NCBI RefSeq assembly: GCF_016469035.1
Contig: NZ_JAEHJZ010000050.1
Location: forward strand, 1 to 50,099
DNA: 50,099 bases
Source: Gelidibacter salicanalis
GTDB lineage: Bacteria; Bacteroidota; Bacteroidia; Flavobacteriales; Flavobacteriaceae
Reading direction: 5' to 3'
Shown here: piece after piece, positions 1-50,099 of the stretch
How the letters are laid out: every line of letters begins with the position of its first letter
How positions within the stretch are numbered: the first letter of the stretch is position 1
The notes under the pieces: model-generated
The model's database searches: none
What the model was told of the DNA's origin: nothing
What the model saw: only the letters and a program-made list of their open reading frames with translations
Position numbers and translations under genes: made by a program

Positions 1-2
1 TG

Positions 3-1856
3 TTTTTGTCATGTACTAAAACCACAATTAGTAATTTTTCCGAAGCTGATATTTTTGTAAACAGCAATTTATATCAATATGGCCTTGAGAGTTCTAATAT
101 TGTCGCTTCTAAATATAATATAAAGACCTCATTGAATGTTGCGGGTGCATTACAATTAGCCATTGACGGCAAAATTTATAGAGCTGGATACGAAGTGTTT
201 CACAAGGGTGGTAAAAAACTCTCGGTCATAAACAATCCGAACGAGTATGGAGCTGGTTCAAATTATTCGCATACCACGGTAAATCTTGGTAGTGATAGAA
301 CTGCCGAATTGGGGTTACCACCATTTGTCCAATCTATTTTCAAATATACGTTTGATTACGAATTCACTTGTTTTGAAGATGAAACGCATTTTATAATTAC
401 TTCTGAAGACCCTTATGATACCGTAAAATGGGATTTTGGTGATGGTGTGACATCAACCATTGCAGAACCTTATCATGCTTACACAAACCCAGGCTCCTAC
501 ACCGTAAGCTTATCCTTAACCATCAACGGCATTACCAACGATCCGTTAATCAAGCAAGTTACAATTTCTGAGCCTCCGGAAGTCATGACAACCTCCTATG
601 AATTGAACCAGTGCGACTCCTTCGATAATGATCCAACTGACGGGAAAACAACCTTTAATTTAGAGCTTGCCAATGGGCCATTAACGTATCATACTGCTGA
701 TAACATTAAAGTGTATTACTACCATTCTTTAATAGATGCTGAAAACGATACTAATAACACAAAAGCTTTAAATTATATTTATACCAATCAAACGCAAGGT
801 GAACTACTGTATGCCAAAGTCTTTAAAGCGAATACACAATGCTTTAGTATCGCCACGGTAAAATTAACCACCACACAGGCTATAGATCTGGAAACCTTTC
901 AATTAAAAGGCTGTGATATTGAACACAACGGTCAAGGCAACTTTAATTTAGATATTGCTAGAAACAACATCATAGAGATGCTCAACCTAGCCACTAACGT
1001 GACCATCAATTTTTACGAACAAGAGAAGGACGCTGCTATTGGTGTCAATCCTGTTTCTGATCAGTATGCATCAGCAGCAACTACACTTTTTATAAGAGCA
1101 GAAAGTGATAACGTATGTTACGGCAATGGACTTTTAGAACTCCTAGTAGAAGCGTTTCCTACCTTAGAAGATCAGGTTGTTTATGTCTGTCAATCAGATT
1201 ATCCTATAACCATTGACTCAGGTATGCTGGAAGGGCAAACTAAAAATTACGCTTATCTGTGGAGCACTGGTCAACAGACTAGCAGCATTTTAGTTACTCA
1301 ACCTGGCACCTATCTACTAAATATTAATGATCCAGAAGTAGATTGCGAAGAAACTATGACCATATATGTCATTCAGAATGAGGTTGCTTCTATTAAGCAT
1401 ATTGAAGTTAATGATTATGATGCTACGATCCATTTGGACCAACCCATTGAAGGGTTTGAATTCGCCATAAATAATGAATTTGGAACCTATCAGACTAATA
1501 ACACTTTCGCGAATCTGCCTCCCGGCACCCAAACGGTCTATGTGCGCGACAAACATCACTGCCATACCATTTCAGAAAATTTCTTTATGATGGGTTTTCC
1601 AAAATATTTTACACCTAATAATGATGGGAACAATGATTATTGGAACATTAAAGGCTTAGATCCCAATAGTGCAGCACCGGGCGTCATCAAGATTTTTAAT
1701 CGGTATGGTAAACTCTTGTATGTATTTGACCCCTTGCATTCTAACGGATGGGATGGTAAATACGAGGGTCAATTACTTGTGCCGGACGATTATTGGTACT
1801 CTTTTGAATTATCAGAAGGTAAAATCTATACAGGACATTTCAGCTTAAAATTGTAG
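3..1856 (+). CDS. T9SS type B sorting domain protein with PKD domain (5' truncated by window)
   Basis: Large secreted surface or adhesin-like protein, exported by the type IX secretion system. The reading frame is open to the left edge, so the true start lies outside; the TTG at position 6 is not a credible start. The visible N-terminal ~110 residues look like the end of a WD40-like propeller, with an LAIDGKIYRA motif and a VINNPNE motif. A PKD domain follows at about residues 120-190 (WDFGDG, then PGSYTV). The middle is cysteine-containing beta-rich sequence. The last ~87 residues are a gliding-motility/T9SS type B sorting domain, with FTPNNDGNNDYW, FNRYGKLLY and GWDGKY motifs. The cargo function is unknown, but the export route is clear. 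Confidence 0.9.
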   Translation, partial: FLSCTKTTISNFSEADIFVNSNLYQYGLESSNIVASKYNIKTSLNVAGALQLAIDGKIYRAGYEVFHKGGKKLSVINNPNEYGAGSNYSHTTVNLGSDRTAELGLPPFVQSIFKYTFDYEFTCFEDETHFIITSEDPYDTVKWDFGDGVTSTIAEPYHAYTNPGSYTVSLSLTINGITNDPLIKQVTISEPPEVMTTSYELNQCDSFDNDPTDGKTTFNLELANGPLTYHTADNIKVYYYHSLIDAENDTNNTKALNYIYTNQTQGELLYAKVFKANTQCFSIATVKLTTTQAIDLETFQLKGCDIEHNGQGNFNLDIARNNIIEMLNLATNVTINFYEQEKDAAIGVNPVSDQYASAATTLFIRAESDNVCYGNGLLELLVEAFPTLEDQVVYVCQSDYPITIDSGMLEGQTKNYAYLWSTGQQTSSILVTQPGTYLLNINDPEVDCEETMTIYVIQNEVASIKHIEVNDYDATIHLDQPIEGFEFAINNEFGTYQTNNTFANLPPGTQTVYVRDKHHCHTISENFFMMGFPKYFTPNNDGNNDYWNIKGLDPNSAAPGVIKIFNRYGKLLYVFDPLHSNGWDGKYEGQLLVPDDYWYSFELSEGKIYTGHFSLKL

Positions 1857-1870
1857 AATCAATCATCGAA

Positions 1871-1902
1871 AACATCAACATACCCATATTTCATTATATT
1901 TG
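1871..1902 (+). promoter_or_regulatory. Probable Bacteroidota promoter (-7 box) for the DoxX gene
   Basis: TATATTTG at 1895-1902 matches the Bacteroidota -7 consensus TAnnTTTG exactly and lies about 26 bases before the DoxX ATG. No good -33 TTTG is visible at the expected distance, so this rests on the -7 element alone. Confidence 0.45.
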
Positions 1903-1927
1903 CCTCCTTATAATTTAATTTACTACA

Positions 1928-2308
1928 ATGAAAAACAATAACCTAAACGATTTAGCATTTGCAATATTGAGAGTATCCTTTTCCGGAATGATGCTAACCC
2001 ATGGCATTCCAAAAATAAATATGCTTCTTGACAATGCCTCAGGTTTTCCTGATCCCTTTGGTATTGGCAGTACACCATCTTTAATAATGGCGGTAATAGG
2101 AGAAGCAATTGCCCCTTTATTTGTATTAATTGGTTTCAAAACACGAATTGCCGCATTACCTGTTATCATAACCATGGCTGTTGCTGCTTTTTTTATACAT
2201 ATTAATGATGATTTCGGGACTAAAGAAAAGGCCTTACTTTATCTGTTCGGGTTTATAACAATTGCTTTGGTTGGCGCTGGAAGATACTCTGTAGATGGAA
2301 AAAAATAA
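1928..2308 (+). CDS. DoxX family membrane protein
   Basis: A 126-residue inner-membrane protein with four predicted hydrophobic segments. It carries the family pattern: an N-terminal RVSFSGMMLTHGIPK segment, the GEAIAPLFVLIGF helix and a C-terminal GAGRYSVD end. DoxX/YphA-type proteins are linked to quinone or thiosulfate-related redox processes, but the exact role of small single-domain members is not settled. The ATG start follows a TAnnTTTG promoter element. The gene ends 6 bases before the next one, so the two probably share a transcript. Confidence 0.85.
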   Translation: MKNNNLNDLAFAILRVSFSGMMLTHGIPKINMLLDNASGFPDPFGIGSTPSLIMAVIGEAIAPLFVLIGFKTRIAALPVIITMAVAAFFIHINDDFGTKEKALLYLFGFITIALVGAGRYSVDGKK

Positions 2309-2314
2309 CGGTCA

Positions 2315-2791
2315 ATGAAAGCAGTTTCTGTTGTTACGATAAAAAAAGAATTAAAACACCGGTCTACAGAAGAATTGTTGGAACTGTGTTTACGCCTCTC
2401 TAAATTTAAAAAAGAAAACAAAGAGCTGCTCACGTATTTATTATTTGAATCTCACGATGAAGCTGGGTATATTGAAACTGTGAAGGCTGAAATAGACGCA
2501 CAGTTTAAAACCATCAATACCAACAGTTATTTTTATATAAAAAAGAGTATTCGGAAAATTTTGAGGAACATAAAAAAATACGCGCGGTATTCTTTAAAAA
2601 AAGAAACTGAAGTAGAACTGTTACTTTACTTTTGTGAAGTGCTCAAAGATTTTAAGCCTTCCATTTCTAAAAATGTAACCTTGATGAATATTTATGATCG
2701 ACAAGTAGCATTGATCAAAAAAATTGTCAGCGGACTACATGAAGATTTACAATACGACTATCATATCAAATTAGACGAATTGGAAAATTAA
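2315..2791 (+). CDS. Hypothetical helical protein, probably cotranscribed with DoxX gene
   Basis: A 158-residue, lysine- and leucine-rich, mostly alpha-helical protein with no signal peptide and no membrane segment, so probably cytosolic. No catalytic motif is visible. It resembles uncharacterised proteins common in Flavobacteriia, and I cannot assign a function. It starts 6 bases after the DoxX gene and is followed by a strong hairpin terminator, which makes a two-gene operon likely. Confidence 0.75.
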   Translation: MKAVSVVTIKKELKHRSTEELLELCLRLSKFKKENKELLTYLLFESHDEAGYIETVKAEIDAQFKTINTNSYFYIKKSIRKILRNIKKYARYSLKKETEVELLLYFCEVLKDFKPSISKNVTLMNIYDRQVALIKKIVSGLHEDLQYDYHIKLDELEN

Positions 2792-2816
2792 ACTTTAAGC
2801 CTACAACTGAAAAGAT

Positions 2817-2856
2817 AAAAGCGTCATACAACTTCATGTATGACGCTTTTTTATTT
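2817..2856. terminator. Bidirectional rho-independent terminator
   Basis: A perfect 14-bp stem (2817-2830 with 2837-2850, core GCGTCATACA) has a 6-base loop, with A-run and T-run on its two flanks. It lies between convergent genes (the 158-residue hypothetical and the PfpI-like gene) and can serve both. Confidence 0.9.
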
Positions 2857-2870
2857 AACATATTGAGAGC

Positions 2871-3431
2871 TTATGCCTCTTGGTTTTCGTGTTTACCTTC
2901 ATAAACTTCTTCAACCAATTTGGCGTTAAATGCTGGTAAATCTTTTGGAGATCTACTGGTCACTAAACCTTCATCTACAACCACTTCTTCATCTACCCAA
3001 TTGGCTCCGGCATTGATCAGGTCTGTTTTAATCGAACTGTAAGAGGTGATTTTACGTCCTTTCAATACATCAGCTTCTGCCAATAACCACGGTCCGTGGC
3101 AAATTGCTCCTACGGGTTTTTTATTTTCAAAGAAGGATTTTACAAAACTCACCGCTTTAGGATTTGTTCTTAATTTATCAGGATTAATAACACCTCCTGG
3201 TAGCATCAATGCGTGATAATCGTTTTGGCTCACCTCCTCTAAGGTCTTATCAACTTTATAGTCTGAACCCCAATTACCATCAGCCCATGCTTTAATAGCT
3301 CCTGATTCTTCTGACACTATATGAACTTCCGCTCCTGCTTTTTCTAAAGCTTTCCGAGGTTCTCTCAACTCACTTTCTTCAAACCCGTTAGTGGCTAATA
3401 TGGCGACTTTTTTCTTATTTAGATTTTCCAT
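2871..3431 (-). CDS. DJ-1/PfpI family type 1 glutamine amidotransferase-like protein
   Basis: A 186-residue cytosolic protein of the PfpI / general stress protein 18 class. The nucleophile elbow AICHGP places the reactive cysteine at residue 111 with the adjacent His112, and the acidic partner lies in the N-terminal GFEESELREP stretch (about residues 17-25). Members act in stress protection as deglycase-, hydratase- or protease-like enzymes, and the substrate cannot be deduced here. Length is typical. It is a single gene facing the terminator at 2817-2856. Confidence 0.9.
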   Translation of the reverse strand: MENLNKKKVAILATNGFEESELREPRKALEKAGAEVHIVSEESGAIKAWADGNWGSDYKVDKTLEEVSQNDYHALMLPGGVINPDKLRTNPKAVSFVKSFFENKKPVGAICHGPWLLAEADVLKGRKITSYSSIKTDLINAGANWVDEEVVVDEGLVTSRSPKDLPAFNAKLVEEVYEGKHENQEA

Positions 3432-3587
3432 TGTATATCTGTTTTTTAAATTAATAATTGATTCAGAATCAAATTAACCAAAAAACAAAAGATAGAAAAA
3501 TTTTACAGATGGTTTAACCTAAGCTTAATAGTATATGTTAAGACATCTTAAAATGGAACGTTGTAGCTATTGCAGTGAATTATAAAC

Positions 3588-4592
3588 TTACCTCATAATT
3601 CGCACGAGAAGTTCCTTGAGCAAATCACCTTGAGGTATGGCATTGGCACCAACTCCTTTACTTTTTACGTCAAATTCTCGTAACGTGCCCACCACACTAC
3701 TCACCTTTTTCATAGGAAAATTGCGTGCGGCGGTTATATATTCATTTACAAAGTACGGATTGATTTTTAAGGCAGAGGCCACACTACGTGGCGATTTATC
3801 CGTCAATCCATGAAAATGGAGGAGTTGGGAAAAAAAGTTGAACAATAAGGACACGGTTACCACCATTGGATTGTCCTTTGGGTTTTCGGCAAAATAAGTA
3901 ATGATTTGATGGGCTTTTCTAACATCTCCATCTCCAATGGCTTTGCGCAATTCGAAATTATTGAAATCTTTACTGATTCCAATATTCTCTTCAATATGTT
4001 CCGGAGAAATTTGTGTGCCCTTTGGTAAGATAATCTGCAGTTTTTCCAACTCGTTGTTGATCTTACTCAAATCAGTACCCAAAAATTCCACCAGCATTTG
4101 GGACGCCTTTGGAGCAATAGTAAAGTCTTTTGGAGCAAGCACCCTTTTGATCCAATCTCCTACTTGGTTTTCATAAAGCTTTTTACTTTCATAAACCACC
4201 CCCATTTTATTTAGCGTTTTATACAGCGACTTCCGTTTGTCAATCGTTTTGTATTTATAATTCATTACTAAAATGGTGGAAGGCTGTGGATTTTTCGCAT
4301 AATCGACCAACTTTTCAATGCTTCGGGATAAATCCTGTGCTTCTTTTACAATAATCACCTGATATTCTGCCATCATTGGAAAACGCTTGGCATTGCCAAC
4401 AATATCATCAATAGACACATCACGACCGTAAAGCACCATCTGATTGAATCCGCGTTCTTCTTCCGTCAGGACATGATCTTCAATAAAATCTGAAATCTTA
4501 TCTATATAATAAGGCTCCTCACCCATTAAAAAATAAATAGGCTTTAATTTCTTGCTCTTAATGTCGGCGGCTAGCTGTTTAACTTCGTCCAA
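3588..4592 (-). CDS. holA: DNA polymerase III subunit delta
   Basis: A 334-residue clamp-loader subunit that opens the beta sliding clamp and helps load it at primed DNA. The N-terminal MGEEPYYIDKI segment (about residues 23-33) and the AAA-like and C-terminal collar layout fit the delta family, including the KLQIILP and ISKDFNNFELRKAI stretches. It is divergent from the HsdR_N-like gene, from which it is separated by a promoter region. Start and length agree with flavobacterial HolA. Confidence 0.93.
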   Translation of the reverse strand: MDEVKQLAADIKSKKLKPIYFLMGEEPYYIDKISDFIEDHVLTEEERGFNQMVLYGRDVSIDDIVGNAKRFPMMAEYQVIIVKEAQDLSRSIEKLVDYAKNPQPSTILVMNYKYKTIDKRKSLYKTLNKMGVVYESKKLYENQVGDWIKRVLAPKDFTIAPKASQMLVEFLGTDLSKINNELEKLQIILPKGTQISPEHIEENIGISKDFNNFELRKAIGDGDVRKAHQIITYFAENPKDNPMVVTVSLLFNFFSQLLHFHGLTDKSPRSVASALKINPYFVNEYITAARNFPMKKVSSVVGTLREFDVKSKGVGANAIPQGDLLKELLVRIMR

Positions 4593-4648
4593 AATAGTTG
4601 TAAATTTTCAAATTCTTAAACACCAAAATCCAATTTCTTCTTGGGAAG

Positions 4649-4679
4649 TTTGGTAATTGGCTATTGAAGATTAACTTTG
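4649..4679 (+). promoter_or_regulatory. Bacteroidota-type promoter for the HsdR_N-like gene
   Basis: TTTG at 4649-4652, a 19-base spacer, then TAACTTTG at 4672-4679 match the -33 / -7 consensus of Bacteroidota housekeeping promoters exactly. Transcription would begin around 4685, leaving a leader of about 15 bases before the TTG start at 4701. Confidence 0.75.
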
Positions 4680-4700
4680 GGATTGTCTAACTAAGAAGCC

Positions 4701-5150
4701 TTGCAACCACTCAATTTTCCAAAGTTTTCGTTTCGATTCAAAAATAGCGAAAATAAAGTATCTATTTTTGACACTGTTCGTAAAAAATTTATCATTTTAC
4801 AACCTGAAGAATGGGTGCGTCAACACTGTGTGCATTATCTCATGACAGAAAAAAAATACCCGCACTCCTTGATCAATGTTGAAAAAGAATTGACCATCAA
4901 CAATTTAAAGAAACGGTATGATATTGTTGTCTTTGATACGAAGGGCAATGTCTTTTTGATTGTTGAATGTAAAGCGCCGCAAATTAAAATTGACCAAAGC
5001 ACCTTTGACCAAATTGCACGATACAACCTCGCTTTAAAAGCCAATTATTTGATGGTTACCAACGGACTTGAGCATTATTACTGTCAGATGGATTTTGAAG
5101 CGGAAAGCTATGTGTTTTTACAAGACATTCCGGAGTATACCCGAGATTGA
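4701..5150 (+). CDS. Orphan type I restriction enzyme R N-terminal domain-like protein
   Basis: A 149-residue protein resembling the N-terminal nuclease domain of HsdR, without the helicase domain and with no HsdM or HsdS gene nearby. A PD-(D/E)xK-type core is visible: the RYD motif (Asp74) followed by VECK (Glu89 and Lys91). It may be a small nuclease rather than part of a restriction system. The TTG start is chosen because it directly precedes the conserved QPLNFPKFSFRFK segment, no ATG is available, and a consensus promoter lies just upstream. It is divergent from holA and is followed 46 bases later by a glycosyltransferase. Confidence 0.8.
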   Translation: MQPLNFPKFSFRFKNSENKVSIFDTVRKKFIILQPEEWVRQHCVHYLMTEKKYPHSLINVEKELTINNLKKRYDIVVFDTKGNVFLIVECKAPQIKIDQSTFDQIARYNLALKANYLMVTNGLEHYYCQMDFEAESYVFLQDIPEYTRD

Positions 5151-5196
5151 AGAAACGTTCAGTTGTCATATTTAAATATATAAAAATTACAAAATA

Positions 5197-6210
5197 GTGG
5201 TTACAAAAGACATCGCCATAGTGATATTAAATTGGAATGGTAAGACCCTGTTAGAACAATTTCTTCCTTCAGTGATCTCCCATTCTGCTGAAGCCGCTAT
5301 TTATGTGGCAGATAATGCCTCTACAGATGATTCGCTTAGATTCTTACAAGAACACTATCCAACCGTAAAAATAATTCAAAATAAAGAGAACGGCGGGTAC
5401 GCTAAAGGCTATAATGAGGCTTTAAAACACGTTGATGAACAGCTCTTATGTCTTTTAAACAGTGATATTGAGGTGACCGAAGATTGGTTACAATCAATAC
5501 ATCACATCTTTAAAACCCAGGCCGAGACCGCTATTGTACAACCGAAAATACTCGATTATAAAAACAAACGCTATTTTGAATATGCTGGGGCTGCTGGCGG
5601 ATTTATAGATAAGTTCGGATACCCCTATTGCAGAGGGCGCATTTTTGACACCATTGAAGAAGATTTGGGTCAGTATAATGATACCACTCCAATATTTTGG
5701 GCTTCAGGGGCATGCTTTTTTATTCGTAAAACGGTTTTTGAAGCTTTAAACGGTTTTGACGAATCCTTTTTTGCGCATATGGAAGAAATTGACCTCTGTT
5801 GGCGCGCCCATAACTTAGGGTATATTACAAAATATGTTGGGGCTTCTACCGTATATCATGTTGGTGGCGCTACATTGAGCAGTACCGATCCAAAAAAAAC
5901 CTATCTCAATTTTAGAAACAGTCTGTTCAGTATTACAAAAAATGCACCCCAAAATCTTTTTGTGCTCATATTTACCCGTTTACTATTAGATGGTTTCGCT
6001 AGTTTAAAGTTTTTAGTGCAGATGAAATTGACTCATATTTTGGCAATCCTAAAAGCCCATGGTCATTTTTATTGGCAACTTCCTCAACTTCTTAAAGAAC
6101 GTCAATTATTGAAACATCAAAATACCCTTGAATCAATCTCAAATTATTACAGCATACACTCAATTGTATGGCAATATTTTGTAAAAAAACAAAGGATATT
6201 TATCGAATGA
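5197..6210 (+). CDS. Glycosyltransferase family 2 protein
   Basis: A 337-residue GT-A fold transferase that probably builds surface polysaccharide from nucleotide sugars at the inner face of the inner membrane. The N-terminal VILNWNG motif, ADNASTDDS (about 38-46), the NSD metal-binding-type motif at 88-90 and the downstream ASGACFFIRK and HMEEIDLCWR motifs (about 165-205) are typical of rhamnosyltransferase-like family 2 enzymes. A hydrophobic C-terminal region may attach it to the membrane. The GTG start is the first codon giving the standard N-terminus. The sugar and acceptor are unknown. Confidence 0.9.
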   Translation: MVTKDIAIVILNWNGKTLLEQFLPSVISHSAEAAIYVADNASTDDSLRFLQEHYPTVKIIQNKENGGYAKGYNEALKHVDEQLLCLLNSDIEVTEDWLQSIHHIFKTQAETAIVQPKILDYKNKRYFEYAGAAGGFIDKFGYPYCRGRIFDTIEEDLGQYNDTTPIFWASGACFFIRKTVFEALNGFDESFFAHMEEIDLCWRAHNLGYITKYVGASTVYHVGGATLSSTDPKKTYLNFRNSLFSITKNAPQNLFVLIFTRLLLDGFASLKFLVQMKLTHILAILKAHGHFYWQLPQLLKERQLLKHQNTLESISNYYSIHSIVWQYFVKKQRIFIE

Positions 6211-6307
6211 ACAAATCTGTTAAATTTTTTGTTAATTCTTCTTGTAAGTGCCGTTTTTTATATAATTTTGGGATGTTAAATTTCTAACTTATTTAAGCGC
6301 TACCATT

Positions 6308-7177
6308 ATGAAAAAAATCATGTTATTAAGTGTGTTTTCATTGTTCATCCTGAGTTCATGTGTATCCAAAAAGGAATACTCTGCTCTTGAAGCAAAACAA
6401 AAAGAAACACAAGATTTATTAAACACAGCAACTGTTAAATTGAACAGCTGTCTGTCTGATTATGCAACTGCAAATGCACGTGTAGAAGGCCTACAAGCGC
6501 AATTAGCTGATATGCGTAAAACCAATCAAGATTTAATTGATACTAAAGGCAACTTAACTACCTTAACTCAAAAAGGAGCTGAAAACCTCGAAAAATCTCT
6601 TGAAAGTCTTAAAGAAAAAGATCTTAAAATTACACGTTTGCAAGATGCCTTGACCAAAAAGGACAGTGTAACCCTTGCTATTGTAACAAGCTTGAAGAAA
6701 GATGTTGGTCTTAGTGATCCAGACATTCAAATTAATGTTGAAAAAGGTGTAGTGTATATCTCTATCGCTGACAAATTATTATTCCAAAGCGGAAGCTACA
6801 ATGTGACTTCTAAAGCGAAACAAATATTAAGTAAAGTTGCAACTGTTGTAAACGGTAAACCTGATTTTGAATGTATGGTTGAAGGTCATACGGATAGCGT
6901 ACCTTACAAAAAAGGTGGTATCTTACAAGATAACTGGGATTTAAGTGTTAAACGTGCAACCTCTATTGTTAGAGTATTGGAAGAATTAGGCGTTAACCCT
7001 AAACAACTGATTGCTGCTGGACGTAGTGAATATGTGCCATTAGTGCCTAACGATACTGCTGAAAACAGATCTACAAACAGACGTACGCGTATCTTGGTAC
7101 TTCCTAAAATTGACCAGTTCTACGAAATGGTTGAAAAAGAAATGAAAAACATGATTGCTGCAGATGCTAAACAATAA
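6308..7177 (+). CDS. OmpA family lipoprotein with coiled coil
   Basis: A 289-residue outer-membrane or periplasmic lipoprotein. The signal peptide ends in a lipobox, ILSSC, with the lipidated cysteine at residue 18. Residues about 25-120 form a charged coiled coil. The C-terminal OmpA peptidoglycan-binding domain (about 140-275) contains EGHTDSVPY and NRRTRI motifs. It probably tethers the outer membrane to peptidoglycan. A TAATTTTG element at 6263-6270 is a likely -7 box. The gene stands alone and is followed by a strong terminator. Confidence 0.9.
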   Translation: MKKIMLLSVFSLFILSSCVSKKEYSALEAKQKETQDLLNTATVKLNSCLSDYATANARVEGLQAQLADMRKTNQDLIDTKGNLTTLTQKGAENLEKSLESLKEKDLKITRLQDALTKKDSVTLAIVTSLKKDVGLSDPDIQINVEKGVVYISIADKLLFQSGSYNVTSKAKQILSKVATVVNGKPDFECMVEGHTDSVPYKKGGILQDNWDLSVKRATSIVRVLEELGVNPKQLIAAGRSEYVPLVPNDTAENRSTNRRTRILVLPKIDQFYEMVEKEMKNMIAADAKQ

Positions 7178-7197
7178 GCGGTAAATTTTATAAAATT

Positions 7198-7229
7198 AAA
7201 AAGCTCAACTTAAAGGTTGAGCTTTTTTT
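7198..7229 (+). terminator. Rho-independent terminator after the OmpA gene
   Basis: A perfect hairpin AAGCTCAAC / GTTGAGCTT with a 6-base loop is followed by a run of seven T. A-rich sequence on the other flank may let it also serve the convergent Sua5-like gene. Confidence 0.9.
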
Positions 7230-7266
7230 ATGCCTAAGCATTGGCTAAATTTATGACAACTACATC

Positions 7267-7887
7267 TCAGAAAATCTCCAGACTACCTTTTCCTTCTCTT
7301 ATTATTACAGGCTCCTCTTCAGACAGATCAATAATTGTGGAGGCTTGGTTGTCGCCATATCCACCGTCAATAACTAAATCAACGAGGCTGTCCCATTTTT
7401 CCAATATCAATTCAGGATCTGTGGTGTATTCAATAATTTCATCCTCATCTCTAATGGAAGTAGAAATAATGGGCCTCCCCAACTGTCTCACTATTTCTAA
7501 AGCGATATTATTATTTGGCACCCTAATCCCCACGGTCTTCTTCTTTTTAAAAGGATGTGGCAGTGTTTTAGCTCCAGGAAGAATAAAGGTATACGGTCCA
7601 GGTAAGGCTCGTTTTAATATCTTAAATGTGGTCGAGTCAATTTGCTTGACATAATCGCTTAAGTTGCTCAAATCACTACATATAAACGAAAAATTAGCCT
7701 TATCTAATTTAACACCCTTAATTTGTGCTACGCGCTCCAAAGCTTTCACATTATTAATATCACAGCCCAAACCGTAAACGGTGTCCGTTGGATAAATAAT
7801 AAGTCCGCCAGCTTGAAGTACCTTAATTACCTTTTTTATTTCCTTGGCATTCGGGTTCTCTTCATATATTCTTATAAATTCCGCCAT
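7267..7887 (-). CDS. L-threonylcarbamoyladenylate synthase / Sua5-YciO-YrdC family
   Basis: A 206-residue protein of the YrdC/Sua5/YciO family. Its classic members make threonylcarbamoyl-AMP from threonine, bicarbonate and ATP for the t6A37 tRNA modification. The conserved IYPTDTVYGLGCD motif (about 31-43), the FSFICSDLSNLS strand and the RVPNN and STSIR motifs (about 120-145) are visible. It lacks the extra C-terminal Sua5 domain and is YciO-like in length, so a role other than t6A synthesis is possible. Convergent with the OmpA gene. Confidence 0.85.
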   Translation of the reverse strand: MAEFIRIYEENPNAKEIKKVIKVLQAGGLIIYPTDTVYGLGCDINNVKALERVAQIKGVKLDKANFSFICSDLSNLSDYVKQIDSTTFKILKRALPGPYTFILPGAKTLPHPFKKKKTVGIRVPNNNIALEIVRQLGRPIISTSIRDEDEIIEYTTDPELILEKWDSLVDLVIDGGYGDNQASTIIDLSEEEPVIIREGKGSLEIF

Positions 7888-8106
7888 ACTATGTATATTA
7901 TTAGATCGATTACAAAGTAATTAATTATTTTATTATGAAGGTTATAAAACTCAATTTAGTAAGAGTATTCCTTATTATCGCGACTTTTTCAAGTAAGAAG
8001 TTAGAAATCCATTAAGCTGACCTTTAAACGGTTCAAAAGTATAAGAACCAAAGAGCTGTTCTGGTTCCAATCGCTATCAAAAATAAGATTTGAATCACCC
8101 CCCTCT

Positions 8107-8125
8107 AACTGAAGTGTTTTCAGTT
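8107..8125. other. Small hairpin in the 279-bp gap between Sua5-like gene and uvrD
   Basis: AACTGAA / TTCAGTT arms with a 5-base loop. There is no adjacent T-run, so it is a weak terminator candidate for the uvrD transcript. Nothing else recognisable was seen in 7888-8166. Confidence 0.3.
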
Positions 8126-8166
8126 GCAGCGAAGATTCTCCAGGTTTCGTTATCAACACACAAGCC

Positions 8167-10482
8167 TTAGCCTAACACATCCAATTTTGCAAAGCGCAAC
8201 AACAATTTTTTAACCCCACCGTGCTCAAAATTTATTTCAGCTTTGGTATCTGTGCCCACGCCTTCAATCTTCAATACTTCTCCTTTACCAAAACGCATAT
8301 GCTCTACCACATTACCCACCGTCAACTTGCCATCAAAGAGATTCACATCAGGACTTCCTGTTGATTTTCCTATAGGTTTTAGTTTTGCAGGGGGAATAAA
8401 TTTAGCCGGTTTTTCTTCAGATCTTCGCTTGGTAGGTTTTTTAAATCGGATTTGATTAGGCTCTATATCCCCAAAAATATCAGCGGAAAGCATCGGATTA
8501 AAACGTTTGTCATCAATAGGTGTTAATACCTCCAAGAAGTTTTCATCAATTTCTTCAATAAATCGGCTTGGTTCCGCATCAATTAATTTACCCCAACGGT
8601 AGCGGGACATGGTATAGGTTAAATAGGCTTGTGTTTCTGCCCTGGTTAAGGCCACGTAGAATAGGCGTCGCTCCTCCTCCAACTCACTACGCGTATTCAT
8701 GCTCATCCCACTTGGAAAGAGGTCTTCTTCCATCCCCACAATATACACATACGGAAACTCCAATCCTTTAGCCAAGTGAATAGTCATTAAAGCCACATGG
8801 TCTGCATCGCCTTTATCAGCATCCAAATCAGTGGCCAAGGCCACATCCTCTAAAAACTCTGGTAAGGATCCTGTAGCGTCCGCCAATTCTTCCTGACCTT
8901 CTACAAAATCCTTGATACCATTAAGGAGTTCTTCAATATTCTCCATTTTGGCAATGCCTTCAGGCGTACCATCATTTTTAAATTCTTTGATAAGACCGGT
9001 CACCTTGGTCACGTGTTCTGCCAAATCAAAAGCGTTGGCTGTTTGGTTCATCACCTGAAAACTTTCGATCATGGTGACAAAATTCATAAGCTTATTCTTG
9101 GTGCCTGAGTTGATATTGATTTCTACTTTATCAATATGTTTCATCACATCAAAAATGGAACGGTTATACCCATTGGCCGCCACTACCAAACGGTCTATTG
9201 TAGTTTGACCAATACCCCGACCCGGAAAATTAATAACGCGTTTCAACGCTTCCTCATCTGCTGGATTGATGATCAATCTTAAATAAGACAGGACATCTTT
9301 AATCTCCTTACGTTGGTAAAAAGACTGTCCACCATAAATTCTGTAAGGAATATTGCGCTTCCGCAAAGCGTCCTCCATAGCACGAGATTGGGCATTGGTG
9401 CGGTACAAAATGGCAAAATCGCTGTTATTGAGCTGATGCTCCATTTTATTTTCATAGATGGAACTTGCCACAAAACGACCTTCATCACCATCAGTCATCA
9501 ATCTGTTGACTTTAATTTTTGGGCCGTCATCATTGGCAGTCCATACCACTTTTTCAAGTTTGGTCTGGTTTTTATCAATGATGGAATTTGCCGCATTGAC
9601 AATATTTTTGGTCGATCTGTAGTTCTGTTCCAAACGGAACATCTTTACATCGTCATAATCCTTCTGAAAGTTTAAAATATTATTGATATTGGCACCTCTA
9701 AATGCATAAATACTTTGTGCATCATCACCCACCACACAAATATTTTGAAATTTATCAGATAACGCGCGCACAATCAGGTATTGGGAGTGGTTGGTATCTT
9801 GGTACTCATCTACCAAGATATAACGGAACCGATTTTGATATTTTGCGAGCACATCAGGAAAACGCGTCAACAGCTCATTGGTTTTTAATAATAAATCATC
9901 AAAATCCATAGCGCCGGCCTTAAAACAACGATCCACATAATTTTTATAGATATCTCCCATTCTTGGGCGTTTGGCCATGGTATCTGCTTCAATTAAATCG
10001 GTGTTCTGAAAGTAAGCTTTTACAGTAATCAAACTATTTTTATAAGATGAAATTCTTGAACTGATCTGTTTGGTTTTGTAAATATCTTTATCAAGACCCA
10101 TTTCTTTTATAATGGCCGACACCAGACGTTGCGAATCCTGTGCATCATAAATGGTGAAATTACTTGGATACCCTAATCTATCTGCTTCAATACGCAGAAT
10201 TTTGGCAAAAACGGAGTGGAACGTTCCCATCCATAAATTCTTGGCCTCACTAGTGCCTACAATTTCAGAAATTCTGCCCTTCATTTCGCGAGCAGCCTTA
10301 TTGGTAAACGTCAAGGACAGAATGTTAAAAGGATCTACACCCTGACTCATTAAATAGGCAATTCTAATGGTCAGCACCCGAGTTTTGCCAGAACCGGCGC
10401 CTGCAATCACAATCATAGGGCCATCTTTTTGCAATGTTGGCGCTAGCTGTGCCTCGTTTAACTGACTTAAATACTTTTCCAA
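8167..10482 (-). CDS. UvrD/PcrA-family ATP-dependent DNA helicase
   Basis: A 771-residue superfamily 1A 3'-5' helicase acting in nucleotide excision and mismatch repair and in clearing recombinase filaments. Walker A AGAGSGKT is at residues 28-35, the Walker B VDEYQDTN motif near 225, followed by GDDAQSIYAFRGA, the QNYRS motif near 285 and MTIHLAKGLEFPYV near 565. The C-terminal VGNVVEHMRFGKGEVL segment (about 720-740) is the Tudor-like RNA-polymerase-interacting domain of PcrA/UvrD. Length is full. It stands alone, divergent from the M20 amidohydrolase gene. Confidence 0.95.
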   Translation of the reverse strand: MEKYLSQLNEAQLAPTLQKDGPMIVIAGAGSGKTRVLTIRIAYLMSQGVDPFNILSLTFTNKAAREMKGRISEIVGTSEAKNLWMGTFHSVFAKILRIEADRLGYPSNFTIYDAQDSQRLVSAIIKEMGLDKDIYKTKQISSRISSYKNSLITVKAYFQNTDLIEADTMAKRPRMGDIYKNYVDRCFKAGAMDFDDLLLKTNELLTRFPDVLAKYQNRFRYILVDEYQDTNHSQYLIVRALSDKFQNICVVGDDAQSIYAFRGANINNILNFQKDYDDVKMFRLEQNYRSTKNIVNAANSIIDKNQTKLEKVVWTANDDGPKIKVNRLMTDGDEGRFVASSIYENKMEHQLNNSDFAILYRTNAQSRAMEDALRKRNIPYRIYGGQSFYQRKEIKDVLSYLRLIINPADEEALKRVINFPGRGIGQTTIDRLVVAANGYNRSIFDVMKHIDKVEININSGTKNKLMNFVTMIESFQVMNQTANAFDLAEHVTKVTGLIKEFKNDGTPEGIAKMENIEELLNGIKDFVEGQEELADATGSLPEFLEDVALATDLDADKGDADHVALMTIHLAKGLEFPYVYIVGMEEDLFPSGMSMNTRSELEEERRLFYVALTRAETQAYLTYTMSRYRWGKLIDAEPSRFIEEIDENFLEVLTPIDDKRFNPMLSADIFGDIEPNQIRFKKPTKRRSEEKPAKFIPPAKLKPIGKSTGSPDVNLFDGKLTVGNVVEHMRFGKGEVLKIEGVGTDTKAEINFEHGGVKKLLLRFAKLDVLG

Positions 10483-10628
10483 ATCTCTTCCATTTTTAAG
10501 AGTGTGAAATTAACCAAAGCTTCTGTTTTTAGTAAGCGTTTTTATTAATAATTATAAACAATTGCGATTGTTTTAACACTTTAAAATAATTTGAATACCT
10601 TTAAAACACTAATGCAACGCTATCTGCT

Positions 10629-11903
10629 ATGAAATACATTTTCTTCCTGACATCTCTTTTTGGATCTCTAGTGTTAAACGCCCAAAGTGATTTTGACACC
10701 GATATTAAAGCGATAGAGACTAAAGTAATTGAATGGCGACGTCACTTTCATGAGCATCCAGAACTGAGCAATCAGGAGTTTAAAACAGCTGAAAAAATTG
10801 CTCAACATTTAACCTCTCTGGGAATTGAAGTTCAGACAGGGGTTGGAAAAACGGGCGTGGTCGGACTTTTAACCGGAAACACCTTAGGGAAAGTGGTGGC
10901 GTTAAGAGCGGACATTGATGCACTTCCCGTAACTGAGCGTAATAATTTACCTTTTAAATCTACTGTTTTGGCAGAGTTTATGGGAACCAAAACAGGCGTG
11001 ATGCATGCCTGCGGCCACGACACACACACAGCCATTTTAATGGGGGTTGCAGAAGTATTATCCAAGCACAAAGACAAAATTAACGGTACTATTAAATTTA
11101 TTTTTCAGCCTGCGGAAGAAGGGCCGCCACCAGGAGAAGAAGGCGGTGCTAAACTCATGATTAAAGAAGGGGTTTTAGAAAATCCACAAGTCGATGCTAT
11201 TTTCGGATTGCATATCAACTCAGCTACACCCGTTGGCACACTCAAATATAAACCAGGCGGGATAATGGCTGCGGTAGAACGTTTTGTAATCAATGTAACA
11301 GGCAAACAATCTCATGGCTCCCAACCGTGGTCTGGCGTGGATCCTATTTTAATCTCCGCGAAAATTATCGATGGACTGCAAACCATCGTCAGCAGAGAAT
11401 TAGATTTAACAAAGGAAGCTGCGGTTATAACGGTAGGCAAAATAACGAGTGGTGTACGCTTTAATATTATTCCTGAAAGCGCAGAAATGATAGGAACCGT
11501 GCGCTCTTTAGACGCAGATATGAAAACTAAAATCATCAAGCGTATGACTGAAATGACAGAAACCATCGCCAAAGCTTACGGTGGCGAAGCCAACATTCGT
11601 TTTGAGAACAATACCTCAATCACGTATAATGACCCGGATTTAACTGCTAAAATGCTACCAACATTGCAAAAAGTAGCAGGGCCTGAACATGTGCTGATAA
11701 CTAAAGCCGTTACTGGGGGTGAGGATTTTTCGTATTTTCAGGAAGTTGTGCCTGGGCTCTATTTCTTTTTGGGCGGAATGACGCCCGGCAATACCGAGGT
11801 TTTTCCGCATCACACTCCAGACTTTGTTATTGACGAAAGCGGCATGTTATTGGGCGTTAAAACGATGGCACAACTGGCAATTGACTATTTGAATCAGCCT
11901 TAA
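10629..11903 (+). CDS. Secreted M20 family metallo-amidohydrolase
   Basis: A 424-residue exported hydrolase of the M20D group (IAA-amino acid/hippurate hydrolase-like), cleaving N-acyl amino acids or small amide bonds. A signal peptide covers residues 1-19, ending LNAQ. Metal-binding motifs are visible: HEHPELS (about 41-47), MHACGHDTH (about 124-132) and FQPAEEG (about 160-166), with GGEDFSYF near the C-terminus. The lid/dimerisation domain lies in the middle. It is a single gene, and the substrate is unknown. Confidence 0.92.
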   Translation: MKYIFFLTSLFGSLVLNAQSDFDTDIKAIETKVIEWRRHFHEHPELSNQEFKTAEKIAQHLTSLGIEVQTGVGKTGVVGLLTGNTLGKVVALRADIDALPVTERNNLPFKSTVLAEFMGTKTGVMHACGHDTHTAILMGVAEVLSKHKDKINGTIKFIFQPAEEGPPPGEEGGAKLMIKEGVLENPQVDAIFGLHINSATPVGTLKYKPGGIMAAVERFVINVTGKQSHGSQPWSGVDPILISAKIIDGLQTIVSRELDLTKEAAVITVGKITSGVRFNIIPESAEMIGTVRSLDADMKTKIIKRMTEMTETIAKAYGGEANIRFENNTSITYNDPDLTAKMLPTLQKVAGPEHVLITKAVTGGEDFSYFQEVVPGLYFFLGGMTPGNTEVFPHHTPDFVIDESGMLLGVKTMAQLAIDYLNQP

Positions 11904-11947
11904 GCGAGGTTATCAAGAAAATCTTTATAACCTATAGAGTCTAACCT

Positions 11948-13516
11948 TTATTTTTTTCCATCTCCTGTGAGTACACTGATCAATCCCGACCGAATACTAA
12001 GCCATAGAAAATTGAATATAGACTTTGTATGATTGCGCTCTATACCCACCTTAAAACCTTCCCTAAAACCGTCTGAAGATGAATTACTATCCTTTTTAAT
12101 AAAGAGATTGGCAATAGCAGATAAAACTTTATTTTTATCTTTACCCTCTTTAGTTAAGACAATCACTTTAAACTCCTCATAATTCACCCTCATATCTACC
12201 CTAGAAGTATTGGCGTCTCCAGAAATGGTGGCGTAAGTTTTTAAAAGTTCGCCTTCAAATTGCACCTTTAAATTGGGTTTTGAAAACGGATTCAAATCTG
12301 GCGCAGGAAGTCTGCCAATATCCACTTTAAATACAAATGCGTCATTGACATCATTAACATCAAAACTCCAATCTACTTTTATAGGGGTTTTTGCCATAAA
12401 AATAGCATCAATTTTCAAACGCGTCTTTTCTGGACTAGCATACGTATTACTGATATTCTTAATATCAGCATTCATTTCTGTGAATGAAATTTTACCAGCT
12501 TCCATCTCTGCATTTACCTTTTCAGAATAGACAATGCTTGCATTTTTTAAACTCACCTCACTTAAAGTTAAATTAAATGTAAGTTCTCTTAATGTTTTAC
12601 TATAGAGGTTTTTGCGTGTAAAATCATCAGCTACCAATTTATTTCTATAGATGCGCATTTCAGGACTATCAAGAATTATTTTCGGACTTTTAAAATAGAA
12701 AATGGAATCCTGTTCATACCCAAATTCTTGAGCCTCCAAAACCAATGAAGGAATGGTTACATCAAAATGATCGCGTTCAACACTAATCATTTGGGTCATC
12801 TTTGCCATGGAGTATTTGGTATACAAATGCAGCTGATTAAACGCGGCTTTATCTTGGGTGATGGTTGCTGATGCTACGCTTAAATTTTCATAGTCTCCCA
12901 CAACATAGAACAAGTCGTTATAAGAGAGATTGTAATCACCATAATTAAAAGGAATGCGCCTTTTTACAGAAGCAGCATTTACCTGAATATCCATCACATT
13001 GGCGGTCAGATTTTTTGTATGTAGCAAAAGTGAGTCTGTTTCGATGTTCTTAATATGAAGCTCCCCGTTTTGGATGTTAAAACGCCCTACCTTCACATCT
13101 TGCTTGAGCTGTTCTAAGGCCGAATATTTGTATTCATCTTTAGGAATAGCGCTATTGTGATTATAAAGCAACTTCGGACTCCTTAACTGTATACTTTCCA
13201 CATAGATATTATCATTCACTAGGTAATTCCAATACCCAAATCCATCCACTAAAAGCGTATCCAATATGAGTTCTGAATTGATCTGTGAGGTATGACTCCC
13301 CCTGTTTGTAATTTTAGGCCCCACCATGACGACACTACCGCGCCAGACATCTACATCAACCGATTTATAGTCTACACTGATGGTTTCAGGAAGGTCCTCT
13401 TTTAAAAACTTTTCAAGCTTTGAAGAAATCATGGCATTCGCCACAAAATAACCTACAATACCGATTACTAATAGCGTCAGTATCGTTATCAACGTAATTT
13501 TTAAAGGTCTATTCAT
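11948..13516 (-). CDS. AsmA-like / DUF748-like membrane-anchored protein
   Basis: A 522-residue protein with one N-terminal membrane helix (about residues 7-28), followed by a long beta-rich periplasmic region with the repeating amphipathic pattern of AsmA/TamB-type bridge proteins. These proteins are implicated in phospholipid transport or outer-membrane assembly. No enzyme motif is visible. The family name is inferred from the architecture (the VDVWRGSVVMVGPKI start of the periplasmic part), and the precise role is unknown. It is convergent with the M20 gene and only 44 bases from its stop. Confidence 0.7.
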   Translation of the reverse strand: MNRPLKITLITILTLLVIGIVGYFVANAMISSKLEKFLKEDLPETISVDYKSVDVDVWRGSVVMVGPKITNRGSHTSQINSELILDTLLVDGFGYWNYLVNDNIYVESIQLRSPKLLYNHNSAIPKDEYKYSALEQLKQDVKVGRFNIQNGELHIKNIETDSLLLHTKNLTANVMDIQVNAASVKRRIPFNYGDYNLSYNDLFYVVGDYENLSVASATITQDKAAFNQLHLYTKYSMAKMTQMISVERDHFDVTIPSLVLEAQEFGYEQDSIFYFKSPKIILDSPEMRIYRNKLVADDFTRKNLYSKTLRELTFNLTLSEVSLKNASIVYSEKVNAEMEAGKISFTEMNADIKNISNTYASPEKTRLKIDAIFMAKTPIKVDWSFDVNDVNDAFVFKVDIGRLPAPDLNPFSKPNLKVQFEGELLKTYATISGDANTSRVDMRVNYEEFKVIVLTKEGKDKNKVLSAIANLFIKKDSNSSSDGFREGFKVGIERNHTKSIFNFLWLSIRSGLISVLTGDGKK

Positions 13517-13686
13517 GAGTTAAAGATATACTTTTAGCGATATATTTTAAAAAAAATTAAATCAAAAAATGCTAAAGCGTAACAAGCCCAATTTCTGAGG
13601 CTCGGAAATTCTGTTTTTTTACAATTCTTTACCAAATTTTAAAAAAAACATCTTATGTTTGATAAAACTTAACACCCACTACACCC

Positions 13687-14205
13687 TTGGAGACAAAACT
13701 CATTGACGCCTTACTCTATGCAATTCCCGCTGTAATTACAGGTCTGGTCGCTTATTATTTTTTTAAAGAGCACACTAAACACGAAAATGGCAGAAGACGT
13801 TTTTTACTAAAAAAGGACATGCAAGTAAACGCCATGCCCTTGCGCTTGCAAGCCTATGAACGCATGGCTATTTTTTTAGAGCGCATTACGCCTTCCAAAC
13901 TAATTGTAAGGGTAACACCAACGTCTTCAAATAAAGATGATTATGAGTCTTTACTTATAGCGAGCATTGAACAGGAATTTGAACATAATTTATCGCAACA
14001 AATCTACATTACCGACGAGTGTTGGAACATTATATCTGCTGCTAAAAACGCCACAATTCAACTCATCAGAAAAGCGAGTCTCTTAGAAAAAACAGACACT
14101 GCCGACAAATTGAGAGAAGTTGTTTTGACTGAAATGATGGAAAAACGCGCCCCTAGTGACGCTGCCCTATCTTATATTAAACAAGAGGTGAGTGCCATGT
14201 GGTAA
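13687..14205 (+). CDS. Hypothetical membrane-anchored protein
   Basis: A 172-residue protein with one N-terminal transmembrane helix (about residues 7-26, ending YYFFKEH) and a charged helical cytosolic part. The TTG start is the only upstream start that includes the complete helix. The MPLRLQAYERMAIFLERI segment is typical of an uncharacterised flavobacterial family, and I cannot assign a function. Its stop codon is six bases from the end of the decayed patatin copy on the other strand. Confidence 0.75.
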   Translation: METKLIDALLYAIPAVITGLVAYYFFKEHTKHENGRRRFLLKKDMQVNAMPLRLQAYERMAIFLERITPSKLIVRVTPTSSNKDDYESLLIASIEQEFEHNLSQQIYITDECWNIISAAKNATIQLIRKASLLEKTDTADKLREVVLTEMMEKRAPSDAALSYIKQEVSAMW

Positions 14206-14210
14206 ACCCA

Positions 14211-14551
14211 TCACAACTCCACTTCGTGTAGTTCAGCTGCGTGTTTTAATTTAGCATAGTTAATCTTGCTCCTACCATTCTGTCATTAACGGCTTATTAA
14301 ACATCAACGAATTCTCTATCAGTATTATGGGTATACAATACAAATTCAGCTTTACATTATTATTAATGCCCGCCAATTGACCAGTGGCGACATCACTCTT
14401 TTCAACCTGATCCATTAAATATGAGTATAGATTGATCATCAATGAAAATGGATTTTTACCTAGTACCTTATCGCCTTCCATCAAATACTGGGCAGCACCC
14501 CCAAAAGACACCTTTACTACCACCTCCTGAAATCACTAAGGCTTTCTTCAT
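14211..14551 (-). pseudogene. Decayed tandem copy of the patatin-like phospholipase
   Basis: The ATG at 14549-14551 abuts the TAA of the intact patatin gene. The first codons read MKKALVISGGGSKGVF, closely matching the intact paralogue. The frame then shifts (two bases lost) and resumes as GGAAQYLMEG. About 190 residues corresponding to the catalytic serine and aspartate regions are missing. The C-terminal part is recognisable from NPFSLMINLYSYLMDQVE to NSLMFNKPLMTEW. There a Trp codon has become TAG, and a further frameshift precedes a remnant resembling the paralogue's FAKYKDEQ tail, ending near 14211. No functional enzyme can be made from it. Confidence 0.85.
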
Positions 14552-15466
14552 TTATTCGGTTTTCTCTGGCTCTAAAGGACTCAATTGTTCATCTTTATAC
14601 TTGGCAAAATCAAACCCACTCTGCCACCATGAGGTCATTTTTTCTTTATTAAAAACTAAGGAATTGGTTGTCAAGACCGTTGGTGTATAGTAAAAATTGA
14701 TAATCGTATCATGATTTTTGGCTACAAACTTCCCGATGCGGATGTTTTGAAACTCAATTCTATCCAGCATAAATGAAAACATATTGGTCAATAAAGAGAA
14801 GGCATTTAAAGATGGCATTCTATTAAGCTGTGTCACTTCTGTTTGCAAAACAATTGCATCTACAACTGTCGCGCCCCTTTTAATAGCCTCTTCTATGGGC
14901 ACCATCGACCCTAACCCGCCATCTGCATACTCGCAGCCATTCTTTTTGACCAAAGACATAAAGGGCGTGTAGTTGCACGAAATCCAAACCCATTCCATAA
15001 ACTCTTCATAGTCAAAATCCTTTACCGATTTATATTCCACCTGATTGAGCGACAGATTAGAAACCGTCACCACCACATCACTCTTTAAGGCCTTTAAAAC
15101 CTCAAACCCCTCTTCCGTAACATGAGACCGAATGAGCTTTTTTAAATTGTGACTTTCGCCAAAAGTTTTACTTCCACTGAAGAGATTTCGTAAAACATTG
15201 ACATGATTGATACTAATGGTCTCTATGCCATTTTTTCGTTTGATATTAAAAGGACAGACATTAAATATTGCCTCTTGGGTAACATTAGTGTAAATCTCTT
15301 TAATCTCTTTTACCTTATTTAGAGCCAAATGAGACACCAACAAACTCCCCGTAGACGTGCCAATATAAAGGTCGTAGTCCAGCTTTTTGTTCTCAATAAG
15401 GTATTGCGCCACACCTCCCGCAAACGCTCCTTTACTTCCTCCGCCTGATATCACTAATGCTCTCAT
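14552..15466 (-). CDS. Patatin-like phospholipase family protein
   Basis: A 304-residue lipid acyl hydrolase without a signal peptide. The oxyanion-hole motif GGGSKG is at residues 8-13, the nucleophile elbow GTSTG at 36-40 (Ser38) and the catalytic Asp in DGG at 182-184, so the Ser-Asp dyad is complete. It is a second gene in an operon: its ATG directly abuts the stop of the M1 aminopeptidase gene upstream, and a decayed duplicate abuts its own stop. Substrate is unknown; membrane phospholipids are likely. Confidence 0.9.
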   Translation of the reverse strand: MRALVISGGGSKGAFAGGVAQYLIENKKLDYDLYIGTSTGSLLVSHLALNKVKEIKEIYTNVTQEAIFNVCPFNIKRKNGIETISINHVNVLRNLFSGSKTFGESHNLKKLIRSHVTEEGFEVLKALKSDVVVTVSNLSLNQVEYKSVKDFDYEEFMEWVWISCNYTPFMSLVKKNGCEYADGGLGSMVPIEEAIKRGATVVDAIVLQTEVTQLNRMPSLNAFSLLTNMFSFMLDRIEFQNIRIGKFVAKNHDTIINFYYTPTVLTTNSLVFNKEKMTSWWQSGFDFAKYKDEQLSPLEPEKTE

Positions 15467-17485
15467 TTAATATTCATTATCTACTGTTATTTGATTCATA
15501 ACTTTATCTATAATTTCCTTGTACGACTCCACACTTTCCAGCTCTTCCATCATTTCTTTTGCGAATTTTTGAAAGCGCCAATTGTGATGGGTAGTCCCTT
15601 TGATTAAATTCTTTAAAGCAACCACATCATACCCCTTAAGCAATTTGAGATAATTAAAAGCATTCATCCGTAATTCGAACCCAAACTGAGGATCCGTATA
15701 ACTTTTCAACTCATCAAACACCGCCTCTTTCATATCTGGCTGATACTCTATGGTATTTAAATGTAAGGCCAACCAGAGCAATTTGACATTATAATCACTA
15801 AAACCATAGATATCTTTAGTCTGCTGCAAGTATTTAGCCCGATCCGCAGGGAAATTAACCCACAGGTTATACAGCGCTGTTTCAATAGTGATGTAAGACG
15901 CATCGTTTAACAAGGTTTCGTAGGTCGTTTTGTATTCAAAAGGAATAGTGGTCAATTGCTGCGCAATGGCTTGCCTTACCTCAAAACTGTTGTTAAAATC
16001 CTCCAACTTGATGGTATAGTTTTCCTGTGATAAAATTTTCACTTTTGCTTTGTCAGAAATACCAGAAACCAAATAATCTTGACATTTTGCAGGATATGTT
16101 TCGCAACTGACATCCATATATTCTCGGATAAACTCCGATTGCTTCAAACTTTTGACCATCGTGTCCTGAGGAAGCGCTACATCTTTCAGCCATACCTGTA
16201 CAAATGTTGTCAAATCCTGACCGCTTGCTTGTTCGACTTCTGTGATAAAATCAGACGTCTCCACGTTTTGAAACTGATGTGTATTCAAATAATTTTTTAC
16301 AGCGGACTTAAAAGCTTCGTCTCCCACCTCTTCACGCAACACATGCAACGCCCAACACCCTTTTTGATAAAAGGTTACACTACTCGATTGCGGATCGAGC
16401 AGAGACGTGCTTTTTCCTGTATTTTCTTGAGCCAGCAACTGTTGTGCGTAATCGTGCAGACGCCAGTAGTAATAAGCCTCCCCAAATACATCACGCTCCG
16501 CTAAAAGTGCATAATATGTTGCGAATCCTTCCTGCAGCCAATGATGCGTACCGCTAGTTGCCGTAACAAAATCCCCAAACCATTGATGCGCAAGCTCGTG
16601 CGCATTGACATTGACATAATTCCGGTCATTAAACCCAACAGCATCCACAACCAAAGCATCTGAAAAAATGGTCAACGTCGTATTTTCCATGCCCGAGTAC
16701 AGAAAATCCTTAACAGGCACCTGTCTATAAACCTCCCAAGGATAGGGCACACCGATTTCGGTCTCCAAAAAATCAAACATTTGCTTACTATACCGGTAGG
16801 TGGCGTCAACTTTAGCAGCATCGGCTGGAGTATAGTAATACTCCAAAGGGATGCCGCTTGCTGACTCTTCCGTTTTTTGACTGTAGCGACCTATAACAAG
16901 CGCAACGAGATAGCTACTCATAGGAGCATTCATGTCGTATTGCCATGTGCTACGACCCTGATCAAGAGAATCCTTTTTTATAAGCTTCCCGTTCGACAAC
17001 ACCTGATAAGCATCGTCGTACGAAACAGACAGATCAAACTCAATCTTCTCATTCATATCATCAATACTTGGCAACCAATTGCTGGTATATTTGCCCTGAC
17101 CTTGGGTCCAGATTTGTTCTCCCACAAAATAAAGTGCTGTTTTAGGCTTAGCAGCATACCAAAACTGCAATTCATAGCTGTAGTTCTCTAGAAAATTACT
17201 CAAGATAATGATTTTGTCGGCTTCAATCCGAAAATCGAACTCCACCTCTGAACCACTCGTAAGATTCTTTACTTTCAAGCTTTTGAAGTCCATGTTTACG
17301 GCATCTAAATAGATGGAATCGGTGTTTTTTGAGATTTTTAAACGAACAGAAAGATCACCAGATACTTCACCAGGTTCACCAAAACTAATATCGGCCTCAA
17401 TTTTTTCAAAATCGACATAACCTATCTGCTGCGCCGACACCATTACAGAAAAAAGAATAAAGAAAAGGGATACCAAGCGTCTCAT
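15467..17485 (-). CDS. M1 family metallopeptidase (aminopeptidase)
   Basis: A 672-residue exported zinc aminopeptidase. The signal peptide is residues 1-19 (ending VSAQ). The N-terminal beta domain is followed by an SGMENT motif at 264-269 (GAMEN-type exopeptidase motif), zinc ligands HELAH at 296-300 and Glu319 in the WLQEG motif, and a helical C-terminal domain. It should remove N-terminal residues from peptides in the periplasm. First gene of the transcript with the patatin pair. Divergent from recG. Confidence 0.92.
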   Translation of the reverse strand: MRRLVSLFFILFSVMVSAQQIGYVDFEKIEADISFGEPGEVSGDLSVRLKISKNTDSIYLDAVNMDFKSLKVKNLTSGSEVEFDFRIEADKIIILSNFLENYSYELQFWYAAKPKTALYFVGEQIWTQGQGKYTSNWLPSIDDMNEKIEFDLSVSYDDAYQVLSNGKLIKKDSLDQGRSTWQYDMNAPMSSYLVALVIGRYSQKTEESASGIPLEYYYTPADAAKVDATYRYSKQMFDFLETEIGVPYPWEVYRQVPVKDFLYSGMENTTLTIFSDALVVDAVGFNDRNYVNVNAHELAHQWFGDFVTATSGTHHWLQEGFATYYALLAERDVFGEAYYYWRLHDYAQQLLAQENTGKSTSLLDPQSSSVTFYQKGCWALHVLREEVGDEAFKSAVKNYLNTHQFQNVETSDFITEVEQASGQDLTTFVQVWLKDVALPQDTMVKSLKQSEFIREYMDVSCETYPAKCQDYLVSGISDKAKVKILSQENYTIKLEDFNNSFEVRQAIAQQLTTIPFEYKTTYETLLNDASYITIETALYNLWVNFPADRAKYLQQTKDIYGFSDYNVKLLWLALHLNTIEYQPDMKEAVFDELKSYTDPQFGFELRMNAFNYLKLLKGYDVVALKNLIKGTTHHNWRFQKFAKEMMEELESVESYKEIIDKVMNQITVDNEY

Positions 17486-17681
17486 AAAAAGTATTAACTA
17501 AGATGCCACCAAAATAAGAAAAATATATCGCTATAAGTCAATAGAAGCCCATCTTTAAGCATAGCAGTTTCACATAAAGTACTGATCTATTTCTATAAAC
17601 CGCAAATTCTGCCAGCCTGAAGCGCAATTCAATCACAAATGGGATTTTTACATTCAAAGGAATTGGTTTAAATTCGCAACT

Positions 17682-19784
17682 ATGAACGCCAAACTTCAGA
17701 CACCTATTGATTACCTCAAGGGAGTCGGCCCTAACCGCGCTGATTTGCTCCGCTCAGAACTTGGCATACACACTTATCAGGATCTGATCAACTTGTTCCC
17801 TAACCGCTATATTGACAAAACCAATTACTACAAGATCAACCAACTGCAACGCAACAGCGCTGACGTTCAAATTATTGGAGAAATCACAAGTTTAAAAGAC
17901 GTAGGACAAGGCAGGGCGAAACGGCTCGTAGCTACTTTTAAAGATGACACGGGGATTATTGAGCTAGTATGGTTTAGAGGACACAAATGGATTAGGGAAA
18001 GTCTGAAATTTGGAAAGAAATATGTGATTTTTGGTAAAACCAACTGGTTCAACGGCGTTTTCAATATGCCCCATCCAGAATTGGAGCTGCTTGAAGAACA
18101 CGAAAAAAGCCTGCGTATTGCCATGCAACCCATTTATCCATCTACAGAAAAGCTGGCGAATAAAGGTGTTTCAAACAGAGTCTTGAATAAAATAATGCAA
18201 CAATTATTTTTAGAAACCCAAGGCCGATTTGAAGAGACCTTGTCAGAAAATCTACTTTCTGACCTGAAATTAATATCCAAAAGCAAAGCGCTTTTTAACA
18301 TTCATTTTCCTGAGAATCAAGAGCTGTTATCACAGGCTCAATTCCGTCTCAAATTTGAAGAATTATTTTACATTCAGTTACAATTAATCATCAAGAACCT
18401 GATTCATAAATCAAAAATAAAAGGCTATAATTTTGAACATGTTGGCGATCACTTCAACACCTTTTTTCAGGAGCATTTACCCTTCCAATTGACCAACGCC
18501 CAAAAACGGGTTTTGAAAGAAATCAGAGCCGATCTGGGGAGCAATGCCCAGATGAATCGGCTTTTGCAAGGCGATGTCGGTTCTGGAAAGACCATCGTAG
18601 CGCTCATGTCAATGTTAATGGCACTTGACAACGGTTTTCAGGCCTGCTTAATGGCGCCGACTGAAATTTTGTCAGTACAACACTATAACGGTTTAAAACA
18701 ACTATGCAAATCGCTGGACATCAATATTAAAATACTCACAGGTTCAAGCAACACTTCACAAAGACGAAAAATTCACGAAGCCTTAGAAAATGGCGAATTA
18801 GACATCTTAATTGGCACTCACGCACTTCTTGAAGACAAGGTAAAATTCAAGAATTTAGGGCTCGCGGTCATCGATGAACAGCACCGTTTTGGAGTGGCAC
18901 AACGCAGTAAATTATGGCACAAAAATACCTCCCCTCCGCACATTTTAATCATGACCGCTACACCAATTCCGAGAACCTTGGCGATGTCTGTTTATGGCGA
19001 TTTGGATGTGTCGGTAATTGATGAATTACCTCCCGGAAGAAAGGACATAAAAACAGTCCACAGGTATGATAAAAATCGGTTGAAAGTGTTCAGATTTATA
19101 AGAGATGAAATCGAAAAGGGACGACAAATTTATATCGTCTATCCACTGATTCAGGAAAGCGAAAAAATGGATTATAAAGATTTGATGGATGGCTACGAAA
19201 GTATCTCCAGGGAATTCCCAATGCCCAAATACCAAATCTCCATAGTGCATGGACAAATGAAACCTGCCGACAAGGAATTTGAGATGCAGCGTTTTGTTAA
19301 AGGCGAAACACAAATTATGGTCGCCACCACGGTGATTGAAGTGGGTGTCAATGTTCCAAACGCTTCTGTAATGATTATTGAAAGTGCGGAACGCTTTGGC
19401 TTATCGCAATTGCATCAGTTGCGAGGCCGCGTAGGCCGTGGTGCCGAACAGAGCTACTGCATTTTGATGACGAGCCATAAATTGAGCGAAGACAGCAAAA
19501 CACGACTCCAAACCATGGTGGGCACCAATGATGGCTTTGAGATAGCAGAAGTAGACTTGCGGCTCAGAGGACCGGGAGATTTGATGGGCACTCAGCAAAG
19601 TGGCGTCCTGAACCTTAAAATTGCCGATGTCATTAAGGACAAAGACATCCTTCAGCATGCCCGTTACTACGCTAAAGCTATTTTAAAGGCAGATCCTTCC
19701 CTGTCGTTGCCTGAACACCAAGTGCTGCGCTATACTTATGGACAATTGGTCAAGTACAAGAATATCTGGAATTATATTTCATGA
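17682..19784 (+). CDS. recG: ATP-dependent DNA helicase RecG
   Basis: A 700-residue branched-DNA helicase that remodels stalled replication forks and Holliday junctions. The N-terminal wedge/OB domain (about 60-160) precedes superfamily 2 helicase domains, with Walker A GDVGSGKT near residue 300 and the Walker B variant DEQHRFG near 400. TATPIPRT and QLRGRVGRG motifs follow, and the C-terminal RecG-specific region contains the DLRLRGPGDLMGTQQSG signature. Full length. Single gene with its own upstream region. Confidence 0.96.
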   Translation: MNAKLQTPIDYLKGVGPNRADLLRSELGIHTYQDLINLFPNRYIDKTNYYKINQLQRNSADVQIIGEITSLKDVGQGRAKRLVATFKDDTGIIELVWFRGHKWIRESLKFGKKYVIFGKTNWFNGVFNMPHPELELLEEHEKSLRIAMQPIYPSTEKLANKGVSNRVLNKIMQQLFLETQGRFEETLSENLLSDLKLISKSKALFNIHFPENQELLSQAQFRLKFEELFYIQLQLIIKNLIHKSKIKGYNFEHVGDHFNTFFQEHLPFQLTNAQKRVLKEIRADLGSNAQMNRLLQGDVGSGKTIVALMSMLMALDNGFQACLMAPTEILSVQHYNGLKQLCKSLDINIKILTGSSNTSQRRKIHEALENGELDILIGTHALLEDKVKFKNLGLAVIDEQHRFGVAQRSKLWHKNTSPPHILIMTATPIPRTLAMSVYGDLDVSVIDELPPGRKDIKTVHRYDKNRLKVFRFIRDEIEKGRQIYIVYPLIQESEKMDYKDLMDGYESISREFPMPKYQISIVHGQMKPADKEFEMQRFVKGETQIMVATTVIEVGVNVPNASVMIIESAERFGLSQLHQLRGRVGRGAEQSYCILMTSHKLSEDSKTRLQTMVGTNDGFEIAEVDLRLRGPGDLMGTQQSGVLNLKIADVIKDKDILQHARYYAKAILKADPSLSLPEHQVLRYTYGQLVKYKNIWNYIS

Positions 19785-20114
19785 TCTTTATTGACCGATA
19801 AGGAATTAAGATCAGCCGGCAGGCAGGAAACAAAGATTTGACTATAACTAACTGACAATCAATCGTTATTATAAATTAAATTTGCCCCACCGCTCTAAGT
19901 GAAATTACCTTCATATTTCTTACCCAGTAGGAATCAGTGGTATAATTGGCTTAGGATTTGAGACGCTAATTTGCACAAATATCTTCACTGTAAGCCACAA
20001 ACACTCGGTATCGTGCCAGTATCCAAACAAATCCCATCAACCAAAACCATCAAAATAGTAGTATCTTCGGCTTTTAATATTTGAAGGCGATGTCTTCGAA
20101 TTCAATTTCACTTT
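19785..20114. other. 330-bp intergenic region between recG and miaE
   Basis: No open frame or stable hairpin was recognised. TAAATTTG at 19877-19884 fits the -7 consensus on the plus strand but lacks a -33 box and lies 230 bases from miaE, so it is only a candidate. A CCGGCAGGCAGG fragment near 19816 resembles a short dispersed repeat seen in related genomes. Confidence 0.35.
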
Positions 20115-20696
20115 ATGTTACACCTCAAGTTAGAAACAGATCCGCGTTGGGCGGCGATTGCCGAAGAAAATATAGAAGAAATCCTAACCGACCATGCTTG
20201 GTGTGAACAAAAAGCGGCAACCAATGCTATTACGATCATTACTCACAATTCACAGTATGAAGATTTGGTTACGGATTTATTGGAACTCGCGAAAGAAGAA
20301 TTAGAACACTTCCAGATGGTGCATGATATCATCAAAAAGAGAGGGTACACCTTAGACCGAGAGCGAAAAGACAGTTACGTGAATGAACTTTACAAATTTA
20401 TGAACAGAGGCGGTAACCACTTACAAAGCATGGTAGACCGACTTTTGTTTTCTGCCATGATTGAAGCTAGAAGTTGCGAACGTTTTAAAATGCTCTCCCA
20501 ACACGTTCAAGATCCTGAACTTTCAAAATTTTATTATGATCTCATGGTCAGCGAAGCTGGTCATTACACTCTTTTTATAGGTTTTGCCCGTAAATACGGC
20601 AAAGATATTGATGTGGACAAACGTTGGCAAGAATTGGTGGAATTTGAAGGCGAATTGATCAAAAGCTACGGCAAAAGCGAAAGCATTCATGGTTAG
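20115..20696 (+). CDS. miaE: tRNA-(ms2io6A)-hydroxylase
   Basis: A 193-residue ferritin-like diiron monooxygenase that hydroxylates the isopentenyl side chain of ms2i6A37 in tRNAs reading UNN codons. The diiron ligand motifs are visible in order: EENIEEIL, EELEHF, EARSCERF and SEAGHYTLF. Length matches the family. It stands alone between recG and the TlpA-like gene. Confidence 0.92.
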   Translation: MLHLKLETDPRWAAIAEENIEEILTDHAWCEQKAATNAITIITHNSQYEDLVTDLLELAKEELEHFQMVHDIIKKRGYTLDRERKDSYVNELYKFMNRGGNHLQSMVDRLLFSAMIEARSCERFKMLSQHVQDPELSKFYYDLMVSEAGHYTLFIGFARKYGKDIDVDKRWQELVEFEGELIKSYGKSESIHG

Positions 20697-20747
20697 TGCG
20701 CTATATTTCAATTAAGACTCGAAAGATTTAGCAAAACCAACAATTAC

Positions 20748-21959
20748 TTACTCGGCAAGAAGCGCATCTATAAAGGTGCTAAACTCGTTTTTAAATGCTA
20801 CATATTTTTCTCCTGTGGCAGGACCATTAAACCCCGTATGGATTTTTCGGACTTGTCCCCTTTTATCAATAAAAACGGTGGTTGGGTAAGACACTACTTC
20901 ATTAAGCATCGGCATTTTTTTCTGTGCTTCCAACTTATCAGACGTTCCGTGTTGCGCCAACAATACGGGATATTGAATACCTAATCTGTCTTTTAAACGC
21001 TTGATAGACGCAAATGCCAAAGAATCCGTCTTAGCATTTTCAAAAGCGAGCGCCACAAATTGAACAGCTTTATCAGAATTGTTTTTAGCATAGTCTGAGA
21101 AAAATATGCTCTCGTCCAAACAATTAGGACACCATGTACCCATCAATTGCACCACAACAACTTTATTTTTAAACTGTGCATCTTCCAGAGAAACCAATCG
21201 GCCGTTTTCATCAGGAAAACTGAATTCCAAACGCTCATAATCTTTATTGAATGTGGTGAGCGTATTGGCATCTGGCAATTCAAAGTCATCATTCCTATCA
21301 GCGCTAAAAGACGCTTCCCAAGTATTTCCAGAATAAAAAACACCGCTCAAAGAGTTGTCCTTTACCGTTGCCAAAAACAAATAGGCATGCGCCCCATCAA
21401 ATGTTGATAATTTTAATTGATCCCCGTCCACCACGCCTTGCAAGTATCTATAATCGCCTGTTTTAGTTCTAAAAGTACCGGTCACCTTTTCCCCCGTCTG
21501 CTTAAAAACACCTTTGGCTATATAGCTTTCTTCATCAGCTTTAGGACTGAACAGCACTTCCCAGTTGCCTGTAACATCTGTACCAGGAGGTTGATCGGTC
21601 TTAAAACGCGTTTTAACATGATTCACGGCTTCAAAGGGTATATCGGTATTCATGGTTGGGTTGATAAAACGACCAGACATGCCTTCATTAGTTAGGTTTA
21701 CAGCAAAATACCCGTCAAAAACCGGCATCTTAATAAAAACCGAATCATTCTTGTACGTCACCTCATCTACCAAAATAACGTCTTGGGCATTTGTGATTTT
21801 CAAACTGTTGGCTGAAGTAACCTCAAAGTTGAATGGCAATTTCTCATCAGCACTTACCTGCAACTGCCCCAGCCAGTGCCCTTCTTGCATTTTTTTTGAA
21901 TGATGCTCATTACAGGAAACCATAGTTAATGCGAAAAAAATGAGGATTAAATACTTCAT
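20748..21959 (-). CDS. TlpA-family thioredoxin-like lipoprotein
   Basis: A 403-residue lipoprotein facing the periplasm. The lipobox VSC puts the lipidated cysteine at residue 16. Residues about 25-230 form a beta-rich N-terminal domain seen in Bacteroidota TlpA proteins. The C-terminal thioredoxin fold contains the redox motif GTWCPNC and the cis-proline region VSYPTTVFID. It probably reduces or isomerises periplasmic disulfides, for example in cytochrome c maturation, but no partner gene is nearby. Confidence 0.9.
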   Translation of the reverse strand: MKYLILIFFALTMVSCNEHHSKKMQEGHWLGQLQVSADEKLPFNFEVTSANSLKITNAQDVILVDEVTYKNDSVFIKMPVFDGYFAVNLTNEGMSGRFINPTMNTDIPFEAVNHVKTRFKTDQPPGTDVTGNWEVLFSPKADEESYIAKGVFKQTGEKVTGTFRTKTGDYRYLQGVVDGDQLKLSTFDGAHAYLFLATVKDNSLSGVFYSGNTWEASFSADRNDDFELPDANTLTTFNKDYERLEFSFPDENGRLVSLEDAQFKNKVVVVQLMGTWCPNCLDESIFFSDYAKNNSDKAVQFVALAFENAKTDSLAFASIKRLKDRLGIQYPVLLAQHGTSDKLEAQKKMPMLNEVVSYPTTVFIDKRGQVRKIHTGFNGPATGEKYVAFKNEFSTFIDALLAE

Positions 21960-22156
21960 ATCAATTTAAGGGCTTTTGATGGTGGATGAAATTAAATATA
22001 AAAACCAAAAATAAAATAATTTACAATTTCCATAACTATATACTATTATTATCTTTACACCAAATTTCAAACACGACGCAACATCAGGCTATTTTGATAA
22101 TTCTGTTTACGAAAATCAGAATGATCTGTAACCACCTAAAGCATAACAATTAAAAA

Positions 22157-24583
22157 ATGAAGATTTCCTATAATTGGTTAAAGCAATTTGTCAATATTGA
22201 TTGGACTCCTGAAGAAACTGCTGAGCTCCTAACAGATTTGGGCCTTGAAGTTGAAGGCATTCAAAAATTTCAATCTGTAAAGGGCGGATTGGAAGGTATT
22301 GTTGTTGGTGAAGTATTGACTTGCATTCAACATCCAAATGCTGACCGTCTTAAAATTACAACGGTAAATATTGGCACTGATGCACCTTTACAAATTATTT
22401 GTGGCGCCCCAAACGTAGCTGCTGGTCAAAAAGTACCTGTAGCCACCATTGGAACCACACTTTACACCGATAAAGGTGAAGCATGGACCATTAAAAAAGG
22501 AAAAATAAGAGGCGAAGAAAGCCACGGCATGATTTGCGCCGAAGATGAGCTAGGTCTTGGTGCGTCTCATGACGGCATCTTAGTACTGAACAACGAGGTT
22601 ACCGTAGGCTCTTTAGTAGCAGAACTTTACGACGTAGAAAACGATCAGGTGTTTGAGATTGGCCTAACGCCAAACAGAGCCGATGCGATGAGTCATTTTG
22701 GAACCGCTAGAGATCTTAAAGCTGGACTTTTACAAAAAGATATTCACGTAGAATTGATTACCCCATCAGTAAGTGCATTTCGTGTAGAAAACAGAATCTT
22801 AAAAGTAGATGTTGAAGTTGAAAACAAAGAATTGGCACCACGCTATTGTGGACTTACCATCTCAGAAGTTAAAGTAGATGCCTCACCTGCTTGGCTTCAA
22901 AACAGGCTTAAAGCAATTGGCTTAACGCCAAAAAACAACATTATTGATATAACCAATTACGTGCTGCATGAATTGGGGCAGCCACTTCATGCTTTTGATG
23001 CCAATAAAATTGAAGGCCATAAAGTCATTGTTAAAACATTGCCAAAAGGCACAAAGTTTAAAACTTTAGATGGCATAGAGCGTGAACTTCATGAAGAGGA
23101 TCTAATGATTTGCGACATTGCCAAACCCATGTGCATTGCTGGAGTTTTTGGCGGTGAACTCTCAGGAGTTACTGAGCATACCACGAGTATCTTCTTAGAA
23201 AGCGCTTATTTTAATCCTGTAAGCATTAGAAAATCTGCCAAAAGACACGGTTTAAATACAGATGCTTCGTTTCGATTTGAACGCGGTGTTGATCCCAACA
23301 TAACGGAATACGCACTAAAACGCGCAGCCTTATTGATACAAGAAGTTGCGGGAGGCTATGTAACCAGCAACCTAGTGGATATTTACCCTAAAAAAATAGA
23401 AGATTTTCAGGTGCGCTTTAGTTTTGAAAATGCACAAAAGCTGATTGGAGAAGAGATTCCTAAAGATGTGATTAAGAGCATTCTGATGTCTCTAGATATC
23501 AAAATCAACAATGTTACGGAAACTGGATTGGGACTTACCGTCCCTGCCTACCGAAATGATGTGGTGCGTGAGGCGGATATCATCGAGGAGGTCTTAAGGG
23601 TTTATGGGTATAACAATATCAAAACAACAGAAAAACTCAATGCTTCCATTTCTAACACGTCACGTTTTGAAGATTACAAACTTCAGAATATCGTTGGAAA
23701 TCAATTGGTGGCACAAGGTTTTTATGAAATACTATCCAATTCTTTAACGACACCTGACTATGTCAGCTTAACGGACCATTTAGAAGATGAGCACAACGTA
23801 GTAATGCTTAATCCGTTGAGTTATGACTTGAGCGTGATGCGTCAAAGTTTACTCTTCTCTGGCTTAGAAGCGATTAATCGAAATATCAACAGAAGACGTT
23901 CAGACCTTAAATTGTTTGAATTTGGTAAAACTTATCATAATTATCCAGGTAACCGCGTTGAAAATCAGCATCTAACCTTATTTATCACTGGCGACCAAAC
24001 TGCGGAGCGTTGGAACTCTGTAGCACAACCCAGCAATTTCTTTTACTTAAAAGGTGTCATCACGGCTGTTTTGGAGCGATTGGGGATTAATAAAATCAAA
24101 GTTTCCTCAATTCAGAATGATGTCTTTAGTGAAGGCATTAGCTTGGTTTCTGGTAAAAAGACCTTAGTGGAGTTTGGTGTGATCAATAAAAAAATAATGA
24201 AACATTTTGATATCTCCCAAGATGTTTTGTTTGCTGATTTCCATTGGTACAATGTGATTGAAATTGCAAAAAACAATACGGTCAGTTTTAAAGAACTTCC
24301 TAAATATCCAGAATCGCGACGTGATTTTGCGTTGTTATTAGATAATGAAATAACTTTTGAAGCTATTGACACTATTGCCAACCAAACCGAAAAACGCTTA
24401 CTTAAAGAGGTGGATTTATTTGATGTATATCAAGGCAACAACCTTCCAGAAGGTAAAAAAAGTTATGCGGTGAGTTTTAAATTTCAGGACGAACACAGCA
24501 CGCTTACAGATAAGCAGGTTGACAAAATTATGAAAAAACTACAATCCAATTTTGAAGAACAACTTGGGGCAGAGCTGAGATAG
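22157..24583 (+). CDS. pheT: Phenylalanine--tRNA ligase subunit beta
   Basis: An 808-residue beta chain of the tetrameric PheRS, which charges tRNA-Phe. Domains in order are an N-terminal tRNA-binding OB fold (about 40-150), B3/B4 editing domain (about 210-390), B5 domain (about 400-480), catalytic-like core with the VMLNPLS motif, and C-terminal FDX-ACB anticodon-binding domain (about 715-808). Length is standard. The alpha subunit gene is not in this window, as usual in Bacteroidota. The 197-bp upstream region carries TATCTTTA-like promoter sequence. Confidence 0.96.
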   Translation: MKISYNWLKQFVNIDWTPEETAELLTDLGLEVEGIQKFQSVKGGLEGIVVGEVLTCIQHPNADRLKITTVNIGTDAPLQIICGAPNVAAGQKVPVATIGTTLYTDKGEAWTIKKGKIRGEESHGMICAEDELGLGASHDGILVLNNEVTVGSLVAELYDVENDQVFEIGLTPNRADAMSHFGTARDLKAGLLQKDIHVELITPSVSAFRVENRILKVDVEVENKELAPRYCGLTISEVKVDASPAWLQNRLKAIGLTPKNNIIDITNYVLHELGQPLHAFDANKIEGHKVIVKTLPKGTKFKTLDGIERELHEEDLMICDIAKPMCIAGVFGGELSGVTEHTTSIFLESAYFNPVSIRKSAKRHGLNTDASFRFERGVDPNITEYALKRAALLIQEVAGGYVTSNLVDIYPKKIEDFQVRFSFENAQKLIGEEIPKDVIKSILMSLDIKINNVTETGLGLTVPAYRNDVVREADIIEEVLRVYGYNNIKTTEKLNASISNTSRFEDYKLQNIVGNQLVAQGFYEILSNSLTTPDYVSLTDHLEDEHNVVMLNPLSYDLSVMRQSLLFSGLEAINRNINRRRSDLKLFEFGKTYHNYPGNRVENQHLTLFITGDQTAERWNSVAQPSNFFYLKGVITAVLERLGINKIKVSSIQNDVFSEGISLVSGKKTLVEFGVINKKIMKHFDISQDVLFADFHWYNVIEIAKNNTVSFKELPKYPESRRDFALLLDNEITFEAIDTIANQTEKRLLKEVDLFDVYQGNNLPEGKKSYAVSFKFQDEHSTLTDKQVDKIMKKLQSNFEEQLGAELR

Positions 24584-24730
24584 TTTTATATCTGAAATCA
24601 GAAAATTGATTTTCAAAAACAAGAACTAGGTAAATCATCGGTTTTATCTTTAGAAATATTAAGTTTTAATTAGTAGTCAAACCCTCAAATAATTCTTAAT
24701 TTTAACATCTTATATAAAAATAATATTATT

Positions 24731-25231
24731 ATGGCAACTGTAACACTTAAAGGCAAACCGGTAACAACTTCAGGAGAACTTCCAAAAACTGGCGCTGATG
24801 CTCCTAACTTTAAATTAGTAGCTACTGATTTATCCTCAAAATCCCTAAATGATTATTTAGGATATAATGTAGTACTCAACATATTCCCGAGTATAGACAC
24901 GGGCACTTGCGCACAATCTGTAAGGACTTTCAATGAAAAAGCCAGCCAGCTTGACAAAACCAAGGTGCTCTGTATTTCTAAAGATTTGCCGTTTGCAATG
25001 TCACGCTTTTGTGCCGCAGAAGGTTTAGAGAATGTAGAAAGCCTTTCTGATTTTAGAGATGGGAATTTTGGAAAATCATTTGGATTGACATTTGTTGACG
25101 GACCTTTAGAAGGTTTACATTCTAGATGTGTGGTGGTACTCAATGACAATGCTGAAGTAATCTACACTGAACAAGTTTCTGAAATTACAGAAGAACCAAA
25201 TTATGAAGCAGCGCTAAAATCACTTTCTTAG
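24731..25231 (+). CDS. tpx: Thiol peroxidase (atypical 2-Cys peroxiredoxin)
   Basis: A 166-residue peroxidase that reduces H2O2 and alkyl hydroperoxides. The peroxidatic cysteine lies in the DTGTCAQSVRTFN motif (about Cys61) and the resolving cysteine in RFCAAEGLENV (about Cys95). It is regenerated by thioredoxin. The start ATG follows an A/T-rich leader. The gene ends 10 bases before dgkA, so they are probably cotranscribed. Confidence 0.95.
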   Translation: MATVTLKGKPVTTSGELPKTGADAPNFKLVATDLSSKSLNDYLGYNVVLNIFPSIDTGTCAQSVRTFNEKASQLDKTKVLCISKDLPFAMSRFCAAEGLENVESLSDFRDGNFGKSFGLTFVDGPLEGLHSRCVVVLNDNAEVIYTEQVSEITEEPNYEAALKSLS

Positions 25232-25241
25232 TTTTTTTGTT

Positions 25242-25613
25242 ATGTCCAACAAAAAAGATTCCTTTCTGGTCAATCGCTTAAAAAGCATTGGTTGGGCATT
25301 TAAAGGCGCGTGGTTTTTACTGCGGACGGAGGCTAGCATTCAAATTCAATTTTCAATTGCAACAGCGGTAACGATTGCCGGATTTTACTTTGAGATTTCA
25401 AAAACCGAATGGCTTTTTCAAGTCGCCATGATTGGTTTGGTTATGAGTATTGAGGCAGTCAACACGTCTATTGAATATATTGCTGACTTTATTCACCCTG
25501 AATTTCATGCCAATATAGGACGCATAAAAGATGTTGCTGCCGGGGCTGTTTTTATAGCTTCAATTGCAGCAGTTATCGTAGCTGCAATCATTTATTATCC
25601 TAGGCTTTTTTAA
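25242..25613 (+). CDS. dgkA: Diacylglycerol/undecaprenol kinase family protein
   Basis: A 123-residue integral membrane kinase with three hydrophobic helices. The signature EAVNTSIEYIADF near residues 68-80 carries the catalytic glutamate. Family members phosphorylate diacylglycerol or undecaprenol, and in Bacteroidota undecaprenol recycling for envelope synthesis is the more likely role. Cotranscribed with tpx by proximity and followed by ftsK after 126 bases. Confidence 0.88.
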   Translation: MSNKKDSFLVNRLKSIGWAFKGAWFLLRTEASIQIQFSIATAVTIAGFYFEISKTEWLFQVAMIGLVMSIEAVNTSIEYIADFIHPEFHANIGRIKDVAAGAVFIASIAAVIVAAIIYYPRLF

Positions 25614-25739
25614 TACTAATTCCATTAGGATTAACGTTAGTAATTTGTATTTTTGTTTTCTTAGGCAAACAAAGAATCCTAACATGTTTTAGCAGTACAA
25701 TTAAAAATTAATAGATTTCCGTGGTCACGGAAAGGCAAC

Positions 25740-28148
25740 ATGGCGAAGAAGAAAACCAAGACTAAAAGCAGCACTACAGCAAAAACCAAAAAACCAAATT
25801 TCAAACTTACAAGTCAGCAGAAACTCATTTTTGGCAGCTTGTTGATGATTCTTGGCATTTTGCTTTTTATTGCCTTTCTATCGTTTTTCTTTACTGGAGA
25901 GGCTGATCAAAGTACCCTTACAGAAATTGGAGCCCGAGAGGTGGTGGCAGAAAACTGGCTCAATAAATTGGGCGCCTGGGTGAGTGACTTTTTTATCATG
26001 AAAGGGTTCGGCGTGGCGTCCTTTATTTTGGCCGGACTGGTATTTTTATCAGGAATTTATGTCACCCTCGACATTAACAAAGCAAGACTTAGGCGCCATT
26101 GGATTTGGGGGACGTTGATTGCTATTTGGATGTCCATTTTCTTCGGATTTTTTGCCCATAAATACGATGCCCTCGGCGGGACTATTGGGTTTGAGATGAA
26201 TTCCTTTTTCCAAGATTACATCGGTATTATTGGCACGGCGCTCCTACTCTTTTTCGGATTGATCATTTATGCTGCAGTCAACTTTAAGGTTACCGGTCAC
26301 TCTATTGTCACCTTTTTTAAATCTGCCAAAAAAGACATTGCCTCTGATTTTGATACGGCTACCCGAACTTCAGAATCTTATACAGCCCTGGACAACGATT
26401 TATCTGCTGAAGCAGAAGATATTAAAGCTGCTTTTGATTTAAAACCAGCGAAACAGGAATCACGAGTTGCTCCGGTTAAACCAAAACCTGCACCACCAGT
26501 TGCCATGCCCAGTCTTAATATTGAGGTGCCTCAAATAAAAGAAGAGGACGTTGCAACAGAAGAATTAGCAATGGAGGTTGAGCATGTTGCTGAAGAAGCC
26601 TCAGAAAGTGATAACCTTTCAGATAAATTGGTAGCCGATTTTGGAAAGTTTGACCCCACGTTGGAATTGAGCAAATACCAATTTCCACCTTTGGACCTTC
26701 TTAAAAAATATGATTCTGAAGGTATCACCATTGATCAGGATGAACTAGAAGAGAACAAAAACCGTATTGTGGATACGCTTAACAACTACAATATTGGCAT
26801 TAGCAGTATTAAAGCCACCATTGGACCAACGGTAACCTTATATGAAATTGTACCCAATGCCGGTGTCCGCATTTCAAAAATTAAAAATTTAGAAGACGAT
26901 ATTGCTTTATCATTGGCCGCTCTGGGTATTCGTATTATTGCGCCCATCCCGGGTAAAGGGACTATTGGTATTGAAGTGCCTAATAAAAACTCGACAATTG
27001 TGTCCATGCGATCGGTTATTGCCTCACAAAAATTCCAAAAATCAGAAATGGAATTGCCAATTGCCTTTGGAAAAACCATTAGCAACGAAACCTTTGTGGT
27101 CGATTTGGCCAAAATGCCCCATTTATTAATGGCTGGTGCAACCGGCCAAGGAAAATCAGTAGGTTTAAACGCTGTATTGACCTCATTGCTTTACAAAAAG
27201 CACCCTGCTGAAGTGAAGTTTGTTTTGGTCGATCCTAAGAAAGTGGAGCTTACTTTATTCAACAAAATTGAGCGTCATTACCTGGCCAAATTACCCGATA
27301 GTGAAGAGGCCATTATTACAGATAATACGAAAGTGATCAATACGCTAAATTCGTTGTGTATTGAGATGGATAATAGATATGAGATGCTGAAGAATGCCAT
27401 GTGCCGAAACATTAAGGAATACAACGATAAATTCAAGGCGCGCAAGCTCAATCCTGAAGAGGGGCATCAGTTTTTACCTTATATTGTACTTGTTGTAGAT
27501 GAGTTTGCTGATTTAATTATGACAGCAGGTAAGGAAGTGGAAACGCCTATTGCCCGTTTGGCACAATTAGCGCGTGCCATTGGTATCCACTTAATCATTG
27601 CTACACAAAGACCTTCTGTTAACGTTATTACAGGAATTATTAAAGCGAATTTCCCAGCGCGTATTGCCTTTAGGGTAACTTCAAAAATCGATTCCAGAAC
27701 TATTTTAGATAACTCTGGCGCTGACCAATTGATTGGGCGTGGCGACATGCTGTTCACCCAAGGCAATGAACTCACTAGGATTCAGTGTGCGTTTGTAGAC
27801 ACTCCAGAAGTTGAACTGGTCACAGAATATATTGGCAATCAGAAAGCCTATCCTGACGCTTACCTCCTTCCTGAATATGTTGGCGAAGAGAATGGCACAA
27901 GTCTTGATGTAGACATATCCGACAGAGATAAACTGTTCAGGGAAGCTGCCGAAGTGATTGTTACAGCACAGCAAGGCTCGGCTTCTTTATTGCAACGTAA
28001 ATTGAAATTAGGTTATAATAGAGCCGGTCGATTAATTGACCAGTTGGAAGCTGCTGGAATTGTTGGACAGTTTGAGGGAAGTAAAGCACGACAGGTGTTG
28101 GTTCCTGACCTGGTCGCTTTAGATCAGCTTTTGTCCAACGAAATTTAA
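25740..28148 (+). CDS. ftsK: DNA translocase FtsK
   Basis: An 802-residue septum-located pump that clears chromosome DNA and activates XerCD at dif during division. The N-terminal part has four transmembrane segments (about residues 30-180), followed by a short acidic/proline linker (about 200-300). The motor has Walker A AGATGQGKS near 465, Walker B VLVVDEFADLI near 585 and ATQRPSV near 620. The C-terminal gamma winged-helix (about 725-795, motif GSASLLQRKLKLGYNRA) reads KOPS-like sites. TATTTTTG at 25648-25655 is a possible -7 box. Confidence 0.96.
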   Translation: MAKKKTKTKSSTTAKTKKPNFKLTSQQKLIFGSLLMILGILLFIAFLSFFFTGEADQSTLTEIGAREVVAENWLNKLGAWVSDFFIMKGFGVASFILAGLVFLSGIYVTLDINKARLRRHWIWGTLIAIWMSIFFGFFAHKYDALGGTIGFEMNSFFQDYIGIIGTALLLFFGLIIYAAVNFKVTGHSIVTFFKSAKKDIASDFDTATRTSESYTALDNDLSAEAEDIKAAFDLKPAKQESRVAPVKPKPAPPVAMPSLNIEVPQIKEEDVATEELAMEVEHVAEEASESDNLSDKLVADFGKFDPTLELSKYQFPPLDLLKKYDSEGITIDQDELEENKNRIVDTLNNYNIGISSIKATIGPTVTLYEIVPNAGVRISKIKNLEDDIALSLAALGIRIIAPIPGKGTIGIEVPNKNSTIVSMRSVIASQKFQKSEMELPIAFGKTISNETFVVDLAKMPHLLMAGATGQGKSVGLNAVLTSLLYKKHPAEVKFVLVDPKKVELTLFNKIERHYLAKLPDSEEAIITDNTKVINTLNSLCIEMDNRYEMLKNAMCRNIKEYNDKFKARKLNPEEGHQFLPYIVLVVDEFADLIMTAGKEVETPIARLAQLARAIGIHLIIATQRPSVNVITGIIKANFPARIAFRVTSKIDSRTILDNSGADQLIGRGDMLFTQGNELTRIQCAFVDTPEVELVTEYIGNQKAYPDAYLLPEYVGEENGTSLDVDISDRDKLFREAAEVIVTAQQGSASLLQRKLKLGYNRAGRLIDQLEAAGIVGQFEGSKARQVLVPDLVALDQLLSNEI

Positions 28149-28201
28149 AAGTACGTGCTACAACACTATTAACTCCAAAACGGATTTTAAAAAACAGAAT
28201 A

Positions 28202-28843
28202 ATGAAAAAACTATTTGTATTAGCTATTGTATTACTATCATTTTCAACCTTCGCCCAAGAAGCTGAGAAAGCAAAAGTTTTACTCAATGAAGTAAATGCC
28301 AAGGTAAAAGGGTACCAAAATATTGGTATCGATTTTAAATACGTGCTTAAAAACACAAGCGAAAACATCAATCAGGAAACCCGTGGCGACGTAGTCATTG
28401 AAGGCGATAAGTATTTGCTTAATATTCTTGGTGTTACCCGTATTTATGATGGGAAGACACTTTACACCATAAATCCTGAAGATGAAGAGGTGACTATTTC
28501 AAAGAACAATACAGAAGACGAAAACACCATCACACCAAGTAAGATGTTATCATTCTATAAAGAAGGGTATCACTACGCGATGGATATTGTTCAAAATGTC
28601 AACGGACGTAAAATTCAGTATGTAAAATTGACGCCAATTGATACCAACTCTGAAATAAAGCAAGTCTTATTGGGCATTGACGCACAAACCAAACATATTT
28701 ACAACCTCATAGAAATGGGCAAAAACGGTACACAAACCACATTAACTGTAAATAGTTTTAAAACTAATGAGCCTATTTCAAAAACCTTATTTACTTTTGA
28801 CGCCAATAAGTACAAGGGTTATTATATCAATAAGCTAGACTAG
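28202..28843 (+). CDS. LolA-like outer-membrane lipoprotein carrier
   Basis: A 213-residue periplasmic protein with an 18-19 residue signal peptide ending TFAQ. The rest fits the LolA fold: an open half-barrel with GDVVIEGDKYLL and TRIYDGKTLYTINP stretches. It would carry lipoproteins across the periplasm. It lies between ftsK and an LptF/G-like permease, 17 bases before the latter, suggesting a shared envelope-biogenesis transcript. The symbol lolA is likely but left blank because Bacteroidota have several LolA-like paralogues. Confidence 0.87.
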   Translation: MKKLFVLAIVLLSFSTFAQEAEKAKVLLNEVNAKVKGYQNIGIDFKYVLKNTSENINQETRGDVVIEGDKYLLNILGVTRIYDGKTLYTINPEDEEVTISKNNTEDENTITPSKMLSFYKEGYHYAMDIVQNVNGRKIQYVKLTPIDTNSEIKQVLLGIDAQTKHIYNLIEMGKNGTQTTLTVNSFKTNEPISKTLFTFDANKYKGYYINKLD

Positions 28844-28859
28844 ATAAGGCGTTCACTTT

Positions 28860-30893
28860 ATGAAAATACTGGATAGGTATATACTTAAAACCTACTTAAA
28901 AACATTTTTGAGTGTGTTTGTGATACTCATGCTCATTTTTGTTTTACAGGCCGTTTGGCTTTACATTTCTGAATTGGCAGGAAAAGATTTGGACGTTGAC
29001 GTTATCTTCAAATTCCTGCTCTACATTACACCTACCCTTATCCCATTAATTTTACCACTCACCATCTTATTGGTGTCCATCATGGTATTTGGGAGTTTTG
29101 CTGAAAACTATGAATTTGCGGCCATGAAGTCCACAGGGATTTCCTTGCAACGCGCCATGAGAGGACTCAGCATCTTTATCATTTTACTTTCTGTTACCAC
29201 ATTCTTATTTGCCAACAATGTCATCCCTTGGGCCGAATACAATGCCTATAATCTGAGAAAGAATATCGCCAAGGTTAAACCACAAATGGCTATTGCCGAA
29301 GGTCAGTTTAATGAGCTCGGCAACTTCAATATTAAAGTAGATAAAAAAACTGGCGATCGTGGACAGTTTTTGTCAAAGGTCATTATGCACCAAAGCAAAA
29401 ACAACCGTCCCGGCAATAACACGGTCATCATTGCAGAATCCGGCGAATTAAAAAGCAGCCCCAACTCCAACATTCTTCAATTGGTATTGTTTAATGGCAA
29501 TTACTACGAAGAAATCTATAGTAAAAAACCCACAGCCGCTGAAAAAAAACCACACGCTAGAAGTTATTTTGATACGTATACCATGAACGTGGATTTAGAA
29601 GCTCTGAATGATGTCGATTTAGACGAAAAAAATTATACGAGTCGTTACAACATGCTGGATGTTGGTGGGCTTAATTATACCATAGACAGTTTATACACTA
29701 ACAAAACTGTTGAATACAAGAACTTTGCAGAAACTTTATATAGCAGAACCTCCATAAGTACTGTAAATTCCAATCTTACCCTCGACAAGATTATTTCAGA
29801 AACCGATACTGTGGCAACCACAGGTAGTACGGCAAAAACAAATCCGGTTTATAAAGGTAATGTCTTAGACCTCTATGACACGCAATTCAAGTTACAATTA
29901 TTAAATTTAGCTATAAATACGGTTAATAGTACGACTCAAATTATTGGGACCAAACAACAATTTCTTGATATTTCTGAGAAGAACTTAAACAAACATCTTA
30001 TTGCGCTTCACGAAAAATATGTGTTGGGTTTTGCCTGTTTTATTTTGTTTTTTGTAGGTGCCCCGTTAGGTGCATTGATCAGAAAAGGAGGTATTGGCTT
30101 GCCATTGGTCATTGCCATTCTTCTATTTCTCTCCTACCATTTTATAGGAATTTTCGCTAAAAACAGTTCTGAAGACGGCACTTTAAACCCCATAGTGGCC
30201 ACCTGGCTTTCCACCTTAATTATGTTGCCGCTAGGTATCTATCTGACCACACGTGCTACAAATGATAAAGGTCTCTTCGATTTTGACAGCTACCTTACCC
30301 CTATTAAGAATTTTTTAAATCTGCGCCCAAAAAACTCGGTGATGGTAGATGGAGAGCTCGTGCAATATAGCTTTCTGGATGGCTATCACAATGAAAAGCT
30401 GATTGACGTCATTAAAAATCATGACGCACTTGATTTTGACCAAAGTGTCAAACCTTTTGCTTTAAACCAGTTATTAAAGCGCAATCAAAGTATTGAAGAC
30501 CTTCAAAAACAAGGCATCAGTGTTAATGATACCTACATTACCTCCAGAAAAGAAGCCACAGATACTATCGATTATTCTAAATTTGCCTTTATTTTTTATA
30601 GTGCGGGTATTATATTATTAATCTTACACTTTATTTTCAAGAATAATGAGCTGCCTGAAGTGGCGTCTGCCACCAGAGATTTGAGCATCATCTCACTTTT
30701 GGTTTATGTGCTGTATTATGTAGTGACCTTTATTAAGGCCACAGCATTTTACAAACATCTGGGTTTAAACATTAAACCTTTAAACCCCCTCCTGATGCTG
30801 ATTGGGCTTCCCTTTTACGGAGTGTCCCACTTTTTGCTCAAAAACAAAATCAGGGAAGACTTAGACAGAAGCGCTATCCTAAATATAAAATAA
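28860..30893 (+). CDS. LptF/LptG family permease
   Basis: A 677-residue inner-membrane protein of the LPS export system, which pulls lipopolysaccharide from the inner membrane toward the Lpt bridge. Three or so N-terminal helices (about 12-120), a periplasmic beta-jelly-roll part (about 135-350), further helices (about 390-470), and a C-terminal extension with four more hydrophobic segments (about 570-660) are visible. It is longer than the ~360-residue proteobacterial LptF/LptG, as is usual in Bacteroidota. The ATG follows lolA closely and ribBA follows closely downstream. Confidence 0.88.
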   Translation: MKILDRYILKTYLKTFLSVFVILMLIFVLQAVWLYISELAGKDLDVDVIFKFLLYITPTLIPLILPLTILLVSIMVFGSFAENYEFAAMKSTGISLQRAMRGLSIFIILLSVTTFLFANNVIPWAEYNAYNLRKNIAKVKPQMAIAEGQFNELGNFNIKVDKKTGDRGQFLSKVIMHQSKNNRPGNNTVIIAESGELKSSPNSNILQLVLFNGNYYEEIYSKKPTAAEKKPHARSYFDTYTMNVDLEALNDVDLDEKNYTSRYNMLDVGGLNYTIDSLYTNKTVEYKNFAETLYSRTSISTVNSNLTLDKIISETDTVATTGSTAKTNPVYKGNVLDLYDTQFKLQLLNLAINTVNSTTQIIGTKQQFLDISEKNLNKHLIALHEKYVLGFACFILFFVGAPLGALIRKGGIGLPLVIAILLFLSYHFIGIFAKNSSEDGTLNPIVATWLSTLIMLPLGIYLTTRATNDKGLFDFDSYLTPIKNFLNLRPKNSVMVDGELVQYSFLDGYHNEKLIDVIKNHDALDFDQSVKPFALNQLLKRNQSIEDLQKQGISVNDTYITSRKEATDTIDYSKFAFIFYSAGIILLILHFIFKNNELPEVASATRDLSIISLLVYVLYYVVTFIKATAFYKHLGLNIKPLNPLLMLIGLPFYGVSHFLLKNKIREDLDRSAILNIK

Positions 30894-30923
30894 GCCATAT
30901 CTTTGCATATAATTTCAAAAAAC

Positions 30924-32072
30924 ATGACCACAAGTACATACACATCAGCAATAACCCTACACACCATTGAAGAAGCCATAGAGGACATCAAAAATGGAAA
31001 AGTCATTATTGTTGTTGATGATGCCGATAGAGAAAATGAAGGCGATTTTGTAGCTGCTGCTGAAATGGTTACCCCTGAGATGATCAATTTCATGGCGACA
31101 CACGGACGCGGATTGATTTGTACACCATTAACGGAAAAACGTTGTAAGGAACTGGATTTGCACCCCATGGTTCACAACAATACAGACCCTATGGAGACGG
31201 CATTTACAGTTTCTGTAGATTTACGGGGCAACGGGGTTACTACTGGAATATCAGCAAGTGACCGTGCCAAAACAGTTAAGGCACTGATCAATTCTGAAAC
31301 CAAACCTCACGATTTAGGACGTCCAGGACATATTTTTCCACTGGTAGCAAAACAAGGCGGTGTTTTAAGACGTACAGGCCACACTGAAGCTGCTATTGAC
31401 TTTGCACGTTTAGCGGGCTTAAAACCAGCCGGTGTGATTGTGGAGATCATGAATGAAGACGGTACTATGGCGCGATTGCCACAATTGATGAAAGTTGCCG
31501 AGAAATTTGACGTTAAAATTGTGTCTATAGAAGATTTGGTCGCTTATAGAATGCAACACGACTCTTTAATAGAAAAGAAAGAGGATTTTGAAATTGTGAC
31601 GCGTTTTGGTAAATTCAGATTAAGAGCCTATCAACAAACCACAAATAATCAAGTTCACATAGCGCTGACCAAAGGCGCTTGGAAAACCAATGAACCTGTG
31701 TTAACCAGAGTCAACTCTACATTGGTAAACAACGATATTTTAGGCACCCTTACCAACAATGCCGATAAAAAATTGGATGACATGTTTAAGCTGATCAATG
31801 ATGATGGCAAGGGCGCCATCCTTTTTATCAATCAGCAGCACCAAGCTACTGACTTGTTAAACCGTTTGGCCACCCTAAGACAGGAACAGAACCATACCGA
31901 TGTTATTAAGGCCCCGAGTATTGCAATGGACACGAAAGATTTTGGAATTGGAGCACAAATTCTACACGATCTTAACATCCATAAACTGTTATTAATGTCT
32001 AATAGCGAACACACGAAACGTGTTGGTATTATAGGTTATGGTTTGGAGATTGTGGATTATATGACGTACTAA
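30924..32072 (+). CDS. ribB: 3,4-dihydroxy-2-butanone-4-phosphate synthase with degenerate GTP cyclohydrolase II domain
   Basis: A 382-residue bifunctional-type riboflavin protein. The RibB half (about 1-205) is intact, with VDDADRENEGDF, THGRGLICTPL and GRPGHIFPL motifs, and converts ribulose-5-phosphate to the four-carbon precursor. In the RibA half the zinc-binding cysteines are missing: the usual HSECLTGD / RCDC region reads NSTLVNNDILGTLTNN. GTP cyclohydrolase activity is therefore unlikely, and another RibA must exist. The ATG at 30924 is preferred over the in-frame TTG at 30903. It starts 30 bases after the LptF/G-like gene. Confidence 0.88.
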   Translation: MTTSTYTSAITLHTIEEAIEDIKNGKVIIVVDDADRENEGDFVAAAEMVTPEMINFMATHGRGLICTPLTEKRCKELDLHPMVHNNTDPMETAFTVSVDLRGNGVTTGISASDRAKTVKALINSETKPHDLGRPGHIFPLVAKQGGVLRRTGHTEAAIDFARLAGLKPAGVIVEIMNEDGTMARLPQLMKVAEKFDVKIVSIEDLVAYRMQHDSLIEKKEDFEIVTRFGKFRLRAYQQTTNNQVHIALTKGAWKTNEPVLTRVNSTLVNNDILGTLTNNADKKLDDMFKLINDDGKGAILFINQQHQATDLLNRLATLRQEQNHTDVIKAPSIAMDTKDFGIGAQILHDLNIHKLLLMSNSEHTKRVGIIGYGLEIVDYMTY

Positions 32073-32499
32073 TTCTTCGCGTCAATACCCTTTTATAATA
32101 GTAAGATTTCACAATGTTGTGGTCCGATAATGAATTGGGATTTGATGGTATCTGACTGATAAATAATTGTCATTTCTAATTAAATTTACACTATCGTCCT
32201 ATGTCAAATTAGTTTTAAAAAGCAAGTTGTCATAGTTAAGATCTGGTATCAAGTTTTGCTATAATGGGCTTTGCAAACTTCTTCCCATTTTACCGGACAC
32301 TCCTGATTCTATATACTTAGACCCTTGTTTTTTGGAGCTTTATAGTTTCCAAAAACAAGGGTTTATTTGTTTATATAAATAACGAGTCTTTCCCTCAGGG
32401 TTATGATAAAAGGTCATGATCGACATAAGCAAACAGATGGTTAAAAACTTTATAAAAAATATCTTAAATACTGTTTATCAATTACTTATATGTCCCTAA
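32073..32499. other. 427-bp intergenic region between ribBA and the DegT gene
   Basis: The region holds the terminator hairpin at 32322-32361. Otherwise it is A/T-rich sequence in which I see no gene or RNA. Confidence 0.5.
32322..32366. terminator. Hairpin terminator in the ribBA-DegT gap
   Basis: CCCTTGTTTTT...GGA pairs with TCCAAAAACAAGGG around a ~9-base loop and is followed by TTTATTTG. It lies between convergent genes, 250 bases past the ribBA stop. Confidence 0.6.
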
Positions 32500-33693
32500 T
32501 TAAATACATGATTTAATTATATTTACCATTTTTTCAGCACGTTGCGCAACCTCTTCTTCTGTCCACGACAGTTTAATTAAACAAGAAATATTACGTCCTA
32601 TAAAATGATCAGACTGTTCAAAAGATGTTGTTTGAAGATACGATAAGCCGTCTTTTAATGCAGCAGATAAGGGATAGAGACTCTGCATGTTTTTCAGGTG
32701 ATTCCATTTGCGGACATAGTGCCAGTTGTTATCAAAATAATGAAAACAGCCATCGACACCTGCGTCTTTTAAATTCTTAGAAGCGTGGCGTGCCGATTCT
32801 AAATCAGGAAGGAAAAAATTTAAAAAAGCATAACTTTCTTCACCCCCATTTGGCACAGTTCTGAACGTCACTCCAGGAATTTTTGACAGTGCATTTCTAA
32901 GCACGGTATAGTTTTTCTTTTGGATGGATAGAAAATCTGGCAGACGTCTCACTTGCGCCAAACCTACGGCAGCATGTAATTCTGAAATTCTAAAATTATA
33001 GCCTAAAAACGGATGGGTTTCAGCACCTCGGTCTGATCCTTCATGATCATGACCATGATCAGAATACTGATCAGCACTCCTATAATAATTGCTGTTGTTG
33101 GTAATGACAGCGCCACCTTCACCGCAGGTGATGGTTTTTACAAAATCAAACGAAAAACAACCCAAATTCCCAATGCTCCCCAAGGGCTTCCCGTTGTAGG
33201 TGCCTCCAATGGCCTGACAGGCATCTTCTATCAGAACTAGGTCGTGTGTGTCGCTAATACGGAGCAGGGCGTCCATATCACCCATACTGCCGCACATATG
33301 CACGACCATAATGGCCTTTGTTTGGGGCGTTACCGCATTTTCGACTGCCTTAGGATCCAAAGTTAAGGTATCATCAATATCTACCAATACTGGCACAGCC
33401 CCGAGCATCATAATGGCTTCAAAACTCGCTACAAAGGTAAACGACGGCATGATAACCTCATCTCCTGCTCCAATTCCGGCGGCGGCAAGTGCTACAGAAA
33501 CTGCGGCAGTGCCGCTAGATACCAATTGCACATGTTGGGTTTTAAAAGCAGATTGCAATTCGGTCTCCAGCTCTTTAGCTTTCCAATGGCCGTTGCGCAT
33601 ACCGTCAAACCCGTAGCGCATCAACACCCCGCTTTCCAACACATCATTTACTTCTTTGCGTTCAGCACTTCCAAATAATTCAAATCCCGGCAT
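32500..33693 (-). CDS. DegT/DnrJ/EryC1/StrS family PLP-dependent aminotransferase
   Basis: A 397-residue fold-type I aminotransferase, usually acting on nucleotide-linked or antibiotic sugars. Visible motifs are SSGTAAVSVALAA (about 59-71), EDACQAIGG with PLP-contact Asp (about 155-163), and the Schiff-base lysine in SFDFVKTITCGEGG (about 181-194). The N-terminus PGFELFGSAERKEV is standard. A His/Asp-rich surface patch (DHGHDHEGSD) occurs near residue 210. No sugar-biosynthesis partners are adjacent, so the substrate is open. Confidence 0.9.
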   Translation of the reverse strand: MPGFELFGSAERKEVNDVLESGVLMRYGFDGMRNGHWKAKELETELQSAFKTQHVQLVSSGTAAVSVALAAAGIGAGDEVIMPSFTFVASFEAIMMLGAVPVLVDIDDTLTLDPKAVENAVTPQTKAIMVVHMCGSMGDMDALLRISDTHDLVLIEDACQAIGGTYNGKPLGSIGNLGCFSFDFVKTITCGEGGAVITNNSNYYRSADQYSDHGHDHEGSDRGAETHPFLGYNFRISELHAAVGLAQVRRLPDFLSIQKKNYTVLRNALSKIPGVTFRTVPNGGEESYAFLNFFLPDLESARHASKNLKDAGVDGCFHYFDNNWHYVRKWNHLKNMQSLYPLSAALKDGLSYLQTTSFEQSDHFIGRNISCLIKLSWTEEEVAQRAEKMVNIIKSCI

Positions 33694-33761
33694 ATCAATT
33701 AAAAGTTAAAATCAGAAACAAATTTAGTATTAATAACAATGGGTTCAAAAGCTTTTGGAGG

Positions 33762-34391
33762 TTACATTTCCAAAACAGCATCATTCAAATTCTTTCTTAC
33801 TTTCTTAAAGCTTGAAAATATGTCATCTTCTGCGCGATATCCAACCGGCAATAATAAAACAGATTTAAGTCCTTTTTCTTTAAGGCTTAAAATGGCATCG
33901 TATTGTGCCCGCTCAAAACCCTCCATAGGACAAGAGTCAATGCGCTCTACGGCACAGACGGTCATTAAGTTGCCCAAAGCAATGTAAGCCTGTTTTATGG
34001 ACCATTCCTGCTGCTCTACCTGTGTCATGTTTTTCATCATCGATTTCAGATCGTTCCGATAAGGCTCCAAAATGGTCTCCGGTGTATTGCGCAACTCACT
34101 CACATTATCAAACAAATCATCTACATCAGCGGTGTTGATATGATCCTTAATACACAGGACCAACAAACGTGAGGCCTCCACAATTTGACGTTGGTGGTAG
34201 GCTGCCGGCAATAATTTTTCACGCAGTTGTTTATTTTCAATAATCAGCAATGAAATGGTCTGCAACCCAAAAGAGGTAGCGGTTAAATTAAAGGCTTCTT
34301 TAAGCGTATGCAACTTCTCTTGAGTCAAATTTTTATTGGGGTCAAATTTTTTGGTGGCATAGCGCCACTGTAAACTTTGTATAATATCCAT
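33762..34391 (-). CDS. NAD(P)H-dependent oxidoreductase, nitroreductase family
   Basis: A 209-residue FMN-binding enzyme of the NfsB type. The N-terminal LQWRYATKKFDPNK motif carries the FMN-phosphate-contacting Arg and Lys, followed by SFGLQ (about 41-45), the AYIALGNLMTVC helix and the DSCPMEGF motif near residue 150. It would reduce quinones, nitro-aromatics or similar acceptors using NAD(P)H. It lies 68 bases upstream of the DegT gene in the same direction, and may be cotranscribed. Confidence 0.9.
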   Translation of the reverse strand: MDIIQSLQWRYATKKFDPNKNLTQEKLHTLKEAFNLTATSFGLQTISLLIIENKQLREKLLPAAYHQRQIVEASRLLVLCIKDHINTADVDDLFDNVSELRNTPETILEPYRNDLKSMMKNMTQVEQQEWSIKQAYIALGNLMTVCAVERIDSCPMEGFERAQYDAILSLKEKGLKSVLLLPVGYRAEDDIFSSFKKVRKNLNDAVLEM

Positions 34392-34503
34392 GGGTATTCA
34401 GTTCAAATTAAAGCAAAAATAAGGGATGTCCTTTACAATTTTAAAGGATTTCGATCATTATATTCTATGACAGAATTTATTTGATTAAAAAGTTACCATT
34501 TTA

Positions 34504-34535
34504 TTTGAAAGAATTAAAAAAGGGTTCTATATTTG
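34504..34535 (+). promoter_or_regulatory. Bacteroidota promoter of the tRNA-Ser gene
   Basis: TTTG at 34504-34507, a 20-base spacer and TATATTTG at 34528-34535 fit the -33 / -7 consensus exactly. Transcription would begin about 100 bases before the tRNA, leaving a leader that needs processing. Confidence 0.85.
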
Positions 34536-34639
34536 CACCCGCCTAAGCAAACAGTATTTGCTTGTTGAGGCAAGCCCGCCGAGTTCATAATATGTTTTAA
34601 AGCATAAAAAACCTCTGAAAGGCAAACGCAAAAGACACT

Positions 34640-34724
34640 GGAGAAATGGCAGAGCGGTCGAATGCGGCAGTCTTGAAAACTGTTGAGGGTCATACCTCCG
34701 GGGGTTCGAATCCCTCTTTCTCCG
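34640..34724 (+). tRNA. tRNA-Ser (anticodon UGA)
   Basis: An 85-nt class II tRNA. Acceptor arms GGAGAAA (34640-34646) and TTTCTCC (34717-34723) pair perfectly, with discriminator G at 34724. The anticodon loop CTTGAAA reads UGA for serine UCA codons, a long variable arm follows (GTTGAGGGTCATACCTCC), and the T-loop is GGTTCGAATCC. CCA is not encoded. It is the likely integration target of the adjacent island, because a tyrosine recombinase follows 240 bases downstream. Confidence 0.97.
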
Positions 34725-34747
34725 CGAAAAGTCCTACAAAAGGCACC

Positions 34748-34787
34748 AAAAACCCTGTAAATCGTTGATTTACAGGGTTTTTAATTT
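34748..34787 (+). terminator. Terminator after tRNA-Ser
   Basis: A perfect 16-bp stem (34748-34763 with 34767-34782, core ACCCTGTAAATC) with a 3-base loop ends in a T-run. Confidence 0.9.
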
Positions 34788-34833
34788 TATTTAATTTCAT
34801 TTGACATCATATAACATCACCCTAAAAGGGGCT

Positions 34834-34876
34834 AATTCGGTGTCACTAAAATTCTCTTTCCAACTGACACCGAATT
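34834..34876. repeat. 12-bp inverted repeat upstream of the integrase
   Basis: AATTCGGTGTCA at 34834-34845 is the exact reverse complement of 34865-34876, with a 19-base spacer. The motif ATTCGGTGTCAC recurs directly at 34959-34970, where it includes the GTG start of the integrase. It is a candidate recombinase arm-binding or autoregulatory site. Confidence 0.7.
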
Positions 34877-34963
34877 GAAGTTAAAACATTGATAAATAGA
34901 CACTTAAAATTAAAACGATTTAAATTAAATTTACTAAATTGAAGAGAATTTAAAATCTATTCG

Positions 34964-36175
34964 GTGTCACATTCTCTTTCTCTTCTGTTTTATATCAAAA
35001 AAAGCAAGGCCGATGAACACGGCAAAGCTAACATCTACCTGCGTATCACACTTGACGGCCGCAGGGCTGAGTGCAGTATTCACAGGAAAATTCATTCCAG
35101 TGAATGGAACCCCAAAACCCAACTTGCCCTAGGTAATTCTATGGTAGCACAAGAAATCAATCGAGAGCTTGGCGTAATTAAAAATAAGATTTACTCAATT
35201 CAACATCAATTTCAAAGAGAAGAAAAGGAATATACGGCCATCGATCTTCGAGATGCCTACTTAGGAAAAGACAAAACTCAAAAAATGCTCTTAGAAATAT
35301 TTCATGAACATAATACTGAAGTTGAAAGTCTAATCGGAAAGGATTTCGCTGCTGGAACTGCCGAGCGCTATCGCACTTGCAAAAAACACGTAGCAAGCTT
35401 TATAAAGACGAAATACAAGAAAAATGATATTCCCGTACAGGATATTGACCATAAGTTTATCACAGGTCTTGAATACTATCTTAAAACAACTCGCAAATGT
35501 GCCCATAACTCGGCCATCAAGTATATCACTAATTTTAAAAAAATCATTCGTATTGCCCATGCTAACGATTGGATCGATAAAGATCCCTTCCTACATTGGA
35601 AAGCCAAGCTTAAAATAGTGGATCGCGAATTTCTGACAGAACAAGAAATTCAAAAAATCATAAATCTTGATTTGAAAATGGAACGGCTCGACCAAGTACG
35701 TGATATTTTTATTTTTTGTTGCTTTACTGGTCTGGCCTATGCCGATGTCAAAAAGCTGAACAGAGGCGATATTAGTGTTGGCGCGGACGGTGAGGAATGG
35801 GTGAAAACAAAACGCTCTAAAACCGATACTAGAAGTAACATCCCGATTTTACCTATTGCCAAAACTATAATCGAAAAGTACAAAGATAACGAGCTGTTGA
35901 AAGAAAAAGATTTGGTACTTCCGGTTCTAAGCAATCAGAAAATGAATGCCTACATCAAAGAGATTGCTAACCTTTGTGGAATTACTAAAAACCTCACTTT
36001 CCATTTGGCCAGACATACGTTTGCCACTACAGTAACTTTAACGAATGGTGTGCCAATTGAATCGGTTAGTAAAATGTTAGGTCATACAAATCTTAAAACA
36101 ACCCAGCATTACGCTAAAATTTTAGATATGAAAGTGAGCAAGGATATGGCTATTTTGCGATCAAAATTTAAATGA
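34964..36175 (+). CDS. Site-specific tyrosine recombinase/integrase
   Basis: A 403-residue phage/ICE-type integrase with three domains. These are an N-terminal arm-DNA-binding domain (about 1-90, LFYIKKSKADEHGKANIYLRI), a SAM-like core-binding domain (about 105-210) and the catalytic domain (about 220-395). The catalytic set looks complete: Arg in the GLAYADVKKL neighbourhood, HLARHTFATT (His and Arg), the GHTN His and the nucleophile Tyr in TTQHYAKI. It is not an IntI-type integron integrase by layout. The GTG start is the only candidate because a TGA lies 24 bases upstream in frame. It should drive integration at the adjacent tRNA-Ser. Confidence 0.92.
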   Translation: MSHSLSLLFYIKKSKADEHGKANIYLRITLDGRRAECSIHRKIHSSEWNPKTQLALGNSMVAQEINRELGVIKNKIYSIQHQFQREEKEYTAIDLRDAYLGKDKTQKMLLEIFHEHNTEVESLIGKDFAAGTAERYRTCKKHVASFIKTKYKKNDIPVQDIDHKFITGLEYYLKTTRKCAHNSAIKYITNFKKIIRIAHANDWIDKDPFLHWKAKLKIVDREFLTEQEIQKIINLDLKMERLDQVRDIFIFCCFTGLAYADVKKLNRGDISVGADGEEWVKTKRSKTDTRSNIPILPIAKTIIEKYKDNELLKEKDLVLPVLSNQKMNAYIKEIANLCGITKNLTFHLARHTFATTVTLTNGVPIESVSKMLGHTNLKTTQHYAKILDMKVSKDMAILRSKFK

Positions 36176-36856
36176 TTTTTAAATTTCAATCCAGTTTGCT
36201 TTTTCTTTTTAAACTATCGAGATAGCCAAAAAAATAGACTGGCTTGGCTTTTATGAGGTTGGCACTTCATGTCTAGGAAACGTTGGCAACAACTGGTCTA
36301 CCTGGGTGATTTTACCATCCAATTTCCATGATATTTAGTGACGATGGCATATGGTCAGCTTTTGGTTGCAATTTAAAAATTAAAATGATATGTTTATACT
36401 ACCCTAAAATCGTGAGTATTATGATCAATAACAAACCCAAAGGAGTTAAAATAGACCCTAGCAGATTGCAACAGAACACAGTAAAATCAGAACCCCAAAT
36501 AACATCTCCAAAGAAACCGAAGGATAAGAAGTAGAGTGATAATGACCGGTCAATTTGATTCGCGGTACTGATGATAACCGTGAATGCGATCGTACAATTA
36601 CACATACAAAACATTCAGATGATATGATGTCATTAGCAGAAAAGCCATATCATACAGCTTAAGATTATTCACTTTTAACATTCTGATTCTAATGGATTGA
36701 TTTCCTTTATAAGAGAAAAAGAAAAGCAGAATACTATTTTGAACTTTATGGATGAGCTGATAAATCTGGGTCAAACTATCCTAACCCAATTAGAGGAAGC
36801 GAAAAAGCACTAAATTGTCTGTTTTTCCCACTCCCCCCCTGCCTTGGCCTATTATT
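36176..36856. other. Island segment with short open frames, probably gene remnants
   Basis: Three short plus-strand frames occur. 36213-36338 has 41 codons, no ATG and a readable GFYEVGTSCLGNVGNNW segment. 36421-36534 runs from an ATG and encodes 37 residues, ending in a lysine/proline-rich tail. 36679-36813 has no clear start and ends DELINLGQTILTQLEEAKKH. None is recognised. They look more like ends of deleted genes than intact ones. Confidence 0.4.
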
Positions 36857-37140
36857 CAGTTTCCTAACACCATTACGACAAATCCAAGAACAACCTTGGA
36901 AGCAGATCAATCAAAAATACGCTAACCCAGAAAGGCAATAAAAAACCTCTACATTTTTGTAAAAGCCTTCTGTTTTACTCTTTTAAACGCGTGTCGCTTA
37001 TTGAAAGTGGCACAAGCATAGCGCCTTTCGCTAACGTGGCCAAACTACAAGACATAGACTGAGTCAACACGGCATTCATGTTGTGACCCTCGGGCGCAAG
37101 CAGTACCGACCACATGGATGCTTAGTTATGGTACAATGTT
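36857..37140. repeat. R1 intergenic repeat, copy A (attC-like)
   Basis: This copy directly abuts the 3' end of the erythromycin-esterase-like gene. It shares most of its length with copy B at 38528-38866. Shared stretches include a TTTTGTAAAAGCCTTCT terminator arm, GTCAACACGGCATTCAT at about 37063-37079 and the CTTAGTTAT end at 37121-37129. Read on the minus strand it starts ATAACTAAGCAT just past the stop codon, as an attC-type site would. It contains an imperfect, wobble-paired hairpin with a T-run on the minus strand (about 36945-36975). Confidence 0.65.
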
Positions 37141-38445
37141 TTAATTTACCTTAATGTTATTATTGGCTGGAGATATTTCTTTGATAAAAATCAATCCATC
37201 GTATTCGTCTGCATATATTTTTCGCATTTTTATTTTATACAGTGGTTTCGGGCTGAAGCCACCACTGCCAATAGAAAGATTAAAATTACTTGTGCTGAAA
37301 AACTTAGTTTCATCACAATCAATAGCTTTGCTCATGTCAATGAAAAAGATGTCATAATTTGCTTTAAACAGTGTGTGTGAATAGGTTTTTTTGTAGGGTT
37401 TGTCGACTTGATAGAGTCTCCATTTTCCTTGTTGCCTTTTATTATTTTCAAATCCTTTCAGGGTGCCAATGCCAAAATCAAAACCGACACAATAATAATC
37501 GTCACCATAATAGTCTTTCAATTGCTTTCCTAAATTTACAATTCCACTATTGCTCGACCACATTCCTCTTTTGTTGATATGCTCATTATGTGCCCATAAA
37601 AAAGCTTTACCATTCTTAGATTCCTTGTCAATAATCCATTTAGAGTTTTCAAACATTTTGTTATCTCTGACTTCGGATTTTGGATCCTGGACATATTCGG
37701 TGTAATTAATTAAATTACTTATGCTTCGATCAATTGAATTGAAGTCTTTAGAGTTATTGAGATTGTTCGCTATTTGATATCTATTTATTTCATTCTGCAG
37801 TTTAATTAATTTAGGCACCTGCTTATCTGCCCACTCTTTGGTTCCTGCATAATAATCAATTGATTTGTTTGAGCAATCATCTAAAGTTACTAGCAAGTCT
37901 TTGCTGATGGGTATATTATATTTGTCAATTAAATTATGAACTTCAACATTGAAGTTTTTTCCTGATTTTACATCAATTCCATAGAATTTAATTTGCTCTT
38001 CCTTAGAGCGATCCAAGTTGTAAATTCTCATCCATCTTAGTAGGTCATAAATCTCCTCTGAATACCAAAACCCAACTTGAAAAGGTGTTCCCATGGATAA
38101 AATGTCGTTGTCCTGCCCAGTTATCCATTGATTCACGGGAGATTCAGCTTGATATTCCTCTTCCATCATAAAGGTTAAAACTCCTTCATTTTTTACGAGA
38201 TATTTAAAATATTTCGCTTTAATATCAAAGTATTCTTTTCCATCATGGGATAATTCACCAAACCCATATATTCTTGCATTTTTGAATCTTTCGGGAGTAT
38301 TTTTAGAGAAAGCTGTTAACTCACTATTTGGATCTGCATCTTCAATTTCAATAGAGTTATGATTAATCCACTCAATGGTTTTATCAACTTGTGCGTAATT
38401 TTTACACGCAAATAATGTAATTATGCAGAACAGGATTTGTTTCAT
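37141..38445 (-). CDS. Exported erythromycin esterase family protein
   Basis: A 434-residue protein of the erythromycin esterase / succinoglycan-biosynthesis-like (EreA-related) family. It has a signal peptide (about residues 1-18, ending NYAQ), followed by the family pattern: GFGELSHDGKEY (about 60-71), MMEEEYQAESPVNQWI (about 92-107), FYGIDVKSGKNF (about 152-163) and WAHNEHINKRG (about 290-300) with likely active-site His and Glu. Ere enzymes open macrolide lactones. Many Bacteroidota members have no proven resistance role, so the substrate is open. It is an isolated minus-strand gene bounded by repeats, one unit of the cassette-like array. Confidence 0.85.
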   Translation of the reverse strand: MKQILFCIITLFACKNYAQVDKTIEWINHNSIEIEDADPNSELTAFSKNTPERFKNARIYGFGELSHDGKEYFDIKAKYFKYLVKNEGVLTFMMEEEYQAESPVNQWITGQDNDILSMGTPFQVGFWYSEEIYDLLRWMRIYNLDRSKEEQIKFYGIDVKSGKNFNVEVHNLIDKYNIPISKDLLVTLDDCSNKSIDYYAGTKEWADKQVPKLIKLQNEINRYQIANNLNNSKDFNSIDRSISNLINYTEYVQDPKSEVRDNKMFENSKWIIDKESKNGKAFLWAHNEHINKRGMWSSNSGIVNLGKQLKDYYGDDYYCVGFDFGIGTLKGFENNKRQQGKWRLYQVDKPYKKTYSHTLFKANYDIFFIDMSKAIDCDETKFFSTSNFNLSIGSGGFSPKPLYKIKMRKIYADEYDGLIFIKEISPANNNIKVN

Positions 38446-38527
38446 GAATTTTTAAATATTGTCAACAATTGAATAGATAAAATTATCTATATCCACTCTA
38501 CAACTAACATAGTGATTTTTAATTTTC
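38446..38527. other. 5' boundary of the esterase unit
   Basis: The plus strand carries CACTCTACAACTAACAT at about 38495-38511, which on the minus strand is a GTTGTAG-type motif about 55 bases before the esterase ATG. Similar motifs sit upstream of the other units. Confidence 0.4.
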
Positions 38528-38866
38528 ATGTATTGCCTATTGCCAGTTTTCTCTCTCCCTGCTCTGACTCATGTTTCAGTTTTCTGGCAGGTTCTACAAA
38601 AAATCCAAGAACAGCAGGTAGTAATTCTCTTAAAATAAGCTAACCCCATAAAAGGCAACTAAAAAAGCCTTTCCATTTTTTGTAAAAGCCTTCTCCTTTA
38701 TTTTTTTAAACACGGGGGTATTAATTGAGAGTGGTACAAGCATAACCCCTTGCGTTAATGAAGCCAACCTACAAACACCGGTCAGCCAACACGGCATTCA
38801 TCTTGCCCCCGAGGGTCGTCGGGACAACCAGTAACGGTCACACAAATGGTTAGTTATTGTAGCCAG
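38528..38866. repeat. R1 intergenic repeat, copy B (attC-like)
   Basis: A second long copy of R1, overlapping the last codons of the GNAT gene. The core at 38776-38860 contains ACCGGTCAGCCAACACGG and GCATTCATCTTG and ends GGTTAGTTATTGTAG. On the minus strand the gene stop TAA is part of the ATAACTAACC motif. A minus-strand terminator-like hairpin with T-run lies near 38660-38690, at the same place as in copy A. Confidence 0.65.
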
Positions 38867-39291
38867 TTTTTTTTCATTCTGATATGATTTCCCTTTTCCG
38901 AAATTTTTTCAAATCCGAGATTTTTATAAAATTTTTGAGCTTTAATATTTATTTTAAAAACTTGTAATCGAATCAGCTTTTTTTCAGAACTAGCTCTTTC
39001 AATAATTTTTTCCATAACGGCCTTTCCAATCCCTAAATTCTGAAATTCCTTTTCTATTAGTAAATTCTCTATATAGATGTCGTCGTGTGTTTCTTTCAGA
39101 ACTAAATATCCAACTTCTTTTCCGTTTCGTTCAATTATTTTCGTGTCCGAAGCAGTAAAGTTCGTTTCATGCGTTTTCTTTTGAAACTGTTCGTTCCAAC
39201 TCCATATTTTTTCCACATACGGTTTAATCGAGTTGCTTTTAATTCGATACGTTATTTCTAAATCTGTGTTTTTCGCGTCTCTTAAATTCAA
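38854..39291 (-). CDS. GNAT family N-acetyltransferase
   Basis: A 145-residue acetyl-CoA-dependent acetyltransferase. Motif A for coenzyme A binding is EFQNLGIGKAVMEKII (about 87-102), preceded by the IYIENLLIEKEF strand and followed by the QVFKINIKAQKFYKNLGFEKI C-terminal part. The substrate cannot be predicted; small GNATs of this kind acetylate antibiotics, polyamines or proteins. It is an isolated minus-strand gene with repeats on both sides, and its stop codon overlaps the R1 repeat. Confidence 0.88.
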   Translation of the reverse strand: MNLRDAKNTDLEITYRIKSNSIKPYVEKIWSWNEQFQKKTHETNFTASDTKIIERNGKEVGYLVLKETHDDIYIENLLIEKEFQNLGIGKAVMEKIIERASSEKKLIRLQVFKINIKAQKFYKNLGFEKISEKGNHIRMKKNWLQ

Positions 39292-39320
39292 TTGTATATT
39301 CGGTTTTTCTCAAATTGACA

Positions 39321-39443
39321 GCATGTGTTTATACAACCAGGAGTCTTGTATATGTCCCTATCTACCCAATACTATCTCTGTTTGTCCTTCTCAAATGTAC
39401 CCGATTCCTGTAAAGCATCCAAGGTCCATTTCTTATAGTTCAT
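39321..39443. repeat. R3 intergenic repeat, copy 1
   Basis: About 120 bases upstream of the GNAT gene, shared with 43921-44008 and 49981-50099. The constant core includes CTCAAATGTACCCGATTC. On the minus strand an open frame reads WTLDALQESGTFEKDKQ before a stop, matching the frame in copy 3. Confidence 0.7.
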
Positions 39444-39540
39444 ATCTCAAATGTATAAATTTGAAATCTAAAATACCACTCCCAACTTATTGGGGCCTAA
39501 ACTAGCCCTACCCAAATCCATTCCTCGAAAAGCGGATACC

Positions 39541-39655
39541 CATAGACGGCAAATCAACCGGATGCGTCAACACAATAGTCAGCTCTGGCCTACCCCGCTA
39601 AGGCGGGACAGGTGCGGCGAGCCCAATACTTCTTAGTTACTGTACACTGGCTTTT
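39541..39655. repeat. R1-like intergenic repeat, divergent copy D
   Basis: This copy abuts the 3' end of the MFS gene. It keeps the outline of R1: CAACCGGATGCGTCAACACAA in place of the CCGGTCAGCCAACACGG core, then a CCCGC / GCGGG hairpin, and the end TTCTTAGTTACTGTACAC. Homology is weaker than among A, B and C. Confidence 0.45.
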
Positions 39656-39673
39656 TCTTTCCGATTAATAAAT

Positions 39674-40855
39674 TTATTCATTTTTCAGAGTCTTAGGTTT
39701 AGGAATTGTCAAGATATATACAATGACAATTATTGTAGCAATTGCAGTTATTAAAAAAGTCAATGTTGCACCGAACTGAAACCAAATAAGTCCTGCCAAT
39801 GAACTTGCAAGCATTGTGCAGATGCTTTGAAATCCTGAAAATGTTCCAATAGCTGTTGCAGTATCTTTTTTGTCTGTGATATTTGAAATCCACGCTTTTG
39901 AAATTCCTTCTGTGGCAGAGGCATAAATACCATACAAGAAAAACAGACCAAAAAACAGATAAAGATTTGTGTTTACTGACATACCAAAATAGACAATTGA
40001 AAATAATAAAAGCCCAATAATTAATATCTTTTTAAGTCCAACTTTGTCCGCAAGTATTCCTATTGGAAAAGCAAATAGAGCATAAATAAGATTGTAGAAA
40101 ATATAAACACCAATAACCATTGTGTCAGCAAGTCCTGCTTGTTTTGCTTTTAAAAGTAAAAACACGTCAGAACTATTAAATAATGTAAAAGCAAGAAGAC
40201 CAACGACTAATTTTTTGTATTCTGTTTGACTTTCTTTCCAATAATTGATAAACGAAAAGAAGGGTGTAGCAACTTTTTGATTAACTATATTTTTCCTTTT
40301 ATCCTTTAGTAAGAACGAAGCCAAAACTGCAAGAAGACCTGGTATAAAGGCAATAAAAAAAAGTGTTTTGTAATTCTGTGGGAAGTAATACAAATAAATC
40401 AATGCCAATGAAGGTCCAATTACTGCACCTAAAGTGTCCATTGAACGATGAAATCCAAAAACTTTACCTTTATTTTCTGCGGTTGCTTCACCTGATAGGA
40501 TGGCATCTCTTGCTCCTGTTCTAATTCCTTTTCCGAAACGGTCAATTGTCCGAGCAAAGAAAATCCAAAGCGGATAAATAAAAATCGCCATCATTGGTTT
40601 TGAAATAGCACTAAAAGCATATCCAATTTGAACAAAAGGAACTCTTTTGCCCGAATTGTCTGAAAGTTTACCAAAATAACCTTTGCTTAAACCTGCTGTC
40701 GCTTCTGCAACTCCTTCAAGTATTCCAATTAGCACAATGGAAAAGCCAATTGACTTTAAATAAATCGGCATAATCGGATACAACATTTCGCTGGCTGTAT
40801 CTGTGAACAAACTTACCAAGGATAAAATCCAAACTGACTTTGTTATATATTTCAA
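39674..40855 (-). CDS. MFS transporter
   Basis: A 393-residue inner-membrane transporter with about 12 hydrophobic segments. The typical first-half loop motif appears as GKLSDNSGKR (about 61-70) and the second-half equivalent as GILADKVGLKK (about 265-275). A DRFGKGIRTGARDAIL segment (about 105-120) is characteristic of a Bacteroidota subfamily annotated as drug efflux-type MFS. Substrate is unknown. It is a single minus-strand gene flanked by R1-like and R2 repeats and by TGTACAC / GTGTACA inverted ends (39641-39647 and 40891-40897). Confidence 0.9.
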   Translation of the reverse strand: MKYITKSVWILSLVSLFTDTASEMLYPIMPIYLKSIGFSIVLIGILEGVAEATAGLSKGYFGKLSDNSGKRVPFVQIGYAFSAISKPMMAIFIYPLWIFFARTIDRFGKGIRTGARDAILSGEATAENKGKVFGFHRSMDTLGAVIGPSLALIYLYYFPQNYKTLFFIAFIPGLLAVLASFLLKDKRKNIVNQKVATPFFSFINYWKESQTEYKKLVVGLLAFTLFNSSDVFLLLKAKQAGLADTMVIGVYIFYNLIYALFAFPIGILADKVGLKKILIIGLLLFSIVYFGMSVNTNLYLFFGLFFLYGIYASATEGISKAWISNITDKKDTATAIGTFSGFQSICTMLASSLAGLIWFQFGATLTFLITAIATIIVIVYILTIPKPKTLKNE

Positions 40856-40890
40856 TTTATAAGTTTGAATATGTGTTCATTTTTCAGCTT

Positions 40891-41028
40891 GTGTACAACA
40901 TGTGGGTATCTTCACCGGTGCATAAACCTATACTATATAATCCCCAAAATACCAACTTTCCCCCATATTTCCTATATTAGAACTACGTATTTACAACCAA
41001 AATACACTAGTCTAATTCATGTTCCAGT
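40891..41028. repeat. R2 intergenic repeat, copy 1
   Basis: About 135 bases upstream of the MFS gene, shared with 42271-42403 and 43055-43165. It holds the dyad GGTAT-N3-CACCGGTG-N3-ATACC (here 40905-40928, one arm imperfect), then CTATATAATCC, AAAATACCA and TTTCCCCC blocks, and ends in ATTCATGTTCCAGT as copy 2 does. Confidence 0.75.
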
Positions 41029-41109
41029 CAAGGTGGCACAAATCGAACCGTTATAGTTTTTTTTTCTGCACAGGCAAAGTGGCACAAATCGAACAGAAGT
41101 AACCTTTGA

Positions 41110-41376
41110 GAGTCGGGAAGCAGCGTACGCGGTCGTGGCAGGATCGGTAAGGTCGGCAATAAGAAACTTCGCAACCTGTTGTTCCTTTGCGCTTTCAATG
41201 TCTGTAAGTACAACAAAGCGTGCCGCGAGGTATACGAGCGAATTGTAATCAAGGGTAAGAGTAAAAAATTGACCCTTATTGCAGTAGCAAATAAATTATT
41301 GAAGCAGTGTTTCGCCATCGCGAAATCGAGTTTACCGCACGATGATGGCCATGTGTCAGTGCTAAAAAATAATTAA
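41110..41376 (+). pseudogene. C-terminal fragment of an IS110-family transposase
   Basis: The frame reads RESGSSVRGRGRIGKVGNKK, then a CAFNVCKYNKACREVYERI stretch and KLLKQCFAIAKS, ending at 41376. This is the C-terminal (Tnp_20-type) end of an IS110/IS116/IS902 transposase. The N-terminal ~250 residues are missing; a TGA precedes the first codon. Two direct copies of GTGGCACAAATCGAAC lie just before it (about 41035 and 41082). Confidence 0.8.
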
Positions 41377-41707
41377 TCAGAGTTATCAGCTTTGGTGATG
41401 ATTATTGCTTGTTGGATTGGATACAAACCACGAAGGAGCTTTATTCCACTTCAACAATGCTAGATAATGCATTTCTCAAAAATGAACAACCTCGACCCAA
41501 GGGTACGAGGTATCAAGTAGAAGTTCCTTTTTTATTTCGACGCAGAGCGTCGGGGAATAAAACCCAAGGATCCCGCTAAAAAGCGGGATTAGTTCAACTA
41601 ACAATTTTTAATTCATTGCTTCGCAACTTTTAAAAATTGAGTTTCACTAATTTAATGGAAGAAAGGCTTGTTTTTTGCCTCAGTTCTTTGTTGGGCTTTC
41701 GTACTTT
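41377..41707. other. Non-coding stretch between IS110 fragment and toxin gene, with two palindromes
   Basis: Two tight hairpins stand out: CGACGC-AGA-GCGTCG at 41538-41552 and ATCCCGCT-AAAA-AGCGGGAT at 41570-41589. They resemble dispersed REP-like palindromes. No gene was seen. Confidence 0.5.
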
Positions 41708-42013
41708 TTATTCTATATCTTTTTTAAGCTTGTCAGGATGTTGTCTTGTGTCGAAAATTGTTATTATTTCAATTTCTTTTTTATCCAAATTAACTCTGTA
41801 GTAAAATGTTGTTTGTTTAGTTACGACACACTTATAAAGATTATCAAATTCCGATGATGTAGGACAAGTATTGGGTTGTAGAGATATTTGCTTAATTTTT
41901 TCAGTCAGTTTTGAAATAAATCTATCTCTTGTTTTTAAATTCCAATTTTCTAATAAATATTCCGAAAGCTTCAGGAGTTTTGATTCGGCAAGCTTAGATA
42001 AGAATACTTTCAA
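41708..42013 (-). CDS. Type II toxin of the RelE/ParE family
   Basis: A 101-residue toxin. The ParE/RelE fold pattern is clear: the KLAESKLLKLSEYLLENW helix pair, PNTCPTSSEFDNLYKCVV, and a C-terminal strand YRVNLDKKEIEIITIFDTRQHPDK. The RQHP-type end is typical of ParE (gyrase-targeting) relatives, though an mRNA-cleaving RelE activity is not excluded. It lies 3 bases after its antitoxin gene in the same direction. It is a repeat-bounded unit of the array and may stabilise it by addiction. Confidence 0.9.
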   Translation of the reverse strand: MKVFLSKLAESKLLKLSEYLLENWNLKTRDRFISKLTEKIKQISLQPNTCPTSSEFDNLYKCVVTKQTTFYYRVNLDKKEIEIITIFDTRQHPDKLKKDIE

Positions 42014-42016
42014 TTT

Positions 42017-42235
42017 CTACGAAATTTTCTTTAAAAAAGAATCATAAGAAATTCTTTTTCCATTATCCAAATCCTCAATTCCTTTTTTTATTTCTTTTTG
42101 TTCAGACAGACTTAATTCATTCCAAAAGTCATTTTTTTCTTTTTTTACGAAATCTGATACACGTTGAATAAATTCGGAATTTTCATTATCCAAAATAGCC
42201 TTGAGTAATTCCAGTTTTGTGGTTTGAATGTCCAT
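42017..42235 (-). CDS. Antitoxin of the addiction-module component family
   Basis: A 72-residue, charged, helical protein placed directly before the RelE/ParE-like toxin, as antitoxins of this family are. It ends in GIEDLDNGKRISYDSFLKKI, a typical antitoxin C-terminal toxin-binding segment. The ATG at 42233-42235 is chosen because the longer frame from 42295 runs backwards into the R2 repeat (the MHRCRY codons are repeat sequence). Confidence 0.85.
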   Translation of the reverse strand: MDIQTTKLELLKAILDNENSEFIQRVSDFVKKEKNDFWNELSLSEQKEIKKGIEDLDNGKRISYDSFLKKIS

Positions 42236-42270
42236 TTTAAAAGTCTTATTAATATTCAAATTTACGAAAA

Positions 42271-42403
42271 ATATCGCATATCTACACCGGTGCATATACC
42301 TACACTATATAATCCCCAAAATACCACCTTTCCCCCAACTTTTCTATAAGTAGAACGACATATTTATTATCAAAACACACACTAGCATAATTCATGGTCC
42401 AGT
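42271..42403. repeat. R2 intergenic repeat, copy 2
   Basis: Same element as at 40891-41028, upstream of the toxin-antitoxin unit. The CACCGGTG palindrome is at 42285-42292, and the left dyad arm is decayed. Its end, ATTCATGGTCCAGT, matches copy 1. Confidence 0.75.
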
Positions 42404-42543
42404 TTCCTGAACCAAACTAAGAGCAACCCCTTTCAAACACTCCAAACCAACAAAAGGCAACAAAAAAGCCCTGATAAGGGCTAAACAAGTTCGTTTTTTT
42501 ATGAATTTATGGGGTTGTACAACGGCTACCTGTGTTGTAGCAA
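42404..42543. repeat. Terminal repeat segment at the 3' end of the PrcB-like unit
   Basis: It shares CAGTTTCCT and AAAGGCAAYAAAAAA blocks with R1 copies A and B. It contains a minus-strand terminator, the palindrome GTTGTACAAC (42514-42523) and the 11-base end TGTTGTAGCAA (42533-42543) that is inverted at 43055-43065. Confidence 0.6.
42462..42482 (-). terminator. Rho-independent terminator of the PrcB-like gene
   Basis: On the minus strand AGCCCT-TATC-AGGGCT is followed by six T. It lies 66 bases past the gene's stop. Confidence 0.85.
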
Positions 42544-42547
42544 GTTT

Positions 42548-43000
42548 TTATTCAAATATTATTGGTAAATCAGAATTCTGAATTTTCACAATATGGAAAG
42601 GTTGCGTAATAACAGTTGTGGCATTCCCTTCAGGAGCTAAATCTGTAACATTTACAATTATGTTTTCAGAATTCGACATTATATTTAATTCCAAGTTATG
42701 TCCTCCGTTTCCTTTTATCTCGTCAAATACTGCAATAATTGTATGTTCAGAAAAATCTATATCAGTTTCTGTAAAGTTGTCAGAAACATTATTTACTGAA
42801 TTCATTTGAGTTATTAAATCATTCCAAGTAGTTTGGTTAGAAATAATTAAATTCTGTTCCGTAATTCCTTCCACTCCATTACCATACAGATTGTCTTTTG
42901 CAATTAAAGTAGATACAACATTTGTCATTTCTGAATTGCTATCATCGGAGCTACAACTCAAAACTAAAATTGATAACAAGATGATTAATACATTTTTCAT
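42548..43000 (-). CDS. Lipoprotein with PrcB C-terminal-like domain
   Basis: A 150-residue lipoprotein. The signal peptide ends in a VLSC lipobox (Cys16), followed by an SSDDSNS linker typical of flavobacterial exported lipoproteins. The C-terminal ~85 residues fit the PrcB family: the HTIIAVFDEIKGNGGHNLEL strand-loop and the QPFHIVKIQNSDLPIIFE end. PrcB assists the dentilisin protease complex in Treponema, but here no protease gene is near, so the function is open. The unit is bounded by a perfect 11-bp inverted repeat (42533-42543 and 43055-43065). Confidence 0.8.
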   Translation of the reverse strand: MKNVLIILLSILVLSCSSDDSNSEMTNVVSTLIAKDNLYGNGVEGITEQNLIISNQTTWNDLITQMNSVNNVSDNFTETDIDFSEHTIIAVFDEIKGNGGHNLELNIMSNSENIIVNVTDLAPEGNATTVITQPFHIVKIQNSDLPIIFE

Positions 43001-43054
43001 AATCTATTATATTTTTTTATTAGATGTAATAATTTACGAAAGGTTGCGTCAAAT

Positions 43055-43165
43055 TTGCTACAACATGTGGGTATCTACACCGGTGCAAATACCTACACTA
43101 TATAATCCCTAAAATACCACCTTTCCCCCAACTTTCCTATAAGTAGAACTGCGTATTTACAACCC
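43055..43165. repeat. R2 intergenic repeat, copy 3
   Basis: The cleanest copy: TTGCTACAACA at 43055-43065, then the complete dyad GGTAT-N3-CACCGGTG-N3-ATACC at 43070-43093, then the conserved tail through GTAGAACTGCGTATTTACAA. It lies upstream of the PrcB-like lipoprotein gene. Confidence 0.8.
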
Positions 43166-43194
43166 GCTAACTAACAACATCTTGGAGCGTTTTC

Positions 43195-43332
43195 TCACAA
43201 TCCATGACAAAACGATATAAAGCCTAACGCTTTAGCCAGCCAGACTAACCTCCTAACACCGGTTCAGTCAACACGGCATTTATGTTGGGTCGTACTGACC
43301 ACACGAATGCTTGTTAGATATTGGCAACTGGC
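43195..43332. repeat. R1 intergenic repeat, copy C (attC-like)
   Basis: It abuts the stop of the next gene. Outer arms CTAAC (near 43247 and again near 43255) and GTTAG (43314-43318) and inner arms GGTTCAGT (43261-43268) and ACTGACC (about 43293-43299) are inverted. They enclose CAACACGGCATTTATGTTGG. This four-box layout is what an attC site shows. The minus strand reads ATCTAAC at the gene side, fitting the RYYYAAC core. Confidence 0.65.
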
Positions 43333-43336
43333 TTTT

Positions 43337-43894
43337 CTATAGTATGTCTTTATCTTTTCCGTCAATATTATGTTTTATTTTTTGGCCCATACCGTTTGTT
43401 ACATATCCGGCAACAGTTTCTGTTTTTGTCATTCCATTTTCCAAATATTCCAACGTTATTGAACAATCGCCAGTTATTCCCACCCAAACAGTTTGACTCT
43501 CTTTAGGTTTCAATTCCGAAATATATTTTGTTTCACAACCAACGATTTTTATATCCGTCAAATTGCTGCCTGTGGCGTTTGTAAAAGTGATTCTCATATT
43601 CCCAATTACAATCAATGATATCCAAATGAAAGTTAACATTATCGGTAGATTAATGAGCATTAAGCCTCCTGTCTTTAAAAGCTTTTTGCGATTGGTCGAG
43701 TCAGAATTTGATTTAGCTATAATTGCTATTAGAATTATCAAATTTGTAATTCCAGCGAGTACAATAAATCCGTATCCAATAAATAATGAATCACTGTTAG
43801 AAGTCAGGAAATAACCCCCGAAAATAATTGCTCCAATTATGAACGAAATTAATGCAGTTACTTTTCCTAAAGTGATGTAATTTTCGGATTTCAT
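43337..43894 (-). CDS. Hypothetical membrane protein
   Basis: A 185-residue protein with four hydrophobic helices in the first ~115 residues (FIIGAIIFGGYFL, FIVLAGITNLIILIAII, LMLINLPIMLTFIWISLIVIG), then a periplasmic or cytosolic beta-rich domain with ITFTNATGSNLTDIKI and LKPKESQTVWVGI stretches. I do not recognise a function. The ATG at 43892-43894 is preferred, since the 18 extra codons of the longer frame lie in the R3-side boundary sequence. It is an isolated unit bounded by R1 copy C and R3 copy 2, with GTTGCC / GGCAAC at its ends. Confidence 0.75.
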   Translation of the reverse strand: MKSENYITLGKVTALISFIIGAIIFGGYFLTSNSDSLFIGYGFIVLAGITNLIILIAIIAKSNSDSTNRKKLLKTGGLMLINLPIMLTFIWISLIVIGNMRITFTNATGSNLTDIKIVGCETKYISELKPKESQTVWVGITGDCSITLEYLENGMTKTETVAGYVTNGMGQKIKHNIDGKDKDIL

Positions 43895-43920
43895 TTTATT
43901 CTTAGTTGGTTGCCCACATT

Positions 43921-44008
43921 CATATACACAACATAGAGTGCCATACATATCCCCTATCTACCCCATGCCATTTCTGTTTGTCGTACTCAAATGTACCCGA
44001 TTCCTATA
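43921..44008. repeat. R3 intergenic repeat, copy 2
   Basis: Shares CCCCATGCCATTTCTGTTTG and CTCAAATGTACCCGATTC with copy 3. On the minus strand the frame reads ESGTFEYDKQKWHGVD. The distal end is replaced by a GATTCC-TTATA-GGAATC palindrome. Confidence 0.7.
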
Positions 44009-44345
44009 AGGAATCCTACAACACGAGTATATATTTCTGTCGTTTTTGTACTGGAATGGCCATGGAGCTGTGGGTTGAGGGAGGTAGATAATCATATATG
44101 TTTTAGCCTTCCGTTCCATAATAGACTTATAGAGATGTATTCAAATTTAAAGAGACTCTCTTAGCCATTGTTGGTGCTTTCCGCCAACGATTTTTGCACA
44201 ACCTTACAATACCTCACAAATAGCCAGTGCTGATGTTTTGAACTAATAATGCCTGAAAACAAAACATAAAGCACTTGAAATAAAAAGACAATAGCATATC
44301 ATTTTTAGCATGGACTAATTCTAAAGTAATTGAATGTTCAAAATT
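44009..44345. other. Non-coding stretch between R3 copy 2 and the dnaE-like gene
   Basis: A/T-rich sequence with no gene that I can support and no clear terminator. It may be the remaining 3' region of the dnaE-like operon. Confidence 0.4.
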
Positions 44346-47303
44346 TTAAGTATTTCTAGGATCAGGAAGTATGGATGATTTAGTACTCCATATAACATTC
44401 ATACTGTAAAAATCAAATCGATCTGTTATTTTTCCATAGCAGGCATAGACTCCCAATCCGTTAATTGGATATTTATCGACAACATCGGTAAAGTGTACCG
44501 CATCAAAATAGTCGCCCTTTACATCTATAAAAGTGCTCAATCTCATGAGTTTCCCCTGAGACGTTTTATTAAATCGCGTTGTCACCAAGCTGCCATAAAT
44601 TAAGACCTCTCTACCTATGAAATCTTTCATTTGACTGGCTAAAATGCCATTTTCTATAGCGCCATTAACCAATCTAAAGTAATTGCATAAAGGAAAGCCC
44701 AAGAGCTCCATTTCATCATAGGCGTCTTCTACCCAATTGCTTTCCATCTTGGGCAATTTAAATTCCCTATGCTGAATTTTAAACAATTTGGACTGTTGAC
44801 TTTTGGTACCGTCAGCATTTAACTTAAAAATGGCTTGCCACAACAATTCCGATTTTGACCGGTTGGTAAAGCGAAACGCATTAATCCTTATTAAGATGGT
44901 CACCTGTTCAATGCTAATAGTTACCCTGTCTATAAAGTCGTCCAAGGAGTTGTAATGACCATTCAATTGCCGTTCTGATAGGATTCTTTGCACAGTATAG
45001 GTCTCTAGATTTTTCAGATAACCAAAACCTAGATAAATGGATTTCCCCATCAATCTGTTGGGATGGTCGCTTCTGTTAATACAAGGCGGGCAAATTGTAG
45101 CACCTTGTTTCTGTGCTTCATGAAGATAATGCTCGACACTATAAAACCCACCGCCATTATTAAGAACGGCAGTCATAAACTCCAATGGATAGTAACATTT
45201 TAAAAACAAACTCTGATAACTCTCCACCGCATAAGAAGCCGAATGGCCTTTCGCGAAAGCGTAGCCAGCAAAACTCTTGATCTGATTCCAGACCTCAAAG
45301 ATCAATACATCACTAAAGCCTTTTTTTCTACAATTTGAGATGAATTTTTCTTCTACAGCGATAAATTCCTGTCTCGATCTGAACTTGCCGCTCATGCCAC
45401 GCCTCAAAATATCAGCTTCTCCAAGCGATAAATCTGCAAACTGATTGGCAACTTTTAAGACATCCTCTTGATATACCATGACTCCATAGGTTTCAGGCAT
45501 AATCTGCATGAGAATTGGGTGTCCGTTCCTACGATTTTCAGGATACCGGTGTCGCTTGATAAACTCCTCTTTCATCCCTGATCCCGATACGCCAGGTCTA
45601 ATAATAGAACTTGCAGCCACTAGACCAATATAATCCTGTGTCTGTAATTGCTGCATCAATCCCCGCATTGCGGGCGATTCCACATAGTAGGCTCCAATGG
45701 CACCTCCAGATTTTAAAAGGTCATTTATATTTTTATCCTTTTTAAAAGCTTCAACATTGTTGATGTCAATTGCTGGCACCTCTGGTCTATTTTCCTTAAT
45801 GATCTCCAAAGCTTCCTTAATTTTGGCCAAGCCCCGCTGGCCCAAAATATCAAATTTAAATACACCAACATCTTCCGCTATGATCATATCAAATTGAACT
45901 GTTGGAAACCCTTTTGGCGGTAAGTCCGTGGCTGAGTAATAATGAATCGGCTTGTCCAAAATGAGTATGCCAGCAGAATGCACGCTCAAATGATTGGGGA
46001 ATCCTTCAATCAATTTTCCATATCGGAGAACAAGCTGTGAGATATCGTCCAATTGGGGAACCGAATAATTGCCCGTGCTCAGTTTGTCTATTTCTTCCTT
46101 TGGCAATCCAAAAACCTTTCCCAATTCCCTTACCACAGCTCTATACTTAAAAGTACTGTAGGTGGCCAATAGAGCCGTATGTGGGAATCTTCTAAAGATA
46201 TAATCCGTCACATCATCTCTATCTTTCCATGAGAAATCAATATCAAAATCGGGAGGCGAAGCTCTAAACGGGTTGATAAAACGTTCAAAATATAAATCCA
46301 ATTCAATGGGGTCAACATCTGTAATACCAATAATATAAGCTACAATGCTATTCGCCCCACTCCCACGGCCCACATGAAAATAGCCTTTACTTTTGGCATA
46401 AGAGACAATGTCGTAATTAATAAGAAAGAAGGATACAAAATCCAGTGATTTAATGGTATCCAATTCAGTTTTCAATCTGGCCAAAACTTTCTCGTTAGGG
46501 TCTGCATAGCGTTTGTATAAATTATCTTTGCATAAAGATTCTAAGAGCTTATAATCTTTTTCAACAGAATCTGTGTACAGCTTTAGGTTTTGCGATTTAC
46601 GATCCTCGCCATAGTTGAATTCTATATGGCAGCTATTTAAGATTGTATTGGTGTTCTCAATAATATTTGGAAAATCCTCAAAAGCTTCATGGATCTCCAG
46701 GGTAGAAAACATGCTATCGGTAAGCTTACATTCCTCAGATTTTTCAAGCTTGCTCAACAAGATGTTTTTATCAATGGCCCTCAATAATCTATGGGCGTTG
46801 AAATCCTTTTTGCTTCTTATGGTTACCGTCTGTAGGACCACTAATTTGTTTTTAAGGTTTTTCAATTTGGAAAACCTTAATTTTCTCAGCTCTTCAATGG
46901 GGATCCCGATAAATTCGTTTTCGGCAAAATTCTCTTTTTCTAATTGCAATGCCCGCTCAAATGAATAGATAACGTAGCAATTATCAAAAATCGGCGCAAG
47001 TTCTGGCAATTCAATCTTTTTTTCCGAATGATGGGATAAAAATCCATTGAGCTCTTTAAACCCTTCGTTGTTTTTGGCAATACCTACATAGACTTGCTTA
47101 GGGCCATTTCTAAAGTCAATGCCTACAATAGGCTTTATATTGAAATCTTTGGCTTTCCTAATAAAATTCAGGCATGCCGATGTATTGTTAATGTCCGTCA
47201 GTGCCAATGTAGGGACATTATTTTTTTTAGCAAGCTCCAACAGTTCAATCTCAGAAAACGTGCCGTAACGCAAGGAATAATAGGTATGACAGTTAAGGTA
47301 CAT
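44346..47303 (-). CDS. Accessory DNA polymerase III alpha subunit (DnaE-type, SOS operon)
   Basis: A 985-residue C-family polymerase, shorter than the replicative DnaE. The PHP domain is N-terminal (HTYYSLRYGTFSE, about 6-18, and LALTDINN). The palm contains GRGSGANSIVAYIIG (about 317-331) and the catalytic aspartates in PPDFDIDF (about 357-364). MVYQEDVLKVANQF follows, then helix-hairpin-helix and C-terminal OB-like parts (REVLIYGSLV). It overlaps the dinB stop by one base (TAATG), so the two are translationally coupled. Together they probably perform damage-induced mutagenic lesion bypass, as dnaE2 does with Y-family partners. The main replicative dnaE must lie elsewhere. Confidence 0.9.
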   Translation of the reverse strand: MYLNCHTYYSLRYGTFSEIELLELAKKNNVPTLALTDINNTSACLNFIRKAKDFNIKPIVGIDFRNGPKQVYVGIAKNNEGFKELNGFLSHHSEKKIELPELAPIFDNCYVIYSFERALQLEKENFAENEFIGIPIEELRKLRFSKLKNLKNKLVVLQTVTIRSKKDFNAHRLLRAIDKNILLSKLEKSEECKLTDSMFSTLEIHEAFEDFPNIIENTNTILNSCHIEFNYGEDRKSQNLKLYTDSVEKDYKLLESLCKDNLYKRYADPNEKVLARLKTELDTIKSLDFVSFFLINYDIVSYAKSKGYFHVGRGSGANSIVAYIIGITDVDPIELDLYFERFINPFRASPPDFDIDFSWKDRDDVTDYIFRRFPHTALLATYSTFKYRAVVRELGKVFGLPKEEIDKLSTGNYSVPQLDDISQLVLRYGKLIEGFPNHLSVHSAGILILDKPIHYYSATDLPPKGFPTVQFDMIIAEDVGVFKFDILGQRGLAKIKEALEIIKENRPEVPAIDINNVEAFKKDKNINDLLKSGGAIGAYYVESPAMRGLMQQLQTQDYIGLVAASSIIRPGVSGSGMKEEFIKRHRYPENRRNGHPILMQIMPETYGVMVYQEDVLKVANQFADLSLGEADILRRGMSGKFRSRQEFIAVEEKFISNCRKKGFSDVLIFEVWNQIKSFAGYAFAKGHSASYAVESYQSLFLKCYYPLEFMTAVLNNGGGFYSVEHYLHEAQKQGATICPPCINRSDHPNRLMGKSIYLGFGYLKNLETYTVQRILSERQLNGHYNSLDDFIDRVTISIEQVTILIRINAFRFTNRSKSELLWQAIFKLNADGTKSQQSKLFKIQHREFKLPKMESNWVEDAYDEMELLGFPLCNYFRLVNGAIENGILASQMKDFIGREVLIYGSLVTTRFNKTSQGKLMRLSTFIDVKGDYFDAVHFTDVVDKYPINGLGVYACYGKITDRFDFYSMNVIWSTKSSILPDPRNT

Positions 47304-48517
47304 TACTGATTTCTATGGGCTAATAAAGTTGGTGGTTCCCCATTGAATGGGTTTTCAAATCTTCCAATGGTCTTTGCCCCCATGGAAGAGGCACGCATAA
47401 TACTTGATTCACCGTAGCGCCCCCTAATATGATCCATGGCGGTGTAAAGACTGAGCATTTCTTCTGTATCATCAAATAAATTTATTTGATAATGACCACT
47501 TACAATATCGCTGATCCTCACTCCTACCAAACGTACCAACAGACGCCGCTGAAACAAGAGATCGAAGAGCTCCATAACTTTTGGGATAATCACGTGGTCT
47601 GCACTGGAATATGGAATTTTAATCTGTTTACTGTAAGTATTAAAATCAGAATACCGGATTTTCACACTGATAACACCGGCTATCCTGTTTCCCCTTCTTA
47701 ACTGGAATGCCAAATTTTCAGCCATCGCAAAAATGGTGGTTCTCAACTTCAGTATATCAATCGTGTCCTTGGTAAAAGTGCGCTCCGTCGATAAGGATTT
47801 GCGTTCATGAAAAGGTACCAGGGGCGGGTTGTCAACACCATTGGCCCTTTTCCATATGGTGCCCCCATTGGCGCCTAAAGCGCTTATCATCATCTCTATG
47901 GGCATTTGTTGAACTATCTTGACTTTGTCAACACCCAGATTCCGTAAAACCTGATATGTTTTCTCTCCCACAGATGGTATTTTTCGGATGGATAAAGGCG
48001 CTAAAAATGATTTTTCGAAGCCTGCATCTATCTTTAATTGGTTGTTTGGTTTTGCTTCACCTGTGGCCACTTTTGAAACAATTTTATTTACGGACAGACC
48101 AAAGGAAATTGGCAGTCCGCTGTTCTTTATAACGCTCTGCCTAAGTTCAGAAGCATATTTATAACACCCATGGAACTTATCCATACCGGTCAGATCTGCA
48201 TAGAACTCGTCCACACTCGCTTTTTCAAATACAGGTACTTTGTCCTTTATGATTTCAGTTACCAAATGAGAATATTTTGTATAAATAGAAGCATCTCCGC
48301 GAATGACAATGGCTTCCGGACACAAATTTCTTGCAACCTTCATGGACATCCCAGAATGCACACCATAGGGGCGGGTTTCATAACTACATGCCGCCACAAC
48401 GCCTCTTAATCCTGTACCTCCCACCAAGAGGGGCCTATGTTGAAGTCGGCTATCGATTAATCTTTCACACGATACAAAGAAGGTATCCAAATCGAGATGC
48501 AATATATTTTTTTCCAT
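47303..48517 (-). CDS. dinB: Y-family DNA polymerase (DinB/Pol IV-like)
   Basis: A 404-residue translesion polymerase. Catalytic acids are present: Asp9 in LDLDTFF and Asp103-Glu104 in SVDEFYADL. Other motifs are SYETRPYGVHSGM (about 45-57), SFGLSVNKIVSKVA and the helix-hairpin-helix IPSVGEKTYQVLRNLG. The little-finger domain ends near residue 350. Since the active site is intact, it is not a catalytically dead ImuB. It is the first gene of the operon with the accessory dnaE, and the promoter region shows a possible SOS-type operator. Confidence 0.9.
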   Translation of the reverse strand: MEKNILHLDLDTFFVSCERLIDSRLQHRPLLVGGTGLRGVVAACSYETRPYGVHSGMSMKVARNLCPEAIVIRGDASIYTKYSHLVTEIIKDKVPVFEKASVDEFYADLTGMDKFHGCYKYASELRQSVIKNSGLPISFGLSVNKIVSKVATGEAKPNNQLKIDAGFEKSFLAPLSIRKIPSVGEKTYQVLRNLGVDKVKIVQQMPIEMMISALGANGGTIWKRANGVDNPPLVPFHERKSLSTERTFTKDTIDILKLRTTIFAMAENLAFQLRRGNRIAGVISVKIRYSDFNTYSKQIKIPYSSADHVIIPKVMELFDLLFQRRLLVRLVGVRISDIVSGHYQINLFDDTEEMLSLYTAMDHIRGRYGESSIMRASSMGAKTIGRFENPFNGEPPTLLAHRNQ

Positions 48518-48519
48518 AG

Positions 48520-48556
48520 TGCAAAATTACTCATATATGTAGCGAATCATTGCTAC
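48520..48556 (-). promoter_or_regulatory. Promoter and possible damage-response operator of dinB-dnaE
   Basis: On the minus strand TAATTTTG fits TAnnTTTG and ends only about 4 bases before the ATG, so the mRNA would be almost leaderless. Upstream lies the dyad GTAGC-N8-GCTAC (48539-48556), close to the place of the missing -33 box. It may bind a LexA-like repressor, but no such gene is in the window. Confidence 0.45.
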
Positions 48557-48654
48557 TGTTTGTAGCTTGTGAATAACTTATAATTACATATGGCCAGAGT
48601 AATAACTTAACAAAACGTTCCAATGACCGCACCCAATTGATGTACAAGGCTCCA

Positions 48655-49174
48655 GGCATGACAGAAGAGCACTGTCGATAACACGAAAAAGATTGCAAAA
48701 CGTTAATAGAAGATTGGGAACGCAGTAATCCCAATTAGGGTATAGACCATCAGGCATTACTGACCCACATAGAGACCATACCTGGAATAGGGGAGCAAGA
48801 CCTCACTTATGCCCATCGTTCTGACCGATGGGTTTGAACGCTTTGATTCGGCAGGCCAATTATCCAGCTATTCAGGATTGACACCCATGATCCGAGAAAG
48901 CGGAAGCAGTGTAAAGGGACGACCCAGGATCAGTAAGATTGGAAACCAAAACGCAGAAATCCATTATTCATGTGCAGTTTTAGAGCTTGCAAACACAACA
49001 AAGCCTGCAAGGCAATTTATGACAGAATAGTAGCTAAAGGGAAAAGTAGAAAGCTAGCTCTAATAGCAGTCTGTAACAAGCACCTGAAACAGGCACCTGA
49101 AACAGGCATTTGCGGTAGCGAAATCGGGTTTGATCTATGATAAAAACCACAGAAGTACTTTAATTGAAAATTAG
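48655..49174 (+). pseudogene. Decayed IS110-family transposase
   Basis: The C-terminal half of an IS110/IS116/IS902 transposase can be followed across frames. EKDCKTLIEDWERSNPN and HIETIPGIG are followed by a frameshift, LTDGFERFDSAGQLSSYSG, RESGSSVKGRPRISKIGN, another shift, ACKHNKACKAIYDRIVAKG, KLALIAVCNK and finally AFAVAKSGLIYDKN, ending at the TAG at 49172. In-frame stops and at least three frameshifts are present. One shift is a 13-bp tandem duplication (49080-49092 and 49093-49105). It differs from the fragment at 41110 and is thus a separate insertion. Confidence 0.8.
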
Positions 49175-49199
49175 TGCTTTCTTGGTTGTTTTTAGCACA

Positions 49200-49222
49200 G
49201 TTCTTAGTTATTGTAGTGCATT
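49200..49222. repeat. 3' boundary motif of the 49224 unit
   Basis: TTCTTAGTTATTGTAGTGCA at 49201-49220 repeats the gene-end signature of R1 (CTTAGTTAT) and contains TTGTAGTG, which is inverted as CACTACAA at 49648-49655 on the other side of the gene. Confidence 0.6.
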
Positions 49223-49223
49223 T

Positions 49224-49601
49224 TTATCTTTTTGTCAAAACATAGGTGTCTCCTATCGAATTTATCATAATTAATCTATTCATTTCAAATACATAATTCC
49301 AATTTCCATTCAGTACAAGATTTGGGTCAAATTCAGTTGTGATAATGGTTTGTTTATTATCAAAACTCAGAGTATGTTTTTGTACAGAAAAATCCCCAAA
49401 ATATATGGCAGGAAAATTAGTTCTATCGCTTTCACCAGAAAAATCTCCATTGTCAAAATTAAGTTCAACACTAGAAATCATTTCATTTCTCTCAAAAGTT
49501 CCAATATATTGTCCGTCAATATTTGGTTCCTGATAATCATCATAATCACAAGCAAAAGTTGTAATTAAAAGTCCGACTAATGTTATAAATTTCGTTCTCA
49601 T
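49224..49601 (-). CDS. Hypothetical lipoprotein
   Basis: A 125-residue lipoprotein with a lipobox ending in TTFAC (Cys18) and an acidic linker (DYDDYQEPNIDG). It then has a beta-rich lipocalin-like domain: GQYIGTFERNE, a WNYVFEMNRLIMIN strand and an IGDTYVLTKR end. It would sit in the outer membrane or on the surface. The function is unknown. It is bounded by TTGTAGTG-type inverted ends, so I take it as another unit of the array. Confidence 0.7.
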   Translation of the reverse strand: MRTKFITLVGLLITTFACDYDDYQEPNIDGQYIGTFERNEMISSVELNFDNGDFSGESDRTNFPAIYFGDFSVQKHTLSFDNKQTIITTEFDPNLVLNGNWNYVFEMNRLIMINSIGDTYVLTKR

Positions 49602-49674
49602 AATTCTATTTAATTGATAAAATTTTTCTCGTAAGGTTTTTTTAATCCACTACAACGTGTTTTGTTGCGCGTTT
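49602..49674. other. Short spacer between two small array genes
   Basis: It carries CCACTACAACGTGTTTTG near 49647-49664 and GCGCGTTTTTAATC at the next gene's end. It lacks R1, R2 or R3, so the two flanking genes may belong to one unit or to a minimal junction. Confidence 0.4.
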
Positions 49675-49863
49675 TTAATCTGTTAAATATTTTTTGGTGA
49701 AAAGAGTAATTATCAAGTAAAAAATTCCAGCGAAAAGTATAGTAAAATTAATTTCTTGTGGTCGATTTGGATCTCCTGTACTAATATGAATAATTTCGGT
49801 AGCTACTCCTCCTAGAAATAAACTTACAATAATCCTAAACCAAGCTCTATTAAGTATTTTCAT
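49675..49863 (-). CDS. Small hypothetical membrane protein
   Basis: A 62-residue protein with two hydrophobic helices (FRIIVSLFLGGVATEIIHI and NFTILFAGIFYLIITLF) joined by a polar loop, GDPNRPQEI. No function can be assigned. The ATG start fits the helix boundary. Upstream at 49969-49985 is GCACTACAACATGTGTA, the 5' boundary motif seen at other units, and R3 copy 3 follows. Confidence 0.65.
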   Translation of the reverse strand: MKILNRAWFRIIVSLFLGGVATEIIHISTGDPNRPQEINFTILFAGIFYLIITLFTKKYLTD

Positions 49864-49980
49864 TAATCTATTTTTACTACTAATTTTTAAAATTTATTTT
49901 GGCTCAGGCTTTCTATCTATTCCAATAGATAAATATTAGTCAGATTATTTTCTTTATTGAATTTTCCTAAATGCACTACA

Positions 49981-50099
49981 ACATGTGTATATATAACATA
50001 TGACACGAGGAGTTACGTATATATCACTTATGCACCCCATGCCATTTCTGTTTGCCGTTCTCAAATGTACCCGATTCATATAAAGCATCCAAGGTCCAT
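49981..50099. repeat. R3 intergenic repeat, copy 3 (runs off the window)
   Basis: It shares CTCAAATGTACCCGATTC and AAAGCATCCAAGGTCCAT with copy 1, and CACCCCATGCCATTTCTG with copy 2. The minus strand reads WTLDALYESGTFENGKQKW followed by HGVHK and a stop. It shows that the array continues past the right edge. Confidence 0.75.

Follow-up and report, generated by a model that had tools for sequence, protein, structure and literature searches.

Gene units and repeats at the locus

The window analyzed here is a 50,099-nucleotide stretch of DNA from Gelidibacter salicanalis. It is an entire contig (C435) of the organism's assembly, which has no sequence past position 50,099. We found an array of gene units on the minus strand, encoding an erythromycin esterase family protein (37,141-38,445; Pfam PF05139), a GNAT acetyltransferase (38,854-39,291), an MFS transporter (39,674-40,855), a ParE-family toxin with its probable partner antitoxin (41,708-42,295), a protein of 150 amino acids (42,548-43,000), and a protein of 203 amino acids without a Pfam family (43,337-43,948). 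These six units point away from a minus-strand attI-like site (43,930-44,016), after which the 203-amino-acid gene comes first, and which is fused to a decayed minus-strand cassette integrase gene (44,014-44,153) of which two end pieces remain. On the other side of the integrase are minus-strand genes for a DNA polymerase III alpha-like protein and a Y-family polymerase (44,346-48,517), for which we looked for convincing cassette boxes and found none. At the contig end is a minus-strand cassette (49,210-49,981) with two genes for proteins of 62 and 125 amino acids (49,224-49,863), its 3' end adjoined by a plus-strand IS110-family transposase remnant (48,809-49,030). An earlier note on this DNA had listed at least seven single, unrelated minus-strand genes or gene pairs with repeats at their ends, and our analysis bears this out; the array is real and integron-like. 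None of the eight window proteins submitted to PADLOC gave a match, and Rfam at its gathering threshold found tRNA alone in the window and at two other loci (L145 and L059).

The repeats flanking these units are also on the minus strand. R1 repeats lie 3' of the esterase-like gene (type c, 36,914-37,132), the GNAT gene (type b, 38,620-38,860), the MFS gene (R1d, 39,501-39,673), and the 203-amino-acid gene (type a, 43,170-43,340). Two R2 repeats (40,884-40,998 and 43,040-43,165) end in the core ..ACATGTT, and a third (42,256-42,366) is broken off ahead of it. R3 repeats include the attI-like site itself, a copy at 39,340-39,420, and a copy at the contig end (50,010-50,090), upstream of the two-gene cassette. 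The earlier note's three repeat families are indeed present at gene ends, with the correction that R1 comprises several families. A search 3' of the toxin-antitoxin pair gave no R1 match.

The copy numbers of these repeats exceed chance. In the whole G. salicanalis genome, there were 31 matches to R3, four to R2, and four (one of merely 22 bases) to the R1 of 36,750-37,140. The R1 subfamily of 39,520-39,640 has at least 40 copies, a lower bound in that all 40 of the candidates scored, from a total of 74, were matches. The order R3-gene-R1 recurs in a single orientation on many contigs. R2 and R3 terminate in an integron-type core, and R3 reproduces the attI linked to the integrase. The R1 subfamily with at least 40 copies (R1d) forms the end of an IS91-family element that occurs several times in this genome and is inserted in attC sites; this R1 is distinct from attC proper.

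The attI sites and most of their copies contain the sequence TTG-N20-TAnnTTTG, a putative promoter motif. It is present in 7/7 attI sites, in the R3 at 39,340-39,420, and in 24 of the 31 R3 copies overall, 22 of these at the homologous place, compared with 0.8% in a mononucleotide shuffle, a control to be read with the relatedness of the motif-bearing copies in mind. The motif may be a working promoter.

An attI site at a probable cassette integrase

The decayed integrase in the window retains a 5' piece (44,066-44,153) and a 3' piece (44,014-44,061) that are 81% and 83% identical, respectively, to a live copy; the middle is absent. That live copy, on contig C662, is the one intact integrase of this kind in the genome (397 amino acids) and has an attI at the 3' end of its gene. 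The earlier note expected a dedicated recombinase beyond position 50,099 or acting in trans. Instead, a dead copy heads the array, and with a live copy on another contig, a location past 50,099 is not required.

We found attI sites of this type in seven genomes, and in each the sequence GTT is followed by an unrelated first cassette. Mean pairwise identity over 30 nucleotides was 93% to the left of GTT and 43% to the right in the four closest genomes, and 69% and 36%, respectively, in all seven. No two of the seven first-cassette proteins were alike at E ≤ 1e-3. This pattern points to a cassette breakpoint at GTT in an attI located at the integrase, as in integrons. In the array-head loci that we read, integrase and cassettes share one direction, which departs from the integron arrangement in which intI reads away. 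A report on Treponema chromosomal integrons describes an integrase whose transcription runs with the cassettes and toward attI (PMC3607928). The orientation is thus the same, but the Treponema enzyme is an IntI, and the flavobacterial one lacks the IntI insert.

Two other kinds of recombinase were considered and set aside as the cassette enzyme. The integrase at 34,964 is a weak match to IntI and is linked to a tRNA-Ser gene, and the copies that we read of the multi-copy tyrosine recombinases of 275 and 306 amino acids adjoin an IS91-family transposase.

The integrase is distinct from IntI

The flavobacterial integrase scored 188 bits against the integrase_gron profile, for which the cut-off is 265. 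The IntI-specific insert was present in six IntI rows of an alignment and missing from the flavobacterial rows, and the PDB chain of IntI4 jumps from residue 185 to 247 where our query runs from 293 to 312. In a tree that omitted three rows, one of them an IntI, the 19 IntI rows formed one group (100/100) separate from the other 14. The enzyme resembles XerA/XerC-type recombinases in that alignment of its catalytic and core-binding domains shows no IntI insert. It differs from them in its linkage to cassette arrays, in scores below the cut-offs of the models NF040815 and TIGR02224/5, and in an N-terminal extension of about 110 amino acids found in most of the integrases and missing in the 305-amino-acid enzyme of one genome (G042). 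Pfam gave no usable name for this N-terminal part, and a likeness to HARP domains found no support. The dedicated recombinase that had been anticipated lacks the insert that defines IntI. As read from sequence, the integron-type system here goes with a recombinase other than IntI, and this recombinase would be the one that performs cassette recombination.

These results bear on the possibility that the window is an ordinary CALIN, that is, a cluster of cassettes from a classical integron whose IntI was lost or acts in trans. CALINs are described as attC clusters lacking an integrase (PMC9024848); the window resembles them in its attC-like boxes and in the absence of an intact cassette integrase, and true IntI does occur elsewhere in Bacteroidota (over the cut-off in 105/395 genomes surveyed). 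However, a dead non-IntI integrase heads the window array, with its live copy elsewhere in the genome, and in several genomes arrays begin immediately behind a non-IntI recombinase. No IntI over the cut-off was found in G. salicanalis or in six relatives with arrays or integrase, four of them single-contig assemblies. The 106 genomes of that survey with an IntI match included no member of Flavobacteriaceae, a family whose share of the sample is listed in part. An ordinary CALIN seems unlikely on this evidence.

A divergent zinc-ribbon-like gene adjoins the integrase at 27 of 39 loci and at 0 of 11 IntI loci; it was absent within 1 kb at the other 12 of the 39. Loci were obtained from 20 of the 106 IntI-matching genomes. 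The profile used was built from 15 sequences drawn from loci later counted. The 39 exclude L145-L147, L151, L152, L154 and L164, as repeat loci from one place, and L082 and L177, which had no integrase match. Pfam gave weak treble-clef matches below cut-offs and no usable name. This recurrent neighbor may participate in the system.

Complementary core boxes and exact cassette duplicates

Complementary boxes of at least 6 nucleotides flank 24 of 41 cassettes in the G. salicanalis genome, compared with a control mean of 0.9% (300 trials, highest 7.7%); the other 17 lack a box pair. This test superseded a cruder one based on R3 position (7/14 at ≥6 nucleotides; shuffled mean 0.9). In the array of one relative (G048), the rule holds for 42/104 genes and 91/10,506 control pairs. 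Seven loci were tested with runs of at least 5 nucleotides: four gave 15/30 (L145), 9/22 (L164), 7/17 (L154) and 9/18 (L147), with controls of 1.9-6.6%, and two gave few or none (L150, 0/8; L151, 1/9). In the window, inspection without a control revealed long boxes in two of seven units, the two-gene cassette (13 nucleotides, ending at 49,981 and 49,210) and the 150-amino-acid unit (11 nucleotides, at ~43,065 and ~42,532), and 7-nucleotide boxes around the MFS gene (~40,897 and ~39,640). The same inspection found no convincing boxes at the ParE, 203-amino-acid, GNAT, and esterase units. Cassettes lie in one direction in the window, on other contigs of the genome, and in the G048 array, as in integrons.

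Two pairs of single cassettes, of 849 and 607 bp, are 100% identical. These duplicates begin at GTT and stop within two bases of the next GTT, and one copy of each is at attI. The attCs of a single cassette common to different genera differ, which is not expected of a classical cassette.

It could be argued that the IS91-family element, by ISCR-like rolling-circle transfer, moved the single-gene units with no integron recombinase, given that R1d is the end of this multi-copy element. This seems highly improbable, because the duplicates break exactly at GTT, boxes match inside each cassette and differ among cassettes, and the core-box rule also holds in the arrays of four genomes (G048, G018, G042 and G040), whose attCs are ~126 nucleotides long and differ in sequence from R1d.

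attC sites in relatives

An array of 80 attC sites, each on the plus strand, spans 68 kb directly 3' of a 376-amino-acid integrase in one relative with a single-contig assembly. Insertion sequences and a group II intron occur among cassettes. We aligned 26 attCs of relatives, from 40 picked by hand among 177 candidates of a looser scan. They form an imperfect hairpin of the kind found in integrons, with a covariation score of 0.401, compared with 0.119 for shuffled alignments (0/500 shuffles reached the observed value); because the attCs were hand-picked, L-box pairing was partly a selection criterion. The eight pairs with change on both sides were equalled by 44/500 shuffles. Mismatches hint at folding of the bottom strand, with 26 of 32 A.C mismatches in one column. 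This comparison omitted four outer columns, one of which has six T.G pairs on the top strand and sides that come from adjacent cassettes. The bottom strand is the probable substrate.

The attC model had no match in the window at E ≤ 1. With at most 35 candidates scored per genome, it matched in at least 57 of 60 genomes of the family, and also in at least 7 of 34 genomes of the order outside the family that had no integrase match.

The neighboring tRNA-Ser site

Beside the array is a plus-strand tRNA-Ser (tga) gene (34,640-34,725) that is an insertion hotspot, adjoined by a plus-strand tyrosine integrase gene (34,964-36,175) with Arm-DNA-bind_5 and SAM_5 domains. Its link to the tRNA-Ser site agrees with the earlier view that it differs in kind from the cassette enzyme. 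The cassettes are missing at this site in five genomes of the genus, where the comparison reached ~18 kb beyond the integrase (G002) or, beyond the tRNA, 13-15 kb (G001, G005 and G007) and 4.9 kb (G009, L158); in G003, G004, G006 and G008 the sequence read extends ~1 kb past the tRNA. The earlier note had proposed vertical conservation as a test, and the outcome is against conservation. Immobile accessory genes, vertically inherited and spaced by amplified intergenic repeats, could account for the plentiful repeats, some of them IS91-derived. Yet this explanation has very little chance of being correct, given the absences at the tRNA-Ser site, the exact cassette duplicates, the boxes that are complementary gene by gene, and the differing first cassettes that follow a single attI type across seven genomes. 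Cassette boundaries were also sought around tet(X3), which has a partial integrase relative next to it, and none were found; two Chryseobacterium plasmids showed almost no sign of the core-box rule (2/9 gene units, run of 5).

Discussion

We conclude, with a probability of roughly 0.9, that the window carries a side array, now decayed, of an integron-type cassette system of Flavobacteriaceae that uses a XerA-like tyrosine recombinase. Related bacteria bear large intact versions, and the window is a worn-out branch. The argument draws on features of the DNA itself: the core-box rule, the attI breakpoint ahead of unrelated first cassettes, the exact duplicates, attC covariation, the missing IntI insert, and the dead integrase at the array head. 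The first four also uphold the earlier suggestion that Flavobacteriia have a cassette system that is integron-like or new. In the proposed mechanism, the recombinase gene, oriented with the cassettes and overlapped at its 3' end by attI, would encode an enzyme that inserts cassettes into attI at the GTT core. The attC sites would form R''-L''...L'-R' hairpins, with the bottom strand as the probable substrate. In Gelidibacter, the IS91-family element, with R1d as its end, has entered many attCs at R'', and many attCs bear attI copies with the putative promoter motif (R3), the route of whose spread we infer.

Integrons, including the Vibrio-type superintegrons, combine IntI, attI and attC, with a GTT core, hairpin attCs, and cassettes in a single direction. 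The flavobacterial system shares attI, an attC with the R''/L''/L'/R' hairpin, the GTT core, complementary boxes particular to each cassette, a common cassette orientation, an array with 80 attCs, and mobile elements interspersed among the cassettes. It differs in an integrase that lacks the IntI insert, scores under the integrase_gron cut-off and groups apart, and in the N-terminal part of most of these enzymes, the zinc-ribbon-like neighbor, and the overlap between attI and the integrase gene's 3' end.

The broader view, to which we give somewhat less than an even chance, is that a second class of integron is widespread in Flavobacteriaceae. A XerA-like recombinase that has an N-terminal part of its own, together with the zinc-ribbon partner, would act on hairpins of single-stranded attC with no need of the IntI-specific domain, and may have arisen independently. 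Within Gelidibacter, an IS91-family element that hunts attCs would have spread attI and promoter copies through the array, giving rise from attI to new attCs and cassette promoters.

Integron recombination is reported to require the IntI-specific domain, which is also one of two profiles that IntegronFinder uses to recognize an integrase (PMC9668308). The IntegronFinder 2.0 paper notes that Bacteroidetes had only In0 in an earlier study and names Salinibacter ruber as a case of a complete integron in Bacteroidetes (PMC9024848). We found no description of integrons like these in the titles and abstract openings of the literature on Bacteroidota and Flavobacteria within our reach, which left out most subscription journals and bioRxiv. 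A big natural set of integrons without the IntI domain would let the necessity of that domain be tested and would help account for the seeming rarity of integrons in this phylum. The finding also raises the question of how attC sites and cassette promoters originate.

The cassette integrase and its attI

The most IntI-like place in the 5.16-Mb Gelidibacter salicanalis genome (682 contigs, of which the window is one entire contig) encodes a 397-aa tyrosine recombinase on contig C662, the only match in this genome at E ≤ 1e-60. The last codons of its gene and the next ~60 bases form a copy of the repeat R3, the attI, and the first gene behind is co-directional with the integrase. The closest relatives (94-95% identity) come from named Gelidibacter genomes, and all genomes holding matches in that range belong to this genus. 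Orthologues were found in Gelidibacter maritimus, G. gilvus, G. japonicus, an uncultured Gelidibacter, Aequorivita lipolytica and A. vitellina. Their tails are of the same kind as the G. salicanalis attI tail, break at GTT, and continue into a different gene each. Identity among the four closest attI was 93% over 30 bases on the left side of the break and 43% over 30 on its right side; for all seven the values were 69% and 36%, with the A. lipolytica row off register, an earlier CATGTT having been taken as its break. No two of the first-gene proteins behind the seven attI matched at E ≤ 1e-3. Conservation left of GTT with unrelated sequence on the right is as predicted for different cassettes inserted at one attI. 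The first cassette at the intact attI of G. salicanalis (locus L052:5731-8475) matches the Ppl anti-phage model.

Repeats and an IS91-family element

We found 31 matches to R3 in this genome, four to R2, and at least 40 to R1d, the R1 subfamily of window positions 39520-39640. Several contigs (e.g., L053, L054, L056-L061, L066) show an alternation of R3, gene and R1 in one direction. When the 31 R3 copies were aligned, the conserved part stopped at ..ATATATACACATGTT, followed by gene-specific sequence. R3 copies carry the integrase tail, in most cases a TTG-N20-TAnnTTTG motif, and the core. The motif, a putative promoter consensus, occurs in 24 of the 31 copies, 22 times at the homologous place, and in 7/7 attI, against 0.8% in shuffles.

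R1d is the start of four IS91-family elements, with left ends at L052:9055-11499, L054, L055 and L063. Seven right ends, including further ones at L053, L064 and L048, read ..GGATTCGTTC followed by AACA, one having TTTG instead of TTCG. An attC-model match begins at or near the right end in four (L052, L053, L054, L055). At L052 and L055, the loci where the cassette's own boxes are readable on the left side, the element is inserted precisely where the cassette-specific R'' bases would meet AAC, and this exact position suggests that the element targets attC. R1d copies without a transposase would then be remnants of this element. Ten attCs with such copies measure 234-439 bases, and one uninvaded attC 123. 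The element may also have spread the attI copies (R3). It carries an accessory tyrosine recombinase of 275/306 aa.

Core boxes and attC structure

In integrons, the start of each cassette is complementary to the R'' box in that cassette's attC. Of 41 G. salicanalis units whose 3' end was mapped, 24 had a run of at least six complementary bases directly after an upstream GTT; when the 3' boxes were reassigned to other units, this share averaged 0.9% and reached at most 7.7% in 300 trials. Inspection of the window without a control gave paired boxes of 13 bases for the 62/125-aa unit, 11 for the 150-aa unit and 7 for the MFS unit, and no convincing boxes for the other four. Loci in the relatives G048, G018, G042 and G040 had runs of at least five for 15/30, 9/22, 9/18 and 7/17 genes (controls 1.9-6.6%), and three further loci for 3/6, 0/8 and 1/9. 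At runs of at least six, the G048 array gave 42 of 104 forward genes, compared to 91 of 10506 control pairs.

For 26 attCs, chosen partly by L-box pairing, two-sided changes occurred in 57 cells of the named helices (shuffled 15.8, 0/500). The covariation score was 0.401 (shuffled 0.119, 0/500; slid versions ≤0.073); eight pairs had a two-sided change, a number reached by 44 of 500 shuffles. The L-box and inner helices show 32 A.C mismatches on the top strand, 26 of them in a single column, and one G.T. A.C mismatches of the top strand become wobbles on the bottom strand, a bias that would point to bottom-strand folding, as expected of integrons. The outermost column had six T.G, but it joins neighbouring cassettes. 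Six bottom strands, the only strand folded, were folded as DNA; the L boxes were paired in five of six minimum-energy folds (z -1.7 to -4.8).

Intact arrays and movement of cassettes

Integrase matches at E ≤ 1e-60 were present in 35 of 99 genomes, including G. salicanalis. In loci of G048, G018, G042 and G040, gene trains lie directly 3' of a 305-376-aa recombinase, with attCs of ~126 bases. G048, a single contig, has 80 attCs on one strand only (3130158-3198591), directly behind a 376-aa integrase; ORFs of at least 70 aa in the first 70 kb number 102 forward and 4 reverse. Of two array ends in G022, one has a 390-aa integrase relative; none was seen within 16 kb of the other. The attC model matched in 57 of 60 genomes of the family and in 12 of the 39 remaining genomes from the order, namely 5/5 with an integrase hit and 7/34 without.

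Outside these arrays, two Chryseobacterium plasmids (L185, L186) carry a related integrase and then mostly co-directional genes, interspersed with IS110, IS91 or group II intron genes; the attC model had four matches on L185 and none on L186. On Acinetobacter indicus plasmid p80-1-2-tetX3 (L184), a partial tyrosine recombinase adjoins tet(X3) and shares 58% identity across 213 aa with the flavobacterial cassette integrase; neither a cassette boundary nor an attC was found around tet(X3). A Saprospiraceae genome encodes a 589-aa recombinase of the same kind as the cassette integrase (L077:14323-16089) beside a divergent zinc-ribbon gene.

Cassettes appear to have moved as units. Segments of 849 bp in G042 and 607 bp in G048 each occur twice at 100% identity, which begins at GTT and stops 1-2 bases past the GTT behind attC; one copy of each is at attI. 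A G. salicanalis cassette (L055) is 90% identical over 567 bp to one in G018, from another genus; the likeness runs from the attC tail ahead of GTT up to R'', and the attCs differ. The window cassettes were absent from the tRNA-Ser site of five genus genomes (4.9-18 kb readable). G002 carries this tRNA integrase too (81% identity), with other genes behind it, and G. gilvus has its own cassette integrase at this site.

The window array and its dead integrase

From 36.8 kb to the contig end, the window carries minus-strand genes, alone or in pairs. They encode an erythromycin-esterase-family (Ere) protein, a GNAT, an MFS protein, a ParE-family toxin and its partner, two proteins without a known family (203 and 150 aa) and the 62/125-aa pair. 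A DNA-polymerase pair (44346-48517) breaks up these units. Two pieces of the integrase gene lie between this pair and the 203-aa gene: ~88 bases of the start region (44066-44153, 81% identity) and 48 bases close to the gene end (44014-44061, 83%); the middle is gone, and the remnant runs into attI. The 203-aa, 150-aa, ParE, MFS, GNAT and Ere units all read away from this remnant, and a dead cassette integrase heads the array. G048 likewise has an integrase remnant, then attI, then cassettes (L177). Window positions 41105-41480, 89% identical to array-locus sequence of G. maritimus and G. japonicus, are perhaps an IS110-like remnant.

Relationship to IntI

The cassette recombinase scored 188 bits against the IntI profile integrase_gron (cut-off 265). 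In an alignment, it lacks ~31 residues of IntI at the site of the IntI-specific domain described in PMC9668308. A tree of 60 rows placed 19 IntIs in one group (100/100) and the 14 flavobacterial enzymes in another (95/83); its deep joins are unsure, given the program's warning of long-branch attraction. No IntI exceeded the cut-off in G. salicanalis and six relatives (four single-contig). Of the 395 Bacteroidota genomes sampled, 105 have an IntI above it; only one of these belongs to the window's class, and none to its family.

At 27 of the 39 integrase loci, a small zinc-ribbon-like CxxC..CxxxC protein of ~120 aa is encoded divergently, no more than 1 kb upstream (22 loci by script; 5, overlapping or 0.7-1 kb away, by eye). 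The G. salicanalis locus is among them (L052:4015-4401, minus strand). Such a gene was present at 0 of 11 IntI loci, most of which offered 1.5 kb of upstream sequence. No family exceeded a cut-off for this protein, and none was found for the ~110-aa N-terminal part of the integrase, which the 305-aa enzyme of G042 lacks.

By this defining domain, the flavobacterial recombinase is not an IntI. Judged from sequence, the cassette system appears to work like an integron, with an integrase that falls outside integron membership, and we therefore class it as an integron variant.
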